From assembly GCA_938084585.1 (NCBI GenBank), contig CALKFF010000033.1, positions 1-64,000 on the forward strand: a stretch of DNA of 64,000 nt, in the 5' to 3' direction. The position numbers and the translations under genes were made by a program. The notes under the pieces are model-generated. The model was not told the DNA's origin, searched no databases, and was given only the letters and a program-made list of their open reading frames with translations. The DNA comes from an uncultured Flavobacteriales bacterium (lineage in GTDB: Bacteria > Bacteroidota > Bacteroidia > Flavobacteriales_D > Sanyastnellaceae). Numbering within the stretch: position 1 is the stretch's first letter; every line of letters starts with the position of its first letter. Below, one piece after another: positions 1 through 64,000 of the stretch.

Positions 1-321
1 TACACCTTGGACAGCGTGTTCGTGAACCTCGGATCTCACACGTGCGACTGCGGAACCACCCAAGTGCTTGAAGCAGCACGCACTGCCGCGTTCGACGTGT
101 TTCCCAACCCCGCCACCGGCGATGTGGTGTGGGTGAAGGGCGAGCAGGCCATCCGTGAGGTGGTGTTGCACAACTTGGCAGGCCAGCAAATCGGCCGCCA
201 GGCTGTGAACGGCCGTCGCATGGTGGAGCTCTCTTTGTCGACAGCCCCCTCGGGCATGTACCTCATGGAGGTGCACTTTGAGAACGGCGCCCGCGCGACA
301 CGTCGCGTGGTTCGCAAGTGA
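1..321 (+). CDS. C-terminal fragment of a secreted protein with T9SS type A sorting domain (truncated by window start)
   Basis: Frame open to base 1; ends FDVFPNPATGDVVWVKG...LHNLAGQQI...LSTAPSGMYLMEVHFENGARATRRVVRK, a typical Por-secretion C-terminal domain. Confidence 0.85.
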   Translation, partial: YTLDSVFVNLGSHTCDCGTTQVLEAARTAAFDVFPNPATGDVVWVKGEQAIREVVLHNLAGQQIGRQAVNGRRMVELSLSTAPSGMYLMEVHFENGARATRRVVRK

Positions 322-3300
322 GCCGCATCCGAATGAACTTGATGAAGCATTGGGGCTTGGCCCTGGTGGCCCTGTTTTTGAGCCTCACCGCGCACGCCCA
401 ATTGTGCACGGTGAACGGCGTGGTGGAAGACGCGTTGACCGGAGATCCGTTGATCGGGGCATACGTGAAGTCAGGCAACGCGGTGGTCGCCACGGATTTC
501 GACGGGGTGTTCTCGATGGCCGTGCCCAAAGGGGAGGCCACGATCGAGGTGTCTTACATCGGCTACGAAAGCCAATCCCGTCAGGTCAAGTGCGGGGGCG
601 CGGACACTTCAGTCCGCTTCCGCATGGAGACCCTCATCATGAAAGAGGCCGTGGTCTCGGCAGATGTGGTCATCTCGCGCAAGACGCCTGTCGCCTTCAC
701 GAATGTCCTTCCCGCACAAATCCAAGAGGAACTCGCAGGCCGTGACCTTCCCTTGGTGTTGAACACGACCCCTGGGGTGTACGCCACCCAGCAAGGGGGC
801 GGAGATGGCGACGCACGTGTGACCATTCGCGGCTTCGACCAAACCAACCTCGCCGTCATGGTGGACGGCGTGCCCATGAACGACATGGAGAACGGCTGGG
901 TGTACTGGAGCAACTGGGCTGGGTTGGACTTGGTGGTTCGCACCACGCAGGTGCAGCGCGGTTTGGGCGCCAGCAAGCTGGCCATCCCTTCTGTGGGGGG
1001 CACCATCAACATCTTGACTGGGGGAGACGAGTCGGCCAACGGCTCCATCAACTACCAATCTGAAATCGGATCCTACGGCTACTTTCGGAACAGTTTGAGC
1101 GGGGTCTTTGGCAACCAAGACAAAGGCTTTTTGCACTTCGTGGGGTCGTACAAGACCAACCAAGGCTTCGCAGACGGCTTGGAATCGGAGGCCTACGCTT
1201 ACTACCTGAAGGGGCGCAAGACGGTGGGAAACCACAACTTGAGTTTCACCACGTTTGGCGCGCCCCAACGCCACGGCCAGCGTTCGTACCAGATGCAGGT
1301 CTACGAGTACGACCAGGCCCTTGCCCAAGAGCTCACAGACGAGGATGGTCAAGCGGAGTTGCAAGGCGTCGTGGATGGGTTGAGCGAAACCGCCATCTTG
1401 AACAGCGGACGGGGCTTCAACGAGTTCATGGTGAACTACGAGGAGGTCTACTACAACTACAACGAGGAGACGGGACAGGTGGACACCACCTACGGCGCCG
1501 TTCGTCGGTACAACCCACGCCAAAACCAATACTTCAAGCCCATCGTCACCGTCCGTGACGTGTGGAGCTTGTCGGACAAGTCCACGCTGACAACCACGGC
1601 CTACGCCAGCTTCGGCAGCGGGGGTGGAGAAGCATTGGCGAGCACGCCAGGCACGCGTCTTGAGGACGGCACAATTGACATGCAGGGCACGTGGAATTCG
1701 CACCAGCTCTTTGAGTTCGGGCCCAACGGATTGAACGTGGACGAGAACGGCGAGCGGAAGGGGTCCAACTTCATCCGCATCGCGCACAACGACCACCGCT
1801 GGTTTGGGGCGTTGTCCAACTTCAACAGCGCATTGAACGACAAATGGACGTTGAGTGCGGGGGTGGACGCGCGTCACTACACCGGGAGCCACTACCGGAC
1901 GATTGGCGACATGTTTGGGGCCGACTACTACGACGCCCCAGATGACCGCCGCGACCAAAACTCCGACTTCGACGCGCCCCTCCGGACGGGCGACAAGTAC
2001 TACTACCACGACGACGGCCAAGTCGCTTGGGGTGGGTCGTACTTCCAGCTCGAGTTGGACAAGTACAACTACTCGGCGTTTGTGAACGTGTCGGGCGCCC
2101 AAAGCTGGTACCGCGCGATCGACTACTTCCGACCCAATGTGGTGACGTTGAACGACACGACCTACGAGGTGCGCTCCACTGACGAGTACCGCGTGCTCGG
2201 CGAGACAGAGTGGCAAACCGACACGACGTTCCTCACGGCAGACCACGAAGGCTTGGCCAACTACACCACGGATTGGGAGCGGTTGAACAGCGCCACCATC
2301 AAGGCGGGCGGCAACTACAACTTCAACGAGTGGGTGAACGCCTACACCAACGTGGGGTATTTGAATCGGGCGCCTTTGTTCAACTCGGTGTTCGACATCA
2401 ACAACAACGTGATTGAGGGATACGAGAACCAGTATGTCAAGGCCGTCGAGGCCGGTGTGAAGTTCTCCAAGGGCAAGTTTGCCTCGAACGTGAACGCCTA
2501 CCGCACGGGTTGGGAAAACAAGCCCGTGAACCGGTTCTACGGCGTGTCTGGGTTGTGGAACGACCCCACCTTGTCGGTCTACGCGGACACGAGCACTGTG
2601 GCGGGGCGCGAAGCCATGATTGCCTTGGCCGAGAGCAACGCCAGCGCCGAGGAGTGGAACGCGGTGGCCTTGTCGGTGATTGACGACGTGGACCGCAACT
2701 TGGGCTACAACCTCTTGAATGCGGACGCGGTGCACTCGGGCATCGAGTGGGATTTTGCGTACGACCCTACGGCCAAATTCAACGTGCAAGGGGTGGTTTC
2801 CGCGGGCAACTGGCGGTGGACGAGCAACGAGCGCGTGGACTTGGTCAACCGCACGACCAACGCCTTCGTGACGCGTGTGGCGGACCAAAGCATCGCCGAC
2901 ACCTTGGTCAACCTTGACGGGGTGAAGGTGGGGGACGCCGCCCAACGTCAGATCTCCCTTGCGGCAAGTTTCCGCCCCAAGCGCGGCACGTATTTCTCAA
3001 TTCGCAACACCTGGTTTTGGCAGCACTACGCCCGCTTCTCGCCGGGCGACGTCATCACCGAAGGAGAACCCAAGGATGTGTGGGTCACCCCTGGATACGC
3101 CTTGTTGAACTTCAACGCCGGGACGTCGTTTGACGTGTCGGACAATGCGTTGTTGCGGTTGCGCTTGAGCGTGACCAACGCGTTGGACGTCCTGTACGTG
3201 TCGGACGCGACCAACAACTCCCAATACGCCCCCAACCCATATGGATTGGAAGGTGGAAGTGGACGGGCAGAGGTCTTCGTGGGCCCACCCCGCATGGTGC

Positions 3301-3356
3301 GGTTGAGTGCCGTGCTCGAATTGAAAGGACTTCAGAACAGAACACCCAAGCCATGA
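318..3356 (+). CDS. TonB-dependent receptor with N-terminal carboxypeptidase-like regulatory domain
   Basis: Signal peptide, VNGVVEDALTGDPLIGAYVKSGNAVVATDFDGVFSM (CarboxypepD_reg-like), plug region LPLVLNTTPGVYATQQGGGDGDARVTIRGFDQTNLAVMVDGVPMNDMENGWVYW, long beta-barrel; start may be ATG at 333. Confidence 0.92.
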   Translation: MSRIRMNLMKHWGLALVALFLSLTAHAQLCTVNGVVEDALTGDPLIGAYVKSGNAVVATDFDGVFSMAVPKGEATIEVSYIGYESQSRQVKCGGADTSVRFRMETLIMKEAVVSADVVISRKTPVAFTNVLPAQIQEELAGRDLPLVLNTTPGVYATQQGGGDGDARVTIRGFDQTNLAVMVDGVPMNDMENGWVYWSNWAGLDLVVRTTQVQRGLGASKLAIPSVGGTINILTGGDESANGSINYQSEIGSYGYFRNSLSGVFGNQDKGFLHFVGSYKTNQGFADGLESEAYAYYLKGRKTVGNHNLSFTTFGAPQRHGQRSYQMQVYEYDQALAQELTDEDGQAELQGVVDGLSETAILNSGRGFNEFMVNYEEVYYNYNEETGQVDTTYGAVRRYNPRQNQYFKPIVTVRDVWSLSDKSTLTTTAYASFGSGGGEALASTPGTRLEDGTIDMQGTWNSHQLFEFGPNGLNVDENGERKGSNFIRIAHNDHRWFGALSNFNSALNDKWTLSAGVDARHYTGSHYRTIGDMFGADYYDAPDDRRDQNSDFDAPLRTGDKYYYHDDGQVAWGGSYFQLELDKYNYSAFVNVSGAQSWYRAIDYFRPNVVTLNDTTYEVRSTDEYRVLGETEWQTDTTFLTADHEGLANYTTDWERLNSATIKAGGNYNFNEWVNAYTNVGYLNRAPLFNSVFDINNNVIEGYENQYVKAVEAGVKFSKGKFASNVNAYRTGWENKPVNRFYGVSGLWNDPTLSVYADTSTVAGREAMIALAESNASAEEWNAVALSVIDDVDRNLGYNLLNADAVHSGIEWDFAYDPTAKFNVQGVVSAGNWRWTSNERVDLVNRTTNAFVTRVADQSIADTLVNLDGVKVGDAAQRQISLAASFRPKRGTYFSIRNTWFWQHYARFSPGDVITEGEPKDVWVTPGYALLNFNAGTSFDVSDNALLRLRLSVTNALDVLYVSDATNNSQYAPNPYGLEGGSGRAEVFVGPPRMVRLSAVLELKGLQNRTPKP

Positions 3357-5551
3357 ATTTGAAACTGACCTTGGCCCTTGCGGCCTCCTTCGCCGCCTTC
3401 ACTTCGATGGCGCAAGAGAACATTCTCGACATGCGCGAGAATTACAACATCGGACAAACCGTGACGGTCACCGGTGTGGTGACAAGCGACGACAATCTTG
3501 GGTCGGTGCGCTACTTGCAAGACGCCACCGCGGGCATCGCACTTTACCCAGGCCAGGACTGGTCTGCATGGGACGCGACCCCGCAGATTGGCGACAGCTT
3601 GAGCGTGACCGGGGAAATCACCGAATACAACGGGTTGTTGGAAGTGGGCCCCAACCTCACTGCTGTGGAGTTCTTTGGCGCGGGCACCGTGCCTGAGCCG
3701 CTTGAGACCACGCCTGCGCAGATGGGCGAGAACTTGGAAGGACAGCTCGTGCGTGTGAATGGCGTGACGTTTCCCTTGGCGGGCACGTTCATCACAGGCA
3801 ACAATACCTACGATTTCACCGCGTCTGGGGAGACTGGCGTCATTTACGTGCGCACCAGCAACAGCTTGGTGGGTGAAGAATTGACCGGCTGCGAAGTGGA
3901 CATGTTGGGCATCGTCTCCCAGTTTTCGTTCGACGGATTTGGCGGCTATCAGTTGCTCCCACGCGGCCCGTTGGACTTGATTCCCGCGTCGGCGTTGTGC
4001 TTCACCTCTCCGGTGATGCAGTCGAACATGGCCACCACCAGTTTCACCTTGTCGTGGACCACAGACTTGGCGTGCGACGGGGTCATTGAATATGGATTGA
4101 CCGAATCCCTGGGCGAAGTGGCCATGGGCGGCACCAACACCCCAAGCCACGAAGCCAACCTCACTGGTCTGGAGCCAGGTTCGATTGTCTACGCGCGTGC
4201 CGTGTGCACCTTGGCGGACGGTTCCGAAGCGGCCTCCAGCATTCGTCCTTACGCGACGGTGTCGGAGAGCTCCGGAGACATTCACGTGTACTTCAACGGC
4301 CCAGTCGACCACAGTGTGGCCACCGATGAGCTTGCGCTGTCGTTGGGCACAGACATGAACGACACCGTGGCCGCGTGGATCACAAGCGCCCAGCACACGT
4401 TGGATGTGGCGGCGTACAACTTCAACGACCAAACCCTCCAGGAAGCGTTCAACACGGCCGCGGCGAACGGCGTGCAGATCCGCTGGATTTACGAGGGCCA
4501 AAACGCCAACATCGGCCTGTCCAGCTTGGACGACGCCATTGTCACCCACCCCCGGACCGACGGGGAGGGGAGTGGCATGCACAACAAGTTCATTGTTGGC
4601 GACGCCGACCATGCCGACAAGGCGTTCGTCTTGACCGGTTCCACCAACCTCACCACGGGCCAGCTCGTGAGCGACCTCAACAACGTGATTGTGTTGGAGG
4701 ACCAAAGCTTGGCCCGGGCGTACGAGCTCGAGTTCGAGGAGATGTGGGGTGCCGAGGGCATGGAGCCCAACGCGGCCAACGCCAAGTTTGGCCCGGACAA
4801 GACCTGGAACACCCCGGTCGACTTTGTCGTGGGGGGCAGCCCTGTGGAGCTCTACTTCTCTCCGTCGGACGGCACCACCGCCGCCATTCAAGCCCAGATT
4901 GAAGGCGCCAACTCGGACTTCGAGTTTGCCTTGTTGACCATGACGCGCGACGATTTGGGAGACGCCATCGTCGAGTTGAACCAAAGCTTCTTCGTCAGTC
5001 CCATCGGGGTCATCGAGCAGGTCAACGTGACCGGCAGCGAGTTCGACAACATGATCGGCAACGGGGTGCAGGTGTACGCGCACGAGCCCAGCGGAGACTG
5101 CCACCACAAATACGCCATCGTGGACCACGGCGACGTGGACTCTGACCCGACGGTGATCACCGGTTCGCACAACTGGTCGTCGAGTGCGGAAAACGTCAAC
5201 GACGAGAACACTTTGTTCGTCCACGACGCCCGTGTGGCCAACCTGTACCATCAAGAGTTCCGCGCCATCGTGAATGCAGTGACCGGCAACGTGGACGGCC
5301 TGTCGGATGTGGGCGAACCCACTTGGAGCCTTATGCCCAACCCGGCCCGTGAGCAGGCGTGGTTGCAGGGCGTGCAGGCCACAGACGTGGTTCGTGTCTT
5401 GGACGCGGGTGGCCGTGTCGTGGACGTCGAGCAGGTCCGTCAAGGCGGTGCTGTGCAGCTGGAGCTCGGACGTTTGACAGCCGGCATGTACCACGTGACC
5501 GTGACGTCGACCAACGGCGTGACGACGTCGGGCCGCTTGGCCGTGCAGTAA
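3353..5551 (+). CDS. Secreted phospholipase D-superfamily protein (probable nuclease): N-terminal OB-like domain, FN3-like domain, two HKD motifs, T9SS C-terminal domain
   Basis: HNKFIVGD...TGSTNLT and HHKYAIVD...TGSHNWS (two HxKx4D motifs); C-term LMPNPAREQAWLQ...LTAGMYHVTVTSTNGVTTSGRLAVQ. Confidence 0.85.
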   Translation: MNLKLTLALAASFAAFTSMAQENILDMRENYNIGQTVTVTGVVTSDDNLGSVRYLQDATAGIALYPGQDWSAWDATPQIGDSLSVTGEITEYNGLLEVGPNLTAVEFFGAGTVPEPLETTPAQMGENLEGQLVRVNGVTFPLAGTFITGNNTYDFTASGETGVIYVRTSNSLVGEELTGCEVDMLGIVSQFSFDGFGGYQLLPRGPLDLIPASALCFTSPVMQSNMATTSFTLSWTTDLACDGVIEYGLTESLGEVAMGGTNTPSHEANLTGLEPGSIVYARAVCTLADGSEAASSIRPYATVSESSGDIHVYFNGPVDHSVATDELALSLGTDMNDTVAAWITSAQHTLDVAAYNFNDQTLQEAFNTAAANGVQIRWIYEGQNANIGLSSLDDAIVTHPRTDGEGSGMHNKFIVGDADHADKAFVLTGSTNLTTGQLVSDLNNVIVLEDQSLARAYELEFEEMWGAEGMEPNAANAKFGPDKTWNTPVDFVVGGSPVELYFSPSDGTTAAIQAQIEGANSDFEFALLTMTRDDLGDAIVELNQSFFVSPIGVIEQVNVTGSEFDNMIGNGVQVYAHEPSGDCHHKYAIVDHGDVDSDPTVITGSHNWSSSAENVNDENTLFVHDARVANLYHQEFRAIVNAVTGNVDGLSDVGEPTWSLMPNPAREQAWLQGVQATDVVRVLDAGGRVVDVEQVRQGGAVQLELGRLTAGMYHVTVTSTNGVTTSGRLAVQ

Positions 5552-5605
5552 AGCACACCTGGCCTTGACGAGGGAATCCCTGGTCGTGTGATGTACCTTC
5601 ATCGC

Positions 5606-6808
5606 ATGCCCAGGGATTTTTTCATGACACTGCTTGCGTCGACGTGGCTCGTCCTGGGGGTGTTTGGGCTTTGGTCGGAAGCGTGGTCCCAATGCGACGG
5701 CCAGCGTTATCGCTACCGCATGTTTGAAGAGGTGGAGGTGACCAGCGACGTGCTTTACGGCAGCAACATCGGGGCGTCGGGGGTGAATGAAGAACTCTTC
5801 ATGGACGTGTATCGTCCTGCAGGAGACACGCACACGAGCCGCCCCGTGGTTGTGCTTGCGCACGGCGGCTTCTTTTTGGCGGGCAGCAAGGAAGGCACCG
5901 ACGTGGTGCCCCTGTGCGAAGACCTGGCTCGCATGGGGTACGTCGCGGTGTCCATCTCATACCGCCTCGGCATCGATGATTTGTTCAGCCTGGAGGTGTC
6001 TTTGCTGGAGGCGGTGATGCGTGGCGTGCAAGACGCCAAAGGCGCCATTCGGCATTTGCGAAAGTCCCATGCCGAGGAGGGCAATCCCTGGGGCATCGAC
6101 CCGAGCCGCGTGGTGTTGGGCGGCTCTTCGGCCGGGGCCTTCATCGCCCTGCATTCGGCGTACATCGACGACTTGGACGAGGTGCCTGACGCCATTGATT
6201 TGACCCAACCTGGGCTTCAAGGAGGCTTGGAAGGGCTTTCCGGAAGCCCAGGGTATTCTTCCGAGGTGTTGTCCATTGTCAACCTCTGCGGGGCCATGGG
6301 AGATGCAGGATGGATGGAGGTGGGAGACGCCCCGGTGGTGAGTGTCCACGGCACGGCCGACGAGACGGTGCCGTTTGGGACGGGCTTTGTCCAGCTGCTG
6401 GGGCTGCCAGTGAGCCAAGTGGACGGATCGTGGCCCGTGCACTTGCAAGCTGAAGCGCTCGGTTTGGACCATGCCATCACGTTGTTGGAAGGGGAGGGGC
6501 ACGTGCCTCACATGTCCGACGCCGGCGCCTACGACCTCACACGCGCCGCAGTCACCTCCTTCACAAGCCGCCAAGTGTGTCCGTCTTACCCAGACATCCC
6601 GGCCTACTACGACGTGGATGCGCCGCCGGCCGTGGGGTGCTTGGGAGACATCGTGGCCAATGGCTCAGTGGGGGTGGAGGACTTGTTGCTTCTGTTGTCA
6701 GAATTTGGATGCACCGCAGGTTGCGAAGGCGACGTGGATGGGGACGGTGCGGTGAGCGTGGCGGACGTACTTGCCCTGCTCGGGGTGTTTGGAACTCCTT
6801 GTCTCTGA
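5606..6808 (+). CDS. Secreted alpha/beta hydrolase (carboxylesterase/lipase-like) with C-terminal dockerin-like tail
   Basis: VVVLAHGGFFLAGS oxyanion region, GGSSAGAF nucleophile elbow, HGTADETVPF, GEGHVPHMS; tail GDVDGDGAVSVADVLALLGVFGTPCL. Start set at ATG 5606, 12 nt after TACCTTCA. Confidence 0.83.
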   Translation: MPRDFFMTLLASTWLVLGVFGLWSEAWSQCDGQRYRYRMFEEVEVTSDVLYGSNIGASGVNEELFMDVYRPAGDTHTSRPVVVLAHGGFFLAGSKEGTDVVPLCEDLARMGYVAVSISYRLGIDDLFSLEVSLLEAVMRGVQDAKGAIRHLRKSHAEEGNPWGIDPSRVVLGGSSAGAFIALHSAYIDDLDEVPDAIDLTQPGLQGGLEGLSGSPGYSSEVLSIVNLCGAMGDAGWMEVGDAPVVSVHGTADETVPFGTGFVQLLGLPVSQVDGSWPVHLQAEALGLDHAITLLEGEGHVPHMSDAGAYDLTRAAVTSFTSRQVCPSYPDIPAYYDVDAPPAVGCLGDIVANGSVGVEDLLLLLSEFGCTAGCEGDVDGDGAVSVADVLALLGVFGTPCL

Positions 6809-6845
6809 GCGCGGCGAGGGCTGTCCCTTGGGTTATCCTTGTTTC

Positions 6846-8615
6846 ATGTTGAGCACCTTGGACTGGGGCATTGTTGCCGCCTATTTCGCCTTGGCGCTGG
6901 GGGTTGGTCTGTGGGCCAGCAAACAGGCCAAATCCGACGCCGCTGGTTATTTCCTCGCCGGCCGAAACATGCCCTGGTGGCTCCTCGGGGTCAGCATGGT
7001 GGCCACGACCTTCAGCACGGACACCCCCAACTTGGTCACCGATTTGGTTCGCCAACAAGGGGTGTCGGGCAATTGGGCGTGGTGGGCCTTCTTGTTGACT
7101 GGCATGGTGACGGTGTTCGTGTACGCCCGCCTGTGGAGGCGGTCCGGGGTCTTGACGGACATCAGTTTTTACGAATTGCGGTACGGTGGACGTCCCGCCG
7201 CGTTTTTGCGGGGCTTCAGGGCTCTGTACCTCGGGTTGGTGTTCAACGTGTTGGTCATGGCGACCGTCAGTTTGGCCGCCATCAAACTCGGCGGCATTTT
7301 GCTGGGATGGCCCGGCTGGCTCACCTTGTTGGTGACGTGCAGCATCACCTTGGCGTACAGCGTACTCGGAGGGTTGCGCGCGGTGATCCTCACCGATTTC
7401 GTGCAATTCATCCTGGCGATGGTCGGGTCGGTCTGGGCCGCCTCCTGGATCCTGGGCTTGCCCGAGGTGGGCGGCCTGGAAGGTCTGTTGAGCCATCCCG
7501 ACGTGCAGCCCAAACTGGCCATGCTCCCCGACTTGTCCGACCCGGATGCTTGGATTCCCATGCTGCTCATTCCCTTGGCGGTCCAATGGTGGTCCAGCTA
7601 CTACCCGGGCGCGGAACCTGGAGGGGGAGGCTACATCGCGCAGCGCATGTTTTCCGCGAAGGACGAAGGCCACGCCGTGGGCGCCACGTTGCTGTTCAAT
7701 GTGGCCCATTACGCCCTTCGCCCCTGGCCATGGATCGTGGTGGCTTTGGCGTCCATTGTCGTCTTCCCCGATTTGGATGCCTTGCGGCAGGCGTTTCCGG
7801 CCATCGCCGAGGACAAGGTCGGACACGACCTGGCGTACCCCGCGATGCTGTCGTTGCTCCCATCGGGCTTGTTGGGCCTGGTGGCGGCCTCCTTGTTGGC
7901 GGCCTTCATGAGCACCATGAGCACCCAATTGAATTTGGGGGCCAGTTATCTGGTGCACGATTTCTACGGCAGGTTCATCCGCCCGGACGCTTCGGAGCGC
8001 CAGCGGGTGGTGGCGGGGCACGTGGCCACTGGGGTTTCGCTGGTGATTGGCGCCGGCTTGGGCCTCACCCTCACCGACGCAGGACAGGCGTTCAATTTGT
8101 TGCTGTTGCTGGGGGCGGGGACAGGCGGGCTGTTTTTGCTCCGCTGGTTCTGGTGGCGCATTTCCGCCTGGACGGAGGTGGCGGCCATGCTCATCTCGCT
8201 GGTGGTGGCGGCGTATTTCACTTGGGGCCACGACGCCTGGACAGACGTGGCCCTTGCGCCATGGGAGAAGTTGATGTGGGGCACGGGCATCACCACAGCA
8301 GGTTGGCTTCTCAGTGCGTTTTGTCTTCCCCACGAATCCCCAGAAGTGTTGCGGGCGTTTGTCCAGCGCACGGGGGTCGGTGGCCCAGGTTGGTCCCGCT
8401 TTGCCGACGGATCCTCGGCCCCTGAAGCGACCTCGCCTCCCGTGTCCCGCGGCTTGCTCCAGGCCTTCTTGGGGTCCGTCGCCGTGTATGCCGCATTGCT
8501 GGCCACCGGTTCCGGCTTGTATGGCGATTCCACCGTGGCCGTCGCCCTGGCGGTGTTGGCAGGAATCGCGGGCTGGGGCGTGTTGAAACTCCAAACCCTG
8601 ACCCATGCAAGTTGA
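6846..8615 (+). CDS. Sodium:solute symporter family transporter
   Basis: Polytopic; LGVGLWASKQAKSDAAGYFLAGRNMPWWLLGVSMVATTFSTDTPNLVTDLV typical of SSS family. ATG 6846 lies 12 nt after TATCCTTG. Confidence 0.88.
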   Translation: MLSTLDWGIVAAYFALALGVGLWASKQAKSDAAGYFLAGRNMPWWLLGVSMVATTFSTDTPNLVTDLVRQQGVSGNWAWWAFLLTGMVTVFVYARLWRRSGVLTDISFYELRYGGRPAAFLRGFRALYLGLVFNVLVMATVSLAAIKLGGILLGWPGWLTLLVTCSITLAYSVLGGLRAVILTDFVQFILAMVGSVWAASWILGLPEVGGLEGLLSHPDVQPKLAMLPDLSDPDAWIPMLLIPLAVQWWSSYYPGAEPGGGGYIAQRMFSAKDEGHAVGATLLFNVAHYALRPWPWIVVALASIVVFPDLDALRQAFPAIAEDKVGHDLAYPAMLSLLPSGLLGLVAASLLAAFMSTMSTQLNLGASYLVHDFYGRFIRPDASERQRVVAGHVATGVSLVIGAGLGLTLTDAGQAFNLLLLLGAGTGGLFLLRWFWWRISAWTEVAAMLISLVVAAYFTWGHDAWTDVALAPWEKLMWGTGITTAGWLLSAFCLPHESPEVLRAFVQRTGVGGPGWSRFADGSSAPEATSPPVSRGLLQAFLGSVAVYAALLATGSGLYGDSTVAVALAVLAGIAGWGVLKLQTLTHAS

Positions 8616-9300
8616 AATCTGCGCCAGCACCCTCCGCGACGTCGCCGTTGCCATGGAAGTGGGGGCCGACCGTGTGGAGTTGTGCAGCGTCTGGACCGCT
8701 GGTGGACTCACCCCGAGCGCCGTGCTGGTGCAATCTGCCGTGGCGATGGGCATGCCTGTCCGGGCCTTGGTTCGGCCGCGTGAAGGCCACTTCGTGTGGT
8801 CCAACTCCGAGCGAACGTGGAGTGTGGAGGAGGCCAAGCTCATGCTCGATTGTGGCGCCGAAGCCGTGGTGGTGGGCGGGCTCAACGAGGAGGGGACCTT
8901 GGACGAGGCCTACCTCGAGGCGTTGTGCCGGGCCGTGGGGCCGGAGCGTGTGGTTTGGCACCGCGCGATTGACGTCAGCCAAGAACCTGAAGCCGACGTG
9001 GACAAGTTGTTGGACGCCGGGGTGACGTCTGTGCTCTCCAGTGGGGGATGCGCCCGCGCCGTGGAAGGCCTGCCTCGATTGGCCCAATGGGCCCGGCAGG
9101 GCTTGCAGGTCGTCGCAGGCGGAGGCGTCCAACCCGAGGACGTCGAGGCCATGGCGGCCGCCCAACTCAGTGCCGTGCACGCCTCGTGCAGGGTCACCTT
9201 GCGGGAAGGCCATTCGCCGTTGTTCGACTCGGCCACCCACCCCGTCGACGTGGACAAGGCGGTGGCGTTGATGGAGGCGGCTGAACCCTTTTTGTCATGA
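8605..9300 (+). CDS. cutC: Copper homeostasis protein CutC-like
   Basis: MQVEICASTLRDVAVAMEVGADRVELCSVWTAGGLTPS; HRAIDVSQEP; LSSGGCARAVEGL. Confidence 0.9.
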   Translation: MQVEICASTLRDVAVAMEVGADRVELCSVWTAGGLTPSAVLVQSAVAMGMPVRALVRPREGHFVWSNSERTWSVEEAKLMLDCGAEAVVVGGLNEEGTLDEAYLEALCRAVGPERVVWHRAIDVSQEPEADVDKLLDAGVTSVLSSGGCARAVEGLPRLAQWARQGLQVVAGGGVQPEDVEAMAAAQLSAVHASCRVTLREGHSPLFDSATHPVDVDKAVALMEAAEPFLS

Positions 9301-11582
9301 GGTTGGGGCTTGGACTGGCGCTGGCGTTCGTCTTGGGCCTTTGGACCGGATGCGCCTCCCCGCAAGTGCACGGGTTGCCCCAGGGCTCAACCTCTGGGCT
9401 CGTGCCCTTGCCAGCCTCGCTGGAACTTCGTGACGAAGACAGTCAGGGACGGGGCTTTCGAACCGACGGGGTATTGAAGGTGTCTTGGCCGGAGCCATGG
9501 GGCATGAAGCCGATGGAGGCGTGGTTGACCCACGCCGGCTTGGCGTGGTCGAGAACCGATCCCGACGACGCGGATGTGCTGTGGTCCCGCACGGACCAAC
9601 CCCTCGGCCCCGAAGGCTACACACTGACGGTGGAACACGACCGAATCGTGGCCGAAGCGCAAGATGCGGAGGGGGCGTTTCGCGCCTGGACGACGCTTCG
9701 GCAGTTGATGCCGGCAGTGTGCGAACAAGGCTGTCCACAAGGGTTTGAGCTTCCTTCGGTGGCCATCCAAGACAGCGCGTTCCTCGCGCACCGGGGGCTG
9801 TTGCTGGACTGTTGTCGGCATTTCATGGCGCCGTCCTTTGTCAAGGACATGATCGACGCTTTGGCGCTTCAGAAAATGAACGTGCTGCATTGGCACTTGA
9901 CCGAGGACCAGGGATGGAGGTTGCCCATCGAAGCGTACCCCAAACTCACGGAGGTGGGCGGATTCCGAACCGAGGCCGACGGCACGGTTCATGGCGGCGC
10001 TTACACCAAACAAGACATCGCCGACATCGTCGCCTACGCGGCGGAGCGACACGTGACGGTCGTGCCGGAGGTGGAACTGCCCGGCCACAGCCGGGCGGCC
10101 TTGGCCGCCTACCCCTGGCTGGGCTGCACGGGCGACATCTTGCCCGTGCCCCACAATTGGGGGGTGTTCAAGGACGTGTATTGCGCCGGCAACGACAGCA
10201 CGATGGCGTTCCTGAAAGCGGTGCTGGACGAGACCTGCGAGATGTTTCCGTCGGAGGTCATCCACATTGGTGGAGATGAAGTGCCCAAGGTGCGTTGGGC
10301 GGAATGCCCCAAGTGCCAGGCCAAAATGGCGGAGCTGGGCCTCCAAACCGAAGCGGAACTCCAAACCTATTTCATCAATGAAGTCGGCGCCCACCTTGCC
10401 CGCAAAGGCCGTCGCATCATGGGATGGGATGAAATCCTGGAGGGTGGCCTGCCGGAGGGGGCCATGGTGCAGTCTTGGCGTGGCATGGAAGGCGCGGTGG
10501 AAGCGACGCACTTGGGCACGGACGCGGTGGTGTCCCCCACCAGCCATTGCTACCTCGATTACCCGTTGCGGTCCACGGACCTGGAGGAAGCGTACAGCTT
10601 TGTCCCTGTGCCTGAGGAGGCCCTGGGCCACAAAGGCCAAATCGTCGGCGGCGAATGCAACATGTGGTCGGAGCACGCACCACAGGACCTGGTCATGTCC
10701 AAGGTCTTTCCAAGGGCCACCGGGCTGGCCGAAGTGTTTTGGTCCGGTCCTGCCGTCACCCAGCAACCTGGGGCGTACGATGCGTTTTTGGTCCGGCTTG
10801 ACGCGTTGTCGCAACGCTGGGATTTCTTGGGTGTCACGCCAGGGCTGGAGGGGGTGCCGGTGGCGGTTGACGTGCAGCCAGACACCCAGGGCCAAGTCGC
10901 GGTCACGGTGCGCCCCGCCATCCGCAACGCAGGCGGCATGGTGACCTTTAAGCGAGAGGGCGGAGGCCTCGTGAACGAACTGCTTCAAGGCCGTGTGGGA
11001 GAGACCCTTCGGGTGTCGGGCGTTGGAACCCTCGACGTGGATGTGGCGATGCGGGGAAGGAAGACCGGGGTGGTGGAGCGCTTTCCCGTGGCGGGCCACC
11101 TCGGTGCCCACCGTCCCTTGGACCTCAGTTACGAGCCAAGCGTGCATTACACCGGCGGCGGCCCCCAAGCCATGGCCGACGGCCGTCGGGGCAGTGTGGA
11201 TTTCAGGGACGGCGCCTGGCAAGCGGTGCAAGGCCAAGACATGATGGTGACGGTGGATTTGGGTGAGCCCACGGTGCTGGAATCGGTGCAGGTGCAGTGT
11301 TACCTCTACCAGGACGCCTGGATTTTCCTGCCCCAAGAGGTGCGCTGGGAGGTGTCCCAGGATGGCGTCAACTTCGACGTGTTGGGTCAGTCCCAACAGG
11401 ACGACGCCCTGGCGCCCGACGGCCGCCAAACCGTGGTGCCAATTGCGTTGGACGTCGCAGGGGTTGAAGCTCGGTTCGTCCGGTTGACTTTGGTGAACGC
11501 CGGGGTGTGTCCCCCTTGGCACGACGCCGCAACGGAGCCCTCGTGGTTGTTCGCGGACGAACTGGTTGTGTTGGGTCGCTGA
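9297..11582 (+). CDS. Beta-N-acetylhexosaminidase (GH20), probable lipoprotein
   Basis: WHLTEDQGWRLPIEAYPKL, VVPEVELPGHSRAALAAYPWLGC, VIHIGGDEVPKVRW (catalytic D-E), ATGLAEVFWS; N-terminal lipobox-like LWTGCASP. Confidence 0.93.
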   Translation: MRLGLGLALAFVLGLWTGCASPQVHGLPQGSTSGLVPLPASLELRDEDSQGRGFRTDGVLKVSWPEPWGMKPMEAWLTHAGLAWSRTDPDDADVLWSRTDQPLGPEGYTLTVEHDRIVAEAQDAEGAFRAWTTLRQLMPAVCEQGCPQGFELPSVAIQDSAFLAHRGLLLDCCRHFMAPSFVKDMIDALALQKMNVLHWHLTEDQGWRLPIEAYPKLTEVGGFRTEADGTVHGGAYTKQDIADIVAYAAERHVTVVPEVELPGHSRAALAAYPWLGCTGDILPVPHNWGVFKDVYCAGNDSTMAFLKAVLDETCEMFPSEVIHIGGDEVPKVRWAECPKCQAKMAELGLQTEAELQTYFINEVGAHLARKGRRIMGWDEILEGGLPEGAMVQSWRGMEGAVEATHLGTDAVVSPTSHCYLDYPLRSTDLEEAYSFVPVPEEALGHKGQIVGGECNMWSEHAPQDLVMSKVFPRATGLAEVFWSGPAVTQQPGAYDAFLVRLDALSQRWDFLGVTPGLEGVPVAVDVQPDTQGQVAVTVRPAIRNAGGMVTFKREGGGLVNELLQGRVGETLRVSGVGTLDVDVAMRGRKTGVVERFPVAGHLGAHRPLDLSYEPSVHYTGGGPQAMADGRRGSVDFRDGAWQAVQGQDMMVTVDLGEPTVLESVQVQCYLYQDAWIFLPQEVRWEVSQDGVNFDVLGQSQQDDALAPDGRQTVVPIALDVAGVEARFVRLTLVNAGVCPPWHDAATEPSWLFADELVVLGR

Positions 11583-11604
11583 GGATTGTCGTATTTTTAT
11601 GTGC

Positions 11605-14145
11605 GTGAGAATGCACCTTGATCCAATGAAGTCCCTTTCGCTTGCCCTTCGCCGCGTGGTTTCCCTGTGTGGGGCCTTGGCGCTGCTGTCCCACGTTTGT
11701 GCCCAAACCCCCATCGTCTTGGACCCGCCTCCTGGCACCTTGGATGGGGTGAACATTTTGGACGACAACACGGCCATCGTGCAATTGCGCGCGCCGGGCA
11801 AATCGTACGTTCACCTTCGTGGCGACTTCAACAACTTCGTGATCAACAACAGTTCCCTGATGCGGAAGAGCACCGACGGGAACCTGCACTGGATGCAGTT
11901 GAGCAACTTGAATCCGGACGTCCAGTACCGCTATCACTTCTTGTGCGACGGAAACTTGGAAATCGGAGACCCCTATGGCACGCTGGTGCTCGACCCGTGG
12001 GAGGACCAGTACATCTCCACCTCCACCTATCCTGACATGCCACCGTACCCCACGGGGCAGGCCAATTGGCAGCAGACCGTGTTCCAAACGGTGGAGCCTG
12101 AGTTTGGTTGGACAGACCAAAATTTCCAACGCCCGCCGTCCGACCGCCTCATCATTTATGAAACGTTGGTGCGCGATTTCGACGAGACCCAGACGTTTCA
12201 GGACGTCATCGACCGGTTGGATTACTTGCAATACATGGGGTTCAACGCCATCGAGCTCATGCCGGTGAGCGAGTTTGAGGGCAACCTGAGCTGGGGCTAC
12301 AACCCGACTTACCGTTTTGCGGTCGACAAGTTTTACGGCACGAAAGAGAAGCTGAAAGAACTGGTGAACGAGTGCCACAACCGGGGCATTGCGGTCATCC
12401 TCGACATCGTCCCCAACCACGGCTACGGCACCGATCCGTTGGCCCGGCTCTACTTGGACGGTGATGGAAGCATCGCGGCGAACAACCCGTGGTTCAACGA
12501 AACGGCACGCCACCCCTTCAGCCCGGGGTACGACTACGACCACGGGGATCCGTGGACGAAGGAATTCTGGAAGCGCGTCTTCGACTTTTGGATCGACGAA
12601 TTCCACGTGGACGGCTACCGGGTCGACCTCAGCAAGGGCTTGACCCAAACCAACTCAGGCAGCAACGTGGGGTATTGGTCCCAGTACGACCAAAGCCGGG
12701 TGGACATCCTCTTCGATTACGGCACCCACATCTGGAACAACCACCCAGGGTCCTACGTGATTTTGGAACACCTCGGCAACAACGATGAAGAAACGGTGCT
12801 CGCCGACGGTGGGTTCATGCTTTGGGGCAAGATGACCCAGCAGTACACCGAATCGGCCATGGGCTACGACGGCGACATCAACTACGGCTCTTGGCAAAAC
12901 CGAGGTTGGAATTGGCCCAACCTGGTCACGTACGCCGAAAGCCACGACGAGGAGCGTGCGGCGTTCAGCCTGACTTCGTACGGCAACGCGTCCGGCGATT
13001 ACGACACCAAGCAAGAGGCCACGGCCATGGACCGTTTGGAGATGATGCACGCCTTTTTGCTGGCCATCCCCGGGCCCAAGATGATGTGGAACTGGGGTGA
13101 AATCGGGTACCAAATCAGCATCTTCGATTGCCTGAATGGCACATTTGAAGAGGGCTGCAAGCTCAACGAGAAGCCCGCACCATGGGAAGATTTGGAGAAT
13201 GAACACCGGGTGGGCTTGGCCAAGACCATCGCGGCGCTCAACCACTTGAAGAAGACCCAGCCGGTGTTTGGGACGTACGACTTCAATGTGGACGGCAGCG
13301 GCAAAGGCAAGCGCATCCACTTGTACTCGGCAGACCAAAACGCAGTCCTCGTGGGCAACTTCGACATCATTCCCATGGACATCGTGCCTGGGTTCCCTTA
13401 CACCGGCACGTGGTACGACCACTTCACAGGCGAAGAAATCGCGGTGAACGAATTGGGCAACGCCTGGTACCTCCAACCCGGAGAATGGCGTCTGCTGATG
13501 GACACCCCGCTTCCCACGCCCGACACCGACGGATCGACTCCCATTGTGACCAACGTGGGGTGCATGGACGAGGCCGCGCAGAACTACGACCCGTCGGCGG
13601 AGGCCGACAACGGTTCGTGCATGTACGTCACCACATTTGAGCTCGGCCTTGGCGACGTGGAGGCGTCGCCGCTCGGCGTGCACGTGGCGGGCTCGTTCCA
13701 AGGGTGGAACCCTGGCGGCACCGCCATGGAACTGGGTGAGGACAGCTTGTACAGGGCATCTTTCGTGGCCGTGCAAGGCGACGTGGTGCAGTACAAATTC
13801 ATCAACGGCAACGATTGGGGCGAGGATGAAGGCGTTCCTGCCGAATGCGGTGCCCCCAACGGTTTTGGCGGGTACAACCGTGAACTCACGGTCGGCAGCG
13901 CAGACGCCGTCGTTCCTGCCGTGTGCTTTGGCACCTGCGAGAGTTGCGGAGGCTCGGTCACGCCAAGTGGATGTTCGGACGGAGATTGTTGCGGCGAAGG
14001 CACCGTATGGGACGCCGCCTCAGGCACGTGCGTGGGGGACGGCACTGCAGCTTCCAATTGCCCCGAGGACCTCAACGGCGACGGCGCAGTGTCCGTGGCA
14101 GATGTCCTTCAAATGCTGGGCGCCTTCGGCGAAGTATGCGAATGA
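11605..14145 (+). CDS. Secreted GH13 alpha-amylase-family protein with N-terminal E-set (CBM48-like), one GCxxxAxNYDPxAxxDNGSC repeat, a C-terminal starch-binding-like domain and dockerin-like tail
   Basis: VDGYRVDLSKG, VILEHLGNNDE, YAESHDEERAAF (GH13 catalytic triad regions); tail CPEDLNGDGAVSVADVLQMLGAFGEVCE. Start uncertain: GTG 11605 or ATG 11611/11626. Confidence 0.88.
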   Translation: MRMHLDPMKSLSLALRRVVSLCGALALLSHVCAQTPIVLDPPPGTLDGVNILDDNTAIVQLRAPGKSYVHLRGDFNNFVINNSSLMRKSTDGNLHWMQLSNLNPDVQYRYHFLCDGNLEIGDPYGTLVLDPWEDQYISTSTYPDMPPYPTGQANWQQTVFQTVEPEFGWTDQNFQRPPSDRLIIYETLVRDFDETQTFQDVIDRLDYLQYMGFNAIELMPVSEFEGNLSWGYNPTYRFAVDKFYGTKEKLKELVNECHNRGIAVILDIVPNHGYGTDPLARLYLDGDGSIAANNPWFNETARHPFSPGYDYDHGDPWTKEFWKRVFDFWIDEFHVDGYRVDLSKGLTQTNSGSNVGYWSQYDQSRVDILFDYGTHIWNNHPGSYVILEHLGNNDEETVLADGGFMLWGKMTQQYTESAMGYDGDINYGSWQNRGWNWPNLVTYAESHDEERAAFSLTSYGNASGDYDTKQEATAMDRLEMMHAFLLAIPGPKMMWNWGEIGYQISIFDCLNGTFEEGCKLNEKPAPWEDLENEHRVGLAKTIAALNHLKKTQPVFGTYDFNVDGSGKGKRIHLYSADQNAVLVGNFDIIPMDIVPGFPYTGTWYDHFTGEEIAVNELGNAWYLQPGEWRLLMDTPLPTPDTDGSTPIVTNVGCMDEAAQNYDPSAEADNGSCMYVTTFELGLGDVEASPLGVHVAGSFQGWNPGGTAMELGEDSLYRASFVAVQGDVVQYKFINGNDWGEDEGVPAECGAPNGFGGYNRELTVGSADAVVPAVCFGTCESCGGSVTPSGCSDGDCCGEGTVWDAASGTCVGDGTAASNCPEDLNGDGAVSVADVLQMLGAFGEVCE

Positions 14146-14164
14146 GGTGAGGCAGACTTCGGAT

Positions 14165-15805
14165 TCAATCGCAGCCCGTGCCAAACACCGACAAGAAGAG
14201 CAACAAGTCTGAGCTGGCGCATACGCCGTCTCCGTCCAAATCACCAACGACCCCTTCTTCGCCATATCCGCTCAGCATTTCGAGCAGGTCGGCGGAGGTC
14301 CGCGCGGCGTCGTAGTCGAAATCGGCCAGGCAATTTGTGGGCTGCCACAATTCGTGAAGGGCGTCGACTTCCAAGTCGTGGTAAGTGTTCATGTCGCCGT
14401 TGGGCCAGCGCACGACAAGCGAGTCCACCGACGTCAATTCACCAAGTCCCCAGTGCAGGTTGAGGGTGCTCGCCCCAGAGTAGCCCTGGCCAATGTTGAC
14501 TTCGTCCATGTGGGCGGTGCCGCTGTGATGAAGGGTGGCCCTGGCGCCCACGGCGTCGCGGTTGTCTAGCGTGCCCACCAGTTTGACTTGCATCCAGTGG
14601 CCTTCGGACGCGTCGTTTCGCAACAAGGCCAACCCCGGCTGGGTCGACGATTTGGTGGTGGCCACGATGAGGTCCAAATCCCCATCTTGGTCGAAGTCCG
14701 CCATCGCCAGGCCGTAGTCTGAATAGGGGTGCTCCAAGGCGAAGTTGCCCTCACTCACGGGGGTGAAGGTGCCGTCGCCGTTGCCGTGGTACATGATGTT
14801 GGGCAAGGGAGCGAAGAGGTAGTCGTTCACGATGTACAGGTCCCAATGCCCGTCGTGGTCGTAGTCGAAAAAGACGCACCCCCAGGTCATCCCTGAATCG
14901 TTGGTCCCCGAGGACACGCTGATGTCGTCGAACGTTCCGTCCCCGTTGTTCATGAACATGGCGCTGGGGTAGAGGTCCGTGATGTACAGGTCCAAGTGGC
15001 CGTCGTGGTTGATGTCTGCGACGTCCACACCCATGCAATTGCCTTGGTAGTTCAGCCCCGCCATGAAGGCCAAATTCAAGAACGTGCCGTTCCCTTGGTT
15101 GCGGTAAAGCTTGTTGGTTTGGTTGGCGTCGTGGGTCAAGTAGAGGTCTTGGTCTCCGTCGTTGTCGTAGTCGAAGAAGATGCTCCCCATGCCGACGCCC
15201 GTGTCGAAGGTGCCCGTGGCGCCATACACGTTGGTGAAGCCGTTCCCTCCGTCGTTGCGGTAGAAATGGTTCACCGCGTTGATGTTGACCACGTACAGGT
15301 CGGTGAAGCCGTCGTTGTTGTAGTCCGCCGCGTGCAGGCTTCGGCACATCAACGCGCTGTTGAGGCCGTACGCCTCGGCCATGTCGACGAAGGTGCCGTC
15401 TCCTTGGTTGACGTAGAATCGGTTCGGCGCAGGGTCGCTTCCTCCAAAGCCGTTGCCCGTGGCCAAATCGAGGTCTCCGTCGTTGTCGAAATCGAACCAG
15501 ATCGCCGCATTGGTGAATCCTTCGTCCGCCACCCCGGCTTCTTCTGCAACATTGGTAAACGTCATGTCGCCGTTGTTGCGGTACAAGCTGTTGGGCTGGA
15601 ATTTCGTGCCGACGTAGATGTCCTCGTCTCCATCGCCGTCGTAGTCGCCCACGGCCACACAGTGGTGTTGGCCTTCCGCGTCAAGTCCCGCTGCGGCGCC
15701 CACGTCCACAAACGTGGGGGGAGTTTGGCCCCAGGCAGAGTCCGCTGCCAAGACGGCCAGCCCGAACGACATCAAAAGAACTGAAAAGTGTGCCTTGCGC
15801 CTCAT
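14165..15805 (-). CDS. Secreted FG-GAP/VCBS repeat protein with ASPIC/UnbV-like domain and dockerin-like tail
   Basis: Repeated DYDGDGDEDIYV / DFDNDGDLDLATG motifs; HWMQVKLVGTLDNRDAVGARATL...VRWPNGD; tail GDLDGDGVCASSDLLLFLSVFGTGCD. Start ATG at 15805 (MRRKAHFSVLLMS signal). Confidence 0.88.
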   Translation of the reverse strand: MRRKAHFSVLLMSFGLAVLAADSAWGQTPPTFVDVGAAAGLDAEGQHHCVAVGDYDGDGDEDIYVGTKFQPNSLYRNNGDMTFTNVAEEAGVADEGFTNAAIWFDFDNDGDLDLATGNGFGGSDPAPNRFYVNQGDGTFVDMAEAYGLNSALMCRSLHAADYNNDGFTDLYVVNINAVNHFYRNDGGNGFTNVYGATGTFDTGVGMGSIFFDYDNDGDQDLYLTHDANQTNKLYRNQGNGTFLNLAFMAGLNYQGNCMGVDVADINHDGHLDLYITDLYPSAMFMNNGDGTFDDISVSSGTNDSGMTWGCVFFDYDHDGHWDLYIVNDYLFAPLPNIMYHGNGDGTFTPVSEGNFALEHPYSDYGLAMADFDQDGDLDLIVATTKSSTQPGLALLRNDASEGHWMQVKLVGTLDNRDAVGARATLHHSGTAHMDEVNIGQGYSGASTLNLHWGLGELTSVDSLVVRWPNGDMNTYHDLEVDALHELWQPTNCLADFDYDAARTSADLLEMLSGYGEEGVVGDLDGDGVCASSDLLLFLSVFGTGCD

Positions 15806-15911
15806 GACTTCGAAAGGTACAACCGTTGGAAATGTGGGCAACTTGGGGTTTGCTGTGGATGACTCCAGCAAGCGCATGAGGCCCGACGTCAAGCCGACCT
15901 GGTATGTTTGC

Positions 15912-16001
15912 TCAGCATCCTCCGGCAGACGCTCGCATGCGGCTGTCGGGGTGCATGTAGATTGTTAGGACGGAAGGGCGCTTTGGCGCCCTTCTTTTTT
16001 T
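15912..16001 (+). ncRNA. Candidate structured small RNA (unknown family)
   Basis: TATGTTTG -7 element at 15903-15910, long hairpin 15915-15954 (CCGGCAG-A-CGC/GCG-G-CTGTCGG core), then GC-rich terminator 15973-16001; no + strand gene upstream uses this terminator. Confidence 0.4.
15973..16001 (+). terminator. Rho-independent terminator upstream of rpsT promoter
   Basis: GAAGGGCGC-TTTG-GCGCCCTTC followed by TTTTTTT. Confidence 0.85.
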
Positions 16002-16010
16002 GGCCCAAAG

Positions 16011-16040
16011 TTGCAGGACCCGCGTTCCTCACTATATTTG
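16011..16040 (+). promoter_or_regulatory. rpsT promoter (Bacteroidota type)
   Basis: TTG at 16011-16013, 19-nt spacer, TATATTTG at 16033-16040; rpsT ATG at 16068. Confidence 0.75.
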
Positions 16041-16067
16041 CACCCCTGTTTTAGCTAGGTACACATC

Positions 16068-16319
16068 ATGGCACATCACAAATCAGCCCTCAAGCGCATC
16101 CGGTCCGACGAGAAAAAGCGTGACCGCAACCGTTACCAGCACAAGACGGCCCGCAACGCCGTCCGCAAGCTCCGCGCATCCACCGATGCGAAAGAAGCTT
16201 CTGCGTTGTTGCCTTTGGTGAGCGCCATGTTGGACAAACTTGCCAAGCGCAACATCATCCACAAGAACAAAGCTTCCAACTTGAAGTCGAGCTTGACCAA
16301 GCACGTGTCCAGCCTCTGA
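16068..16319 (+). CDS. rpsT: 30S ribosomal protein S20
   Basis: [38 protein letters not shown]...[20 protein letters not shown]. Confidence 0.97.
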
Positions 16320-16351
16320 ACATCGACTCCGAGCTGACGCTCAAGAATTTC

Positions 16352-16384
16352 AAACCCGTTGTCCTGGACAGCGGGTTTTTTTTG
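16352..16384 (+). terminator. Terminator downstream of rpsT; its T-tract doubles as the -7 region of radC
   Basis: AAACCCGTTGTCC-T-GGACAGCGGGTTTTTTTT inverted repeat followed by T-run; TTTTTTTG begins 12 nt before radC ATG. Confidence 0.7.
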
Positions 16385-16388
16385 TGCC

Positions 16389-17054
16389 ATGTTGGAGCAA
16401 GAAAGGCCACGCGCACGGGCGGCCCAGGAAGGATTGGGGGCGTTGAACGACCGCGAACTGATCGCCCTGCTGTTGGGGACTGGGCACAACGGACGGTCGG
16501 CTGAGTCGTTGGCCAAGGAAGTGCTTGAGTTGGCGCAGGGCTGCTTGAACAATTTGGCGTCCTGGCCTGTGGAAAGCCTCACGGTGGTCAACGGCATCGG
16601 GCCTGCAAAAGCGACCTTGGTCGCGGCCGCCATGGAATTGGGACGCAGAAGGGAAGGCCATCAGAAGCGTGCTGGGTCCTGGGTCAAAACGAGCGAAGAC
16701 GTGCGAAACCGCTTCGTGTCACGCTTGGGAGACTTGCAACACGAGGAGTTCTGGGTGTTGCTCTTGAGGCGGTCCAACCATGTGTTGGCGGAAATCTGCA
16801 TTTCTCGGGGAGGCTTGACCGGCACGGTGGTCGACCCCAAGCTGGTGTTTGGGCGTGCCTTGGCCATGCGCGCGGCGGCCCTGGTGTTGGTGCACAACCA
16901 CCCGTCTGGAAATCCACAGCCCAGTGACGCAGACCGTCGGTTGACTTCCACGTTGTGTGAGGCCGGCAAACACTTGGACCTTCCCGTGTTGGACCATGTC
17001 ATCGTGGCCGGAAAAGCGTTCGTTAGCTTTGCGGACCAAGGTTGGCTTCCATGA
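16389..17054 (+). CDS. radC: RadC family JAB/MPN-type protein
   Basis: ALNDRELIALLLGTG, RGGLTGTVVDPKLVFGRAL, VHNHPSGNPQPSDAD, DHVIVAG. Confidence 0.95.
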   Translation: MLEQERPRARAAQEGLGALNDRELIALLLGTGHNGRSAESLAKEVLELAQGCLNNLASWPVESLTVVNGIGPAKATLVAAAMELGRRREGHQKRAGSWVKTSEDVRNRFVSRLGDLQHEEFWVLLLRRSNHVLAEICISRGGLTGTVVDPKLVFGRALAMRAAALVLVHNHPSGNPQPSDADRRLTSTLCEAGKHLDLPVLDHVIVAGKAFVSFADQGWLP

Positions 17055-18187
17055 ATGCATCCAAACACATGTTGATTGTGGTGGGGGCAAGGCCCCAGTT
17101 CATCAAGGCTGCGGCGTTGCACCGCGCTTTGGTGGATGTGGGGGGGTGGCGCAGCACATGGTTGCACACCGGCCAGCATCATGACGAGGCGTTGAGTGGG
17201 CAGTTCTTTCAGGAATTGGGCTTGCCCGATCCTGATGTGCGTTTGACGCCCAACCCCGCAAGCCGGGAACTTCGGTTGGGCGACATGATGGAAGGCATTC
17301 GGTTGGCCATCGACGTCCACAGCCCCTTTTGGGTGGTGGTCTTTGGCGACACGGATTCCACGCTCGCTGGGGCGTGGGCTGCGACGGCAAGGCAAATCCC
17401 ATTGATTCACATTGAGGCCGGCCTTCGTTCCCACGATTGGGGCATGCCTGAAGAAGTCAATCGGGTCCTGACTGACCGCATGTCGTCCATCTTGGTCTGT
17501 CCGACCCATGCCGCGGTGGATCACTTGACCCGGGAAGCCATCCTGGACCACTCGACCGACAAGGCCATGCCTTCTGTGCGGAAACCTTGGGTGTTGAAGA
17601 CGGGGGACATCATGCACGACAACGCCATCCATTTCAACGCACAATTCGAGGCAGACAAGGCGCGTTCAGGAAGGGTGTTGATGACCATGCATCGCCCGAG
17701 CAACGTGGACGACCCCACCACACTGTGGTCTTGGGTTGAGGCCATTGGCGCTTGGCTGAAGAAATGCGGTTTGCGGGCGGTTTGGCCCATTCACCCCCGC
17801 ACCTTGAAGGGGCTTGAAGCATCTTCACGGCCATGGCAGGAGAGGTTGGAATCGTGGGGGGTGGATGCTGTGGACCCGTTGGGCTACGTGGAGTTGCTCA
17901 AAGCCGCGCATGAAGCGCCGTTGGTCTTGACTGACAGCGGAGGCGTTCAGAAGGAAGCCTATTCATTGGGAAGGCGGTGTGTGGTCTTGCGAGACTCCAC
18001 AGAATGGACGGAGCAGGTGGCGGAAGGACAATCGGTGCTTTGCCCAGCCCCTGCGGCCTTGGAGCGCCTCGCTGATGGGTTGCTTGAAGAGGGGGCGTTC
18101 ACTCCTGGGGCGCTTTACGGAGATGGACAAGCCGCCCAAGAGCTCATGGGCAAGCTGAACCTCATGCTGGAAGGGCTGGATGGTTGA
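17042..18187 (+). CDS. wecB: UDP-N-acetylglucosamine 2-epimerase (non-hydrolyzing)
   Basis: MLIVVGARPQFIKAAALHRAL, HTGQHHDEALSGQFFQELGLP, VFGDTDSTLAGAWAA, HIEAGLRSHDWGMPEEVNRVLTDRMS, LTDSGGVQKEAY; start may be ATG 17051. Confidence 0.93.
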   Translation: MASMNASKHMLIVVGARPQFIKAAALHRALVDVGGWRSTWLHTGQHHDEALSGQFFQELGLPDPDVRLTPNPASRELRLGDMMEGIRLAIDVHSPFWVVVFGDTDSTLAGAWAATARQIPLIHIEAGLRSHDWGMPEEVNRVLTDRMSSILVCPTHAAVDHLTREAILDHSTDKAMPSVRKPWVLKTGDIMHDNAIHFNAQFEADKARSGRVLMTMHRPSNVDDPTTLWSWVEAIGAWLKKCGLRAVWPIHPRTLKGLEASSRPWQERLESWGVDAVDPLGYVELLKAAHEAPLVLTDSGGVQKEAYSLGRRCVVLRDSTEWTEQVAEGQSVLCPAPAALERLADGLLEEGAFTPGALYGDGQAAQELMGKLNLMLEGLDG

Positions 18188-19547
18188 TTCAGCGTCACAT
18201 GTCCCGTGGGTGCTGCGAAGTGCGCGCGAACCGTCGCCTAGACAGGAATACGTGATGGACCAAGTCTTTCGTCGGTGGTTCAAGACGTCCTGGAGGTGGC
18301 AGCGACGAGATGACGGGGTAGAAACCCGCTTGGAATGTGAAGGCGTTGAGGTGGGACGATGGCACGACCATCCTTTGGTGACAACCGATGTGCAGCCTCA
18401 AGACGACCACCTCGTGGAATGGACCCCCTGGCAACATGGTGAGGTGGCTTTGCGTGTGCCTTGCGCCGTGGAGACGGATGCCCACAGTTGGCCCTTCGAT
18501 CCTTTGGCCGCGACGTTCCACGCGCTCACATGTTGGGAAGAGCAAGCTGGCAGGGTGGCTTTGGATGAACATGGTCGCCCTCGGAGCTTTCCCGCCGCTT
18601 GGCGGTCTCTGCAAGGACACGTTCAAGGATTTGGGCAGGTCGTTTCGGCGGCGCAACAGCCCCGATGGCCTTGGGTGGACATCATGTGGCACACCATCGT
18701 TGGACCCCGGGTTGCGGAGCAACCCTTGGTGTGCGATTGGACTTTCGACGTGGACGTGGCGTACAAGCACAAGGGAAGGGCTCGGTGGAAATCGTTGCTG
18801 TTGCAGGTGCGTGACCTTGGTCTGGGACGCTGGGCAGTGGTTCAGGAGCGGTTCAGGGTCAACCGCGGGTGGATGAAAGACGCCTACGACACTTACGATT
18901 GGCTGTTGGAACATCACCGTGGCGAACCCGTGACGTTTCACGTGCTTGCCGCGAACCGAAACCGTCCCTACGACGTGGGCTTGGATCCAGCAGGAACCGC
19001 GTTGCCTGATTTGGTGGGGAACCTTTCGAATCGTCCACAGGTTGTGGTGCGGTGGCATCCTGGATACGGTGCGCTGGAAGACCCCAACGTGGCGCTGGCA
19101 GAACAAGCGCGGTTGAAGTCGTGGCCTGGCGTGCGTTGCGATGAAGTGAGAACCCATTTTTTGCGGGGATGTCCAGGAAGGCTTTGGCGACAATGGGTAG
19201 GCATGGGCATTGCAGTGGACAGTTCGTTGGGATGGGCCCACGACGTGGGCTTCCGCGCCGGCACGAGTCGAGATTTCACGGCGTTTGACGCGAGGGACAA
19301 CAAGGCCCTGCCGTTGAAGCTGCAGCCCATGGTGGCCATGGACGAAGCCATGCGGGGCAAGCTGGGCTGGTCTGCTGCCCAGGCTGAACAACACTTGACC
19401 GACCTTTTGGAGATGGTGGCCGCTGTCGGAGGAGGTTGGCGGATGTGCTGGCACAACACCTCCATCAGCGACACAGAAGCATGGGTGGGGTGGAAGTCAA
19501 CATACGTTGGCATCACCCGAAAGGCCCAGAGCAAGACTGTGGGGTAA
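18180..19547 (+). CDS. Polysaccharide deacetylase-like protein (DUF7033-type Bacteroidota family)
   Basis: TFDVDVAYKHKGR..., WHPGYGALEDPNVALAEQARL, GIAVDSSLGWAHDVGFRAGTSRDFTAFD, CWHNTSISDTEAWVGW. Confidence 0.7.
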   Translation: MVDSASHVPWVLRSAREPSPRQEYVMDQVFRRWFKTSWRWQRRDDGVETRLECEGVEVGRWHDHPLVTTDVQPQDDHLVEWTPWQHGEVALRVPCAVETDAHSWPFDPLAATFHALTCWEEQAGRVALDEHGRPRSFPAAWRSLQGHVQGFGQVVSAAQQPRWPWVDIMWHTIVGPRVAEQPLVCDWTFDVDVAYKHKGRARWKSLLLQVRDLGLGRWAVVQERFRVNRGWMKDAYDTYDWLLEHHRGEPVTFHVLAANRNRPYDVGLDPAGTALPDLVGNLSNRPQVVVRWHPGYGALEDPNVALAEQARLKSWPGVRCDEVRTHFLRGCPGRLWRQWVGMGIAVDSSLGWAHDVGFRAGTSRDFTAFDARDNKALPLKLQPMVAMDEAMRGKLGWSAAQAEQHLTDLLEMVAAVGGGWRMCWHNTSISDTEAWVGWKSTYVGITRKAQSKTVG

Positions 19548-19556
19548 CTTCAGACC

Positions 19557-20027
19557 ATGGAGTGGCAAGCGTTGGACGCGACATTGGTTTTGGAGTATGC
19601 CGCTTGGGCGGCCGTGGCTGTGGTCAAGTTCGTGGTCACCCCCTCTTTGATGATGGCGACAGGCCATCCTTGGTGGGTCGCTTGGGCGGTCACAGCGGTG
19701 GGTGCCGCCGGAGGGGTGTGGATGGTTTGGCATTCAGGCAAGCGCTTGTTTTCGTGGTTTGAGGAAAGGCTAGGGTCGCGGGAAGAGCGTGGAAAGCGAA
19801 CGTTCACGCAAGGGCGTCGACGCATTGTGTGGCTGAAAAACCATTTTGGGTTGCGCGGGCTCTTGGCGGTCTCAGGTTTGATTTCAGTGCCGATTGCCAC
19901 CACGCTTGCGGCCAAATATTTCCGACACCATCCTTGGGTCATGCAGCGCTTGATGCTTGCCTTCGCCCTGTGGGCGCTGGCCTTGGCTGCCGCATCATGG
20001 TGGGTCAAAAATGCACATCTCTCATGA
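19557..20027 (+). CDS. Hypothetical membrane protein
   Basis: 156 aa with several hydrophobic segments; TAACTTCA 12 nt upstream of ATG; ATGA overlap with next gene. Confidence 0.7.
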   Translation: MEWQALDATLVLEYAAWAAVAVVKFVVTPSLMMATGHPWWVAWAVTAVGAAGGVWMVWHSGKRLFSWFEERLGSREERGKRTFTQGRRRIVWLKNHFGLRGLLAVSGLISVPIATTLAAKYFRHHPWVMQRLMLAFALWALALAAASWWVKNAHLS

Positions 20028-20737
20028 CCCTTGCTCCTTTGTTCTTTGACCTGGACCACACGCTGTGGGACTTCGAAACCAACTCCAGGCTGGCCCTGGA
20101 GCAAGGGTTCAAGGACCTCGGCCTGGCGTCCTTGGGGGTGGCCGATCTGCCCACGTGGATTCGACATTACGAGGCGGCCAACGACCATTGTTGGGCCGAA
20201 TTCAGGGCCGGCAGGATGGACAAAGCCACCTTGCGCGGCCGTCGGTTTGAATTGGCGTTGGAGGCTTGTGGGGCGGCGTGCCCTGTGGGCTTTCCAGGTC
20301 AAATGGGGGAGCATTACTTGGCCCACAGCCCCTGCCAAAAGACCCTCATCCCAGGCACGTTGGAGGTTCTTGAGACCCTGCGCGCCCGAGGCCACCGAAT
20401 GTGGGTGCTGACCAACGGGTTCGACGAGGTGCAGCATTTGAAGATGGACAACTGCAACCTGACGCCGTTTTTCGAAGGGGTCTACACCAGCGACGCGTTG
20501 GAGGTCAAAAAGCCCAACCCGCAAGCGTACCGGCTCGCGGCTGAACGTGCAGGGCTGACTGCGGCAGAATTCAAGTATGTGGTGATGGTGGGGGACAGTT
20601 TGGAAAGCGACGTCTTGGGGGCCCAGCAAGTGGGGTGGAGGGGGGTGCATTTCGCGCCTGCTGGAGAGCGACATCCTGAGGCTTGGCGCACGATCCAATC
20701 GCTTCCGGAGTTGCTGGATTTGGAGCTCAAGGCCTGA
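20024..20737 (+). CDS. HAD-superfamily hydrolase, YjjG-type noncanonical nucleotidase
   Basis: LFFDLDHTLWDFETNSRLALEQGF, LTNGFDEVQHLKM, SDALEVKKPNPQAYRLA, VVMVGDSLESDVLGAQQVGW; start moved to ATG 20024. Confidence 0.9.
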   Translation: MTLAPLFFDLDHTLWDFETNSRLALEQGFKDLGLASLGVADLPTWIRHYEAANDHCWAEFRAGRMDKATLRGRRFELALEACGAACPVGFPGQMGEHYLAHSPCQKTLIPGTLEVLETLRARGHRMWVLTNGFDEVQHLKMDNCNLTPFFEGVYTSDALEVKKPNPQAYRLAAERAGLTAAEFKYVVMVGDSLESDVLGAQQVGWRGVHFAPAGERHPEAWRTIQSLPELLDLELKA

Positions 20738-20751
20738 CGTACCTTCGGGTC

Positions 20752-21069
20752 ATGGCAGATCAAGACAAAAAGGGAAAACTCAACATTGAGCTCCCCGAGG
20801 AGGTGGCCACGGGGGTGTACGCCAACCTGGCCGTCATCACCCACAGCCCCGCAGAGTTTGTGATGGATTTCATCCAGGTGATGCCGGGGATGCCCAAAGC
20901 CAAGGTTCGCAACCGCGTGGTGATGTCACCGCATCACGTCAAGCGTCTTTTGGGCGCGCTGGCTGAAAACGTGCAGCGTTTCGAGAAGCAGCACGGCCCG
21001 ATTCAAGACCACGGTCAAGAAGACCCTGGCATGCCTTTGCCCTACATGGGGCCGCAGGGTCAGGCCTGA
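20752..21069 (+). CDS. DUF3467 domain-containing protein
   Basis: GVYANLAVITHSPAEFVMDFIQVMPGMPKAKVRNRVVMSPHHVKRLLGALAENVQRFE; ATG 12 nt after TACCTTCG. Confidence 0.85.
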   Translation: MADQDKKGKLNIELPEEVATGVYANLAVITHSPAEFVMDFIQVMPGMPKAKVRNRVVMSPHHVKRLLGALAENVQRFEKQHGPIQDHGQEDPGMPLPYMGPQGQA

Positions 21070-22352
21070 GCCACCCAGTGGTTGGTGCCGTGGACGACGC
21101 CACGGACCGCGCATGTCAACCCTTCGGGCAACGGAGGTGTGTTGGCCGCCTTGGTCGAAACTTCGGCGTGGTGCGCAGCCTCTGGTGCGTGCCAGGTCAA
21201 GTTCGCCACACTTCCAGCTGCGATGGGGGCGTGGTCGAGTCCCAGGACGTTCCTCGGCCCTGAAGACCATGCGCGAACGGCCGCAGCATGGGCGTTGTCT
21301 TTGGAAGTCTCTTGCGCAAGGCCATGGACGGTCAGCGCAAATGCCGACGACAAGCTGGCCATGCCGTTGGGGCTCAAGACAAATTCCACGTCGTGGTGCT
21401 CCAAATCTTCAGGCCTGTGGTCGCTGACCACCATGTCAATGGTGCCGTCCAACACGCCGTTCCTCAAGGCTGTCCGGTCGAACGCCGCGCGGAACGGAGC
21501 TCGGACCTTCAGTGTGCCTTGGAATCCTCTCAAGTCTTCGTCGATGTAAACCAAATGACCTGCGGTGGTGCCGCATGTCACGGAGAGTCCTTCGGCTTTG
21601 GCTTCTCGAATCAAGTCGAGCGATTGGGCGGCGGTCACGATGGAAAAGTGCAACTGTCCGCCCGCGTGCCTCAGCACCTCCAAATCACGCGACACCCGAA
21701 GCACTTCGGCTTCCACCGGGACGCCGAGCAACCCCATTTCAGTGCTCACCAACCCTTCGTGCATCACCCCACCTTGGTTCAAGTCGGTTTCCAGGGGCAA
21801 ATCCATCACGGTCTTGCCATGGGCCCTGGAGTAAGTCAAGGCGCGTTGCAAGGCCCCCACCCGGTCCATTGGCGCATCGTCTGTGAAGGCCACCGCACCG
21901 TGGTGCGCCATGTCGCTCATTTCAGCCAGTTGCTGGCCTTGACCCTGCTCTGTGACGCATCCCATGGGCAGCACGGTGGTCGGGCAGCCTGAAGCTTGGG
22001 CCTTGTTCCCTTTGGCCAGCAGGCTTTCCACGGCCATGGCGTGGTCCACAGGGGGATGGGTCGAGGGCAGCAAGGCCACTTGGGTCATCCCGGCTGCCGC
22101 GGCGACTTGGAGTCCGTGGGCAAGTCCCTCTTTGGTTTCTTCTCCGGGTTCGCGGAAGTGGACTTGGCCGTCCACCCACCCTTGGCTCACCACGGCACCA
22201 CGCCCTTCGAGGACTTTGGCAGAGGACGCTTCGAGGTTGGGGGCGACCTCGGCGATTTGGCCTTGGTTCACCAAAATGTCGACCACCTGGCCATGCCATG
22301 GGCTGGAAGGATCCAGCACCTGGAGTTGTTTCAGGAGAAGAGCTTGTTCCAT
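21060..22352 (-). CDS. Dihydroorotase-like amidohydrolase (metal-ligand motifs degenerate)
   Basis: VVSQGWVDGQVHFREPGEETKEGLAHGLQVAAAAGMTQVALLPSTHPPVD; KVRAPFRAAFDRTALRNGVLDGTIDMVVSDHRPED. Confidence 0.85.
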   Translation of the reverse strand: MEQALLLKQLQVLDPSSPWHGQVVDILVNQGQIAEVAPNLEASSAKVLEGRGAVVSQGWVDGQVHFREPGEETKEGLAHGLQVAAAAGMTQVALLPSTHPPVDHAMAVESLLAKGNKAQASGCPTTVLPMGCVTEQGQGQQLAEMSDMAHHGAVAFTDDAPMDRVGALQRALTYSRAHGKTVMDLPLETDLNQGGVMHEGLVSTEMGLLGVPVEAEVLRVSRDLEVLRHAGGQLHFSIVTAAQSLDLIREAKAEGLSVTCGTTAGHLVYIDEDLRGFQGTLKVRAPFRAAFDRTALRNGVLDGTIDMVVSDHRPEDLEHHDVEFVLSPNGMASLSSAFALTVHGLAQETSKDNAHAAAVRAWSSGPRNVLGLDHAPIAAGSVANLTWHAPEAAHHAEVSTKAANTPPLPEGLTCAVRGVVHGTNHWVAQA

Positions 22353-24364
22353 CTGCGAAGGAGTAAAGTTTCAAAAGCCAACGCCATCAAGGCCGCGGCG
22401 AAAAAGTACCACGCCAGCCGTTTGCCAGAGATATGTTGTTCCACCAAGTTTCGGAGTTGGCTTTCAGGTTGGGTCCAAATCTGAATGTCAGGCCAGCCCA
22501 ACGAGGCGGTTCGTTCGCGCCAGGCCTCGATGTCCCACACCGCCAAGTTGGATTCATCGGGGGAGTGGTTGAGTCCAAAAGTGGCCACGGCCGTGTCGTT
22601 GCGAAGCACGGTGTACCCACCAGGCTCGTTCAGGCCCTCTCCCCAGCGGAGCGACGTGCCTTGCGGGGTGCTTCTCCGTTCGGGAACCACCTGCACGTCC
22701 GAGGCACCCACAATGCGCCAGGTGTTGTCGCGTCGTTGTCCGGGCAACCTTGGAACCGTCAAGGCTTCGGTGTCGTCCAGCCGTTGGGCAAGGGCCGCTC
22801 CGTGACGTGCTGATTCGGCCACCCTCAGGAGCGTGGGAACGAAGAGGCCATGCCGTGTGAAGTTCCCAGTTTCCAGACACGTGCCGAGCAAGTACAGGTC
22901 TCCTCCCTCGTCGGACGGCATGCGGGTCAGGTACGGCAGTCCGTTGGCCGCGGTGGCCAGCACTTGCTCTTGGGCCCTTGGACGCCGGTTGAGGATGCGG
23001 TCGTACACCGGCCAATCGACCCGCGACGGCACGCTTCGAAACACGGGCTGAAACAGGGGGTGTGACCATTGAACGTCGGTCACCCGTCCTGCTCCGCGAA
23101 CATAGGAGGCGTCTCCAGCAATCCAAGAGGTTCCGCGCGCCAAGCTGTCCGGCAACACCATGACGGTTCCTCCGAGCGCCATGAATTCACGCACCAAAGA
23201 GACGGCCCCCAGAGAGGGTTCGTCGATGGCATGAACGACCAAAAGGTCGTACCCCATCAGGACAGGAGACGTTGGCAAGGACTGCACCCAATCTACCTCG
23301 ACAAGGCCGTCCGAAGACTGAAACGCTTGTTGGACGGCTTGCGTGGTTTTGTCCCTCAACGCCCCGCCTGACCAATGCAAAGCCTTCACCCCGGAGGACA
23401 CGTTGTACCCGATGTGGTGCACGTCATCGAAGGACACTGGGGCGTCGTCGATGCGCACTTCGACGAGGTGCGGTCCCGGCGCTCCGTGGGTGAAACGAAG
23501 CACGGTGTCGGTGGGCATGCCTGGCACGACATTGAACGACCCCAAGGCCTCGGGCACCCCGTCCACGCGCAGTTGCAAAGGGAGGCCGTCCACCCCGTCG
23601 AGGGCATCATGGCCAATCCGAACGTGCAACTCAGCATCGCGGTCGGGCAGGGCCAGCGGCGTTTCGAACCACACCGAGTCCACCCACAAGTTGGGCGAGG
23701 GGTTGGCTTGGACAGGGAGCAGGTGCCACGAGACCGTGGTGTCTGGCGGCGTCATGGCGTCCACCTCGTGGCTGCTTTCTTGCACGTCGCTGATCCAAAA
23801 GGCCCGCTTTGAAGCCGATTCGGCCCGCCCCAACTGGTCCATGGACCGCTCCATCACAGCTTCCAGTCCGGGGCTGTGGGATGAAAGTTGGATGGAGGCG
23901 ATGCGTTCAAGGGCCTCCGGCTGGGTCAAGAACCGCTGGTCTTGGCCCTGAAATCCGCTTGTGAACACGTGGAACAAGTCGGTTTCTGCAAAGGACTCCA
24001 CCAACGCGTTGGCTTTCCCTTTGGCTTCTTGGAGCAAGGGAGCCGATTCGCCGGACGCCATCATGGATGGGCTGGTGTCGACGTAGATGGACACGGCGTT
24101 GCGGCCTGCTTCTCCAGCCTTGGATTCTGGCGTCAGCATGGGGTCCGCGAAGGCCAAAATCAAGCATCCGAAGGCCAGAAGCCGCGCCAGCAAAATCAGC
24201 AGATTCCTGAGCCTGTGGCGGGAGCGGGCCTCTTTTTGCACGTCCCGGAGGAAGGCCACGTTGGAAAACGCCACGCGCTTGAAGCGCCGAAGCTGGAGCA
24301 AGTGCAAGGCCACAGGGATGGCGAGCGCCAGCAAACCCCAGAGTATGTCAGGACGACCCCACAC
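22331..24364 (-). CDS. BatA N-terminal-domain / von Willebrand-like membrane protein
   Basis: ILWGLLALAIPVALHLLQLRRFKRVAFSNVAFLRDVQKEARSRHRLRNLLILLARLLAFGCLILAFADPM; VSIYVDTSPSMM (MIDAS-like); GTG start 13 nt from TAAATTCG on minus strand. Confidence 0.88.
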   Translation of the reverse strand: MWGRPDILWGLLALAIPVALHLLQLRRFKRVAFSNVAFLRDVQKEARSRHRLRNLLILLARLLAFGCLILAFADPMLTPESKAGEAGRNAVSIYVDTSPSMMASGESAPLLQEAKGKANALVESFAETDLFHVFTSGFQGQDQRFLTQPEALERIASIQLSSHSPGLEAVMERSMDQLGRAESASKRAFWISDVQESSHEVDAMTPPDTTVSWHLLPVQANPSPNLWVDSVWFETPLALPDRDAELHVRIGHDALDGVDGLPLQLRVDGVPEALGSFNVVPGMPTDTVLRFTHGAPGPHLVEVRIDDAPVSFDDVHHIGYNVSSGVKALHWSGGALRDKTTQAVQQAFQSSDGLVEVDWVQSLPTSPVLMGYDLLVVHAIDEPSLGAVSLVREFMALGGTVMVLPDSLARGTSWIAGDASYVRGAGRVTDVQWSHPLFQPVFRSVPSRVDWPVYDRILNRRPRAQEQVLATAANGLPYLTRMPSDEGGDLYLLGTCLETGNFTRHGLFVPTLLRVAESARHGAALAQRLDDTEALTVPRLPGQRRDNTWRIVGASDVQVVPERRSTPQGTSLRWGEGLNEPGGYTVLRNDTAVATFGLNHSPDESNLAVWDIEAWRERTASLGWPDIQIWTQPESQLRNLVEQHISGKRLAWYFFAAALMALAFETLLLRRWNKLFS

Positions 24365-24393
24365 AGACGCGAATTTAGCCCGATTTTTGCGGC

Positions 24394-25173
24394 ATGACCC
24401 AGGGGGAACTCAAGGACTTTTTGTGGGAGAAAGCTTCGCAGTACGAGGTGCCGGATTTCATCCCGAACGACCCCCTTTCTGTGCCCCACCGTTTCACGCG
24501 CCGTGAAGACGTCGAAGTGTCTGCATTCTTGGCGGCGACGTTGGCTTGGGGCAACCGGGTGTCCATCCTCAAAAGCTTGGACAAATTGATGGAATGCATG
24601 GACCATGCGCCCGGGCAATTCGTCTTGGAGCATGAGGAGACGGACCTCAAAGTGTTCGATGGGTTTGTGCACCGAACGTTCCAAGCCGAGGACGCACGCG
24701 GGTTCATGCGGGCCTTGCGTGGGTTGATGCGGGCGCACGGAAGCCTGGAGGCGGCCTTTCAGGTGCACGCGCCTGAAGGTGAAGGCCCCGCCAGCATCAA
24801 GCCAACGCTTGCGGGATTCCACCGCACATTCATGGCCCAAACTGGCGTGTCGCCACGCACCAAAAAACACGTGGCCAACCCCGAGGCGGGTTCCGCGGCC
24901 AAGCGCCTCAACATGTTCCTTCGGTGGATGGTTCGCCCGTCGACCCGAGGGGTGGACTTGGGGCTTTGGTCGTCGTTCAGGCCGCAGGATTTGCACATCC
25001 CGCTGGACGTGCACACCGGCAACGTGGGGCGCAAACTCGGCCTGTTGACGCGCAAGGCCAACGACTGGCGGGCGGTGGACGAGTTGACGGCCTCTTTGCG
25101 GGAGATGGATCCCCAGGACCCGGTCCGGCTGGATTTTGCGCTGTTTGGGTTGGGAGCGATGGAAGGATTTTGA
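24394..25173 (+). CDS. TIGR02757 (DUF2400) family protein
   Basis: DFIPNDPLSVPHRFTRREDVEVSAFLAATLAWGNRVSILKSLDKLM; KRLNMFLRWMVRPSTRGVDLGLW; PLDVHTGNVGRKLGLL. Confidence 0.88.
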   Translation: MTQGELKDFLWEKASQYEVPDFIPNDPLSVPHRFTRREDVEVSAFLAATLAWGNRVSILKSLDKLMECMDHAPGQFVLEHEETDLKVFDGFVHRTFQAEDARGFMRALRGLMRAHGSLEAAFQVHAPEGEGPASIKPTLAGFHRTFMAQTGVSPRTKKHVANPEAGSAAKRLNMFLRWMVRPSTRGVDLGLWSSFRPQDLHIPLDVHTGNVGRKLGLLTRKANDWRAVDELTASLREMDPQDPVRLDFALFGLGAMEGF

Positions 25174-25183
25174 CCTTTGCGCG

Positions 25184-26296
25184 GTGAAGTTGCGTGAGAC
25201 CAAAGACGGCAGCCACACCCTCCACAACCCGGAGATGGATGTGTTCTACCACAGCGTTCATGGCGCGTGGGCGGAGACGCAACACGTGTTTGGTGCGATG
25301 GGGTTGGACGAGGCTTTTGCGCGGCAACCGGAGGGGGCCATCCACATTTTGGAGGTGGGACTCGGCACGGGACTCAACGTCTTGGACGCCTGGGTGCGGG
25401 CCAAATCCTCAAACCGACAGGTGGTCGTCCGAAGCCTCGAACCCAAGCCCTTGAGCTGGGCCGACGTCGCGCCGCTAGGCCATGCCGCGCTCGCCGAAGC
25501 ACCCGAAGAGGTGCTCCAGAACATCGTGGCAGGACGCCATGTCGACGTTCATATGGATTTCACCAGAATCGACGCCGGCGTCATGGACGCGCTCCTGGAG
25601 GAGGGCTGGGCCGACGTCGTGTACTTCGACGCCTTCGCCCCGGCGGCACAGCCGGAATTGTGGACCGCCCCTGTGATGGACCGGATGCGGTGGGCGCTCA
25701 AGCCAGGCGGTCAGTTGGTGACGTATTGCGCCAAGGGCGACGTCCGTCGGACCATGGAAGAGGCAGGATTCCAGATGGACCGAATCCCTGGCCCCCCAGG
25801 CAAGCGCGAAATGCTGCGCGCCACCAAAGTGGCACGTCCACAAGGACGATTCAACGTCCGCGCCTACATGGTGGTGGTCCAAGAATGGAAGGTCTTGGTG
25901 TCCTACGAGCGGCTGCCGATGGGTGGGGTCATGAAATTTCCAGGCGGAGGCGTGGAGTGGGGTGAAGGACCAGCCGCAGCCATTCGTCGTGAGGCCTTGG
26001 AAGAGTTGGGCCAGTCGGTGACTGTGGACGCGTTGTTGCACGTCAGCCGCAAGGCCCACATCAGTTCCTTCGACGAGAACCAGCAGGTGTTGGCCATCCA
26101 CCATCTGGCCCGATTGGATGGCCCTGTGCGCTTTGAGGACGACGGCATGTTGGAAGATGTGTTCGGGAAGGGCGTTCCCATGATGGACCAAAAGCTCGGC
26201 TGGCGCGACGTCCACACGCTCAAGCCACAAGACTTTCACTTCGCCTCAGACCGAGAGGCTTGGGAGGCGTGGCAGAAGAGCCAAGTCGCGGGGTGA
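25184..26296 (+). CDS. Fusion protein: MnmD-type (DUF752) tRNA methyltransferase domain + Nudix hydrolase domain
   Basis: ETKDGSHTLHNPEMDVFYHSVHGAWAETQHVF, ILEVGLGTGLNVLDAW, VVYFDAFAPAAQPELW, LVTYCAKGDVRRTMEEAGF then GGGVEWGEGPAAAIRREALEELGQ (Nudix box); GTG start 12 nt after GACCTTTG. Confidence 0.82.
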   Translation: MKLRETKDGSHTLHNPEMDVFYHSVHGAWAETQHVFGAMGLDEAFARQPEGAIHILEVGLGTGLNVLDAWVRAKSSNRQVVVRSLEPKPLSWADVAPLGHAALAEAPEEVLQNIVAGRHVDVHMDFTRIDAGVMDALLEEGWADVVYFDAFAPAAQPELWTAPVMDRMRWALKPGGQLVTYCAKGDVRRTMEEAGFQMDRIPGPPGKREMLRATKVARPQGRFNVRAYMVVVQEWKVLVSYERLPMGGVMKFPGGGVEWGEGPAAAIRREALEELGQSVTVDALLHVSRKAHISSFDENQQVLAIHHLARLDGPVRFEDDGMLEDVFGKGVPMMDQKLGWRDVHTLKPQDFHFASDREAWEAWQKSQVAG

Positions 26297-26317
26297 CGCT
26301 TGCCACTGGGGCCGGGT

Positions 26318-26899
26318 TCAGCCCAGCAGTCCCCAACGCTGCTCCACGCAATCGTCGATGCGCCTGCAAAGCTGTTCTGGGGTGAACGTCCGCCACCCGA
26401 GTTCGTTCAATTCCCCACCGAGGACGAAGTACGAATCGAGGTCGATGGCTTGCATGTCCGCCAAGACGTGTTCGCGGAAATTCAGCAATGCAATCCATCC
26501 GTCGTCCTCCACAAGTTCGTCGAACCACTCCTCGTAGTACGCGTCGTCGCTGTGGTGAAAGTTGAGCACGTTCTCGCCAATCAGCACAAACTTGGTCACC
26601 CCGCCTGCCATCAACGGGTCGATGACCTCGCGTTTCAAGAGCATGATGTCGTTGAACAAACAATCGTTCCACTCCCCGATGAATTCCAGGATGGCGTACC
26701 CTTCGTCGTAATCGGCGTAGAGGATCTTGGTGTAGAGCGTTTGGCTCCCAAACTCATCCCATTGGGGGTGGATGAAGTGGTTGTAGACCTTGAGGTGGTA
26801 GGCAAACTCGTTGTACACCCGGTCGTAGAACGGGCTTTGGGGATCTTGGCTCGCCACGTAGTGGTTGCGCCAGGCGTAGTAGGGTTCAAGAGCGTGCAT
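26318..26899 (-). CDS. Conserved hypothetical protein
   Basis: 193 aa, HALEPYYAWRNHYVASQDPQSPFYDRVYNEF; translationally close to murQ. Confidence 0.75.
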   Translation of the reverse strand: MHALEPYYAWRNHYVASQDPQSPFYDRVYNEFAYHLKVYNHFIHPQWDEFGSQTLYTKILYADYDEGYAILEFIGEWNDCLFNDIMLLKREVIDPLMAGGVTKFVLIGENVLNFHHSDDAYYEEWFDELVEDDGWIALLNFREHVLADMQAIDLDSYFVLGGELNELGWRTFTPEQLCRRIDDCVEQRWGLLG

Positions 26900-26902
26900 G
26901 GG

Positions 26903-27727
26903 TCAGTCCTTGTGGGCCTCCACAGCGGCGCGCACGCTGCCGTGGGACAACAAAAGCGCTTCAGCTTCCGCCATGTTCAACCCCGTGGCATCGGCCACCA
27001 TTCTGGAGCCACGTTCGACCAACTTGGCGTTGGAAAGCTGCATGTCCACCATGCGGTTGCCTTGCACGTGGCCGAGTCGAATCATTGTGGCGGTCGTGAG
27101 CCTGTTGAGGAGAAGTTTGGTGGCCGTTCCTGCCTTCATGCGGGTCGACCCCGTCACGAATTCCGGCCCCGTGACTGCCACGACCGGATGGTCGCACGCC
27201 CCGACAACCAGGCCGTCCGGGTTGCATGTGACGCACCCTGTCAGCAAGCCATGTTTCCGTGCCTTGTTCAGCGCACCGACCACGTAAGGGGTTCGTCCAC
27301 TTGCGGCGATGCCGACCACGGTGTCGTGTTCAGTCGGGTGATGCGATTCCAAGTCCCGCCAGCCTTGCGCTTCGTCGTCTTCGGCCCCCTCCACCGCCCG
27401 GCGGATGGCGGTGTCTCCTCCCGCCATGATGCCCACCACCACGCCATGGGGCACCCCGAAGGTGGGTGGACATTCGCTGGCGTCGACCACCCCGAGGCGG
27501 CCGCTGGTGCCGGCCCCCAAGTAAAACAACCGTCCTCCTTGAGCCATGCGTGGGATCAAGGCTTCAACCAACCCCGCCAGCGCAGGCAGGGCCGCTTCCA
27601 CGGCCGGTTGGACGTCGTGGTCCACTTGGTGCATGGCGCCCAAGAGTTCATGAACGTCCATGTTGTGGAGGTTGTCGAACGCACCAGGTTGTTCCGTGGG
27701 GGGCAGTGGGTTGGAGTCTGAAGCCAT
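26903..27727 (-). CDS. murQ: N-acetylmuramic acid 6-phosphate etherase
   Basis: RLFYLGAGTSGRLGVVDASECPPTFG, VVGIAASGRTPYVVGAL, TGSTRMKAGTATKLLLNRLTTATMIRLG. Confidence 0.95.
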   Translation of the reverse strand: MASDSNPLPPTEQPGAFDNLHNMDVHELLGAMHQVDHDVQPAVEAALPALAGLVEALIPRMAQGGRLFYLGAGTSGRLGVVDASECPPTFGVPHGVVVGIMAGGDTAIRRAVEGAEDDEAQGWRDLESHHPTEHDTVVGIAASGRTPYVVGALNKARKHGLLTGCVTCNPDGLVVGACDHPVVAVTGPEFVTGSTRMKAGTATKLLLNRLTTATMIRLGHVQGNRMVDMQLSNAKLVERGSRMVADATGLNMAEAEALLLSHGSVRAAVEAHKD

Positions 27728-27743
27728 GGTCAGGGGTCTCCTT

Positions 27744-27751
27744 CAAAAGTA
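27744..27751 (-). promoter_or_regulatory. -7 element (TACTTTTG) of murQ promoter with a normal leader
   Basis: TACTTTTG then AAGGAGACCCCTGACC-ATG; 24 nt from start of element to ATG, in contrast to the 12-nt class. Confidence 0.5.
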
Positions 27752-27767
27752 CTGTGCAGCGACAAGG

Positions 27768-28544
27768 TCAAACCCCCGCTTCGGCCCAAAATTCCCAAGC
27801 CTTGTCGGCCTGCAACCTGAGCATGTCTTGGCCATTGAGCACCACCGCGCCTTGCGCTTGTGCCTCGCGAAGCAGCCGCGTTTTCGGGGGGGAATACACC
27901 AAGTCCACCACGAGGTGTCCCGCGCCCAAGTTGGAGGTGGGGAAGTCCACCATGTGCTCGGTGTTGGGGGACATGCCCACCGGGGTGCAATGCACCACCA
28001 ACAAGTGGTGCTGGATCAGCGCAGGGTTGAGTTCGTCGTAACCGATCACAGGCGCGCCGGCATGCAGTTTGCCTTCCGAGCTTTGGCCTGACCTGGAGAC
28101 CGCCACCACGTCAATGCCCAAGTCTTGCAAAGCCCAAATGACCGCGGATGCACTGCCACCGGTGCCCAACACCAACGCCCGCTCGTGGGTGTTTTTCAAG
28201 AAAGGCTGGATGGAACGTCTGAACCCCCACGCGTCGGTGTTGTGCCCCACCCATCCTTCTGGCGTGCGCACCAACGTGTTGACCGCGCCAATTTGGGCGG
28301 CCTCAGGCCCCAAGCTGTGGAGGAACGGCAGCACGGCAGACTTGTGCGGAACGGTGACGTTCAATCCCACCACGTCGGGGTTGTCCTGGGACCAGGCTGG
28401 AAATGAAGAGATGTCGGGAAGGTCGAACGCCTCGTAGCTCAGGTCGTGTCGCCCGAGTCGTTCAAAGCGCGCGGCAAACAACTTGGGGCTTTGCGAATGG
28501 CCGACAGGGTGGCCGATCAATCCAAGTCGCTTGACGCCAATCAC
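27768..28544 (-). CDS. aroE: Shikimate dehydrogenase
   Basis: KRLGLIGHPVGHSQSPKLF, VVGLNVTVPHKSAVLPFL, AVNTLVRTPEGWVGHNTDAWGF, VLGTGGSASAVIWAL; GTG start at 28544 2 nt after upstream stop. Confidence 0.93.
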   Translation of the reverse strand: MIGVKRLGLIGHPVGHSQSPKLFAARFERLGRHDLSYEAFDLPDISSFPAWSQDNPDVVGLNVTVPHKSAVLPFLHSLGPEAAQIGAVNTLVRTPEGWVGHNTDAWGFRRSIQPFLKNTHERALVLGTGGSASAVIWALQDLGIDVVAVSRSGQSSEGKLHAGAPVIGYDELNPALIQHHLLVVHCTPVGMSPNTEHMVDFPTSNLGAGHLVVDLVYSPPKTRLLREAQAQGAVVLNGQDMLRLQADKAWEFWAEAGV

Positions 28545-28546
28545 GG

Positions 28547-29452
28547 TCAGGAAGCCTGCTTGTTCGCCTCGCCCCAACGGTGAATCCCCCACACCACGGC
28601 GGCCCCGAGGCACGTCCAAGCCGCAGCCGCCCAAACGTCCTCGGACGCTGGAGAGACGTTGACCAAAAGCCATTCCACGCGGCCGTCGCTGTGGGTGTAC
28701 AACGGGCGGACGCCTTCTTTCCAGGGCCACAATGCTTGAAGGGACCCCACCAAAAACCCGGTGAGGGTGGCGAGGGCAGGCCGTCTGTGGGTGGCGAGCA
28801 ACCATTTCAACCCTCGGCTGAAGGTGAGGAGCCCCAAGACGGCGCCCATGCCAAACGCCGCAATTTTGGCCACGTCGAAGCTTTTGATGGCCGACAGCAC
28901 CGGCGCATAAGCCCCGAGGATGAGCAACAAGAAGCTCCCTGAAATGCCGGGCAGCAACATGGCGCAAATGGCGAGCATGCCAGAGCCCATGAGCCACAAC
29001 GCAGAAGTGGATTGCACCAAAGGCGGGAGGGACGTGACGAACCCGGCCACGGCGCACCCCACAGCACCCCACACCCAAGCTTGCGCGTTCCAGGGGGACA
29101 AATGGCGCCCGACCAAGGGGACGGAGGCGGCCACGAGCCCTGTGAAAAAGGCGCGAAGCATGACGGGTTCGTGCTCCAGCAACCAGTGCAGGGGTGCGGC
29201 CAACGTGACCACGGCGGTGAGGATGCCCGCACCGAGGGCCAGCAGAAATGGGCCGTTGATGGCCTTCCAAGCCTGTTCGAACTCTCCACGTCGGACGCAT
29301 GCGAGCCCTTCGCCGCTGAGCGCCGAGAGGCTGTTCAGGAGCGGGTCGTAAATGCCGGCGATGAACGCGATGGTGCCTCCGCTGACCCCAGGAACGAGGT
29401 CGGCCATGCCCATGGCAAATCCCTTCAATGCGATTTGCCCGTGCTGGTTCAT
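28547..29452 (-). CDS. DUF368 membrane protein (candidate undecaprenyl-phosphate translocase family)
   Basis: LKGFAMGMADLVPGVSGGTIAFIAGIYD; polytopic. Confidence 0.9.
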   Translation of the reverse strand: MNQHGQIALKGFAMGMADLVPGVSGGTIAFIAGIYDPLLNSLSALSGEGLACVRRGEFEQAWKAINGPFLLALGAGILTAVVTLAAPLHWLLEHEPVMLRAFFTGLVAASVPLVGRHLSPWNAQAWVWGAVGCAVAGFVTSLPPLVQSTSALWLMGSGMLAICAMLLPGISGSFLLLILGAYAPVLSAIKSFDVAKIAAFGMGAVLGLLTFSRGLKWLLATHRRPALATLTGFLVGSLQALWPWKEGVRPLYTHSDGRVEWLLVNVSPASEDVWAAAAWTCLGAAVVWGIHRWGEANKQAS

Positions 29453-29766
29453 GCCACGTCCATATCAGGGGCAAACGTCACAGCCCAGGCCTTGATGCCG
29501 CCTTCCAAGTTGTGCACGTTGTCCATCCCAAGCTGGGTGGTGAGTGCCTGCGTGACCGCGGCAGAACGCGCACCGGAGCGGCAGTGAATCACCACAGGAT
29601 GATCCTTGGGCAAGTGCTCGACGTGGGCGGGGATGTCGGCCATCGGGATGTGCTTGCCGTCGATGTGGCTGACCTCCCGTTCGTACGGTTCACGAATGTC
29701 AATCAAGGTGTGCTCGACGTTGTCTTGGCGCCAAGCGTGCAATTGTTCAACCGAGATGGATTTCAT
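29449..29766 (-). CDS. Rhodanese-like domain protein
   Basis: TLIDIREPYEREVSHIDGKHIPMADIP...VVIHCRSGARSAAVTQAL; minus-strand TACCTTCG 13 nt upstream of ATG. Confidence 0.92.
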   Translation of the reverse strand: MKSISVEQLHAWRQDNVEHTLIDIREPYEREVSHIDGKHIPMADIPAHVEHLPKDHPVVIHCRSGARSAAVTQALTTQLGMDNVHNLEGGIKAWAVTFAPDMDVA

Positions 29767-29784
29767 GTCCGCGAAGGTAGCGGT

Positions 29785-30600
29785 TCAGTCGTCCTCGACT
29801 TCGGCGTCTTCTGGAATTTGGCGCACCCCTTCCGCCATCTCGGCGGGGAGGTGGTCAAAGAATGTGTCGCCACGCAATCCGAGGCGCAGGCACTCCAAGG
29901 GGATGACATCGTGGGGGCCGATGTTGCCCAAATTCACGTTGGCCCCGAATTGCTTGAGGAACCACACTTGCTGGGGCTTCTTGGGCGCTTCCCACAGGAT
30001 GTCCTCGAGCTGGACTTTGGCCAAGATGCGGCGCACCAAGGCGGTGTGGGCGGTGCCGTTGGGACGGTAGATGCCCACGTTGCCGCTTTCGCGGGCCTCG
30101 GCAATGACCTTCCAGCTGCCTGCAGCCAGCTCTTGTTCCATCATCGAAGTCCACTTGTTGGGGCTGATGAGGATGCCTGCTTCCTTGGAACCCACCTCGC
30201 TCAACACGCGGTAATTCTTGGCCAAGCGGCTGATCATCTCGCACTTCACTTGCTCGTCAATGACCATGGAGCCGTCGCTCACTTCCACCGTTTCCAACCC
30301 GAGGTCGTCCACAAAGCGCAGGTAGTCGTCGAGTTGATTCCGGACAAAAAAGGCTTCGAAGAGCGTGCCGCCAGGGTAGACCATCAGTCCGGCGTCGTGG
30401 TAGAGTTTGATCTTCTCCTTGACGTTTGGGGTGGCGATGGAGGTGCCAAATCCGAGCTTCAGCAAGTCGACTTTGTCGGCGTTGACCTCGAGGAAGTCTT
30501 CGGCTTGACGCAGGCTCAGGCCTTTGTCCATGACCATGGTCAAGCCCGATTCGCGGGGCTTCGCGGGGCGCTCCGGCAGATGCGTAAGGTTGTGGTTCAT
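29785..30600 (-). CDS. Phosphosulfolactate synthase (ComA) family protein
   Basis: RESGLTMVMDKGLSLRQAEDFLEVNADKVDLLKLGFGTSIATPN...VYPGGTLFEAFFVRNQLDDYL...GLETVEVSDGS. Confidence 0.87.
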   Translation of the reverse strand: MNHNLTHLPERPAKPRESGLTMVMDKGLSLRQAEDFLEVNADKVDLLKLGFGTSIATPNVKEKIKLYHDAGLMVYPGGTLFEAFFVRNQLDDYLRFVDDLGLETVEVSDGSMVIDEQVKCEMISRLAKNYRVLSEVGSKEAGILISPNKWTSMMEQELAAGSWKVIAEARESGNVGIYRPNGTAHTALVRRILAKVQLEDILWEAPKKPQQVWFLKQFGANVNLGNIGPHDVIPLECLRLGLRGDTFFDHLPAEMAEGVRQIPEDAEVEDD

Positions 30601-30603
30601 TGT

Positions 30604-32019
30604 TCAGGGTTTCATGCGCGTGTAGCGGCTGGCCACGCGCGGGTCGTCGAGCAAACCTGGGTAGGTTTCCAACAACCGGTTCATGCCGTCAAAATCTGCA
30701 AGGAGCAAATGGTCGAGCAAGCGCAAGGCCTCTCCATCCATCCGCAACGCGAACAGGCTGACGAATTGTTTGTACCCCAGCACTGTGGAGGTGGGTGGGA
30801 CGTGCTCGAAGGCATTGTCGAGCAAAATCAGTGCTTGTTCATGCGCCTCAAGTGCTTGCATGTTGTCCACGCGTTCCTCCCACGCTTCCACGTGTTTGGG
30901 GTTGCGCTCCAACAACTGCACCAGGCAGGTGTCCGCTTCTTCATGGCGCCCCATTTTCTTCAAAACGGTGGCCATCATCAGCAAGGTGTCTTCGTGGTGG
31001 GGGTTCTGCAGCAGGGCGGTGGCCATGTGTTCCAACGCGCCTTCCTGGTTCCCTTTCAAATCTTCCAGCACCCCGAGTCCCACATGGGCCTCCAAGAAGT
31101 GCGGGTCGAGTTCCAAACATTGGTGGTAGTACTCCGCCGCCTCCTCGAGGCTTCCCATGTGCTCCAAGCATTCCCCCATGTAGCAAAGCGTGCTGGGTTG
31201 GGGGGCGTCCACTTCAAGGGACTCTCGGTGCACTTCCAGGGCGTCGCCGTACTTCTCCATGGCCGTGAGCGCTTCCGCCTTTTGGTGGTACGCCGGCGCG
31301 AAGGCCCCTTCAATGGCGATGGCAAAGTCGTACGCATCCACAGCTTCCTTCAGTTTTCCGAGGCGCTGGTGGGCGTTGCCCAAGTTGTACCAAGCGGCAA
31401 AACTGTACGGGTGGTCGTCCAAGTAGCGGAGGTAGAAGTCTGCTGCTTCTTGGATGCGTCCTTCCTTGTCGTAGCAAAAGGCCAACTCGTACAGCGCGGT
31501 TTCGTTGCTCGGGTCGGCGTCCAAGGCGTCGTGCAAAATGCGGATCGCTTGCTTCCACTCGCCAAGGTTCTCGTGCTCCAACGCCACATCGATGTAGACG
31601 TCACGCTTGAGTTCCGCGTCTGCGAACGTGAGCACGGCGTTGAAGTGCTGAAGCGCGAGCTTGTGCTCGTGCATCTGGCTGTAAATGTTGGCGAGCGTGA
31701 GGTGGATCTCCTCGTTGTGCGGTTCAAACGACAACAAGTTCTTGAGCCGGGGGATCGCTTGAACGTGCTTGCCCGTGCTGGTCAGAATTTGGGCCTCACG
31801 AAGCTGGAGGGAGATGCTTTCAGGGTACAAGCCGATGGCGTGGTGGTGCACCTGTTGGGCTTTCCGAACCGAGCCTTTCTCCAAGAAATGCTCAATCAGC
31901 CACTCCAATTCATCGTGGTCGAAAAACTTGGATTCACCTGCTTTCATCATGGCTTCAAAAGCCTTGACCAGTGCGTGAAGTTGCTCTTCTTCTTGATGTC
32001 GACGTCCCTCGTCTTGCAT
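30604..32019 (-). CDS. Tetratricopeptide repeat protein
   Basis: Multiple 34-aa TPR units, e.g. AFCYDKEGRIQEAADFYLRYLDDHPYSFAAWYNLGNAHQRLGKLKEAVDAYDFAI; start moved to ATG 32019 (13 nt from TACTTTGA). Confidence 0.9.
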   Translation of the reverse strand: MQDEGRRHQEEEQLHALVKAFEAMMKAGESKFFDHDELEWLIEHFLEKGSVRKAQQVHHHAIGLYPESISLQLREAQILTSTGKHVQAIPRLKNLLSFEPHNEEIHLTLANIYSQMHEHKLALQHFNAVLTFADAELKRDVYIDVALEHENLGEWKQAIRILHDALDADPSNETALYELAFCYDKEGRIQEAADFYLRYLDDHPYSFAAWYNLGNAHQRLGKLKEAVDAYDFAIAIEGAFAPAYHQKAEALTAMEKYGDALEVHRESLEVDAPQPSTLCYMGECLEHMGSLEEAAEYYHQCLELDPHFLEAHVGLGVLEDLKGNQEGALEHMATALLQNPHHEDTLLMMATVLKKMGRHEEADTCLVQLLERNPKHVEAWEERVDNMQALEAHEQALILLDNAFEHVPPTSTVLGYKQFVSLFALRMDGEALRLLDHLLLADFDGMNRLLETYPGLLDDPRVASRYTRMKP

Positions 32020-32135
32020 GCCACTCAAAGTACAAGGCAAATGTCGGAAGAATCCTTCAGAACTGGTGGGCTTTTGAACATGGACCCAGGAAAAATGAAC
32101 ATCGGTGAGCTGGGCCCAAGAGTTACCTTGCGGCC

Positions 32136-33539
32136 ATGTTGATTGCGTCCATTTCAGGCATCCGCGGCACAGTAGGAGGCCAGGCAGGAGAGGGGTTGAG
32201 CCCCTCAGATGTGGTTCAATTCGCCAGCGGATATGGCGCTTGGATTCTTCAAAAGCACCCAACTTCCGAGCGCAAGCCGGTCGTGGTGGTGGGGCGCGAC
32301 GCCCGAATCAGTGGGCCGTGGGTCCGGGACATCGTGTGTGGGACCTTGAATGCGCAAGGCATCGACGTGATCGATTTGGGGCTGAGCACCACCCCCACAG
32401 TGGAATTGGCCGTGCCGGGGTTGGAGGCCGATGGAGGGTTGATTTTGACCGCCTCACACAACCCCAAACAATGGAACGCCTTGAAGTTGCTGAACGAGCA
32501 TGGCGAATTCCTGTCCAAGGATGCGGGGGAACGCGTGTTGGACTTGGCCAAGTCGACCTTGACGTTTGCCGACGTGGACGACACGGGCACCACCACCCAC
32601 GACGACACGTGGTTGCAGAAGCACGTGGACCACGTGTTGGGTTTGGCGCTCGTCGACCCCGACGCCATTCGTGCTGCTGGCTTGAAAGTGGCCGTGGATG
32701 CGGTGAACTCCTCTGGCGGGCTGGCGGTGCCCCTCCTTCTTGAGGCGCTCAATGTGGAGGTGGTGCCGGTGCATTGCGACCCCACAGGACATTTTGCCCA
32801 CAACCCTGAGCCCCTGCCCAAACACCTCGTGGATTTGACGGACGCCGTCACGGCCCAGTCCTGCGACTTGGGCATCAGCGTGGATCCTGACGTGGACAGG
32901 TTGTGTTTTGTGAGCGAGGACGGGAGCTTCTTCGGGGAAGAATACACCCTTGTGGCGGTGGCCGACCATGTGTTGGCCCACACCCCAGGACCGACGGTCA
33001 GCAATTTGAGCAGCACCAGGGCGCTTCGTGAAGTGAGTGCCCGCCACGGATGCGCTTACACCGCCGCGGCCGTGGGGGAGGTCAACGTCGTGGCCCAAAT
33101 GCGAGAAGTCGGCGCCATCCTCGGCGGCGAAGGCAACGGCGGGGTCATTTACCCCACGTCGCATGCCGGGCGGGACGCGTTGGTGGGCATTGGTTTGTTC
33201 TTGACGTTGCTGGTGTCAAAAGGCATGACGTGCAGCGCGCTGCGTGCCACCTACCCAGATTTCAGCATGGTCAAGGACAAGATGGACCTGCCTCCGGTGG
33301 ATGTGGACAAGGCACTTGCCGCCCTCCAGATGGAAGTCAAAGACGCCGAAGTGAACGACGTCGACGGGGTGAAGTTTGACTTGGAACACGGGTGGGTGCA
33401 TTTGCGCAAAAGCAACACCGAGCCGATCATTCGGATCTACGCAGAGGGCCCGACGCCGCAGGAGGCCCAGGCGCTTGTGGACAGGTTCAAAGGAGACTTG
33501 AAGCGTCACTTGGCGTCGTTGGAGGGACCTCAAGCGTAA
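32136..33539 (+). CDS. glmM: Phosphoglucosamine mutase / phosphohexomutase
   Basis: SGIRGTVGG, VVGRDARISGPWV, LTASHNPKQWNALKLLN, DPDVDRLCFV, GEGNGGVIYP, LRKSNTEPIIRIYAE. Confidence 0.9.
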   Translation: MLIASISGIRGTVGGQAGEGLSPSDVVQFASGYGAWILQKHPTSERKPVVVVGRDARISGPWVRDIVCGTLNAQGIDVIDLGLSTTPTVELAVPGLEADGGLILTASHNPKQWNALKLLNEHGEFLSKDAGERVLDLAKSTLTFADVDDTGTTTHDDTWLQKHVDHVLGLALVDPDAIRAAGLKVAVDAVNSSGGLAVPLLLEALNVEVVPVHCDPTGHFAHNPEPLPKHLVDLTDAVTAQSCDLGISVDPDVDRLCFVSEDGSFFGEEYTLVAVADHVLAHTPGPTVSNLSSTRALREVSARHGCAYTAAAVGEVNVVAQMREVGAILGGEGNGGVIYPTSHAGRDALVGIGLFLTLLVSKGMTCSALRATYPDFSMVKDKMDLPPVDVDKALAALQMEVKDAEVNDVDGVKFDLEHGWVHLRKSNTEPIIRIYAEGPTPQEAQALVDRFKGDLKRHLASLEGPQA

Positions 33540-33549
33540 ATTTGTCGGC

Positions 33550-34701
33550 ATGAGTGCCGCCTATTTGGACAACGCAGCCACGACCCCGGTCGCCCCTGAG
33601 GTGGCCGAGGCCATGTTGGACGTGTACCAACATGCGTTTGGCAATCCATCGTCGTCCCACGCCGTGGGCCGCAAGGCGAAGGCGCTCGTGGAAACCAGCC
33701 GCAGGGCCATTGCCGCGCGCCTCAAGTGTGCGCCGCGTTCCATTTGCTTCACTTCAGGGGGCACGGAAGCGGACAACCACGCGATCTCAGCCGCCGTGGG
33801 GTGCCTGGGCGTGACTCGCATTGTCACGTCGGCCGCAGAGCACAGCGCGGTGGTCAAGGCGTCTGCGTCCATGGAGGCCAAGGGTGTGGAGGTGGCCCAT
33901 GTGCGTCACCTGCCCTGCGGGGAAGTGGACATGGCCCATTTGCGCGAGTTGCTCGAGGACGCTTCGGCCAAAACGTTGGTGTCCCTGATGCATGCCAACA
34001 ACGAAGTCGGCGTGATGATCGACTTGCAAGCCGTGGGGAAGTTGTGCCGGACGCATGGGGCGTTGTTCCACAGCGACACCGTCCAAACGATGGGGCATTA
34101 CCCCATGGACCTGTCCAAGGTGGATATTGATTTTCTGGCGTGCAGCGCCCACAAATTTCACGGCCCCAAAGGTTCAGGATTCCTGTACACCAACCCTGAC
34201 TTGCGCATCGACGGCATGATTGTCGGTGGAGGCCAGGAGCGCGCCATGCGCGGTGGCACAGAGAACGTGGCGGGCATCGTGGGTTTGGCGAAGGCGTTTG
34301 AGCTCGCCTTCGTGCACATGGTGGAGCACGAGTCTCATGTGCGCGGGGTGAAGCAGCTCATGGTGGACGGGCTTCGTGCTCGCCTCCCAGAAGTGGTGTT
34401 CAACGGTCATTCTGACCAAGAGGACCGCTTGTACACGGTGCTCAACGTGAAATTTCCACCGCACCCCAACAGCGGGATGGCCACCTTCCTGCTCGACTTG
34501 GAAGGGGTGGCTTGCTCGGGCGGAAGCGCGTGTTCCAGCGGCGCAACCCAGGGCTCGCACGTGTTGCGTGCCCTCGGCTGCCAAGATCCTCAACGCGCCA
34601 GCGTCCGGTTCTCTTTTTCGAGGTACACGACGTCGGCAGACATTGACAAAGCCTTGGACGCCGTGGACAAAGTCTTTGCGCCCGTCCTCGTGGAGGGTTG
34701 A
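33550..34701 (+). CDS. Cysteine desulfurase (NifS/IscS-like)
   Basis: YLDNAATTPVAPEV, FTSGGTEADNHAI, HANNEVGVMIDLQAVG, SAHKFHGPKGSGFLY, CSGGSACSSG. Confidence 0.95.
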   Translation: MSAAYLDNAATTPVAPEVAEAMLDVYQHAFGNPSSSHAVGRKAKALVETSRRAIAARLKCAPRSICFTSGGTEADNHAISAAVGCLGVTRIVTSAAEHSAVVKASASMEAKGVEVAHVRHLPCGEVDMAHLRELLEDASAKTLVSLMHANNEVGVMIDLQAVGKLCRTHGALFHSDTVQTMGHYPMDLSKVDIDFLACSAHKFHGPKGSGFLYTNPDLRIDGMIVGGGQERAMRGGTENVAGIVGLAKAFELAFVHMVEHESHVRGVKQLMVDGLRARLPEVVFNGHSDQEDRLYTVLNVKFPPHPNSGMATFLLDLEGVACSGGSACSSGATQGSHVLRALGCQDPQRASVRFSFSRYTTSADIDKALDAVDKVFAPVLVEG

Positions 34702-34722
34702 TTGGGCCTGTACCTTCGGGGC

Positions 34723-36270
34723 ATGCTGGGCAACCGCATTTTTCATCGGCTGATTGGGGTCCGGATGCCCCGTTTGTTGTGGGCGCAACATCGCCCAGCG
34801 GACGCGCAGCGCGGCGTGTTTTTGGGATTGATTCACGGATTGGCCTCCACCGAGTACGGCCGTGCCCATGGCGTCCATCACCTGTCCGACGTCTCCCGCC
34901 GGAAGGATTTTGTCCGTGCCTTGCCCGTGGTCAAATACGACGACCTGAAGCCTTGGATAGAACGGGCCATGGCAGGGGAGGAGAATGTCCTTTGGCCAGG
35001 AGATACCAAGTGGTTTGCCCAAAGTTCAGGCACCACCACCGACCAGTTCAAGTGGTTGCCTGTCACGCGGGATGCGCTCCAGCGTGGTCACTATCGGGGC
35101 GGCAAGGATTTGTTGGCCCAGTATTGTGCCCAAGTTCCGGAGGCCCAGTTGTACCAGGGCAAGCATTTGATCCTTGGTGGGTCCAGCGCGTTGGTGCACG
35201 ACGGCCACCATGCTGTCAAAGGAGACCTGAGTGCCATCATTGTCAACCATCTCCCGCCTTGGTGCGAGGCCCGAAGAACCCCAGACAAATCCATCGCGTT
35301 GATGGACGACTGGACGTCCAAGGTGGATGCCATCGCGGATGCCACGATGACGGAGGACGTGCGGATTTTGGCGGGGGTTCCCAGTTGGATGGCCTTGGTC
35401 TGCCAGCGGGTTTTGGAGAAAAGCGGAAAGTCGAACCTGTGGGAAGTGTGGCCCAATTTGTGGTTGTACATGCACGGTGGGGTGGGCTTTGCGCCTTACC
35501 GGAGGACCTTCGAGTCACTGCTGCCTCCGCTCAAGGGAGGTCGGGGCATTCACTACCTGGAGACTTACAACGCTTCCGAAGGATTTTTTGCCTTCCAGGA
35601 CGATCTTGAGCGGGACGACATGGCCTTGCTGATGGACCACGGGATTTACTACGAGTTTGTCCCCATGTCGGAATTGGACAAGGATGAGCCGGCGGCTTTG
35701 GAATTTCGAGAAGTGGGGGAGGGCCAAACCTACGCGCTTGTCGTTTCCACCAACGCCGGCGTTTGGCGCTTGATGGTGGGGGATCTGGTCACAATCACCT
35801 CCAAAGTTCCCCTGCGCGTGCAAGTGGTCGGCAGGGTGACCTCGCACCTCAATGTGGTTGGGGAGGAGTTGATGGCGCAGAATGCCGACCGGGCTTGGGC
35901 GGAAGTAGCCAAGGCCCTGAACACGGAGGTGTACAACTTCACCGGGGCGCCGCGGTTCGACGACGCTGGCAAGCCCGTCGCCCACCGCTGGGTGGTGGAG
36001 TTCCAGCCTGGACGTACCGTGCCGCCTGCGGCGCAATTGTCTGCTGAATTGGATCGGTGGTTGAAAGCCGTCAATGGCGATTACCAAGCCAAGCGGACAG
36101 ACAACCTCATCTTGGAGGCGCCACAAGTTGATGTGGTGCCTGAAGGTTCGTTTGACCGATGGCTGGCCGAGCGCGGTCGCCTGGGAGGGCAGCACAAGGT
36201 GCCCAGGCTCGATGCGTCTGGGGCGATGTTGGAAGGGGTGCTTGCCTGCGCCTCAGCGTCCGCGGAATAG
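34723..36270 (+). CDS. GH3 auxin-responsive-promoter family protein (acyl-adenylate ligase fold)
   Basis: FAQSSGTTTDQFKWLPVTRDALQ, YNASEGFFAFQ, YALVVSTNAGVWRLMVGDLV, HLNVVGEELM; ATG 12 nt after TACCTTCG. Confidence 0.9.
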   Translation: MLGNRIFHRLIGVRMPRLLWAQHRPADAQRGVFLGLIHGLASTEYGRAHGVHHLSDVSRRKDFVRALPVVKYDDLKPWIERAMAGEENVLWPGDTKWFAQSSGTTTDQFKWLPVTRDALQRGHYRGGKDLLAQYCAQVPEAQLYQGKHLILGGSSALVHDGHHAVKGDLSAIIVNHLPPWCEARRTPDKSIALMDDWTSKVDAIADATMTEDVRILAGVPSWMALVCQRVLEKSGKSNLWEVWPNLWLYMHGGVGFAPYRRTFESLLPPLKGGRGIHYLETYNASEGFFAFQDDLERDDMALLMDHGIYYEFVPMSELDKDEPAALEFREVGEGQTYALVVSTNAGVWRLMVGDLVTITSKVPLRVQVVGRVTSHLNVVGEELMAQNADRAWAEVAKALNTEVYNFTGAPRFDDAGKPVAHRWVVEFQPGRTVPPAAQLSAELDRWLKAVNGDYQAKRTDNLILEAPQVDVVPEGSFDRWLAERGRLGGQHKVPRLDASGAMLEGVLACASASAE

Positions 36271-36359
36271 TTATCCCCAACCTGTTGACGGGCCTTGGAA
36301 GGGCGTGTGGTCCGACCTACTTTGGTCGTTCAATTTTCGTTTCATTTCGATCCCTTCCC

Positions 36360-36977
36360 ATGCATCTCGCCGTCGCAGGAAACATTGGCTCAGGAAAGAC
36401 CACGTTGACCACGTTGTTGGCCAAGCACTACCGCTACACCCCCCACTTTGAAGAGGTGGACAACAACCCCTACCTCAACGACTTCTACAAGGACATGACC
36501 CGTTGGTCGTTCAACTTGCAGGTGTACTTCCTTCGGAGTCGCTTCTCTCAATTGATTGAGATGAAGAAGAAAGGCAAGCCCATCATCCAAGACCGAACCA
36601 TTTACGAGGACGCCAACATTTTCGCGCCCAACTTGCAGGCCATGGGGTTGATGACGACCCGGGACTTTGAGAATTACCTCTCGCTGTTTGAGTTGATGGA
36701 GGAGTTTGTCACGCCTCCGGATTTGCTCGTGTACTTGCGTGCCTCGGTGCCGACCTTGGTCTCCCAGATTCAGAAGCGTGGTCGAGATTACGAAGAGGCC
36801 ATTCGCCTCGATTACCTCAACCGCCTCAATGAACGGTACGAAGCTTGGATCAGCACCTACACCAAAGGCGAGCTGCTCATCGTGGACGTTGACGACAGCA
36901 ATTTCCACGAGAGCAAGGAGGACTTGGGCAAGATCATCACAAGCATCGACGGCAAGCTCAACAACCTGTTCAGCTGA
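36360..36977 (+). CDS. Deoxynucleoside kinase
   Basis: MHLAVAGNIGSGKTTLTTLLAKHY, QDRTIYEDANIFAPNL, YLRASVPTLVSQIQKRGRDYE. Confidence 0.93.
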   Translation: MHLAVAGNIGSGKTTLTTLLAKHYRYTPHFEEVDNNPYLNDFYKDMTRWSFNLQVYFLRSRFSQLIEMKKKGKPIIQDRTIYEDANIFAPNLQAMGLMTTRDFENYLSLFELMEEFVTPPDLLVYLRASVPTLVSQIQKRGRDYEEAIRLDYLNRLNERYEAWISTYTKGELLIVDVDDSNFHESKEDLGKIITSIDGKLNNLFS

Positions 36978-37002
36978 AGAAGTCCCCTCAAGTTGATGAC
37001 AC

Positions 37003-37034
37003 AAAAAAGGCCTGCTCATCGAGCAGGCCTTTTT
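37003..37034. terminator. Bidirectional rho-independent terminator
   Basis: AAAAAAGGCCTGCTC-ATC-GAGCAGGCCTTTTT between convergent genes. Confidence 0.92.
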
Positions 37035-37052
37035 CATGGAAAGTTGTTTCAA

Positions 37053-37697
37053 TCACTGCACGGGCACGCCCATCACGGCGAAGCCCACGGTCACATCGTC
37101 TTTGATGAACCAGTCCAACTTGTCGTCGAACGTCTGAGAGTGGTACGTGATGTTGTGCTTGGTGCGGTCCATGTTGAATTTGCCTGTCACGGCAATGCCT
37201 TGCTGGTCTCCGGGCACGTCGGTTTGGGAAATGCTCACGGGAATGGAGTAGTCCACCTTCACCCCATTCATGTCCAAGCTCGCTGACAACGTGTTGTCCT
37301 CGATGCTGTTCACGGTCAGCACTGCGGTGGGGTGCGTTTCGACGTTGAAAAAGTCCCCAGAACGGAGGTGACCTTCCAAGCTGGCCTTTTCCTCGCCGGT
37401 CAGGTCGGTGACCGCGATTTGGGTCATGTCGAAGTTGACCACGCCGTCTTGGATTTGGCCTTCAACCACCTTGAACTTCCCGCCCGACACAGCCAATGTG
37501 CCCTGGTGACCGTCGCCGGTCAACTTTTCAGCAGACCAAGTGACTTTGGGCGCCACCTTGGTGATGGCGTAGAGGCCATCCGTTAAGTTGGCAGAAGCTT
37601 CTGAGCCATGGTTGTGGTCGTGGCCAGATTCGGGGGCAGACGTGCCGCATGCTGCGAGCAGCGAGGCTCCGAGAAGGAGGGAGAAAAACTTGTTCAT
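37053..37697 (-). CDS. YceI family lipoprotein
   Basis: Lipobox LLAACGTS; TDGLYAITKVAPKVTWSAEKLTGDGHQGTLAVSGGKF; EGHLRSGDFFNVETHPTAVL. Confidence 0.92.
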   Translation of the reverse strand: MNKFFSLLLGASLLAACGTSAPESGHDHNHGSEASANLTDGLYAITKVAPKVTWSAEKLTGDGHQGTLAVSGGKFKVVEGQIQDGVVNFDMTQIAVTDLTGEEKASLEGHLRSGDFFNVETHPTAVLTVNSIEDNTLSASLDMNGVKVDYSIPVSISQTDVPGDQQGIAVTGKFNMDRTKHNITYHSQTFDDKLDWFIKDDVTVGFAVMGVPVQ

Positions 37698-39943
37698 TCA
37701 GAAAGGGTTTCAGTTGTTTGAGCAACAACCTCAGTGCGGTCCTGGTTCACAGTGTCCGCATGGCCTTCGCCGTGACCTCCACCCAAGATGGGTGCAATCA
37801 CCAAGCCCACGAGGCAGGTCAATTTGATCAAGATGTTCATGGAAGGACCAGAGGTGTCTTTGAACGGGTCGCCAACCGTGTCGCCAGTGACGGCGGCTTT
37901 GTGGGCGTCGGAGCCCTTGAATGTCATCTCGCCGTTGATTTCAACGCCGGCCTCGAAGGACTTCTTGGCGTTGTCCCAAGCACCGCCAGCGTTGTTTTGG
38001 AAGATGGCCCAAAGCACACCGCTCACGGTCACACCCGCCATGTAGCCACCGAGGGTTTCTGCCGCCCAAGCCGCTTCAGCGCCCAACATCAAGGGCAAGA
38101 GTCCAATGACGAGGGGGAAGAGGATGGTCATGGCGCCAGGCAACATCATTTCTTTCAGTGCTGCTTGGGTGGAGATGTCCACACACTTGCCGTATTCTGG
38201 GGTGCCTGTGCCTTCCAAGATTCCAGGAATCTCATTGAACTGGCGACGGACCTCTTGCACCATTTCCATGGCGGCCTTGCCGACGCTGTTCATGGCCAAC
38301 GCTGAGAACACCACAGGAACCATGCCTCCAATGAAGAGTGCGGCGAGCACGTTGGCTTTGAAGATGTTGATGCCTTCAATGCCGGTGAACTCGACGTAAG
38401 CTGCAAAAAGGGCGAGTGCGGTCAACGCTGCAGAAGCGATGGCGAAGCCTTTTCCGATCGCGGCTGTGGTGTTGCCCACAGAGTCCAAAATGTCGGTGCG
38501 CTCGCGCACTTCCTCTGGAAGCTCACTCATCTCAGCGATGCCACCTGCGTTGTCGGCAATGGGGCCGAAGGCGTCGATGGCCAACTGCATGGCGGTGGTC
38601 GCCATCATGGAACATGCTGCGATGGCCACGCCGTAGAATCCGGCAAACTCGTAAGCAGTGTAAATGGCCGCCGCGAACAACAAGATGGGGCCAAACGTGG
38701 AGATCATGCCCGTCGCCAATCCTGCGATGATGTTTGTGGCTGCACCCGTGGAAGACTGTTGGACGATGTCCAAGACAGGCTTCTTGCCCAATCCTGTGTA
38801 GTACTCGGTCATGTAGCTGATGGCGCCGCCCACGATGAGGCCAACCACCACAGAGTAAAACACGTTCATGGAGCTGAACGTGCGCAGGCCTTCACCAAAG
38901 AAGTCCATGCTCAGCTCGGCAGGCAACATGACGTCCACAAGGAAGTAGCACGCCACTGCAGTCAACACGATGGAACCCCAGTTTCCGCGGTTCAACGCAG
39001 ATTGGACTTGGGCCTCCTTGGCGTCGTCGCCCACGCGGATGACCTGTGCGCCAAGGATGGAGAACACGATGCCCAGGGCAGAGATGACGAGGGGCAACAA
39101 AATGGTGGACATGCCTCCGAAGTTGTCGACGATGGATCCGCCCATGTCGCTGATGACGTAGTTGCCGAGCACCATGGCCGCCAACACCGTGGCCACGTAA
39201 GAGCCGAACAAATCCGCACCCATGCCAGCCACGTCACCCACGTTGTCGCCCACGTTGTCGGCGATGGTGGCGGGGTTGCGGGGGTCGTCCTCAGGAATGC
39301 CTGCTTCCACCTTTCCGACGAGGTCGGCTCCGACGTCGGCCGCCTTCGTGTAGATGCCGCCGCCCACACGTGCGAACAAGGCGATGCTTTCTGCACCGAG
39401 TGAGAACCCGGCAAGGGCCTCAAGGATGATGGTCATTTGGTCCACGGAGGTGCCTTCTGCGCCGCCACCCATCCAACCGAGGAGGAGGATGAAGAGGGCA
39501 CTCAGACCGAACACGGCGAGACCCGCCACGCCGAGGCCCATCACCATTCCGCCTGTGAAGGAGACTTTCAAGCCTTCGCTCAGACTTGTGCGTGCGGCTT
39601 GGGTGGTCCGGACGTTGGCCTGTGTGGCGATGCGCATGCCGATGTTTCCGGCCAGTGCGGAGAACACAGCACCGATCACGAAGGCCACAACGATGAACCA
39701 GTGCGTGGTTTCCACCATGGAGGAGACGAGGCCGAGGAGGGCGCCAGCGATGACGACAAACACCGCCAGGATGCGGTATTCAGCGCTCAAGAAGGCCAAT
39801 GCGCCTTCGTGAATGTGCTGGGCGATTTCAATCATGCGGGCTTCGCCCGTGCTTTGCTTGCGGACCCAAGCGGCTTGAATGGCCATGACGACCAGTCCGA
39901 GGACGGCCAAGCCAGGTACGAGGTAGAGCAGAGATTGCTGCAT
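37694..39943 (-). CDS. hppA: Membrane-bound ion-pumping pyrophosphatase
   Basis: [56 protein letters not shown]; start ATG 39943 ([11 protein letters not shown]). Confidence 0.97.
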
Positions 39944-40004
39944 AGGTAATTGATTAAGGAGCGATGCTCCGGTTGATCTTAAGGTTGATTTCGGCCGACT
40001 TGGG

Positions 40005-40985
40005 TTACGCGACGTACGCGACGTCCTTGACGGCTTCGACGATGTCTTTGACTTGCGGCAGGGCTTCTTCAATCAAGCTGGTGGAGAAGGCGAAAGGCGT
40101 GTCGCTTTGGCACAACCGACGAATCGGGGCATCCAAGTGGTCGAACGCATGACGCTGCACGCGGTAGGTGATTTCGGTTGCAATCGAAGCCACAGGGAAG
40201 CTCTCTTCCACGATGACCAAACGGTTGGTCTTCTTGATGCTTTCCACAATGGTGTCGATGTCGAGCGGACGGATGGTGACCAAATCGATGACCTCGGCCT
40301 CGATGCCCTCCTTGGCCAATTCGTCGGCCGCGGCATGCACGTCCTTGAGGATTTTACCAAACGAGACAATGGTCACGTCGTCTCCTTTGCGACGCACGTT
40401 GGCTTTGCCAATGGGCACCAAGAACTCACCTTCGGGGATCATGCCCTTGTCGCCGTACATCTTTTCCGACTCCATGACGAGCACTGGGTCGTTGTCGCGG
40501 ATGGCGGATTTCAAAAGTCCCTTCGCTTCATAGGGCGTGAAAGGCGTCACCACTTTCAGGCCTGGCATGGAGGCGTAGAGGCTCTCGTAGCTCTGGCTGT
40601 GCGTGGCCGCAAGTTGCCCCGCGGTGCCGTTGGGACCGCGGAACACGATGGGCACAGGGAATTGCCCGCCGCTCATCTGAAGCATTTTGGACGCGTGGTT
40701 GATGATTTGGTCAGACGCCAACACTGCAAAGTTCCAAGTCATGTACTCCACGATGGGGCGGAGTCCGTTCATGGCGGCCCCGACTGCAATGGCGCTGAAT
40801 CCCAGCTCCGCAATCGGCGTGTCGATGACACGCTCGGCTCCAAACTCGTCCAACATGCCCTTGGATGCCTTGTAAGCGCCGTTGTACTCGGCCACTTCCT
40901 CTCCAAGCAAAAACACCGACTCGTCGCGGCGCATCTCTTCGCTCATGGCCTCGGCCACCGCTTCTCTGAATGTGACTTCACGCAT
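40005..40985 (-). CDS. pdhB: Pyruvate dehydrogenase E1 component, beta subunit
   Basis: MREVTFREAVAEAMSEEMRRDESVFLLGEEVAEYNGAYKASKGML...RVIDTPIAELGFSAIAVGAAMNGLRP. Confidence 0.95.
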   Translation of the reverse strand: MREVTFREAVAEAMSEEMRRDESVFLLGEEVAEYNGAYKASKGMLDEFGAERVIDTPIAELGFSAIAVGAAMNGLRPIVEYMTWNFAVLASDQIINHASKMLQMSGGQFPVPIVFRGPNGTAGQLAATHSQSYESLYASMPGLKVVTPFTPYEAKGLLKSAIRDNDPVLVMESEKMYGDKGMIPEGEFLVPIGKANVRRKGDDVTIVSFGKILKDVHAAADELAKEGIEAEVIDLVTIRPLDIDTIVESIKKTNRLVIVEESFPVASIATEITYRVQRHAFDHLDAPIRRLCQSDTPFAFSTSLIEEALPQVKDIVEAVKDVAYVA

Positions 40986-41006
40986 TTTATGCTGCAATTT
41001 GGGCGG

Positions 41007-41014
41007 CAAAGATA
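41007..41014 (-). promoter_or_regulatory. pdhB -7 element TATCTTTG
   Basis: Minus-strand TATCTTTG 29 nt upstream of pdhB ATG (normal leader). Confidence 0.5.
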
Positions 41015-41076
41015 GTGGATGTGGCGATGCCATGCCACTGGCGCCTGAAGGAGGCCCAGACTCGTCCTGCCTGACC

Positions 41077-41084
41077 TAACTTTG
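41077..41084 (+). promoter_or_regulatory. etfB -7 element TAACTTTG
   Basis: TAACTTTG 59 nt upstream of etfB ATG. Confidence 0.5.
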
Positions 41085-41135
41085 ACCTCCCTGTGGACGC
41101 CCAACAACGCGACCTCAGCCCTTGAACACAGCGCC

Positions 41136-41876
41136 ATGAAAATTCTCGTTTGCATCAGCAAAGCGCCGGACACCACAAGCCGGATTGCCTTCACTGAAGG
41201 CGACACCCAATTCGACAGCAATGGGGTGCAATTCATTGTCAACCCCTACGACGAGTGGTACGCGTTGGTGCGTGCGTTGGAATTGAAGGAAGCCCAAGGT
41301 GGATCGGTGACCACGATCACGGTGGGGGAAGCCGATTGCGACCCCGTGATCCGGAAGGCGCTGGCCATTGGGGCCGACGACGCGGTCCGCATCGACGCCA
41401 ACCCCACAGACGCCTTGCAAGTCGCGTCACTCATCGCAAGCCACGCCAGCGAAGGCAGGTACGATTTGGTGCTCTGCGGAAAAGAGACCATCGACCACAA
41501 CGGATCTGTGGTGGGCGGCATGCTGGCCGAGCTCATGAACGCCTCGTTCGTTTCCTTGGCGACGTCCTTGGAGGTGGAAGGCGGCGTGGTGAAAGCCACC
41601 CGTGAAGCGGCTGGCGGGTTGGAAAGCGTTGAAGCTTCCTTGCCTGCAGTGGTGAGTGCAGCCAAAGGCATGGCCGAGCAGCGCATTCCTAATATGCGCG
41701 GCATCATGGCGGCGCGCACCAAGCCGTTGAACGTGGTTCCTGCTGGAGACGCCCTCCAGGCCGCAAGCGTGGCGAAGTTTGAACTTCCACCTGCCAAGGG
41801 AGACTGCAAAATGATTTCTGCAGACCAGCCCGAAGAGCTCGTGCGTTTGTTGCGCGAAGAAGCCAAAGTCCTCTGA
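41136..41876 (+). CDS. etfB: Electron transfer flavoprotein beta subunit
   Basis: MKILVCISKAPDTTSRIAFTEGDTQFDSNGVQFIVNPYDEWYALVRALELKE; LVLCGKETIDHNGSVVGGMLAELM. Confidence 0.95.
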   Translation: MKILVCISKAPDTTSRIAFTEGDTQFDSNGVQFIVNPYDEWYALVRALELKEAQGGSVTTITVGEADCDPVIRKALAIGADDAVRIDANPTDALQVASLIASHASEGRYDLVLCGKETIDHNGSVVGGMLAELMNASFVSLATSLEVEGGVVKATREAAGGLESVEASLPAVVSAAKGMAEQRIPNMRGIMAARTKPLNVVPAGDALQAASVAKFELPPAKGDCKMISADQPEELVRLLREEAKVL

Positions 41877-41900
41877 CCCAACCCTTGAATTGACGACAAC

Positions 41901-42830
41901 ATGAAGTGTTTGGCATACCTCCCAACCCATGATGGACAAGCCACCAAGGCGGGTCTCGAAGCGGTTTCTTACGCCAAGAAGTGCGGAGCCGACGTGGTGG
42001 CGCTGGCCATTGGTGCCTTGAATGCAGACGGTGGCGTAGGCAGCGCCGGCGCCTCCAAGGTGTTGCACGTGGCCCAAGACCTCCAAGACGAAGCGCAAAT
42101 CGCCCGTGCGGTCTCCGAGGCTGCGAGGGCGGAAGGGGCTTCCTTGGTGGTGGCTCCCCACAACCACGTGGGACGTGCAGTGGCCCCTCGCGTGGCCGTC
42201 CGGCTGGGCGCCGGAATGGTGCCCGGGGTAACTGGCTTGCTCGAGGGAAGCACCGTGAAGCGGAACGTGTTCAGCGGCAAAGCCATGGCCCACGTGTCTG
42301 TGGATTCTGAAGTGAAGGTGATCACCACCACACCCAACGCGTTTGGCGTGGAAGGTGGAGGTGCCGAGGCGGCTGTGGAGTCGTTTGCCCCCGAAGTGGG
42401 GGAGGCGTCGTTGAAGGTGACTGGATTTAAAGCCTCCAGCAGCGACGGTTCAGTGCCCCTCCCTGAGGCGGTGCGCGTGGTGTCTGCAGGCCGCGGTCTG
42501 AAGGGTCCTGAGCACTGGGGCATCGTCGAGGAATTGGCCACCACTTTGGAGGCCACCACCGCATGCAGCCGTCCAGTGAGCGACATGGGATGGCGACCTC
42601 ACCACGAGCACGTGGGACAAACCGGCATCACCATCCGCCCCGATTTGTACATCGCGGCAGGCATTTCAGGCGCGATCCAGCACCTCGCCGGTGTCAACCA
42701 AAGCAAAGTCATCGTGGCCATCAACACCGACCCTGAGGCTCCGTTCTTCAAGGCGGCGGATTACGGGATTGTCGGGGATGCCTTTGAGGTGTTGCCCAAG
42801 CTCACCGAGGCCATCAAAAACCTCAGCTGA
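41901..42830 (+). CDS. etfA: Electron transfer flavoprotein alpha subunit
   Basis: [72 protein letters not shown]. Confidence 0.96.
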
Positions 42831-42853
42831 GGCAGGGGTTCCTAGCTTGAATC

Positions 42854-43432
42854 ATGGCCCACATCGACCTTGAAATCCTCGACATTGCCCTAAGCGGCTC
42901 CTCTTCTGGGGCCTATGCTTTGGTGTTGGGCGAGGTGAAAGGCAAGCGCAAACTGCCCATCGTCATCGGGGGAGCAGAAGCGCAGTCCATCGCCATCGAG
43001 ATGGAGAACATGCGTCCAAGCCGGCCTTTGACCCACGATTTGTTTCGGAACACCTTGTCGGTGTTTGGGATGGAAGTCACCGAGGTCGTCATCCACAAGA
43101 TGTCGGAGGGCATTTTTTACGCCCAATTGGTGGTGACCGATGGCATTCGTGAAGAGCGTATTGACTCCAGGTCGTCGGATGCGGTGGCCATCGCGGTTCG
43201 GTTTGGATGTCCCATCCGTTGCAGCACCCAAGTGATGGAGGTGGCAGGGGTGGAATTGGACGCCACCGACCAAGACCCTCCGGAGGAAACGTTGCAGTCA
43301 GCTCCACAAGAGGAGATGGACGACGCCCCGAGCTTGGAAGACCTCAAGCGCCAACTGGACGAAGCCATCGCCACGGAGAATTACGAGCGCGCGTCGGAGC
43401 TGAAAAAGCAAATCGACGCGTTGGGAGGCTGA
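42854..43432 (+). CDS. Bifunctional nuclease (DUF151) family protein with C-terminal UVR motif
   Basis: LPIVIGGAEAQSIAIEMENMRPSRPLTHDLFRNTL; SRSSDAVAIAVRFGCPI; LKRQLDEAIATENYERASELKKQIDAL. Confidence 0.92.
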   Translation: MAHIDLEILDIALSGSSSGAYALVLGEVKGKRKLPIVIGGAEAQSIAIEMENMRPSRPLTHDLFRNTLSVFGMEVTEVVIHKMSEGIFYAQLVVTDGIREERIDSRSSDAVAIAVRFGCPIRCSTQVMEVAGVELDATDQDPPEETLQSAPQEEMDDAPSLEDLKRQLDEAIATENYERASELKKQIDALGG

Positions 43433-43445
43433 GTATCTTCGCATC

Positions 43446-43946
43446 ATGACGAAATCTGTTGGCATCATCATGGGGAGCAAAAGCGACCTCCCGGTGATGG
43501 AAGGCGCACAACGCGTGCTTCAAGAATTGGGGGTTGAGTGTGAAATGACCGTGGTGTCTGCCCACCGCACCCCCGACAGGATGGTGGACTATGCGCGCGG
43601 CGCGGCCGACCGTGGTGTCGGTGTGATTGTCGCTGGGGCCGGCGGCGCAGCGCATTTGCCGGGCATGACAGCCTCCCTGACCCCGCTGCCTGTCATCGGC
43701 GTGCCCATCAAAAGCAGGAACAGCATCGATGGGTGGGACAGCGTGTTGAGCATCCTTCAAATGCCTTCCGGGGTGCCCGTGGCGACCGTGGCGTTGGACG
43801 GCGGCACCAACGCAGGCATTTTGGCCGCTCAAATCCTTGGCGCCACAGACGACGCCCTCCGCGCACGAATTGCAGCCTTCAAGGAAGGGCTCAAGGACAA
43901 GGTCATGTCGTCGATTGAAGACGTGGAAGGGCACCGTCCAGCATGA
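43446..43946 (+). CDS. purE: 5-(carboxyamino)imidazole ribonucleotide mutase
   Basis: GIIMGSKSDLPVMEGAQRVLQELGVECEMTVVSAHRTPDRM, AGAGGAAHLPGMTASLTPLPVIGVP. Confidence 0.96.
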   Translation: MTKSVGIIMGSKSDLPVMEGAQRVLQELGVECEMTVVSAHRTPDRMVDYARGAADRGVGVIVAGAGGAAHLPGMTASLTPLPVIGVPIKSRNSIDGWDSVLSILQMPSGVPVATVALDGGTNAGILAAQILGATDDALRARIAAFKEGLKDKVMSSIEDVEGHRPA

Positions 43947-44839
43947 CCAGTTACGCCCCCTCAGAACTCGATGCGCGGAAGTTGCATCAGTGTCTTCTCG
44001 GCGGCATCGCACCTCGTCCCATTGCCTTTGTCAGCACGCAAGACGAGCAAGGACGCGTAAACCTGGCTCCGTTCTCCTACTTCAATGTGTTCTCGGCGAA
44101 CCCGCCCTTGTTGGTGTTTTCACCCGCGCGTCGCGGCCGAGACGGCAGCACCAAGCACACCTGGGACAACGTTCAGCGCGTGCCAGAGGTGGTGGTGAAT
44201 TTGGTCGACCACGCCATGGTTCACGCATGTTCCCTGGCGAGCACCGACTACGCAGAGGGGGTGGATGAATTTGTCAAAACCGGGTTGACGCCCTTGTCGT
44301 CCGACGCAGTGTCGCCGCCAAGGGTGGCGGAGGCGCCGGTTCAGCTCGAGTGCAAGGTGGTGAAATTGGAATCCCTCGGAGACCAGGGTGGTGCCGGACA
44401 GTTGGTGTTCGCGGAGATTGTCAAAATGCATTTCCGCGACGACGTCGTGAACGACGCCGGGGTGCCCGACGCCACGTTGTTGGACCTTGTGGGCCGCTGT
44501 GGCGGCGACCACTACGTCAGGGCACACGGCGACGCGTTGTTCACCGTGCCCAAGCCTTTGGGCGTGATGGGCATGGGGGTGGACGCCTTGCCCGAGGACA
44601 TCCGAACCAGCCGTGTGTTGACCGGAAACCAGTTGGCCATGTTGGGTGGGGCAGAGGCTTTGCCGGACGAAACGGACGTGAACGAGCACAAACTCCTGGA
44701 GCTGGCAGACCTCTTCATGGAGCATGAGGACGACGGTGCGGCGTTGGAGCAGGCCCTCCACCAACACGCGGGGTCTTTGCTGGACCAGGGCATGGTGGAT
44801 GAAGCGTGGAAAACCCTTCTGTCATTCAACGCGGGATGA
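43943..44839 (+). CDS. Flavin reductase family protein
   Basis: LLGGIAPRPIAFVSTQDEQGRVNLAPFSYFNVFSANPPLLVFSP. Confidence 0.9.
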   Translation: MTSYAPSELDARKLHQCLLGGIAPRPIAFVSTQDEQGRVNLAPFSYFNVFSANPPLLVFSPARRGRDGSTKHTWDNVQRVPEVVVNLVDHAMVHACSLASTDYAEGVDEFVKTGLTPLSSDAVSPPRVAEAPVQLECKVVKLESLGDQGGAGQLVFAEIVKMHFRDDVVNDAGVPDATLLDLVGRCGGDHYVRAHGDALFTVPKPLGVMGMGVDALPEDIRTSRVLTGNQLAMLGGAEALPDETDVNEHKLLELADLFMEHEDDGAALEQALHQHAGSLLDQGMVDEAWKTLLSFNAG

Positions 44840-44875
44840 CCTCCAAACCCGGGGGCTGAAGCGTATTTTTGAACC

Positions 44876-45253
44876 ATGGCATTTGAAGTGAAAGGCACCC
44901 TGAAGAAGCTGTTCGATCAGCAAGACTTCCCCAGCGGATTTTACAAGCGCGACTTCGTGGTCACCACGATGGAGCAGTACCCCCAAGACATCAAGTTCTC
45001 TGCGTTGAAGGAGAAGTCCGAGCAGTTGGGCCAATACTCGGAAGGCGACGTGTTGAACGTGAAGTTTGACCTGCGTGGCCGCGAGTACAACGGCCAGTAC
45101 TATGTCGATTTGAATGCATGGCGCGTGGAGCGTGCCGATGCGTCTGGGGCGGCCCCAGCGCCAGGGGCGCCTGAAGCCGTGAGTGCAGCGCCCATGCCGG
45201 CCGTGCCTCCCATGCCGTCCGCGCCCGCAGGCGACGACGACTTGCCATTCTGA
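44876..45253 (+). CDS. DUF3127 domain-containing protein (OB-like)
   Basis: FEVKGTLKKLFDQQDFPSGFYKRDFVVTTMEQYPQDIKFSALKEK...LNAWRVE. Confidence 0.9.
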   Translation: MAFEVKGTLKKLFDQQDFPSGFYKRDFVVTTMEQYPQDIKFSALKEKSEQLGQYSEGDVLNVKFDLRGREYNGQYYVDLNAWRVERADASGAAPAPGAPEAVSAAPMPAVPPMPSAPAGDDDLPF

Positions 45254-45264
45254 CATCCGAAACC

Positions 45265-46698
45265 GTGACCGACCACGGTCCGACCTCGCCCATCGAACGG
45301 GCTCTGAACGCTTACGCGCGGGCATTCCAGCGCTGGCTTCCGAGCCCGTTTGCCATTGCGGTGGTGTTGACGTTCGTGGCCGCGGGATTGGCCCTCTCGA
45401 GCGCCACGCCCTCCGATGTGGTGGAGGCGTGGAGCAAGGGGTTGTGGAATCCGGGGCTGTTGCGGTTTGGGTTTCAAGCGATGTTCATGCTCGTGCTCGG
45501 GCACGTGCTCGCATTGGCCCCTCCCGTCCTTCGGGGGCTGGCCAGGGCTGTTCGATGGGTGACGTTGGCGCCGCGGTTCGCGCCGGCGAAAGTGGCCTTG
45601 CTTAGCATGGTGCTGGGGTGGTTGAATTGGGGCCTTGGCCTTGTGGCCGGCGCCATTTTGGTGCGCGGCGTGTTGGACGAGATGCACAAGCCTCAGGCTT
45701 CGGCTGGATTGCGGTCGTTGTCCCAAGGCATGCTCGGCGCGGCGGGATACACAGGCCTCCTGGTGTGGCACGGGGGCCTCAGCGGTTCTGCCCCCTTGAA
45801 GGTGGCTGAAGCCGGACATCTGACTTCGTTGGTGCCTCAAGTCTCATGGGCGCCGTTGTTGCCTGAGACCATCTCCTTGACCGAAACCGTGTTTGCCCCC
45901 TGGAGCCTCATGGTCACGGGTGCGGTCGTGGCCTCAGTAGTGGCCCTGTTCGCATGGCTGGGCGGCCGGGTGAAAGGCGGATTGCAGGAGGTGGCGGTCG
46001 CGAGCTCACCCCAAGAAGGGCGTCAAGAGGAGATGAGGGTCCAACCTGCCGAGACCCTTGGAGGGGTGGCAGAAGCGATGGACAACACCCCCTGGATTGC
46101 GTCGGGCCTTGGCGTGGTCACGCTGGGTGGCGCATGCTGGTGGGCCCTTCAAAGTCCAGGTGGCATGGCGTTGTCCTTTGTCACCCCCGATTGGATCAAC
46201 ATGCTTTTGCTGGCGCTGGCGCTTCTCGCCCATGGCCAGGTGCGTGGATTTTTGGCGGCCCTGGACAAGGCGATTGGGGGGGCGTCTGGCATTTTGGTTC
46301 AGTTCCCGTTGTACTTCGGCATCATGGGCATTGTGACAGGAACAGGATTGGGCCAAACCTTGGCCGGGGCGTTGGTCGACGCCACGTCGGCCGCGTGGTT
46401 GCCTGAGACGTTGTTTGTGTCCGCCGGCGTGCTGAATGTGTTTGTGCCCAGCGGCGGGGGGCAGTGGGCTGTGCAGGGACCCCTGGTGCTGGAAGCTTGT
46501 CACGCACTTGGCGTGTCATGGGAACGGGGGATCATGGCGATGGCCTTCGGCGACGAGTTGACCAACATGCTGCAGCCGTTTTGGGCCCTTCCGCTTCTCG
46601 GAATCACCGGGCTGTCGGCGCGGGACATTTTGCCATACACGTTGTTGGTGATGGTGACGGCCGCGGCGGTCATGCTTTTGGGCATGTCTTTTTGGTGA
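45265..46698 (+). CDS. Short-chain fatty acid transporter (AtoE-like)
   Basis: ALNAYARAFQRWLPSPFAIAVVLTFVAAGLAL; NVFVPSGGGQWAVQGPLVLEAC; QFPLYFGIMGIVTGTG. Confidence 0.9.
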   Translation: MTDHGPTSPIERALNAYARAFQRWLPSPFAIAVVLTFVAAGLALSSATPSDVVEAWSKGLWNPGLLRFGFQAMFMLVLGHVLALAPPVLRGLARAVRWVTLAPRFAPAKVALLSMVLGWLNWGLGLVAGAILVRGVLDEMHKPQASAGLRSLSQGMLGAAGYTGLLVWHGGLSGSAPLKVAEAGHLTSLVPQVSWAPLLPETISLTETVFAPWSLMVTGAVVASVVALFAWLGGRVKGGLQEVAVASSPQEGRQEEMRVQPAETLGGVAEAMDNTPWIASGLGVVTLGGACWWALQSPGGMALSFVTPDWINMLLLALALLAHGQVRGFLAALDKAIGGASGILVQFPLYFGIMGIVTGTGLGQTLAGALVDATSAAWLPETLFVSAGVLNVFVPSGGGQWAVQGPLVLEACHALGVSWERGIMAMAFGDELTNMLQPFWALPLLGITGLSARDILPYTLLVMVTAAAVMLLGMSFW

Positions 46699-46725
46699 TT
46701 CAAATTGGTTCGCACGTTTGACACA

Positions 46726-47967
46726 ATGACCCCTGAATTTCACACCCACACCCTGTCCAATGGATTGCGCGTGATCCATGCCCACAAAGCGGGTCAGGTG
46801 ACGCATTGTGCGTTGGTGGTCAACGCCGGGACCCGCGACGAACGGAAAGGGGAAGAGGGGCTGGCACATTTCATCGAGCACGTGTTGTTCAAGGGCACTG
46901 CCAAGAGAAAGGCGTTCCACATCTTGAACCGCATGGAGTCGGTGGGCGGGGAAATCAACGCGTACACGACCAAGGAAGACACCTGGCTGACCAGTTCGCA
47001 GCGAAACAAAGACACCGAGCGCGCTTTGGAATTGTTGGCCGACGTGGCCTTTCGCAGCGTGTTCCCGGAGGGAGAGTTGGACAAGGAGCGGGGCGTGGTG
47101 CTGGATGAAATCGCCGGGGTGGACGACACCCCTGGAGATGTCATTTTCGAGACGTTCGACCGCCACCTGTTTGGAGACCATGCGCTGGGACGTCCCATCC
47201 TCGGCACCCCAGAGAGTGTCAAAGCCCTGACCAGAGACCAGGTGGGCAACTTCGTCGACGCGTGGTACCGTCCCACCAACATGGTGTTGGGGGTTGTGGG
47301 CAACGTGACTTGGGCCGAGGTTTTGGCGTGGTCGGAAAAGCACTTCGGGCATGTCGACCGGGGTGAAACGGCCCCGGTGCCTTCCAGGGTGGCGCCCATC
47401 AGGAGCGCCGAAGGCTTCAACGTCGAAGCGCGTCGGAATGTCCAACAAGTGCACCACGTGCTGGGATGCATGGTTCCTGGAGGCGACCACGAAGACAAGC
47501 TGGCGATGACCATGGTGGCCAACGTGCTCGGAGGACCGGCGATGAACTGCCGTTTGAACCTGAACATCCGAGAGAAGCACGGGATGGCGTACCACATCGA
47601 AGCCAACCACATGATGCACCAAGACGTCGGGGTGTTCAACGTGTATTATGGCACGGATGTCCGTTTTCACAAGCGCGTGTCGGACCTCGTGCATCGCGAA
47701 GTGGACAAGATGCGCCACACGAAGTTGGGCGTGCGGCAACTGCATGAGGCGAAGCAGCAGTTGTTGGGCCAAATCGCCCTGAGCCACGAACACGGCGGCC
47801 ATGTGCTGTCTGGACTGGCCAAGACGTTCCTCGTGCATGGACGCGTCGAGACGTTGGATGTGGTGGTGAAGGCGATTGAAGCCCTCACGGCAGAAGACTT
47901 GCTGCAGGTCGCCCACACTTGGCTCGACCCACAGGCCATGGGGTCGGTGACGTTTTTGCCCGATTGA
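46726..47967 (+). CDS. M16 family zinc metallopeptidase
   Basis: HFIEHVLFKGT (HxxEH), EINAYTTKEDTWL, ELDKERGVVLDEI; ATG 13 nt after CACGTTTG. Confidence 0.95.
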   Translation: MTPEFHTHTLSNGLRVIHAHKAGQVTHCALVVNAGTRDERKGEEGLAHFIEHVLFKGTAKRKAFHILNRMESVGGEINAYTTKEDTWLTSSQRNKDTERALELLADVAFRSVFPEGELDKERGVVLDEIAGVDDTPGDVIFETFDRHLFGDHALGRPILGTPESVKALTRDQVGNFVDAWYRPTNMVLGVVGNVTWAEVLAWSEKHFGHVDRGETAPVPSRVAPIRSAEGFNVEARRNVQQVHHVLGCMVPGGDHEDKLAMTMVANVLGGPAMNCRLNLNIREKHGMAYHIEANHMMHQDVGVFNVYYGTDVRFHKRVSDLVHREVDKMRHTKLGVRQLHEAKQQLLGQIALSHEHGGHVLSGLAKTFLVHGRVETLDVVVKAIEALTAEDLLQVAHTWLDPQAMGSVTFLPD

Positions 47968-47979
47968 GGGGGGGGGGCG

Positions 47980-48393
47980 TCAGTCCCGGCTGAAGGTGTG
48001 CCAGTCGTTGTGACGCTCTTCGATGCCGTTTTTCACGGACCGAATTTTCAGGGCGAGCGTCGCCCAAAGGCGCTCGTCCTCTTGCAACAAGGCTTTCATC
48101 GCGTCGTCGTCGTTGTCGGCGGCGAGGGCCATGTTGGCCAACACGTCGTGTCCGTGCGACCGGAGCCACTGCACGGCGCGGCCATCACCTTCTGACCCTC
48201 GGCACAACGCCATCAACTCGGGATGCCCTTCGTTGTGCAGCCAATCGCGTGCGGAGGGCTGGTTGTGCAAGGCGTGCACGAACAACCCCAATTCTGGGTA
48301 TCCGTGCCCCAGCAGCCAATCCCGCAAGTGGTCGTTGCCGGAGATGGCTTCACCCCAGGCGAGCAACACTTTGGTGGGATAGCGTTTGGCCAT
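47980..48393 (-). CDS. Hypothetical protein with WLxxxGxxELxxL-type short repeats
   Basis: WLLGHGYPELGLFVHAL / WLHNEGHPELMALC / WLRSHGHDVLANMALAA; ATG 12 nt from TTCCTTTG (minus). Confidence 0.7.
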   Translation of the reverse strand: MAKRYPTKVLLAWGEAISGNDHLRDWLLGHGYPELGLFVHALHNQPSARDWLHNEGHPELMALCRGSEGDGRAVQWLRSHGHDVLANMALAADNDDDAMKALLQEDERLWATLALKIRSVKNGIEERHNDWHTFSRD

Positions 48394-48438
48394 GAGACAA
48401 AGGAACGGAACCCGAAGGGAAGGAGTACCTTCGCGGCC

Positions 48439-49635
48439 TTGGAACAACGCGTATTCACCTCCACCTTTTGGCTCCTTTGTGCAGGAACAGTCCTGTTCAT
48501 GGCCAGTTTTGGGATGCTTCTGCCAGAGCTGCCAGGGTACCTTGAGACCTACGGTGCGGGGCATTTAATTGGGTGGATTGTGGCGTTGTTCACGGTGGGC
48601 GCTTTCTTCAGCCGTTTTTTCTCAGGCCGAATCGCGGACCGCGCTGGGCGGAAGCCTGTCATGTTGTTTGGCACGGCTGTGACGGCCTTGGCAGGAATCG
48701 CCTACATCGGTGTGGGCTGGTTGGACGACGCGGCCTTCGCGGTGTCTGCGTTTTTGGTCATCCGGCTGTTGCATGGCCTTTCCACGGGATTCCGACCCAC
48801 GGGCACAAGCGCGTTTTTGACGGATTTGGTGCCCGTCGAGCGGCGGGGCGAGGCCCTGGGCTATCTGGGGGTGGCCGGCAACGCGGGCATGGCCCTGGGG
48901 CCGTCTCTTGGCAGTTGGCTGGCGGTGGATTTTGGGTACGACGCCATGTTCGCAGCGAGCAGCGTGCTGGGGGTGGCATCGTACATCATGACGCGGAAGC
49001 TTCCTGAAACCCTGCCCCACGCACGGCCTGTCTCCAAGCAAGACCTGAATGTGTTTCAAGGAGGCACGGTGGAGCCTGCGGCTTGGCCAGCGGCCCTGTT
49101 CTTGCTGCCGGTGGCGGTGGCCTTTGGGACGTTTTTGACGGTGACTCCCGACCTCGTGGAAGGGCTGGGGTTCGTGTACAAGGGATCCTTCAACACCATC
49201 GTGGTCATCGCGTCCATCGCCATGCGTCTTGTGGCTGGCAAGGCTTCCGACAAGTATGGGCGCCCTCAACTGCTGCTGATCGGGGCCGTGCTCCTGGCGC
49301 TGGGCATGTGGTTGTTTTCCGCATCGACTTCGGTGCCTGTGTTGGTTGCTGCGGGGATTGTCTACGGCATGTCCGTGGGCATCAACATGCCGGCGATTTT
49401 TGCGTGGACGGTGGATTTGGCGCCGGAAGGGAAGGCGGCCACTGCCTTGGGCACCATGCTGATGGCGTTGGAGGTGGGCATTGGTGTCGGGGCCTTTGCC
49501 AGTGGGTCGTGGTACGCCTCTGACCCTTCGGTGTTGTTGTCGTTGTACTTGGGGTGTGCGTGGTGTGGCGTGGTGGGCTTGAGCTTCATGTTGTGGTGGA
49601 TGCGCGTTCACAAAACAGAACGCGACAACTGTTGA
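48439..49635 (+). CDS. Major facilitator superfamily transporter
   Basis: FWLLCAGTVLFMASFGMLLPELPGYL, FFSRFFSGRIADRAGRKPVMLFG (MFS motif A-like), 12-TM pattern; proposed TTG start 13 nt after TACCTTCG. Confidence 0.87.
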   Translation: MEQRVFTSTFWLLCAGTVLFMASFGMLLPELPGYLETYGAGHLIGWIVALFTVGAFFSRFFSGRIADRAGRKPVMLFGTAVTALAGIAYIGVGWLDDAAFAVSAFLVIRLLHGLSTGFRPTGTSAFLTDLVPVERRGEALGYLGVAGNAGMALGPSLGSWLAVDFGYDAMFAASSVLGVASYIMTRKLPETLPHARPVSKQDLNVFQGGTVEPAAWPAALFLLPVAVAFGTFLTVTPDLVEGLGFVYKGSFNTIVVIASIAMRLVAGKASDKYGRPQLLLIGAVLLALGMWLFSASTSVPVLVAAGIVYGMSVGINMPAIFAWTVDLAPEGKAATALGTMLMALEVGIGVGAFASGSWYASDPSVLLSLYLGCAWCGVVGLSFMLWWMRVHKTERDNC

Positions 49636-49688
49636 GAACTCCGCGGCGCGGGAGGTCGGAACCGAGTTCCAAAACCTACCTTGACGTC

Positions 49689-49910
49689 ATGGAATTGTTG
49701 CTCGAAAAACAGCTTAAAGAGGCGCAGGCAGATCGGAAATCTGTCATGCACGAATTCCTCCGCTTGAAGGCGGAACTCGTTCGGACCCAGCAGCGAAACG
49801 ACGACTTGCGTTGCGAGAACCGTGCCTTGCGTGAGGCCCTTCACGCCGCAGAACACGAAGTCACCAACCTCTTCAGTTACGCGGCCCAAGCGGACAACGC
49901 GGAAGGTTGA
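49689..49910 (+). CDS. Small hypothetical coiled-coil protein
   Basis: MELLLEKQLKEAQADRKSVMHEFLRLKAELVRTQQRNDDLRCENRALREALHAAEHEVTNLF; ATG 12 nt after TACCTTGA. Confidence 0.65.
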   Translation: MELLLEKQLKEAQADRKSVMHEFLRLKAELVRTQQRNDDLRCENRALREALHAAEHEVTNLFSYAAQADNAEG

Positions 49911-49941
49911 TTCCTCCTGGTCACGGCCTTTTGCTGTGAAC

Positions 49942-49976
49942 AAAAAAAGCCACCCCGAATCAGGGTGGCTTTTTTT
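49942..49976. terminator. Bidirectional rho-independent terminator
   Basis: AAAAAAAGCCACCC-CGAATCA-GGGTGGCTTTTTTT between convergent genes. Confidence 0.92.
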
Positions 49977-49994
49977 GTGTCGCAACAAGAGACC

Positions 49995-50891
49995 TCAGGC
50001 CTCTTCCATAGCCAAGGTCGCAGAGGAGGTGGGGAACGCGCGGTCCACCTTTTTGAACAGCCCTTGGAGCACCTTGCCGGGCCCCACTTCGGTGACGCTG
50101 GCCGCGCCGTCGGCGATCATGGTCTGCATCGTTTGGGTCCAACGCACCGGGGCGGTGAGTTGGGCGACCAATTGGGCGCGGATCACCCCCGGGTCGGTGG
50201 TGGGTTCGGCGCTGACGTTTTGGTAAATCGGACAGCGTGGGGCTACGATGGCCGCAGATTCAATGGCTTGGGCGAGTTTTTCCCGCGCAGGCTCCATCAA
50301 AGGGCTGTGGAATGCGCCACCCACGGGCAACATCAAGGCCCGGCGTGCGCCAGCCTCGGAAAGGGCGGCACAGGCTGCCTCGACGGCGGGCACTTCTCCG
50401 GAAATGACCAATTGTCCAGGGCAGTTGTAGTTCGCGGCCACCACGACACCTTGGGTGTCGTTGCAAATGGTCTCCACCACCTCGTTGTCGAGGCCGAGCA
50501 CGGCGGCCATGGTGGACGGTTGCAGTTCGCAGGCTTCTTGCATGGCGTTGGCACGGGCGCTGACGAGCGCCAGTCCTTCGTCAAAACTCAACGACCCCGC
50601 TGCGACAAGCGCGCTGAATTCGCCGAGGCTGTGTCCGGCCACCATGTCAGGGTGGAAGCGGTCCCCCAAGCACTGGGCCAAGACGACCGAGTGGATGAAG
50701 ATGGCTGGTTGGGTGACGTTGGTTTGTTTGAGGGCTTCAGGGGTGCCTTCAAACATGGTGGAGGCAATGTCAAAGCCCAACACCTCGTTGGCTTCGGCGA
50801 AGCGGCGCTTGGCCAAATCAGACTGGTCAAACAGGTCCTTGCCCATGCCTGGGAATTGGGCGCCTTGGCCCGGAAACACAAATGCGTTCAT
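49995..50891 (-). CDS. fabD: Malonyl-CoA-ACP transacylase
   Basis: MNAFVFPGQGAQFPGMGKDL, VAGHSLGEFSALVAAGSLSFDEGLALVSARANAMQ. Confidence 0.96.
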   Translation of the reverse strand: MNAFVFPGQGAQFPGMGKDLFDQSDLAKRRFAEANEVLGFDIASTMFEGTPEALKQTNVTQPAIFIHSVVLAQCLGDRFHPDMVAGHSLGEFSALVAAGSLSFDEGLALVSARANAMQEACELQPSTMAAVLGLDNEVVETICNDTQGVVVAANYNCPGQLVISGEVPAVEAACAALSEAGARRALMLPVGGAFHSPLMEPAREKLAQAIESAAIVAPRCPIYQNVSAEPTTDPGVIRAQLVAQLTAPVRWTQTMQTMIADGAASVTEVGPGKVLQGLFKKVDRAFPTSSATLAMEEA

Positions 50892-50896
50892 GAGAT

Positions 50897-51874
50897 TCAA
50901 GAAAATTTCAGCGACAAACCTACCGCAAGAATTTGTTTCAGCTGCACCCCAGGGCCCACATCGCCGAGGTCGCCAGGGATGTCGGGGTTGGGTTCACGCA
51001 GCACGAGTTCCACGTCCTTGTCGTAAATCAAAGTCAAGCCCAGCGTGGTGGACAACCAACTGTTGACTTTCAGGGTCAAGACGTGGTCTGTGAAAATGTC
51101 GATGGCTTCAGGTTCTTCGAGGTAATTGCTGAAGAGGTCGAGACGCACCGCGTAGGTGACGTTTTCGGTGACTTGTTCCTTGAGGCCCACGCGGATGTAT
51201 CCTCCTACCTCGTGGCGGGCTCGTTCTCCTGGCAACACCCCGAAGAGACCTTGCGCGGACAGGCTGTCGTCCAAGACGAACGTGGACTTGGAGGTGAAAG
51301 GTGCCACGAAAATGGTGGTGGTTTCTGTGGGTTTCATGTCCACCCCGAGGGCAAGAACGAGGTAGCCAGGGGCCATGATGCGTGAGGTGACTTGGTTCAC
51401 GTCAGGCAGCCCGTTCACGGTGGCGTATCCTGGGGCAAGCTGGGTCCTGAAGCTTCCCAACGCCGTGAGGGAGCCCTTGTCTTTCAGCCTGCGACCAAGC
51501 TTGGTGGCCAATTCAATGCGGTCGTCGGTCTTCAAGAGGATCTGGTCGTCGGGACGGTGCAGCAACCCAAAGGCCCCGTGGAATTCCGTGTCCCATCCGA
51601 AATCGGTCCCGTCGTATTCCCAGAATTGGTCCACCTTGGCGATGAGGCTCGCAGAGCTCTGGCCGCCCGCGGCCCACTGACTCAGCTGGACCTGGCTGAA
51701 TTGGACATTCACCAAGGTCTCGTGCTTGTGGTACACGGAGTCAGCGTCGCCCACCACAGGTGCGCGCAGTTTGGTTTCCGTGGCACTCGGAAGGGGCGTG
51801 GTGATGGATTGTCCCCACGCGCCCCACAAGATCCCCATGAACGTCAGAAGGGAGGAGACCTTCCGCAGGTTCAC
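50897..51874 (-). CDS. DUF3078 domain-containing outer-membrane-like protein
   Basis: NVQFSQVQLSQWAAGGQSSASLIAKVDQFWEYDGTDFGWDTEFHGAFGLL; YIRVGLKEQVTENVTYAVRLDLFSNYLEEP; GTG start. Confidence 0.88.
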   Translation of the reverse strand: MNLRKVSSLLTFMGILWGAWGQSITTPLPSATETKLRAPVVGDADSVYHKHETLVNVQFSQVQLSQWAAGGQSSASLIAKVDQFWEYDGTDFGWDTEFHGAFGLLHRPDDQILLKTDDRIELATKLGRRLKDKGSLTALGSFRTQLAPGYATVNGLPDVNQVTSRIMAPGYLVLALGVDMKPTETTTIFVAPFTSKSTFVLDDSLSAQGLFGVLPGERARHEVGGYIRVGLKEQVTENVTYAVRLDLFSNYLEEPEAIDIFTDHVLTLKVNSWLSTTLGLTLIYDKDVELVLREPNPDIPGDLGDVGPGVQLKQILAVGLSLKFS

Positions 51875-51875
51875 G

Positions 51876-54800
51876 TCAGCGAATCATTTGGATGTGACCC
51901 GTGTAGATGATGGCGCCGCGTCCACCTTTCTTTTTGATGGCAATGCGCCACGCAAACACTTCACCTCCGCTGCTGTAGTGCAACCCTTCGCCCGTCACGG
52001 CGTTGCTGCCGTCCCAAGCTTCATTCGGGTCTTCGCTGTAGAAGAGAACGTGGTTGCTGCGGTTCATGATGTGACACTCGTAGCTGGCGATGAGGTCCTG
52101 ACCAATGATGGAAGGTGCCCAAGCGTCGTTGAGGCCGTCGTTGTTGGGGGTGAATGCGTTGGGGGCATACACGTAGAGGTCCGTGGTCACGTCGATCGAC
52201 TGGCTGTGCACGTCGGTGCAGCCAAATTCGTTCACCACCAACAGTTGGGTGTTGTACGTCCCTGGGCGCGCATACTCGACAGAGGGGTGTTCCTCGGCGG
52301 AGCCTTCTCCGTTGCCAAAGGACCAAATGTATTCGACGGCACCGGTGGACATGTTTTCGAAGTCCACCACAGGATCCACAAATTCCACCACCGTATCCGG
52401 CAGCACTTCAAACAAGGCCACCGGTGGTGTGCGGCCTTCAAAGGCCTGCTCGTACGTGGTGTCTACAGCGCACACCACCACATGCTCTCCCACCGTGTAG
52501 GTGTTGGACACCGTGAAGTCCGCGTCGTAGTACCCTGGGTATTCCACGTTCAGTTCGAGCGGCGACAAGAAATCGTCGTACGTCGGGAAGCCTGGAATGG
52601 ACATGCTGAAGTTGGCAGCCCCGGCAGAAGAATTCAGCACCGACACCGTGGTCGGCAAACAAATGCTCTCTTGCAAGAAGGTCAATTCAGGACGCGGCAG
52701 TCCGCGAACCACGAAGGGCTGAGCAGGGCTTGTTTGGCTGCAGCCGTGGGTGTTCTCCACCTCGATGACGATTTCCACAGCGCCTTCCTTGTCCAAGCAA
52801 ATGGAGGGCATGATTTGGTCTGCATCTTCAACGGTGAAGTCCGTGATGTCCAAATCGTCCAGCGGCGTGACGTACCAGTTGAAGGACAGGCTGTCGTCCT
52901 CGCAGAAGTTGTACATCCCAAGGTCGTGGGACAGGGGGATGCAATTGCCTTCCGCGGTGTCCAGACACGCCTGAGGTGCGTCGATGGCAAAGGCGGGCTC
53001 CGGGGTGGGGTTCACCGTGATGGAGTCCACCAAACGGTTGGTGCAGAACAAGGTTCCGTCCGGACCCAAGTCGTGCGCAAACCTCACCACAACAGCCATG
53101 GAGTCCAACCGTGGACAGGGGCTGGGGTTGGTGTAGTTGTTGCACGCGCTGTTGATGGGGCTGGGTGCGGCGTTCCCGAAGATGTATTCCACGCCGGTGT
53201 TGAATGGCAGACCTTCATTCAGGAGGCCCACCTCGGCACAACCTTGCGCAGGGGAACATACCTCTTCAGGGAGGCCGAGGGTCCAAGCCAACACCGGAGT
53301 GGCCAAGACATCCACAGTCCATGTTTCCAAATCAGACACGCATCCTCGGTCGTCTTCCACTCGGAGTCCCACTTGCATGACCTCTGAAGGCGCCGCGCCG
53401 ACCCCCACGTTGGGGACGAGGACGGCTTGGTTGTCTGATTCAGTGGAGCTGTAGGTGTTGCCGTGGAACCACGTCGGCGTGTACACGCTCGAAGTCTCGT
53501 AATTCGTCACCTCGTAAGTCAAAGTGGCCTCTTCGCCCTGGCAAATGCCTGAGGGGCCTGTCAACGCCACCGCGGGTGCCGCAAACACCACGAAGGTGCT
53601 GTCGAATTGAGCTGAACACACCAAGCTGTCCTCCCCCTGGACGTACAGCAGAGACTTCGTGACTTCGAACACTGTGGAATCCGCAATGACTTCGAACGAC
53701 GTTTGGCTGCTTGGCACATTGTCCAATTCAAGGCCGGTGGTGGCGAAGAAGGAATACGTCGTGTTGGCGGGTGAATCGCTTTCGCTCAGGTCCAAGAAAT
53801 CCACCGTCCCACCCTCGCAGAAGACCGGCGCCACCGTGAAATCAGGGGACAAGGTGGGGAGCGCGTATTCAGAGGCTGTGGCACTCGCCGACGTGAAGCA
53901 CGACGCGAAGGTGCCTGAGCCTGGAATGATGTAGGGGATGGAACCTGAAACTTCCACCAACACGGGGGTGTCAATGCCCGACACAGTCAATTCAGAAATG
54001 TCCGTCCCTGTCGTGGCGTAACTTGAGTTGAACAGTTCGATGGGGTCCTCGAATCCATTGATGCCAAACCACGTGTAGTCGTCTGCACCTGAAGCCACCC
54101 ATGTGACCGTGTCGCCGTCGCACGCCAATTCCGTCTCAAGGTTTATGACTGGGAACTCCAGCGCGTACACCGTTTGTGTGGACGGCAAGGACACGCAGCC
54201 GTAGCTGTCGGTCACCACCAAGCTGACGTTCTGGTCGTGAATGCCGTCGATGGACGGTTCGTACGCCGCTGGGAACGAAACGCTGCTCGAAGGGGCATCG
54301 CTTGACACCATCTCGTTGAACGTGCTGGTGTTCCAATCCCATTCCCAAGTCAGCCCATTGCCTGCCAATGAATCGGCCCCTGTGGCGAGTGCAGCTTCGA
54401 CTTGAACGCTCGTGCCGTCGCACGCCCACTCGGGGATGGTCCAATCCACGCTGGGTGTGGGCAGCACGGTGAACGACCAAGGCTGTTCCACCACACATTC
54501 AAAATCCGCTGGGGTGGAGTTGTATTCGGAATACACCACCGTGGCCACGCCGGACACGACGGTGGCCGAGGTGAGGGGCGCTTCTGGAAGCACGTCGATG
54601 AAGTAGGCGTCGTCTTCGTTGATTTGGTTGGGGTAGCCGTTGTCCACTTGCCAGAAGAAGGACTCGGTGGCGCCGTTTTGATCGACGAAAGAGTTGAGCG
54701 TCAAGTCGGCGCCTTCGCACATGACCAAGTCCCCTGCAGGGCCGCTTGTGTCGTCTCCTGTCACGTTGAATGATGGGGCCAAACGACGGGACAAGTTCAA

Positions 54801-57800
54801 GGCGTTCTCGCTCACACACGTCAACCCCACGTCTTCATATTCTATGGTGCCTAGGAAGGGGAAGGTTTGGACGGATTGGCCGCCTTGGGCGACGAGGTAG
54901 TCCGGCGGCAGGGTGACTTCAAATTGGCCAGCGCCGTTGACTCCCCACACCACATCTTCCAGCCCGTTTTGCCCCAACGTTGTCAAGGTTTCAGGACCTG
55001 TGATGGCCGCGGACCATTCTTGGTCCTGGCACACGAAGGTGTTGCTGTTTTGGATGCGTGGAGCAGGGTAGATGAACACCAAATCGTCCCACGTTTGCGT
55101 GGCCACACAACCGTTGGACCCCGCGGTCAATTCGAACAACACGGGAGTGGGCTCGGTGAAGTCCGCAGCCACCACGCTGTTGATGGAAGGGGTGACGGCC
55201 AAAGAAAAGGCGTCGCCCGAGACCGGCACGTTGTTTCCATCGACGCTGGCACTCCAGGCGTAGGTGGCGTTGGCCACGTCCAAGCTGTCGTCCACATCGA
55301 TGCCGTCGAAGGTGAGCTGAATTTCCTCGCCTGAGCACACGGCGTCAGGCGTGGCGGTCAGTGCCCCGAAGGTCGGGAGTTCGTGGATGACCACGCTCAA
55401 GGTGGTGTCGGCTTGACACCCCGCCCCGTCGGTGAGGGTGAAGGTCACTTCGCCTGAGGCGGGCACGGGAATGTTTGTGTTCACGCTGATGCCGGCAGAG
55501 GCGCCTGTTTGGAACGGATTGACATTGAAGATGGGGTCGTCACCTGCGTTGCTCCAAACAAAGGAAATGGGCTGCCCGTTGCTCGACCCTTGAACCATCC
55601 CCGACGAGATTGTCACCGACTGCCCCACACAAATCTCATCAGGCACGTTGGTGTTGTTGGGGTTGATCATGGGGTTGCCCACCACGTCCAACGTCAACGT
55701 CCACGTGTCTGTGCACACGGCGCCACCGAAGTCCGAGGTGGCCAGCAATTCAAAGACAGTGTCGTCCCCAGCCTGAATGGCTGCTTCTGCCTCGGACCAG
55801 GGCATCACCCAGTCAATGGTGCCCGTGGTGGAGCTGAGTTCAATCACATCGCCGGTGTATGGGCTGAGGTACGACAACGACGACGCGCCTGAAATGGGGG
55901 CTGTCCAATCGGAGCCTTCGCACATCCGGTAGTCCAGGTTGTTGGGGACGGTGATGCGCGGTGAGGGGTACAGGCTGATTTGGTCTGGGAACGCGACTGT
56001 GCTGGCGCACACCCCGTCGGTCATGTCCAGCTCGAAGGACACCGTCACCGGGTCAAAATCTGCAGACCAAGCCTGGCTGTTGGCGAGGGAGAGGTCAATG
56101 GCTTCGTCGACAAACGGCGAGAGCTGGCTTACGGTGTAGCTCTCGTTGTTGCTTCCTGTGGCCGTCCAGATGTAGCTGAAATCGTCCAAGGTGCTGGACC
56201 CGTCCAAGGCCGGTTCGTCCATGGTCAACGTGATCAAATCCCCAGAGCAAATGGCAGAGTCAAGCTCTGAGAACATCACATTCACGGAGACAGGGGCGCT
56301 GTGGACAAACAGGGTTGTGGCCACTTGAGCCACACAACCTTCACTGTCGGTGGCCACCAAAGAGACGTTGGTGCTCGGCGTGTCGCTGCCGTCCACCAGA
56401 GAGAGGGTCAGGCTTTGGCCGCCGTTGGATTCCACGGCGTTGAAATCTTCAGCCATGTCCACGGTCCATGCGAAATCCAGTCCGCCGTTGGGGTTGAGCA
56501 GGACATCTGCCTCAAGTCCAAGGTCTCCGTTGTCGCACAACACTTGTTCCAAGGGCAAGGCCGCGATTTCTGGATTGTCGTGCACCTCCACATTCAAGGT
56601 CCAGGTGTTCTCACAGGTCAGCGTGCCAAAGTTAGACACCGCCGTGAGGTCGAACGAGGTGGGGAAGCCGACTGGATCGTTCTGGGCATGAAGCGGCCCG
56701 ATTTCACTCCATGGCATGGTCCACAACACGTCTCCCGACGCGTCGCTTGTCTCCTCGTAGGCGTCGCCGGTGAACGACCCTGTGAAGGTCAGCGAAGATG
56801 CACCGGTCAACACGCCTGTCCAATCGTCCCCAGCGCAGATGCTCAAGTCGGCGTCGCCTGAAGTGACCCTTGGCCGCGGGTAGATTTGGATGGCGTTGGT
56901 GTACGTTGTGGTGCTTGTGCACATCCCATCCGTCAAGGTCAAAGCCATGTTCACTTGACTTGGTTCCAAAGTTGGGGTCCAAGCTGCAGTGGGGATGGTC
57001 ACCCCGGTCAACAGGTCGCTCAACGGGTCTGTGGTGGGCACGGTGGGCAACACCTCGCCCGCCTCATTTGTGGCCGTCCATGTGTAGTTGTAGGCTTGAG
57101 GGTCCAACGCGGGGTCAAGTTGGGGCGCCTCCATGCTGAAGACGACACCGTCGCCAGAACAGGTTCCAACTGCGGAACCTTCCCAGCTCACCGTCCCAGG
57201 AACGGGGAGGGTCAACACGTCAAAGGACACGTCAGCTGACGTTTGGCAACCGACGGCGTCCAACACGGTCAATCCCAGGGTGCCGTTGCTCGCTGAGCTC
57301 GCCTCCGACAAGGACAAGCTCACGTCTGGGGTTCCTTGCCCTTGAAGGATGAACGAGGTCAAATCCCCGAGCTCCCAGTTGTAAGCAATGCCGCCGTTCT
57401 CATTGACGTCAAAAGCCGCCTCGAGTTCGAGGCTTCCGTCCTCGCAGAACATCAGATTCTCGTTGAAGGGAGAAAGTACAGGGTTGGCGGCCACGTTCAG
57501 CACGACAGTTTCTGTGTTCACACAAGTCCCCGCCGATCCTGTGGTGATGGCTTCCACGGCGACCTCGATGGCGCCTGCATCGCCTGTGCTCAGCGAGAGG
57601 CTGGTTCCTGTGCCCGCAGGCTGAAATCCATTTCCTCGGTCCACAGCCCAGGCGTATTCAAGGGTGGCCTCCTCACAAAGGAAGGCGTTCAGGCCCGGTC
57701 CAGACACCTCGAACTCCACCTCAGCGTCGGCACACAACACGTCAGGGAGCGCCAAGGCAAACTCAGCCACAGGCGTCACGGTCACGGGGAATGCCAACGG

Positions 57801-59708
57801 CTCACTCATGCACATGAGCGATTCTCCGGCCACGTCGTAGGATGTGGTCAGGGCAAGCTCGATGTCGGGGGTGTCAAGGCAGTTGACTGTCGGGAAAGTG
57901 GGGGTGGAGGTTGAGGCTCCTTCTCCGTTGTAAGGCAGTCCATTGTACGTCCATGAGTACGACAAATTTGCGCCTTCTGGAACGTTGGTGGGTTCGATTT
58001 CTTGTCCTTCGCACGCCGCTTCGAATTCCCCAGTGGGGATCTCGGCCACACGGACGTCCACAAACCCTTCAAGTTGATTGCTCGCGCATCCGGCGTTGTC
58101 CACGGCTGTGACCGCAACCGAAATCGGTCCAGCCGGTTGTGTTGTAGGCAGGTCCAATTCCAAGGTCAAGACCCCACTGCCGTCGAGTTCTTGGTCGTTG
58201 CCTCCGAGTGCGGAGGTCCAAGACACAGTGGTGGCTGCCCCACTGGACGCCACAAGATTCACGTCAAGCACGGCCACACTTCCGGCGCATGCGGCGTCAA
58301 GGTCGTCGCCGTTGGCCCAAGAGATGGCGGGGATGGCGTTGACTGGAATGGTCACCTCCAAGGGCGCGTCGGAATTGTCGCACGTCGTGCCATCGGCGAA
58401 TGTCGAGTTTTGTCCGACCGTGATGTCCACGCTTTGGTTGAGGGCTTGCCACATCCGAGAGGTGGCGTCCCCGCCGTTGGGCGGCACAGAGGTGAACCAA
58501 CTGTAGTCCGCGGTTTCGTTCAAGGCAGTTTCACTGACCACGACGACTTCCAACATGTCTCCCTCACACAAGGTGGACGCGGACGGTGCTCCGTTGAAGC
58601 TCAGCTCAGGCGGTGTTGGGGTGTGAACCACTTGAGTGACAGACGCAGAGGCAGAACACGTGGCTGTTGTGCTTGTGCCGTTGTCGTCGGTCACGGTGTA
58701 CACAAGGTCGACGGTTTGTTCCACCACATCGCCATCCGCAGGGTTGATCAGGTTGGTCAGGCCCAGGCTGGAATTTCCATTGCTCCAGGACCACTCTGCC
58801 GTTGGCACCCCAGCGGCGTCGTTGGTGTAGTCTGTGATTTCGATGTCGCTCACCACGAGGGCATCCTCTCCATTGCACACAGGGTCGGTGCTCAGCGTAA
58901 AGGTGGGGGCAGCCACGACTTCCACGGCTTGAAAGGTGGCAGGGGAAGGGCCGCAGGCGTTGGTGGCGTTGACGGCCAAAAGGTGCTCCCCAAGGTCCTC
59001 AAGGGCGATGGACGACAGGCCCAAACTCAAGGAAGGTCCATTGCATCCCAAGCCCGACGCCGAAACGTCGTCGTTGTCCAACGTGGCACCCGTGGGGCCG
59101 ACCAAGGTGTACGACAAGGTGGTCGACTCTGGGCCCTCTGAGCCTGTGGACATGGAGGCGCTGAACAAGTCTCCAGCACACAACACGGCACTGTAGTTGG
59201 ACACCACAGGTGCGCTGGGCGCGCCAGACACCACGAATTCTGTTGGGGTGACGATTTGGGCCAGAACGGGGAAGTCCGGGTTGTTTGTGGCAATCTCCAA
59301 CGCGCCGTTCTCCAAGGAAACTTCGTAGCAGCCGGCCTGGAGCACTTCGAACGACAAGGAGGTGGACATCGTCCAGTCCTCCAAGGCCTCGCCTGTGGAC
59401 GCATCCAAAGCGATGAAGTCAGCCAATTCCGAGCTCGACAACAGGGCGCCGTTGTGGCTGATTTGCCAGGGCACGGATTGCAGGGTGTTGGCACCCACTG
59501 TATCTGGATCCAGGATCGTGACCGTCACGTCATCACCAACACAGAACGGTGCTTCAGAAACTGTCATGCCGGTGGGGGGGAAGGTTTCTAAAGCCTGGCT
59601 CTCAACAGCCGCGGTCACAAGAAACATTGCTGCAAACAACACCTTCATGACACCAGAACGCATCAAGCGCTTGGTGAGGTTGTTTGAATCGGTCGAATGA
59701 ATGTCCAT
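51876..59708 (-). CDS. Giant (2610 aa) secreted adhesin-like protein with Ig/PKD-like repeats and gliding-motility-type (CHU_C, T9SS type B) C-terminal domain
   Basis: C-term YIWSFGNGEGSAEEHPSVEYARPGTYNTQLLVVNEFGCTD (PKD) then LYVYAPNAFTPNNDGLNDAWAPSI...WRIAIKKKGGRGAIIYTGHIQMIR. Confidence 0.9.
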   Translation of the reverse strand: MDIHSTDSNNLTKRLMRSGVMKVLFAAMFLVTAAVESQALETFPPTGMTVSEAPFCVGDDVTVTILDPDTVGANTLQSVPWQISHNGALLSSSELADFIALDASTGEALEDWTMSTSLSFEVLQAGCYEVSLENGALEIATNNPDFPVLAQIVTPTEFVVSGAPSAPVVSNYSAVLCAGDLFSASMSTGSEGPESTTLSYTLVGPTGATLDNDDVSASGLGCNGPSLSLGLSSIALEDLGEHLLAVNATNACGPSPATFQAVEVVAAPTFTLSTDPVCNGEDALVVSDIEITDYTNDAAGVPTAEWSWSNGNSSLGLTNLINPADGDVVEQTVDLVYTVTDDNGTSTTATCSASASVTQVVHTPTPPELSFNGAPSASTLCEGDMLEVVVVSETALNETADYSWFTSVPPNGGDATSRMWQALNQSVDITVGQNSTFADGTTCDNSDAPLEVTIPVNAIPAISWANGDDLDAACAGSVAVLDVNLVASSGAATTVSWTSALGGNDQELDGSGVLTLELDLPTTQPAGPISVAVTAVDNAGCASNQLEGFVDVRVAEIPTGEFEAACEGQEIEPTNVPEGANLSYSWTYNGLPYNGEGASTSTPTFPTVNCLDTPDIELALTTSYDVAGESLMCMSEPLAFPVTVTPVAEFALALPDVLCADAEVEFEVSGPGLNAFLCEEATLEYAWAVDRGNGFQPAGTGTSLSLSTGDAGAIEVAVEAITTGSAGTCVNTETVVLNVAANPVLSPFNENLMFCEDGSLELEAAFDVNENGGIAYNWELGDLTSFILQGQGTPDVSLSLSEASSASNGTLGLTVLDAVGCQTSADVSFDVLTLPVPGTVSWEGSAVGTCSGDGVVFSMEAPQLDPALDPQAYNYTWTATNEAGEVLPTVPTTDPLSDLLTGVTIPTAAWTPTLEPSQVNMALTLTDGMCTSTTTYTNAIQIYPRPRVTSGDADLSICAGDDWTGVLTGASSLTFTGSFTGDAYEETSDASGDVLWTMPWSEIGPLHAQNDPVGFPTSFDLTAVSNFGTLTCENTWTLNVEVHDNPEIAALPLEQVLCDNGDLGLEADVLLNPNGGLDFAWTVDMAEDFNAVESNGGQSLTLSLVDGSDTPSTNVSLVATDSEGCVAQVATTLFVHSAPVSVNVMFSELDSAICSGDLITLTMDEPALDGSSTLDDFSYIWTATGSNNESYTVSQLSPFVDEAIDLSLANSQAWSADFDPVTVSFELDMTDGVCASTVAFPDQISLYPSPRITVPNNLDYRMCEGSDWTAPISGASSLSYLSPYTGDVIELSSTTGTIDWVMPWSEAEAAIQAGDDTVFELLATSDFGGAVCTDTWTLTLDVVGNPMINPNNTNVPDEICVGQSVTISSGMVQGSSNGQPISFVWSNAGDDPIFNVNPFQTGASAGISVNTNIPVPASGEVTFTLTDGAGCQADTTLSVVIHELPTFGALTATPDAVCSGEEIQLTFDGIDVDDSLDVANATYAWSASVDGNNVPVSGDAFSLAVTPSINSVVAADFTEPTPVLFELTAGSNGCVATQTWDDLVFIYPAPRIQNSNTFVCQDQEWSAAITGPETLTTLGQNGLEDVVWGVNGAGQFEVTLPPDYLVAQGGQSVQTFPFLGTIEYEDVGLTCVSENALNLSRRLAPSFNVTGDDTSGPAGDLVMCEGADLTLNSFVDQNGATESFFWQVDNGYPNQINEDDAYFIDVLPEAPLTSATVVSGVATVVYSEYNSTPADFECVVEQPWSFTVLPTPSVDWTIPEWACDGTSVQVEAALATGADSLAGNGLTWEWDWNTSTFNEMVSSDAPSSSVSFPAAYEPSIDGIHDQNVSLVVTDSYGCVSLPSTQTVYALEFPVINLETELACDGDTVTWVASGADDYTWFGINGFEDPIELFNSSYATTGTDISELTVSGIDTPVLVEVSGSIPYIIPGSGTFASCFTSASATASEYALPTLSPDFTVAPVFCEGGTVDFLDLSESDSPANTTYSFFATTGLELDNVPSSQTSFEVIADSTVFEVTKSLLYVQGEDSLVCSAQFDSTFVVFAAPAVALTGPSGICQGEEATLTYEVTNYETSSVYTPTWFHGNTYSSTESDNQAVLVPNVGVGAAPSEVMQVGLRVEDDRGCVSDLETWTVDVLATPVLAWTLGLPEEVCSPAQGCAEVGLLNEGLPFNTGVEYIFGNAAPSPINSACNNYTNPSPCPRLDSMAVVVRFAHDLGPDGTLFCTNRLVDSITVNPTPEPAFAIDAPQACLDTAEGNCIPLSHDLGMYNFCEDDSLSFNWYVTPLDDLDITDFTVEDADQIMPSICLDKEGAVEIVIEVENTHGCSQTSPAQPFVVRGLPRPELTFLQESICLPTTVSVLNSSAGAANFSMSIPGFPTYDDFLSPLELNVEYPGYYDADFTVSNTYTVGEHVVVCAVDTTYEQAFEGRTPPVALFEVLPDTVVEFVDPVVDFENMSTGAVEYIWSFGNGEGSAEEHPSVEYARPGTYNTQLLVVNEFGCTDVHSQSIDVTTDLYVYAPNAFTPNNDGLNDAWAPSIIGQDLIASYECHIMNRSNHVLFYSEDPNEAWDGSNAVTGEGLHYSSGGEVFAWRIAIKKKGGRGAIIYTGHIQMIR
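54750..57480 (-). repeat. Three tandem super-repeats of about 300 aa (0.90-0.92 kb each) inside the giant adhesin
   Basis: Landmark IYPRPRV / LYPSPRI / IYPAPRI near 56.88, 55.97, 55.07 kb; landmark FCEDGSLELEA / LCDNGDLGLEA / ICVGQSVTISS near 57.46, 56.54, 55.64 kb. Confidence 0.8.
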
Positions 59709-59898
59709 GCAGGTAAGGAGTGTTCAATCTGGCAAGTTACGGAGGACACGGATTGCGCCCCTCTTTAGGTGTCGATAAAACGCCAGGGGATCCTTGACGC
59801 TTTTCCATGCGGCGCTGTTGATTGCTTCCCTTCGTCCGTGGCGCGCCCAGTGAAGTGCGCAAGAACTTGGGGACGAAAATTCAAAAACCATTCATACC

Positions 59899-62694
59899 AT
59901 GAAACATCTTACGTTTTGTGCACTCCTCGGTTTGGGGATGCACATGCTTGGCTTTGGCCAAACGTACACCTTGACCGTCGAGTCGACCGAAGTTGGCGAC
60001 TTGGGGACGGACGCTGGAGACCTCGGAACGGCCTACCGTCTCTACGTGAATTCGAACGATCCGACAGACAAATTCTCAGCGGTGTTCGGAAACGACCAAG
60101 ACACGCTGTCTATCGTTACGCCAGACAACATTTACAACAGCGCGTTCAATTCATCTTGGAATGCGTCAGGCATCAACGCTCTGCTTTTCGGTGTCTTCCC
60201 CGACTTGGAATACGACAGCTATGCAACCATTGGGTTGGACGGCCCGGCGGCAAACACTCCTGGCGCTGAGGATCCTTCACTCGTCCAAGACGCAGGTCTG
60301 ACTACTACAGTGTCGGGTTATTTCCAAGCTGGAGGCACTGGGCTTGAAGTCAACACGCTGACGGGCGCGTCTTGGTATGTGTTGAACACCGCTGCAAATG
60401 CGCTCCCTGACGCCAATGGCCGCTGGTTGATTTCGCAAATCACCACCACAGGAAGCATCTCAGGAAAAATCAACGCTCAGATTTTCCCTCTTGGCGTGGG
60501 TGCAGACCAGGTTCAGATTTCCATCGAGTTTGACGGGGTGGGCACCTTCTCCGAAGGTGGTGCCGTGGTACCAGGTTGCACAGACATTGCTGCGTGCAAC
60601 TACGACCCAGCAGCTACGGAAGACAATGGTTCTTGCGAGGGCATTCCAGAGGGCTTCTGCGATTGCAACGAAAACACCCTTGACGCAGTGGGCGTGTGCG
60701 GCGGAACGTGCATGATGGACGACAACGCGAACGGCATCTGCGACGACATAGAGGTGGAAGGGTGCACCAACCCCACTTCTTGCAACTACAATGCCGATGC
60801 CAACGTGGACGACGGTTCTTGCGAAGGATTCCCGACTGGATACTGCGACTGCTTCAGCTCCGTGCTGGACACCGACAACGACGGCGTGTGCGACGACGAA
60901 GAAGTCGACGGTTGCGACGATCCATTTGCGTGCAACTACGATTCGAACGCCACTGAGAATGACGGCTCGTGCGAGTACTGCTCTTGTTCCGATTCTCAGT
61001 ACACCTTGTCCGTGGAGACCGTGGAAGCGTACAACAGCGATTTGAACGTCTACCGCTTGTATGTAAACACGTTGGACGCAGCAGACGCGCTGAGTGCGGT
61101 GTACAGCAATGAACAGGAGCCGTTGATTTTGAATGTGCCAGAAGGCATCTACAACCACCCGCAAGGGTCATGGAACGCTGCAGGTGTCAACCCAGGCATG
61201 TTCCAGGATTTTCCAGATTTGGTGGACGATTCGTACGTGACCATCGGCTTGGACGGTCCCGCAGCTCCCTTGGATGGCAACTACCAGGATGCGTCTCAAT
61301 TGGACCTTGGCAATGTGTTGACCCCATTCTTCACGGACAACGGCGGCATGTCGTTGGTGTCAGACACCGACCCTGGCATTTCATGGTATGTGTTGCCAGG
61401 TGCTGAGAATGCCCTTCCAGATGCGAACGGTCAAATTTTGATTGCCCAAATCGCGACCACCGGCAGCATCAGCGGCACGGTGAACTACCAGGTTTTCCCT
61501 GAAGGGAACCAAGATGCCTCCTCCTACGTCAGCGTGTCCTTCGACGGGGTGGGCACCTTTGGCCAGAACTACTTCTGCGGTTGCATGGAAGCCAACGCCT
61601 GCAACTTCGATCCTGAAGCCAACTTCGACGACGGCACCTGCGAGTACGAGTCTTGCATCGGTTGCATGGACATGGACGCGTGCAACTTTGACGCCACTGC
61701 GACGTTGGACGACGGCACCAGCTGCATCTACGCTGTGGAGGGCTACGATTGCGACGGCAACTGCCTCGGTGCTGACGTGAACATGAACATGATTTGCGAC
61801 GAGGAAGAAACCGGTTGCACGGACATGACCGCTTGCAACTTCGACGCTTCCAACGTGTTCGAGGCCAACGACGAATGTGAGTACGCCAATGCCGGCTACG
61901 ATTGCGAGGGCAACTGCCTGATGGACATGGACATGGACGGCATTTGTGACGAGTTTGAAGTGCCTGGTTGCACCGACAACATGGCCTGCAACTACAGCGC
62001 CGACGCCACCGACGACGACGGCTCTTGTGTCTTTGCAGACGAAGCGTGTGAGGAATGCGCAGAGGATGGAAGTGTGGTGTTGAACGACGCCGACGGCGAC
62101 GGGGTGTGTGACGGAGACGAGATCGAAGGCTGCTTTGATGAAACGGCTTGCAACTACAACCCCGACGTGACCGACGTGAACAACGACGTGTGTGAGTACG
62201 CAGAGCAGTACTACGACTGCAACGGTGACTGTGTGAACGACGCCGACGGCGACGGGGTGTGCGACGAGTTGGAAGTTGCGGGGTGCACCAACGCCATTGC
62301 GTGCAACTACGACGAGATGGCCACCGACGACGACGGTTCATGTGCGTTCCCCGGGGACGCTTGTGACGACGGGGACGACACCACCATCAACGACGTCTAC
62401 GACGACGGTTGCGATTGTGTGGGAGAAGTGGACGGTGTGGCTGAAAATGCCATTGCGTTTGGCATGTTCCCGAACCCTTCCAACGGCGAAGTGACCTTGA
62501 ACATTCCAGGCGCCCACACAGGGGTGTTGATGCAGGTGTTGGACGCGTCAGGCCGAGTGGTGTGGCTTGAAGAAAACATGGTGCTGCAAGGCAACGTCAT
62601 GGTGGACTTGTCTGCACTCAGCAGCGGGACCTACAACGTCATGCTTTCAGACGATCGCGGGGTGTCCGTTCAGCGTTTGTCCATTCAGCGCTGA
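59899..62694 (+). CDS. Secreted Cys-rich surface protein: two copies of a ~190-aa N-terminal module, nine GCxxxxACN[YF]xxxAxxDDGSC repeats, T9SS type A C-terminal domain
   Basis: Signal peptide MKHLTFCALLGLGMHMLGFGQ; repeat units read directly; C-term FGMFPNPSNGEVTLNIPG...LSSGTYNVMLSDDRGVSVQRLSIQR. Confidence 0.88.
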   Translation: MKHLTFCALLGLGMHMLGFGQTYTLTVESTEVGDLGTDAGDLGTAYRLYVNSNDPTDKFSAVFGNDQDTLSIVTPDNIYNSAFNSSWNASGINALLFGVFPDLEYDSYATIGLDGPAANTPGAEDPSLVQDAGLTTTVSGYFQAGGTGLEVNTLTGASWYVLNTAANALPDANGRWLISQITTTGSISGKINAQIFPLGVGADQVQISIEFDGVGTFSEGGAVVPGCTDIAACNYDPAATEDNGSCEGIPEGFCDCNENTLDAVGVCGGTCMMDDNANGICDDIEVEGCTNPTSCNYNADANVDDGSCEGFPTGYCDCFSSVLDTDNDGVCDDEEVDGCDDPFACNYDSNATENDGSCEYCSCSDSQYTLSVETVEAYNSDLNVYRLYVNTLDAADALSAVYSNEQEPLILNVPEGIYNHPQGSWNAAGVNPGMFQDFPDLVDDSYVTIGLDGPAAPLDGNYQDASQLDLGNVLTPFFTDNGGMSLVSDTDPGISWYVLPGAENALPDANGQILIAQIATTGSISGTVNYQVFPEGNQDASSYVSVSFDGVGTFGQNYFCGCMEANACNFDPEANFDDGTCEYESCIGCMDMDACNFDATATLDDGTSCIYAVEGYDCDGNCLGADVNMNMICDEEETGCTDMTACNFDASNVFEANDECEYANAGYDCEGNCLMDMDMDGICDEFEVPGCTDNMACNYSADATDDDGSCVFADEACEECAEDGSVVLNDADGDGVCDGDEIEGCFDETACNYNPDVTDVNNDVCEYAEQYYDCNGDCVNDADGDGVCDELEVAGCTNAIACNYDEMATDDDGSCAFPGDACDDGDDTTINDVYDDGCDCVGEVDGVAENAIAFGMFPNPSNGEVTLNIPGAHTGVLMQVLDASGRVVWLEENMVLQGNVMVDLSALSSGTYNVMLSDDRGVSVQRLSIQR
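60573..62349 (+). repeat. Degenerate coding repeats GCxxxxACN[YF]xxxAxxxDGSC (nine units)
   Basis: GCTDIAACNYDPAATEDNGSC, GCTNPTSCNYNADANVDDGSC, GCDDPFACNYDSNATENDGSC, GCMEANACNFDPEANFDDGTC, GCMDMDACNFDATATLDDGTSC, GCTDMTACNFDASNVFEANDEC, GCTDNMACNYSADATDDDGSC, GCFDETACNYNPDVTDVNNDVC, GCTNAIACNYDEMATDDDGSC. Confidence 0.9.
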
Positions 62695-62732
62695 TGGCCT
62701 GCGACTGAGTTGATTACACATAATATTTCGAG

Positions 62733-62760
62733 AAAGCCCGGGATCGTCCCGGGCTTTTTT
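62733..62760 (+). terminator. Rho-independent terminator
   Basis: AAAGCCCGGGA-TCG-TCCCGGGCTTTTTT. Confidence 0.92.
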
Positions 62761-62865
62761 CGTGTTATGTTTTTTAAAGCGAGGAAATGGACCAAATCGA
62801 CGTCCAAATCGTTTTTTTGCCTGGCCTGAAAAGTTATCTTCAGCCCGAAAACCAAATACCAACTC

Positions 62866-64000
62866 ATGAGACATTTTGTCGCTTCATTGGCCTTTTGTCT
62901 GGGTCTTACGATTCCTGCCTTCGCCCAATACTCGCTCACGGTAGAGAGCTCTGCTCCTGTTGGAGACGACACACCAGGCATGGTGTACCGGTTTTACGTC
63001 AACGCGGCAGACGCCTTAGACAAGTTGTCGGCGGTGTACGGAAGCGATTCGTCACCCCTCGTCATCAACACGCCGGCTGGCATTTACAATGCCCCTGCTG
63101 CTGCTGGACCGTCCGCGGAGGGTCTGTCGGACTTTTTGCTGGGCTTTTTCCCTGAAATCGCAGATGACAGCTACGCGACAGTCAACTTGATCGGCGCAGC
63201 TGCATCTTCTGGCATTGCTGGAGCTGCGGCACCTCAAGTCATTGAGGACTCTGCGTTAATCAACGGAATCACAGCCTACTTCACCGGCAGCAACGACGGG
63301 ACTTTGCTGGAAGTGAACACGCTCATTGGCGGCTCCTGGTTCTTGACTGGCGCGGCAGGCAACGCTTCCCCTGACAGCGAAGGACGCTGGTTGGTGGCCC
63401 AGGTCACCACTGAAGGCGACATTTCGGGTTCCATCAACGTCCAAATCTTCCCATTGGGAGTCCAAAGTGAGACCAACGTGGTTCGGAAGTCCTTCGATTT
63501 CACGGGCACAGGCGTGTTCGTCAACGAAGAAATCTTGGGCTGCATGGACGAGACGGCCTGCAACTACAACCCCGACGTCACAGAGGACGACGGTTCCTGC
63601 GCAGAGCTGGACGAGTGTGGGGTGTGCGCAGGCATGGGCATCCCTGAGGGGGAGTGCGATTGCGATGGCACTTTGATTGACGAGTGCGGGGTGTGCGGAG
63701 GCACCGGCATTCCTGAAGGACAATGCGATTGCGAGGGCACCTTGATCGACGCCATTGGCGTGTGTGGAGGGGATTGTCCTTCGGACGTCAATTTCAACAA
63801 CATCTGCGACGACGAGGAAGTGTACGGATGCATGATTGACTTGGCGTGCAACTACAACCCAGAAGCGACCATCAACGATTCCTCGTGTGATTTCACATCA
63901 TGCTTGGCGTTCGGTTGCAACGACGTGAGCGCGTGCAACTTCGATCCTGAAGTCAACTTCAACGACGGCAGCTGTGTGTACGCGCAGGCTCCTTACGATT
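62866..64000 (+). CDS. Paralog of the 59899-62694 protein, 3'-truncated by the window end (absent from the supplied ORF track)
   Basis: Reading from ATG 62866: MRHFVASLAFCLGLTIPAFAQYSLTVESSAPVGDDTPGMVYRFYVNAADALDKLSAVYGSD...GCMDETACNYNPDVTEDDGSC...GCMIDLACNYNPEATINDSSC...GCNDVSACNFDPEVNFNDGSC, no stop before 64000. Confidence 0.88.
   Translation, partial: MRHFVASLAFCLGLTIPAFAQYSLTVESSAPVGDDTPGMVYRFYVNAADALDKLSAVYGSDSSPLVINTPAGIYNAPAAAGPSAEGLSDFLLGFFPEIADDSYATVNLIGAAASSGIAGAAAPQVIEDSALINGITAYFTGSNDGTLLEVNTLIGGSWFLTGAAGNASPDSEGRWLVAQVTTEGDISGSINVQIFPLGVQSETNVVRKSFDFTGTGVFVNEEILGCMDETACNYNPDVTEDDGSCAELDECGVCAGMGIPEGECDCDGTLIDECGVCGGTGIPEGQCDCEGTLIDAIGVCGGDCPSDVNFNNICDDEEVYGCMIDLACNYNPEATINDSSCDFTSCLAFGCNDVSACNFDPEVNFNDGSCVYAQAPYD

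Follow-up and report, generated by a model that had tools for sequence, protein, structure and literature searches.

A dockerin-like tail closes the open reading frames (ORFs) of three unrelated proteins, namely, an esterase, a GH13 protein, and an FG-GAP/ASPIC protein, in a 64,000-nucleotide stretch of DNA from an uncultured Flavobacteriales bacterium (hereafter the window). It was found to be a genome-wide C-terminal domain, which confirms the original prediction of a tail shared by these three secreted proteins and makes the finding broader than was first seen. The explanation we favor, with a probability of roughly 0.6, is that an orphan dockerin with a disulfide clasp replaces the T9SS tail and docks exported proteins to a partner. 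Dockerins that occur as orphans, with no cohesin to bind, have long been puzzling. A single bacterial family here provides many natural exchanges between dockerins and secretion tails on the same enzymes, even inside one genome, and the function of orphan dockerins thus becomes directly testable by tail swaps.

The first of the three proteins is a secreted alpha/beta hydrolase of the BD-FAE/carboxylesterase type (ORF 5588..6808, + strand; PF20434, 1.2e-16), which has a Q-rule signal peptide (...AWSQ) and ends in ...FGTPCL before the stop codon. Its two-unit tail (6635..6805, +; 83.6 bits with the A2 profile) carries all four cysteines, C1 to C4, with codons at 6638-6640, 6710-6712, 6722-6724, and 6800-6802 (+); the span originally given for the feature, 6619-14236, starts in the tail of this gene and not at the gene start. 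The GH13 protein (ORF 11566..14145, +; PF00128, 2e-21) is secreted as well, with a signal peptide (MKSLSLALRR...HVCAQ) that starts near 11626, and ends in ...FGEVCE. Its tail, SNCPEDLNGDGAVSVADVLQMLGAFGEVCE (14053..14142, +; profile search), consists of one unit flanked by cysteines at 14059-14061 and 14137-14139, both of which are kept in 90% identical orthologues. The secreted FG-GAP/ASPIC protein (ORF 14165..15892, - strand; PF13517, 4e-50; PF07593, 2.1e-15), with a signal peptide (MRRKAHF...AWGQ) starting near 15805 and the C-terminus ...FGTGCD, has a two-unit tail (14168..14338, -) with C1 at 14330-14332 and C4 at 14171-14173, without C2 and C3, and with an extra cysteine inside the second loop. 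The penultimate cysteine is therefore present in all three ORFs, and the second, degenerate unit that had been described for two of the tails was recovered in the esterase and the ASPIC protein. Apart from the tail, no domain common to the three proteins was found in a Pfam profile search, and none of the three matched TIGR04183, TIGR04131, or CHU_C in a search for T9SS type A and B domains, in line with what had been predicted. As a comparator, the secreted phospholipase-D-like protein adjoining the esterase (3353..5551, +) carries a T9SS type A domain (TIGR04183, 29.5 bits; cut-off 23).

Judged by its profile matches, the tail is a dockerin-type domain of a kind already named by NCBI, i.e., NF041540, "GC-type dockerin domain-anchored protein"; the phrase "GC-type dockerin" itself was not found in the literature searched. 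Among 33 tails, 25 match Dockerin_1 (PF00404) and 27 match NF041540 (E<=0.01), and the best PDB match of the tail is the cellulosomal dockerin 2y3n_B (1.7e-8 over positions 3-54), so that the initial description as dockerin-like holds. Five paralogous tails, taken from this genome and placed in one alignment with the others, pass the curated NF041540 cut-off of 29 bits; the window tails reach about 25, 23, and 13 bits and are for this reason filed as relatives of the GC type, not as certified members. The tails and NF041540 agree in length, register, and extreme C-terminal position, and they differ from that family in having a T9SS-bearing Flavobacteriales family as the carrier, in the frequent one-unit form, and in the interchange with T9SS domains.

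The two-unit form reads C1-x2-[D loop]-helix-FG-C2-x3-C3-x2-[D loop]-helix-FG-x2-C4, and its two F-hand calcium loop-helix units are present in the esterase and ASPIC tails and in about 109 two-unit sampled tails. The one-unit form, mostly found downstream of Cys-rich repeats, has a cysteine on either side; the GH13 tail and other one-unit tails do not have two F-hand units, i.e., there is no classical twofold dockerin duplication. Cellulosomal type I dockerins (PF00404, 2y3n_B) likewise have two F-hand calcium loops with helices at the C-terminus of secreted enzymes, but in the present case one-unit forms are common, the clasp is probably made by cysteines and not by hydrophobic contact, no cohesin scaffold was found, and the cargo is not limited to polysaccharide degradation. 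An AlphaFold model of the esterase tail, obtained from a two-row alignment, had a pLDDT of 49 and was too poor to be used for a fold search.

A search profile built from the three window tails matches 54 places in the contigs of this genome (1.94 Mb, 78% complete), and ORF reading yielded 39 distinct proteins ending in the tail, namely, the three window proteins and 36 further ones. With E-values down to 2.6e-19 among proteins left out of profile building, the occurrence of these 36 is far beyond chance. All 39 tails end at the stop codon or within a few residues of it, and the ten bodies scanned are unrelated, including GH30, a reprolysin-like M12 peptidase, CotH, lysyl oxidase, PKD, and haloperoxidase-like types. 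By the Q-rule of Bacteroidetes, a Sec signal peptide is followed by Gln; the strict pattern occurs in 28 of the 32 tail proteins with an intact N-terminus and, among 34 other ORFs of the window, some of which may be spurious, in 4. Enrichment in signal-peptide proteins had been proposed at the outset as a check on the tail. Many one-unit tails (e.g., L046, L047, L052) follow Cys-rich repeats with the pattern GCxxxxAxNYDpxAxxDDGSC, which also occur on T9SS-domain proteins of the same genome; an example at window positions 62866-63999 has no Pfam match. One secreted protein of 375 aa (L031:6340-7464; C16:18342-19358) has a dockerin-like pair near its N-terminus and also ends in a C-terminal tail without the last cysteine.

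The original prediction regarded the penultimate cysteine as fixed and as a probable processing or attachment signal. It is fixed in the three window tails, not genome-wide: across the 39 tails of this genome, the last cysteine is followed by 0 residues in 10, by 1 in 21, by 2 in one, by 3 in three, by 5 in one, and by 8 in one, and 2 tails lack this cysteine. In a sample of 134 tails, comprising those of four genera plus orthologues, the cysteine is penultimate in 84 and there is no cysteine near the end in 13. The pattern of sortase and CTERM signals, i.e., a fixed motif, a hydrophobic segment, and a basic cluster, is absent from the tails, which end 0-8 residues after the last cysteine. As in the GlyGly-CTERM/rhombosortase system, one tail is found on many proteins whose homologues carry other functional tails, but here there is neither a transmembrane nor a basic segment and no known dedicated protease (PMC3237569).

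The way in which the cysteines vary together points to a structural role. C1 and C4 are kept or lost jointly (odds ratio 26, P=0.00033), and so are C2 and C3 (P=0.00034), in a set of 109 two-unit tails reduced to 56 at <50% identity. These tails are paralogous, which makes the clusters not fully independent, and the cysteines were assigned by an automatic procedure that allowed a shift of a few columns. The four other combinations, including the alternative pairing C1-C2/C3-C4, showed no significant association in the same 56 tails (P 0.47-1). The ASPIC protein shows this most clearly: in the window's genus its tail has C1 and C4 but neither C2 nor C3, and in the orthologues of three other genera (L193, L197, L199, L200) the tail has C2 and C3 but neither C1 nor C4. 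Two structural disulfides would be expected to leave just such a pattern of joint keeping and loss, and the final cysteine is most likely half of an intradomain disulfide clasp, paired with the cysteine before the first calcium loop. A clasp of this kind would agree with cellulosomal dockerins, in which the domain ends are also held together head to tail, there by hydrophobic contact (PMC4728124). The reading of the last cysteine as a terminal processing signal was rejected for its variable position, its loss, and its covariation with C1. The wider proposal of a sortase- or lipid-like processing or covalent attachment site could draw on the 84 of 134 tails with a penultimate cysteine and on the intermolecular disulfides that Bacteroidota outer-membrane proteins use, as described in PMC12635249, but it is very improbable given the varying number of residues after the cysteine, the 13 tails without one near the end, the coupling to C1, and a C-terminus without the hydrophobic or basic segment of CTERM signals. 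The interpretation of the tail as a non-T9SS sorting or anchoring signal was accordingly half right: a shared docking tail on exported proteins that replaces T9SS domains is supported, and cysteine processing is not.

That the genome uses T9SS, as had been stated, follows from 42 TIGR04183 matches (36 over the cut-off), from the presence of PorV-family genes, and from a single PorU match, an N-terminal fragment truncated where the contig stops (G000:C4:53493-53825), which is consistent with an incomplete assembly and not with absence of the gene. The minus strand of the window encodes, at 51876-59708, a secreted protein of 2610 aa that contains a PKD domain, ends in CHU_C (T9SS type B-like), and is possibly a large surface protein.

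Comparison of homologous and paralogous proteins places the dockerin tail in the slot of the T9SS type A domain. In other Bacteroidota, eight relatives of the GH13 protein have a T9SS-type tail at the position of its dockerin, and all four of those tested pass TIGR04183. Esterase orthologues end in a dockerin in genera g1 and g14 and in a T9SS-type tail in most other genera of the family and order, and among the ASPIC orthologues, those from several genera of family f1 end in dockerins and those from family f8 in T9SS tails; among the tails tested, TIGR04183 was found at the tail slot in homologues of all three proteins. The exchange also occurs within the genome itself, where an esterase paralogue (C2:40023-41003, 49% identity) has a T9SS-type tail at 22.9 bits (cut-off 23), a GH13 paralogue (L083, 42% identity) has a TIGR04183 tail over the cut-off, and a dockerin-bearing CotH protein shares 28% identity over 415 residues with a protein that ends in a T9SS tail. 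For other sorting tails, too, families have been reported in which homologues differ in their functional tail (PMC3237569). The two domains share the slot and differ otherwise, the type A domain (TIGR04183) being a beta-sandwich with a YPNP start and an unrelated sequence and fold; no YPNP motif was found in the last 250 residues of any tail protein.

T9SS domains are export signals too, and a docking domain alone does not explain how the tail proteins pass the outer membrane. The tail might instead be an alternative, non-beta-sandwich T9SS export signal, recognized by the translocon or by a shuttle of its own and replacing type A in both export and targeting; the common slot, seen across three protein families and among paralogues of one genome, the missing YPNP motif, and a genome with T9SS would all fit. 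We consider this unlikely, however, since the fold of the tail differs from the type A Ig-like beta-sandwich domain that PorV reads (PMC12618676), and since tail-rich small genomes have about 3 PorV-family genes versus 4-6 in most tail-poor genera, a count that covers the PorV family of shuttles. These lower numbers speak against a PorV paralogue dedicated to the tails, and no expansion of the PorV family that follows the tails was found.

In the orphan-dockerin explanation, the carrier proteins would be exported through Sec by their signal peptides, and one or two F-hand (loop-helix) units would form a putative calcium-binding GC-type dockerin at the extreme C-terminus. The last cysteine would bond with the cysteine before the first loop to give a covalent clasp that joins the domain ends, and in two-unit tails the CxxxC pair would stiffen the linker between the units, both bonds being suggested by the covariation. 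Standing in for the T9SS type A domain of its homologues, the dockerin would then dock non-covalently to a partner at the cell surface or outside the cell and retain exported enzymes and adhesin-like proteins there; calcium binding, the disulfides, and docking are here what we infer from sequence. A co-occurring cohesin, one of the checks first proposed, was sought with PF00963, which detects recognizable cohesins. None of the 11 genomes from the window's genus had a match at E<=0.01, and the few matches outside this genus do not track the tails. This result counts against the docking reading, as does the missing twofold duplication of the one-unit tails. Dockerin enzymes have been described before in a genome whose cohesin scaffold is anchored through a T9SS-type CTD, namely, in the cellulosome-like system of Ca. 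Stygibacter (Cloacimonadota), in which signal-peptide enzymes also carry C-terminal dockerins; there the cohesin scaffoldin bears the CTD, whereas the window's genus has no recognizable cohesin or scaffoldin and many more tails (PMC8542988). The lack of a cohesin partner in the genus, together with the frequent position of the tails behind other Cys-rich or MopE metal-binding repeats, would also suit a passive calcium-binding cap, stabilized by disulfides, that shields secreted or periplasmic proteins without docking to any partner. This is rather improbable, as a generic stabilizer would not explain the extreme-end position, the unrelated enzymes, the near confinement to one family, and the interchange with sorting domains.

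Among 120 relatives, the tail is present in 77, nearly all of them in family f1 (Flavobacteriales), with 1 to >54 tails per genome; the closest relatives that bear a name are unclassified Flavobacteriales MAGs, UBA7382 among them. Of 297 genomes drawn across Bacteroidota, 3 match at E<=1e-9 and two of these belong to f1, and within the sampled Bacteroidota the tail is nearly confined to this one family. Over 21 genera, the density of T9SS domains per Mb tends to fall as tails become more numerous (rho -0.46, P=0.04). The trend is rough and only suggestive, as match counts are mixed with first-look counts that are at-least values and genera are not independent. It is possible, and we propose it tentatively, that family f1 has, next to T9SS type A, another route for sorting proteins to the surface, in which dozens of exported proteins would have traded their T9SS domain for a disulfide-clasped dockerin that is captured by a receptor other than a known cohesin, perhaps already in the periplasm, and co-exported. 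The existence of tail-rich and tail-poor genera could be used to find the missing receptor by gene profiling.

At 14050-14335 of the window, the GH13 and ASPIC genes converge with their dockerin ends about 20 bp apart, forming inverted dockerin-coding sequences. Convergent tail-bearing neighbors with nearly touching dockerin ends recur elsewhere (C29:26244-26600; G008:C87, G002:C135, G010:C56), an arrangement that may bear on how the tails spread.
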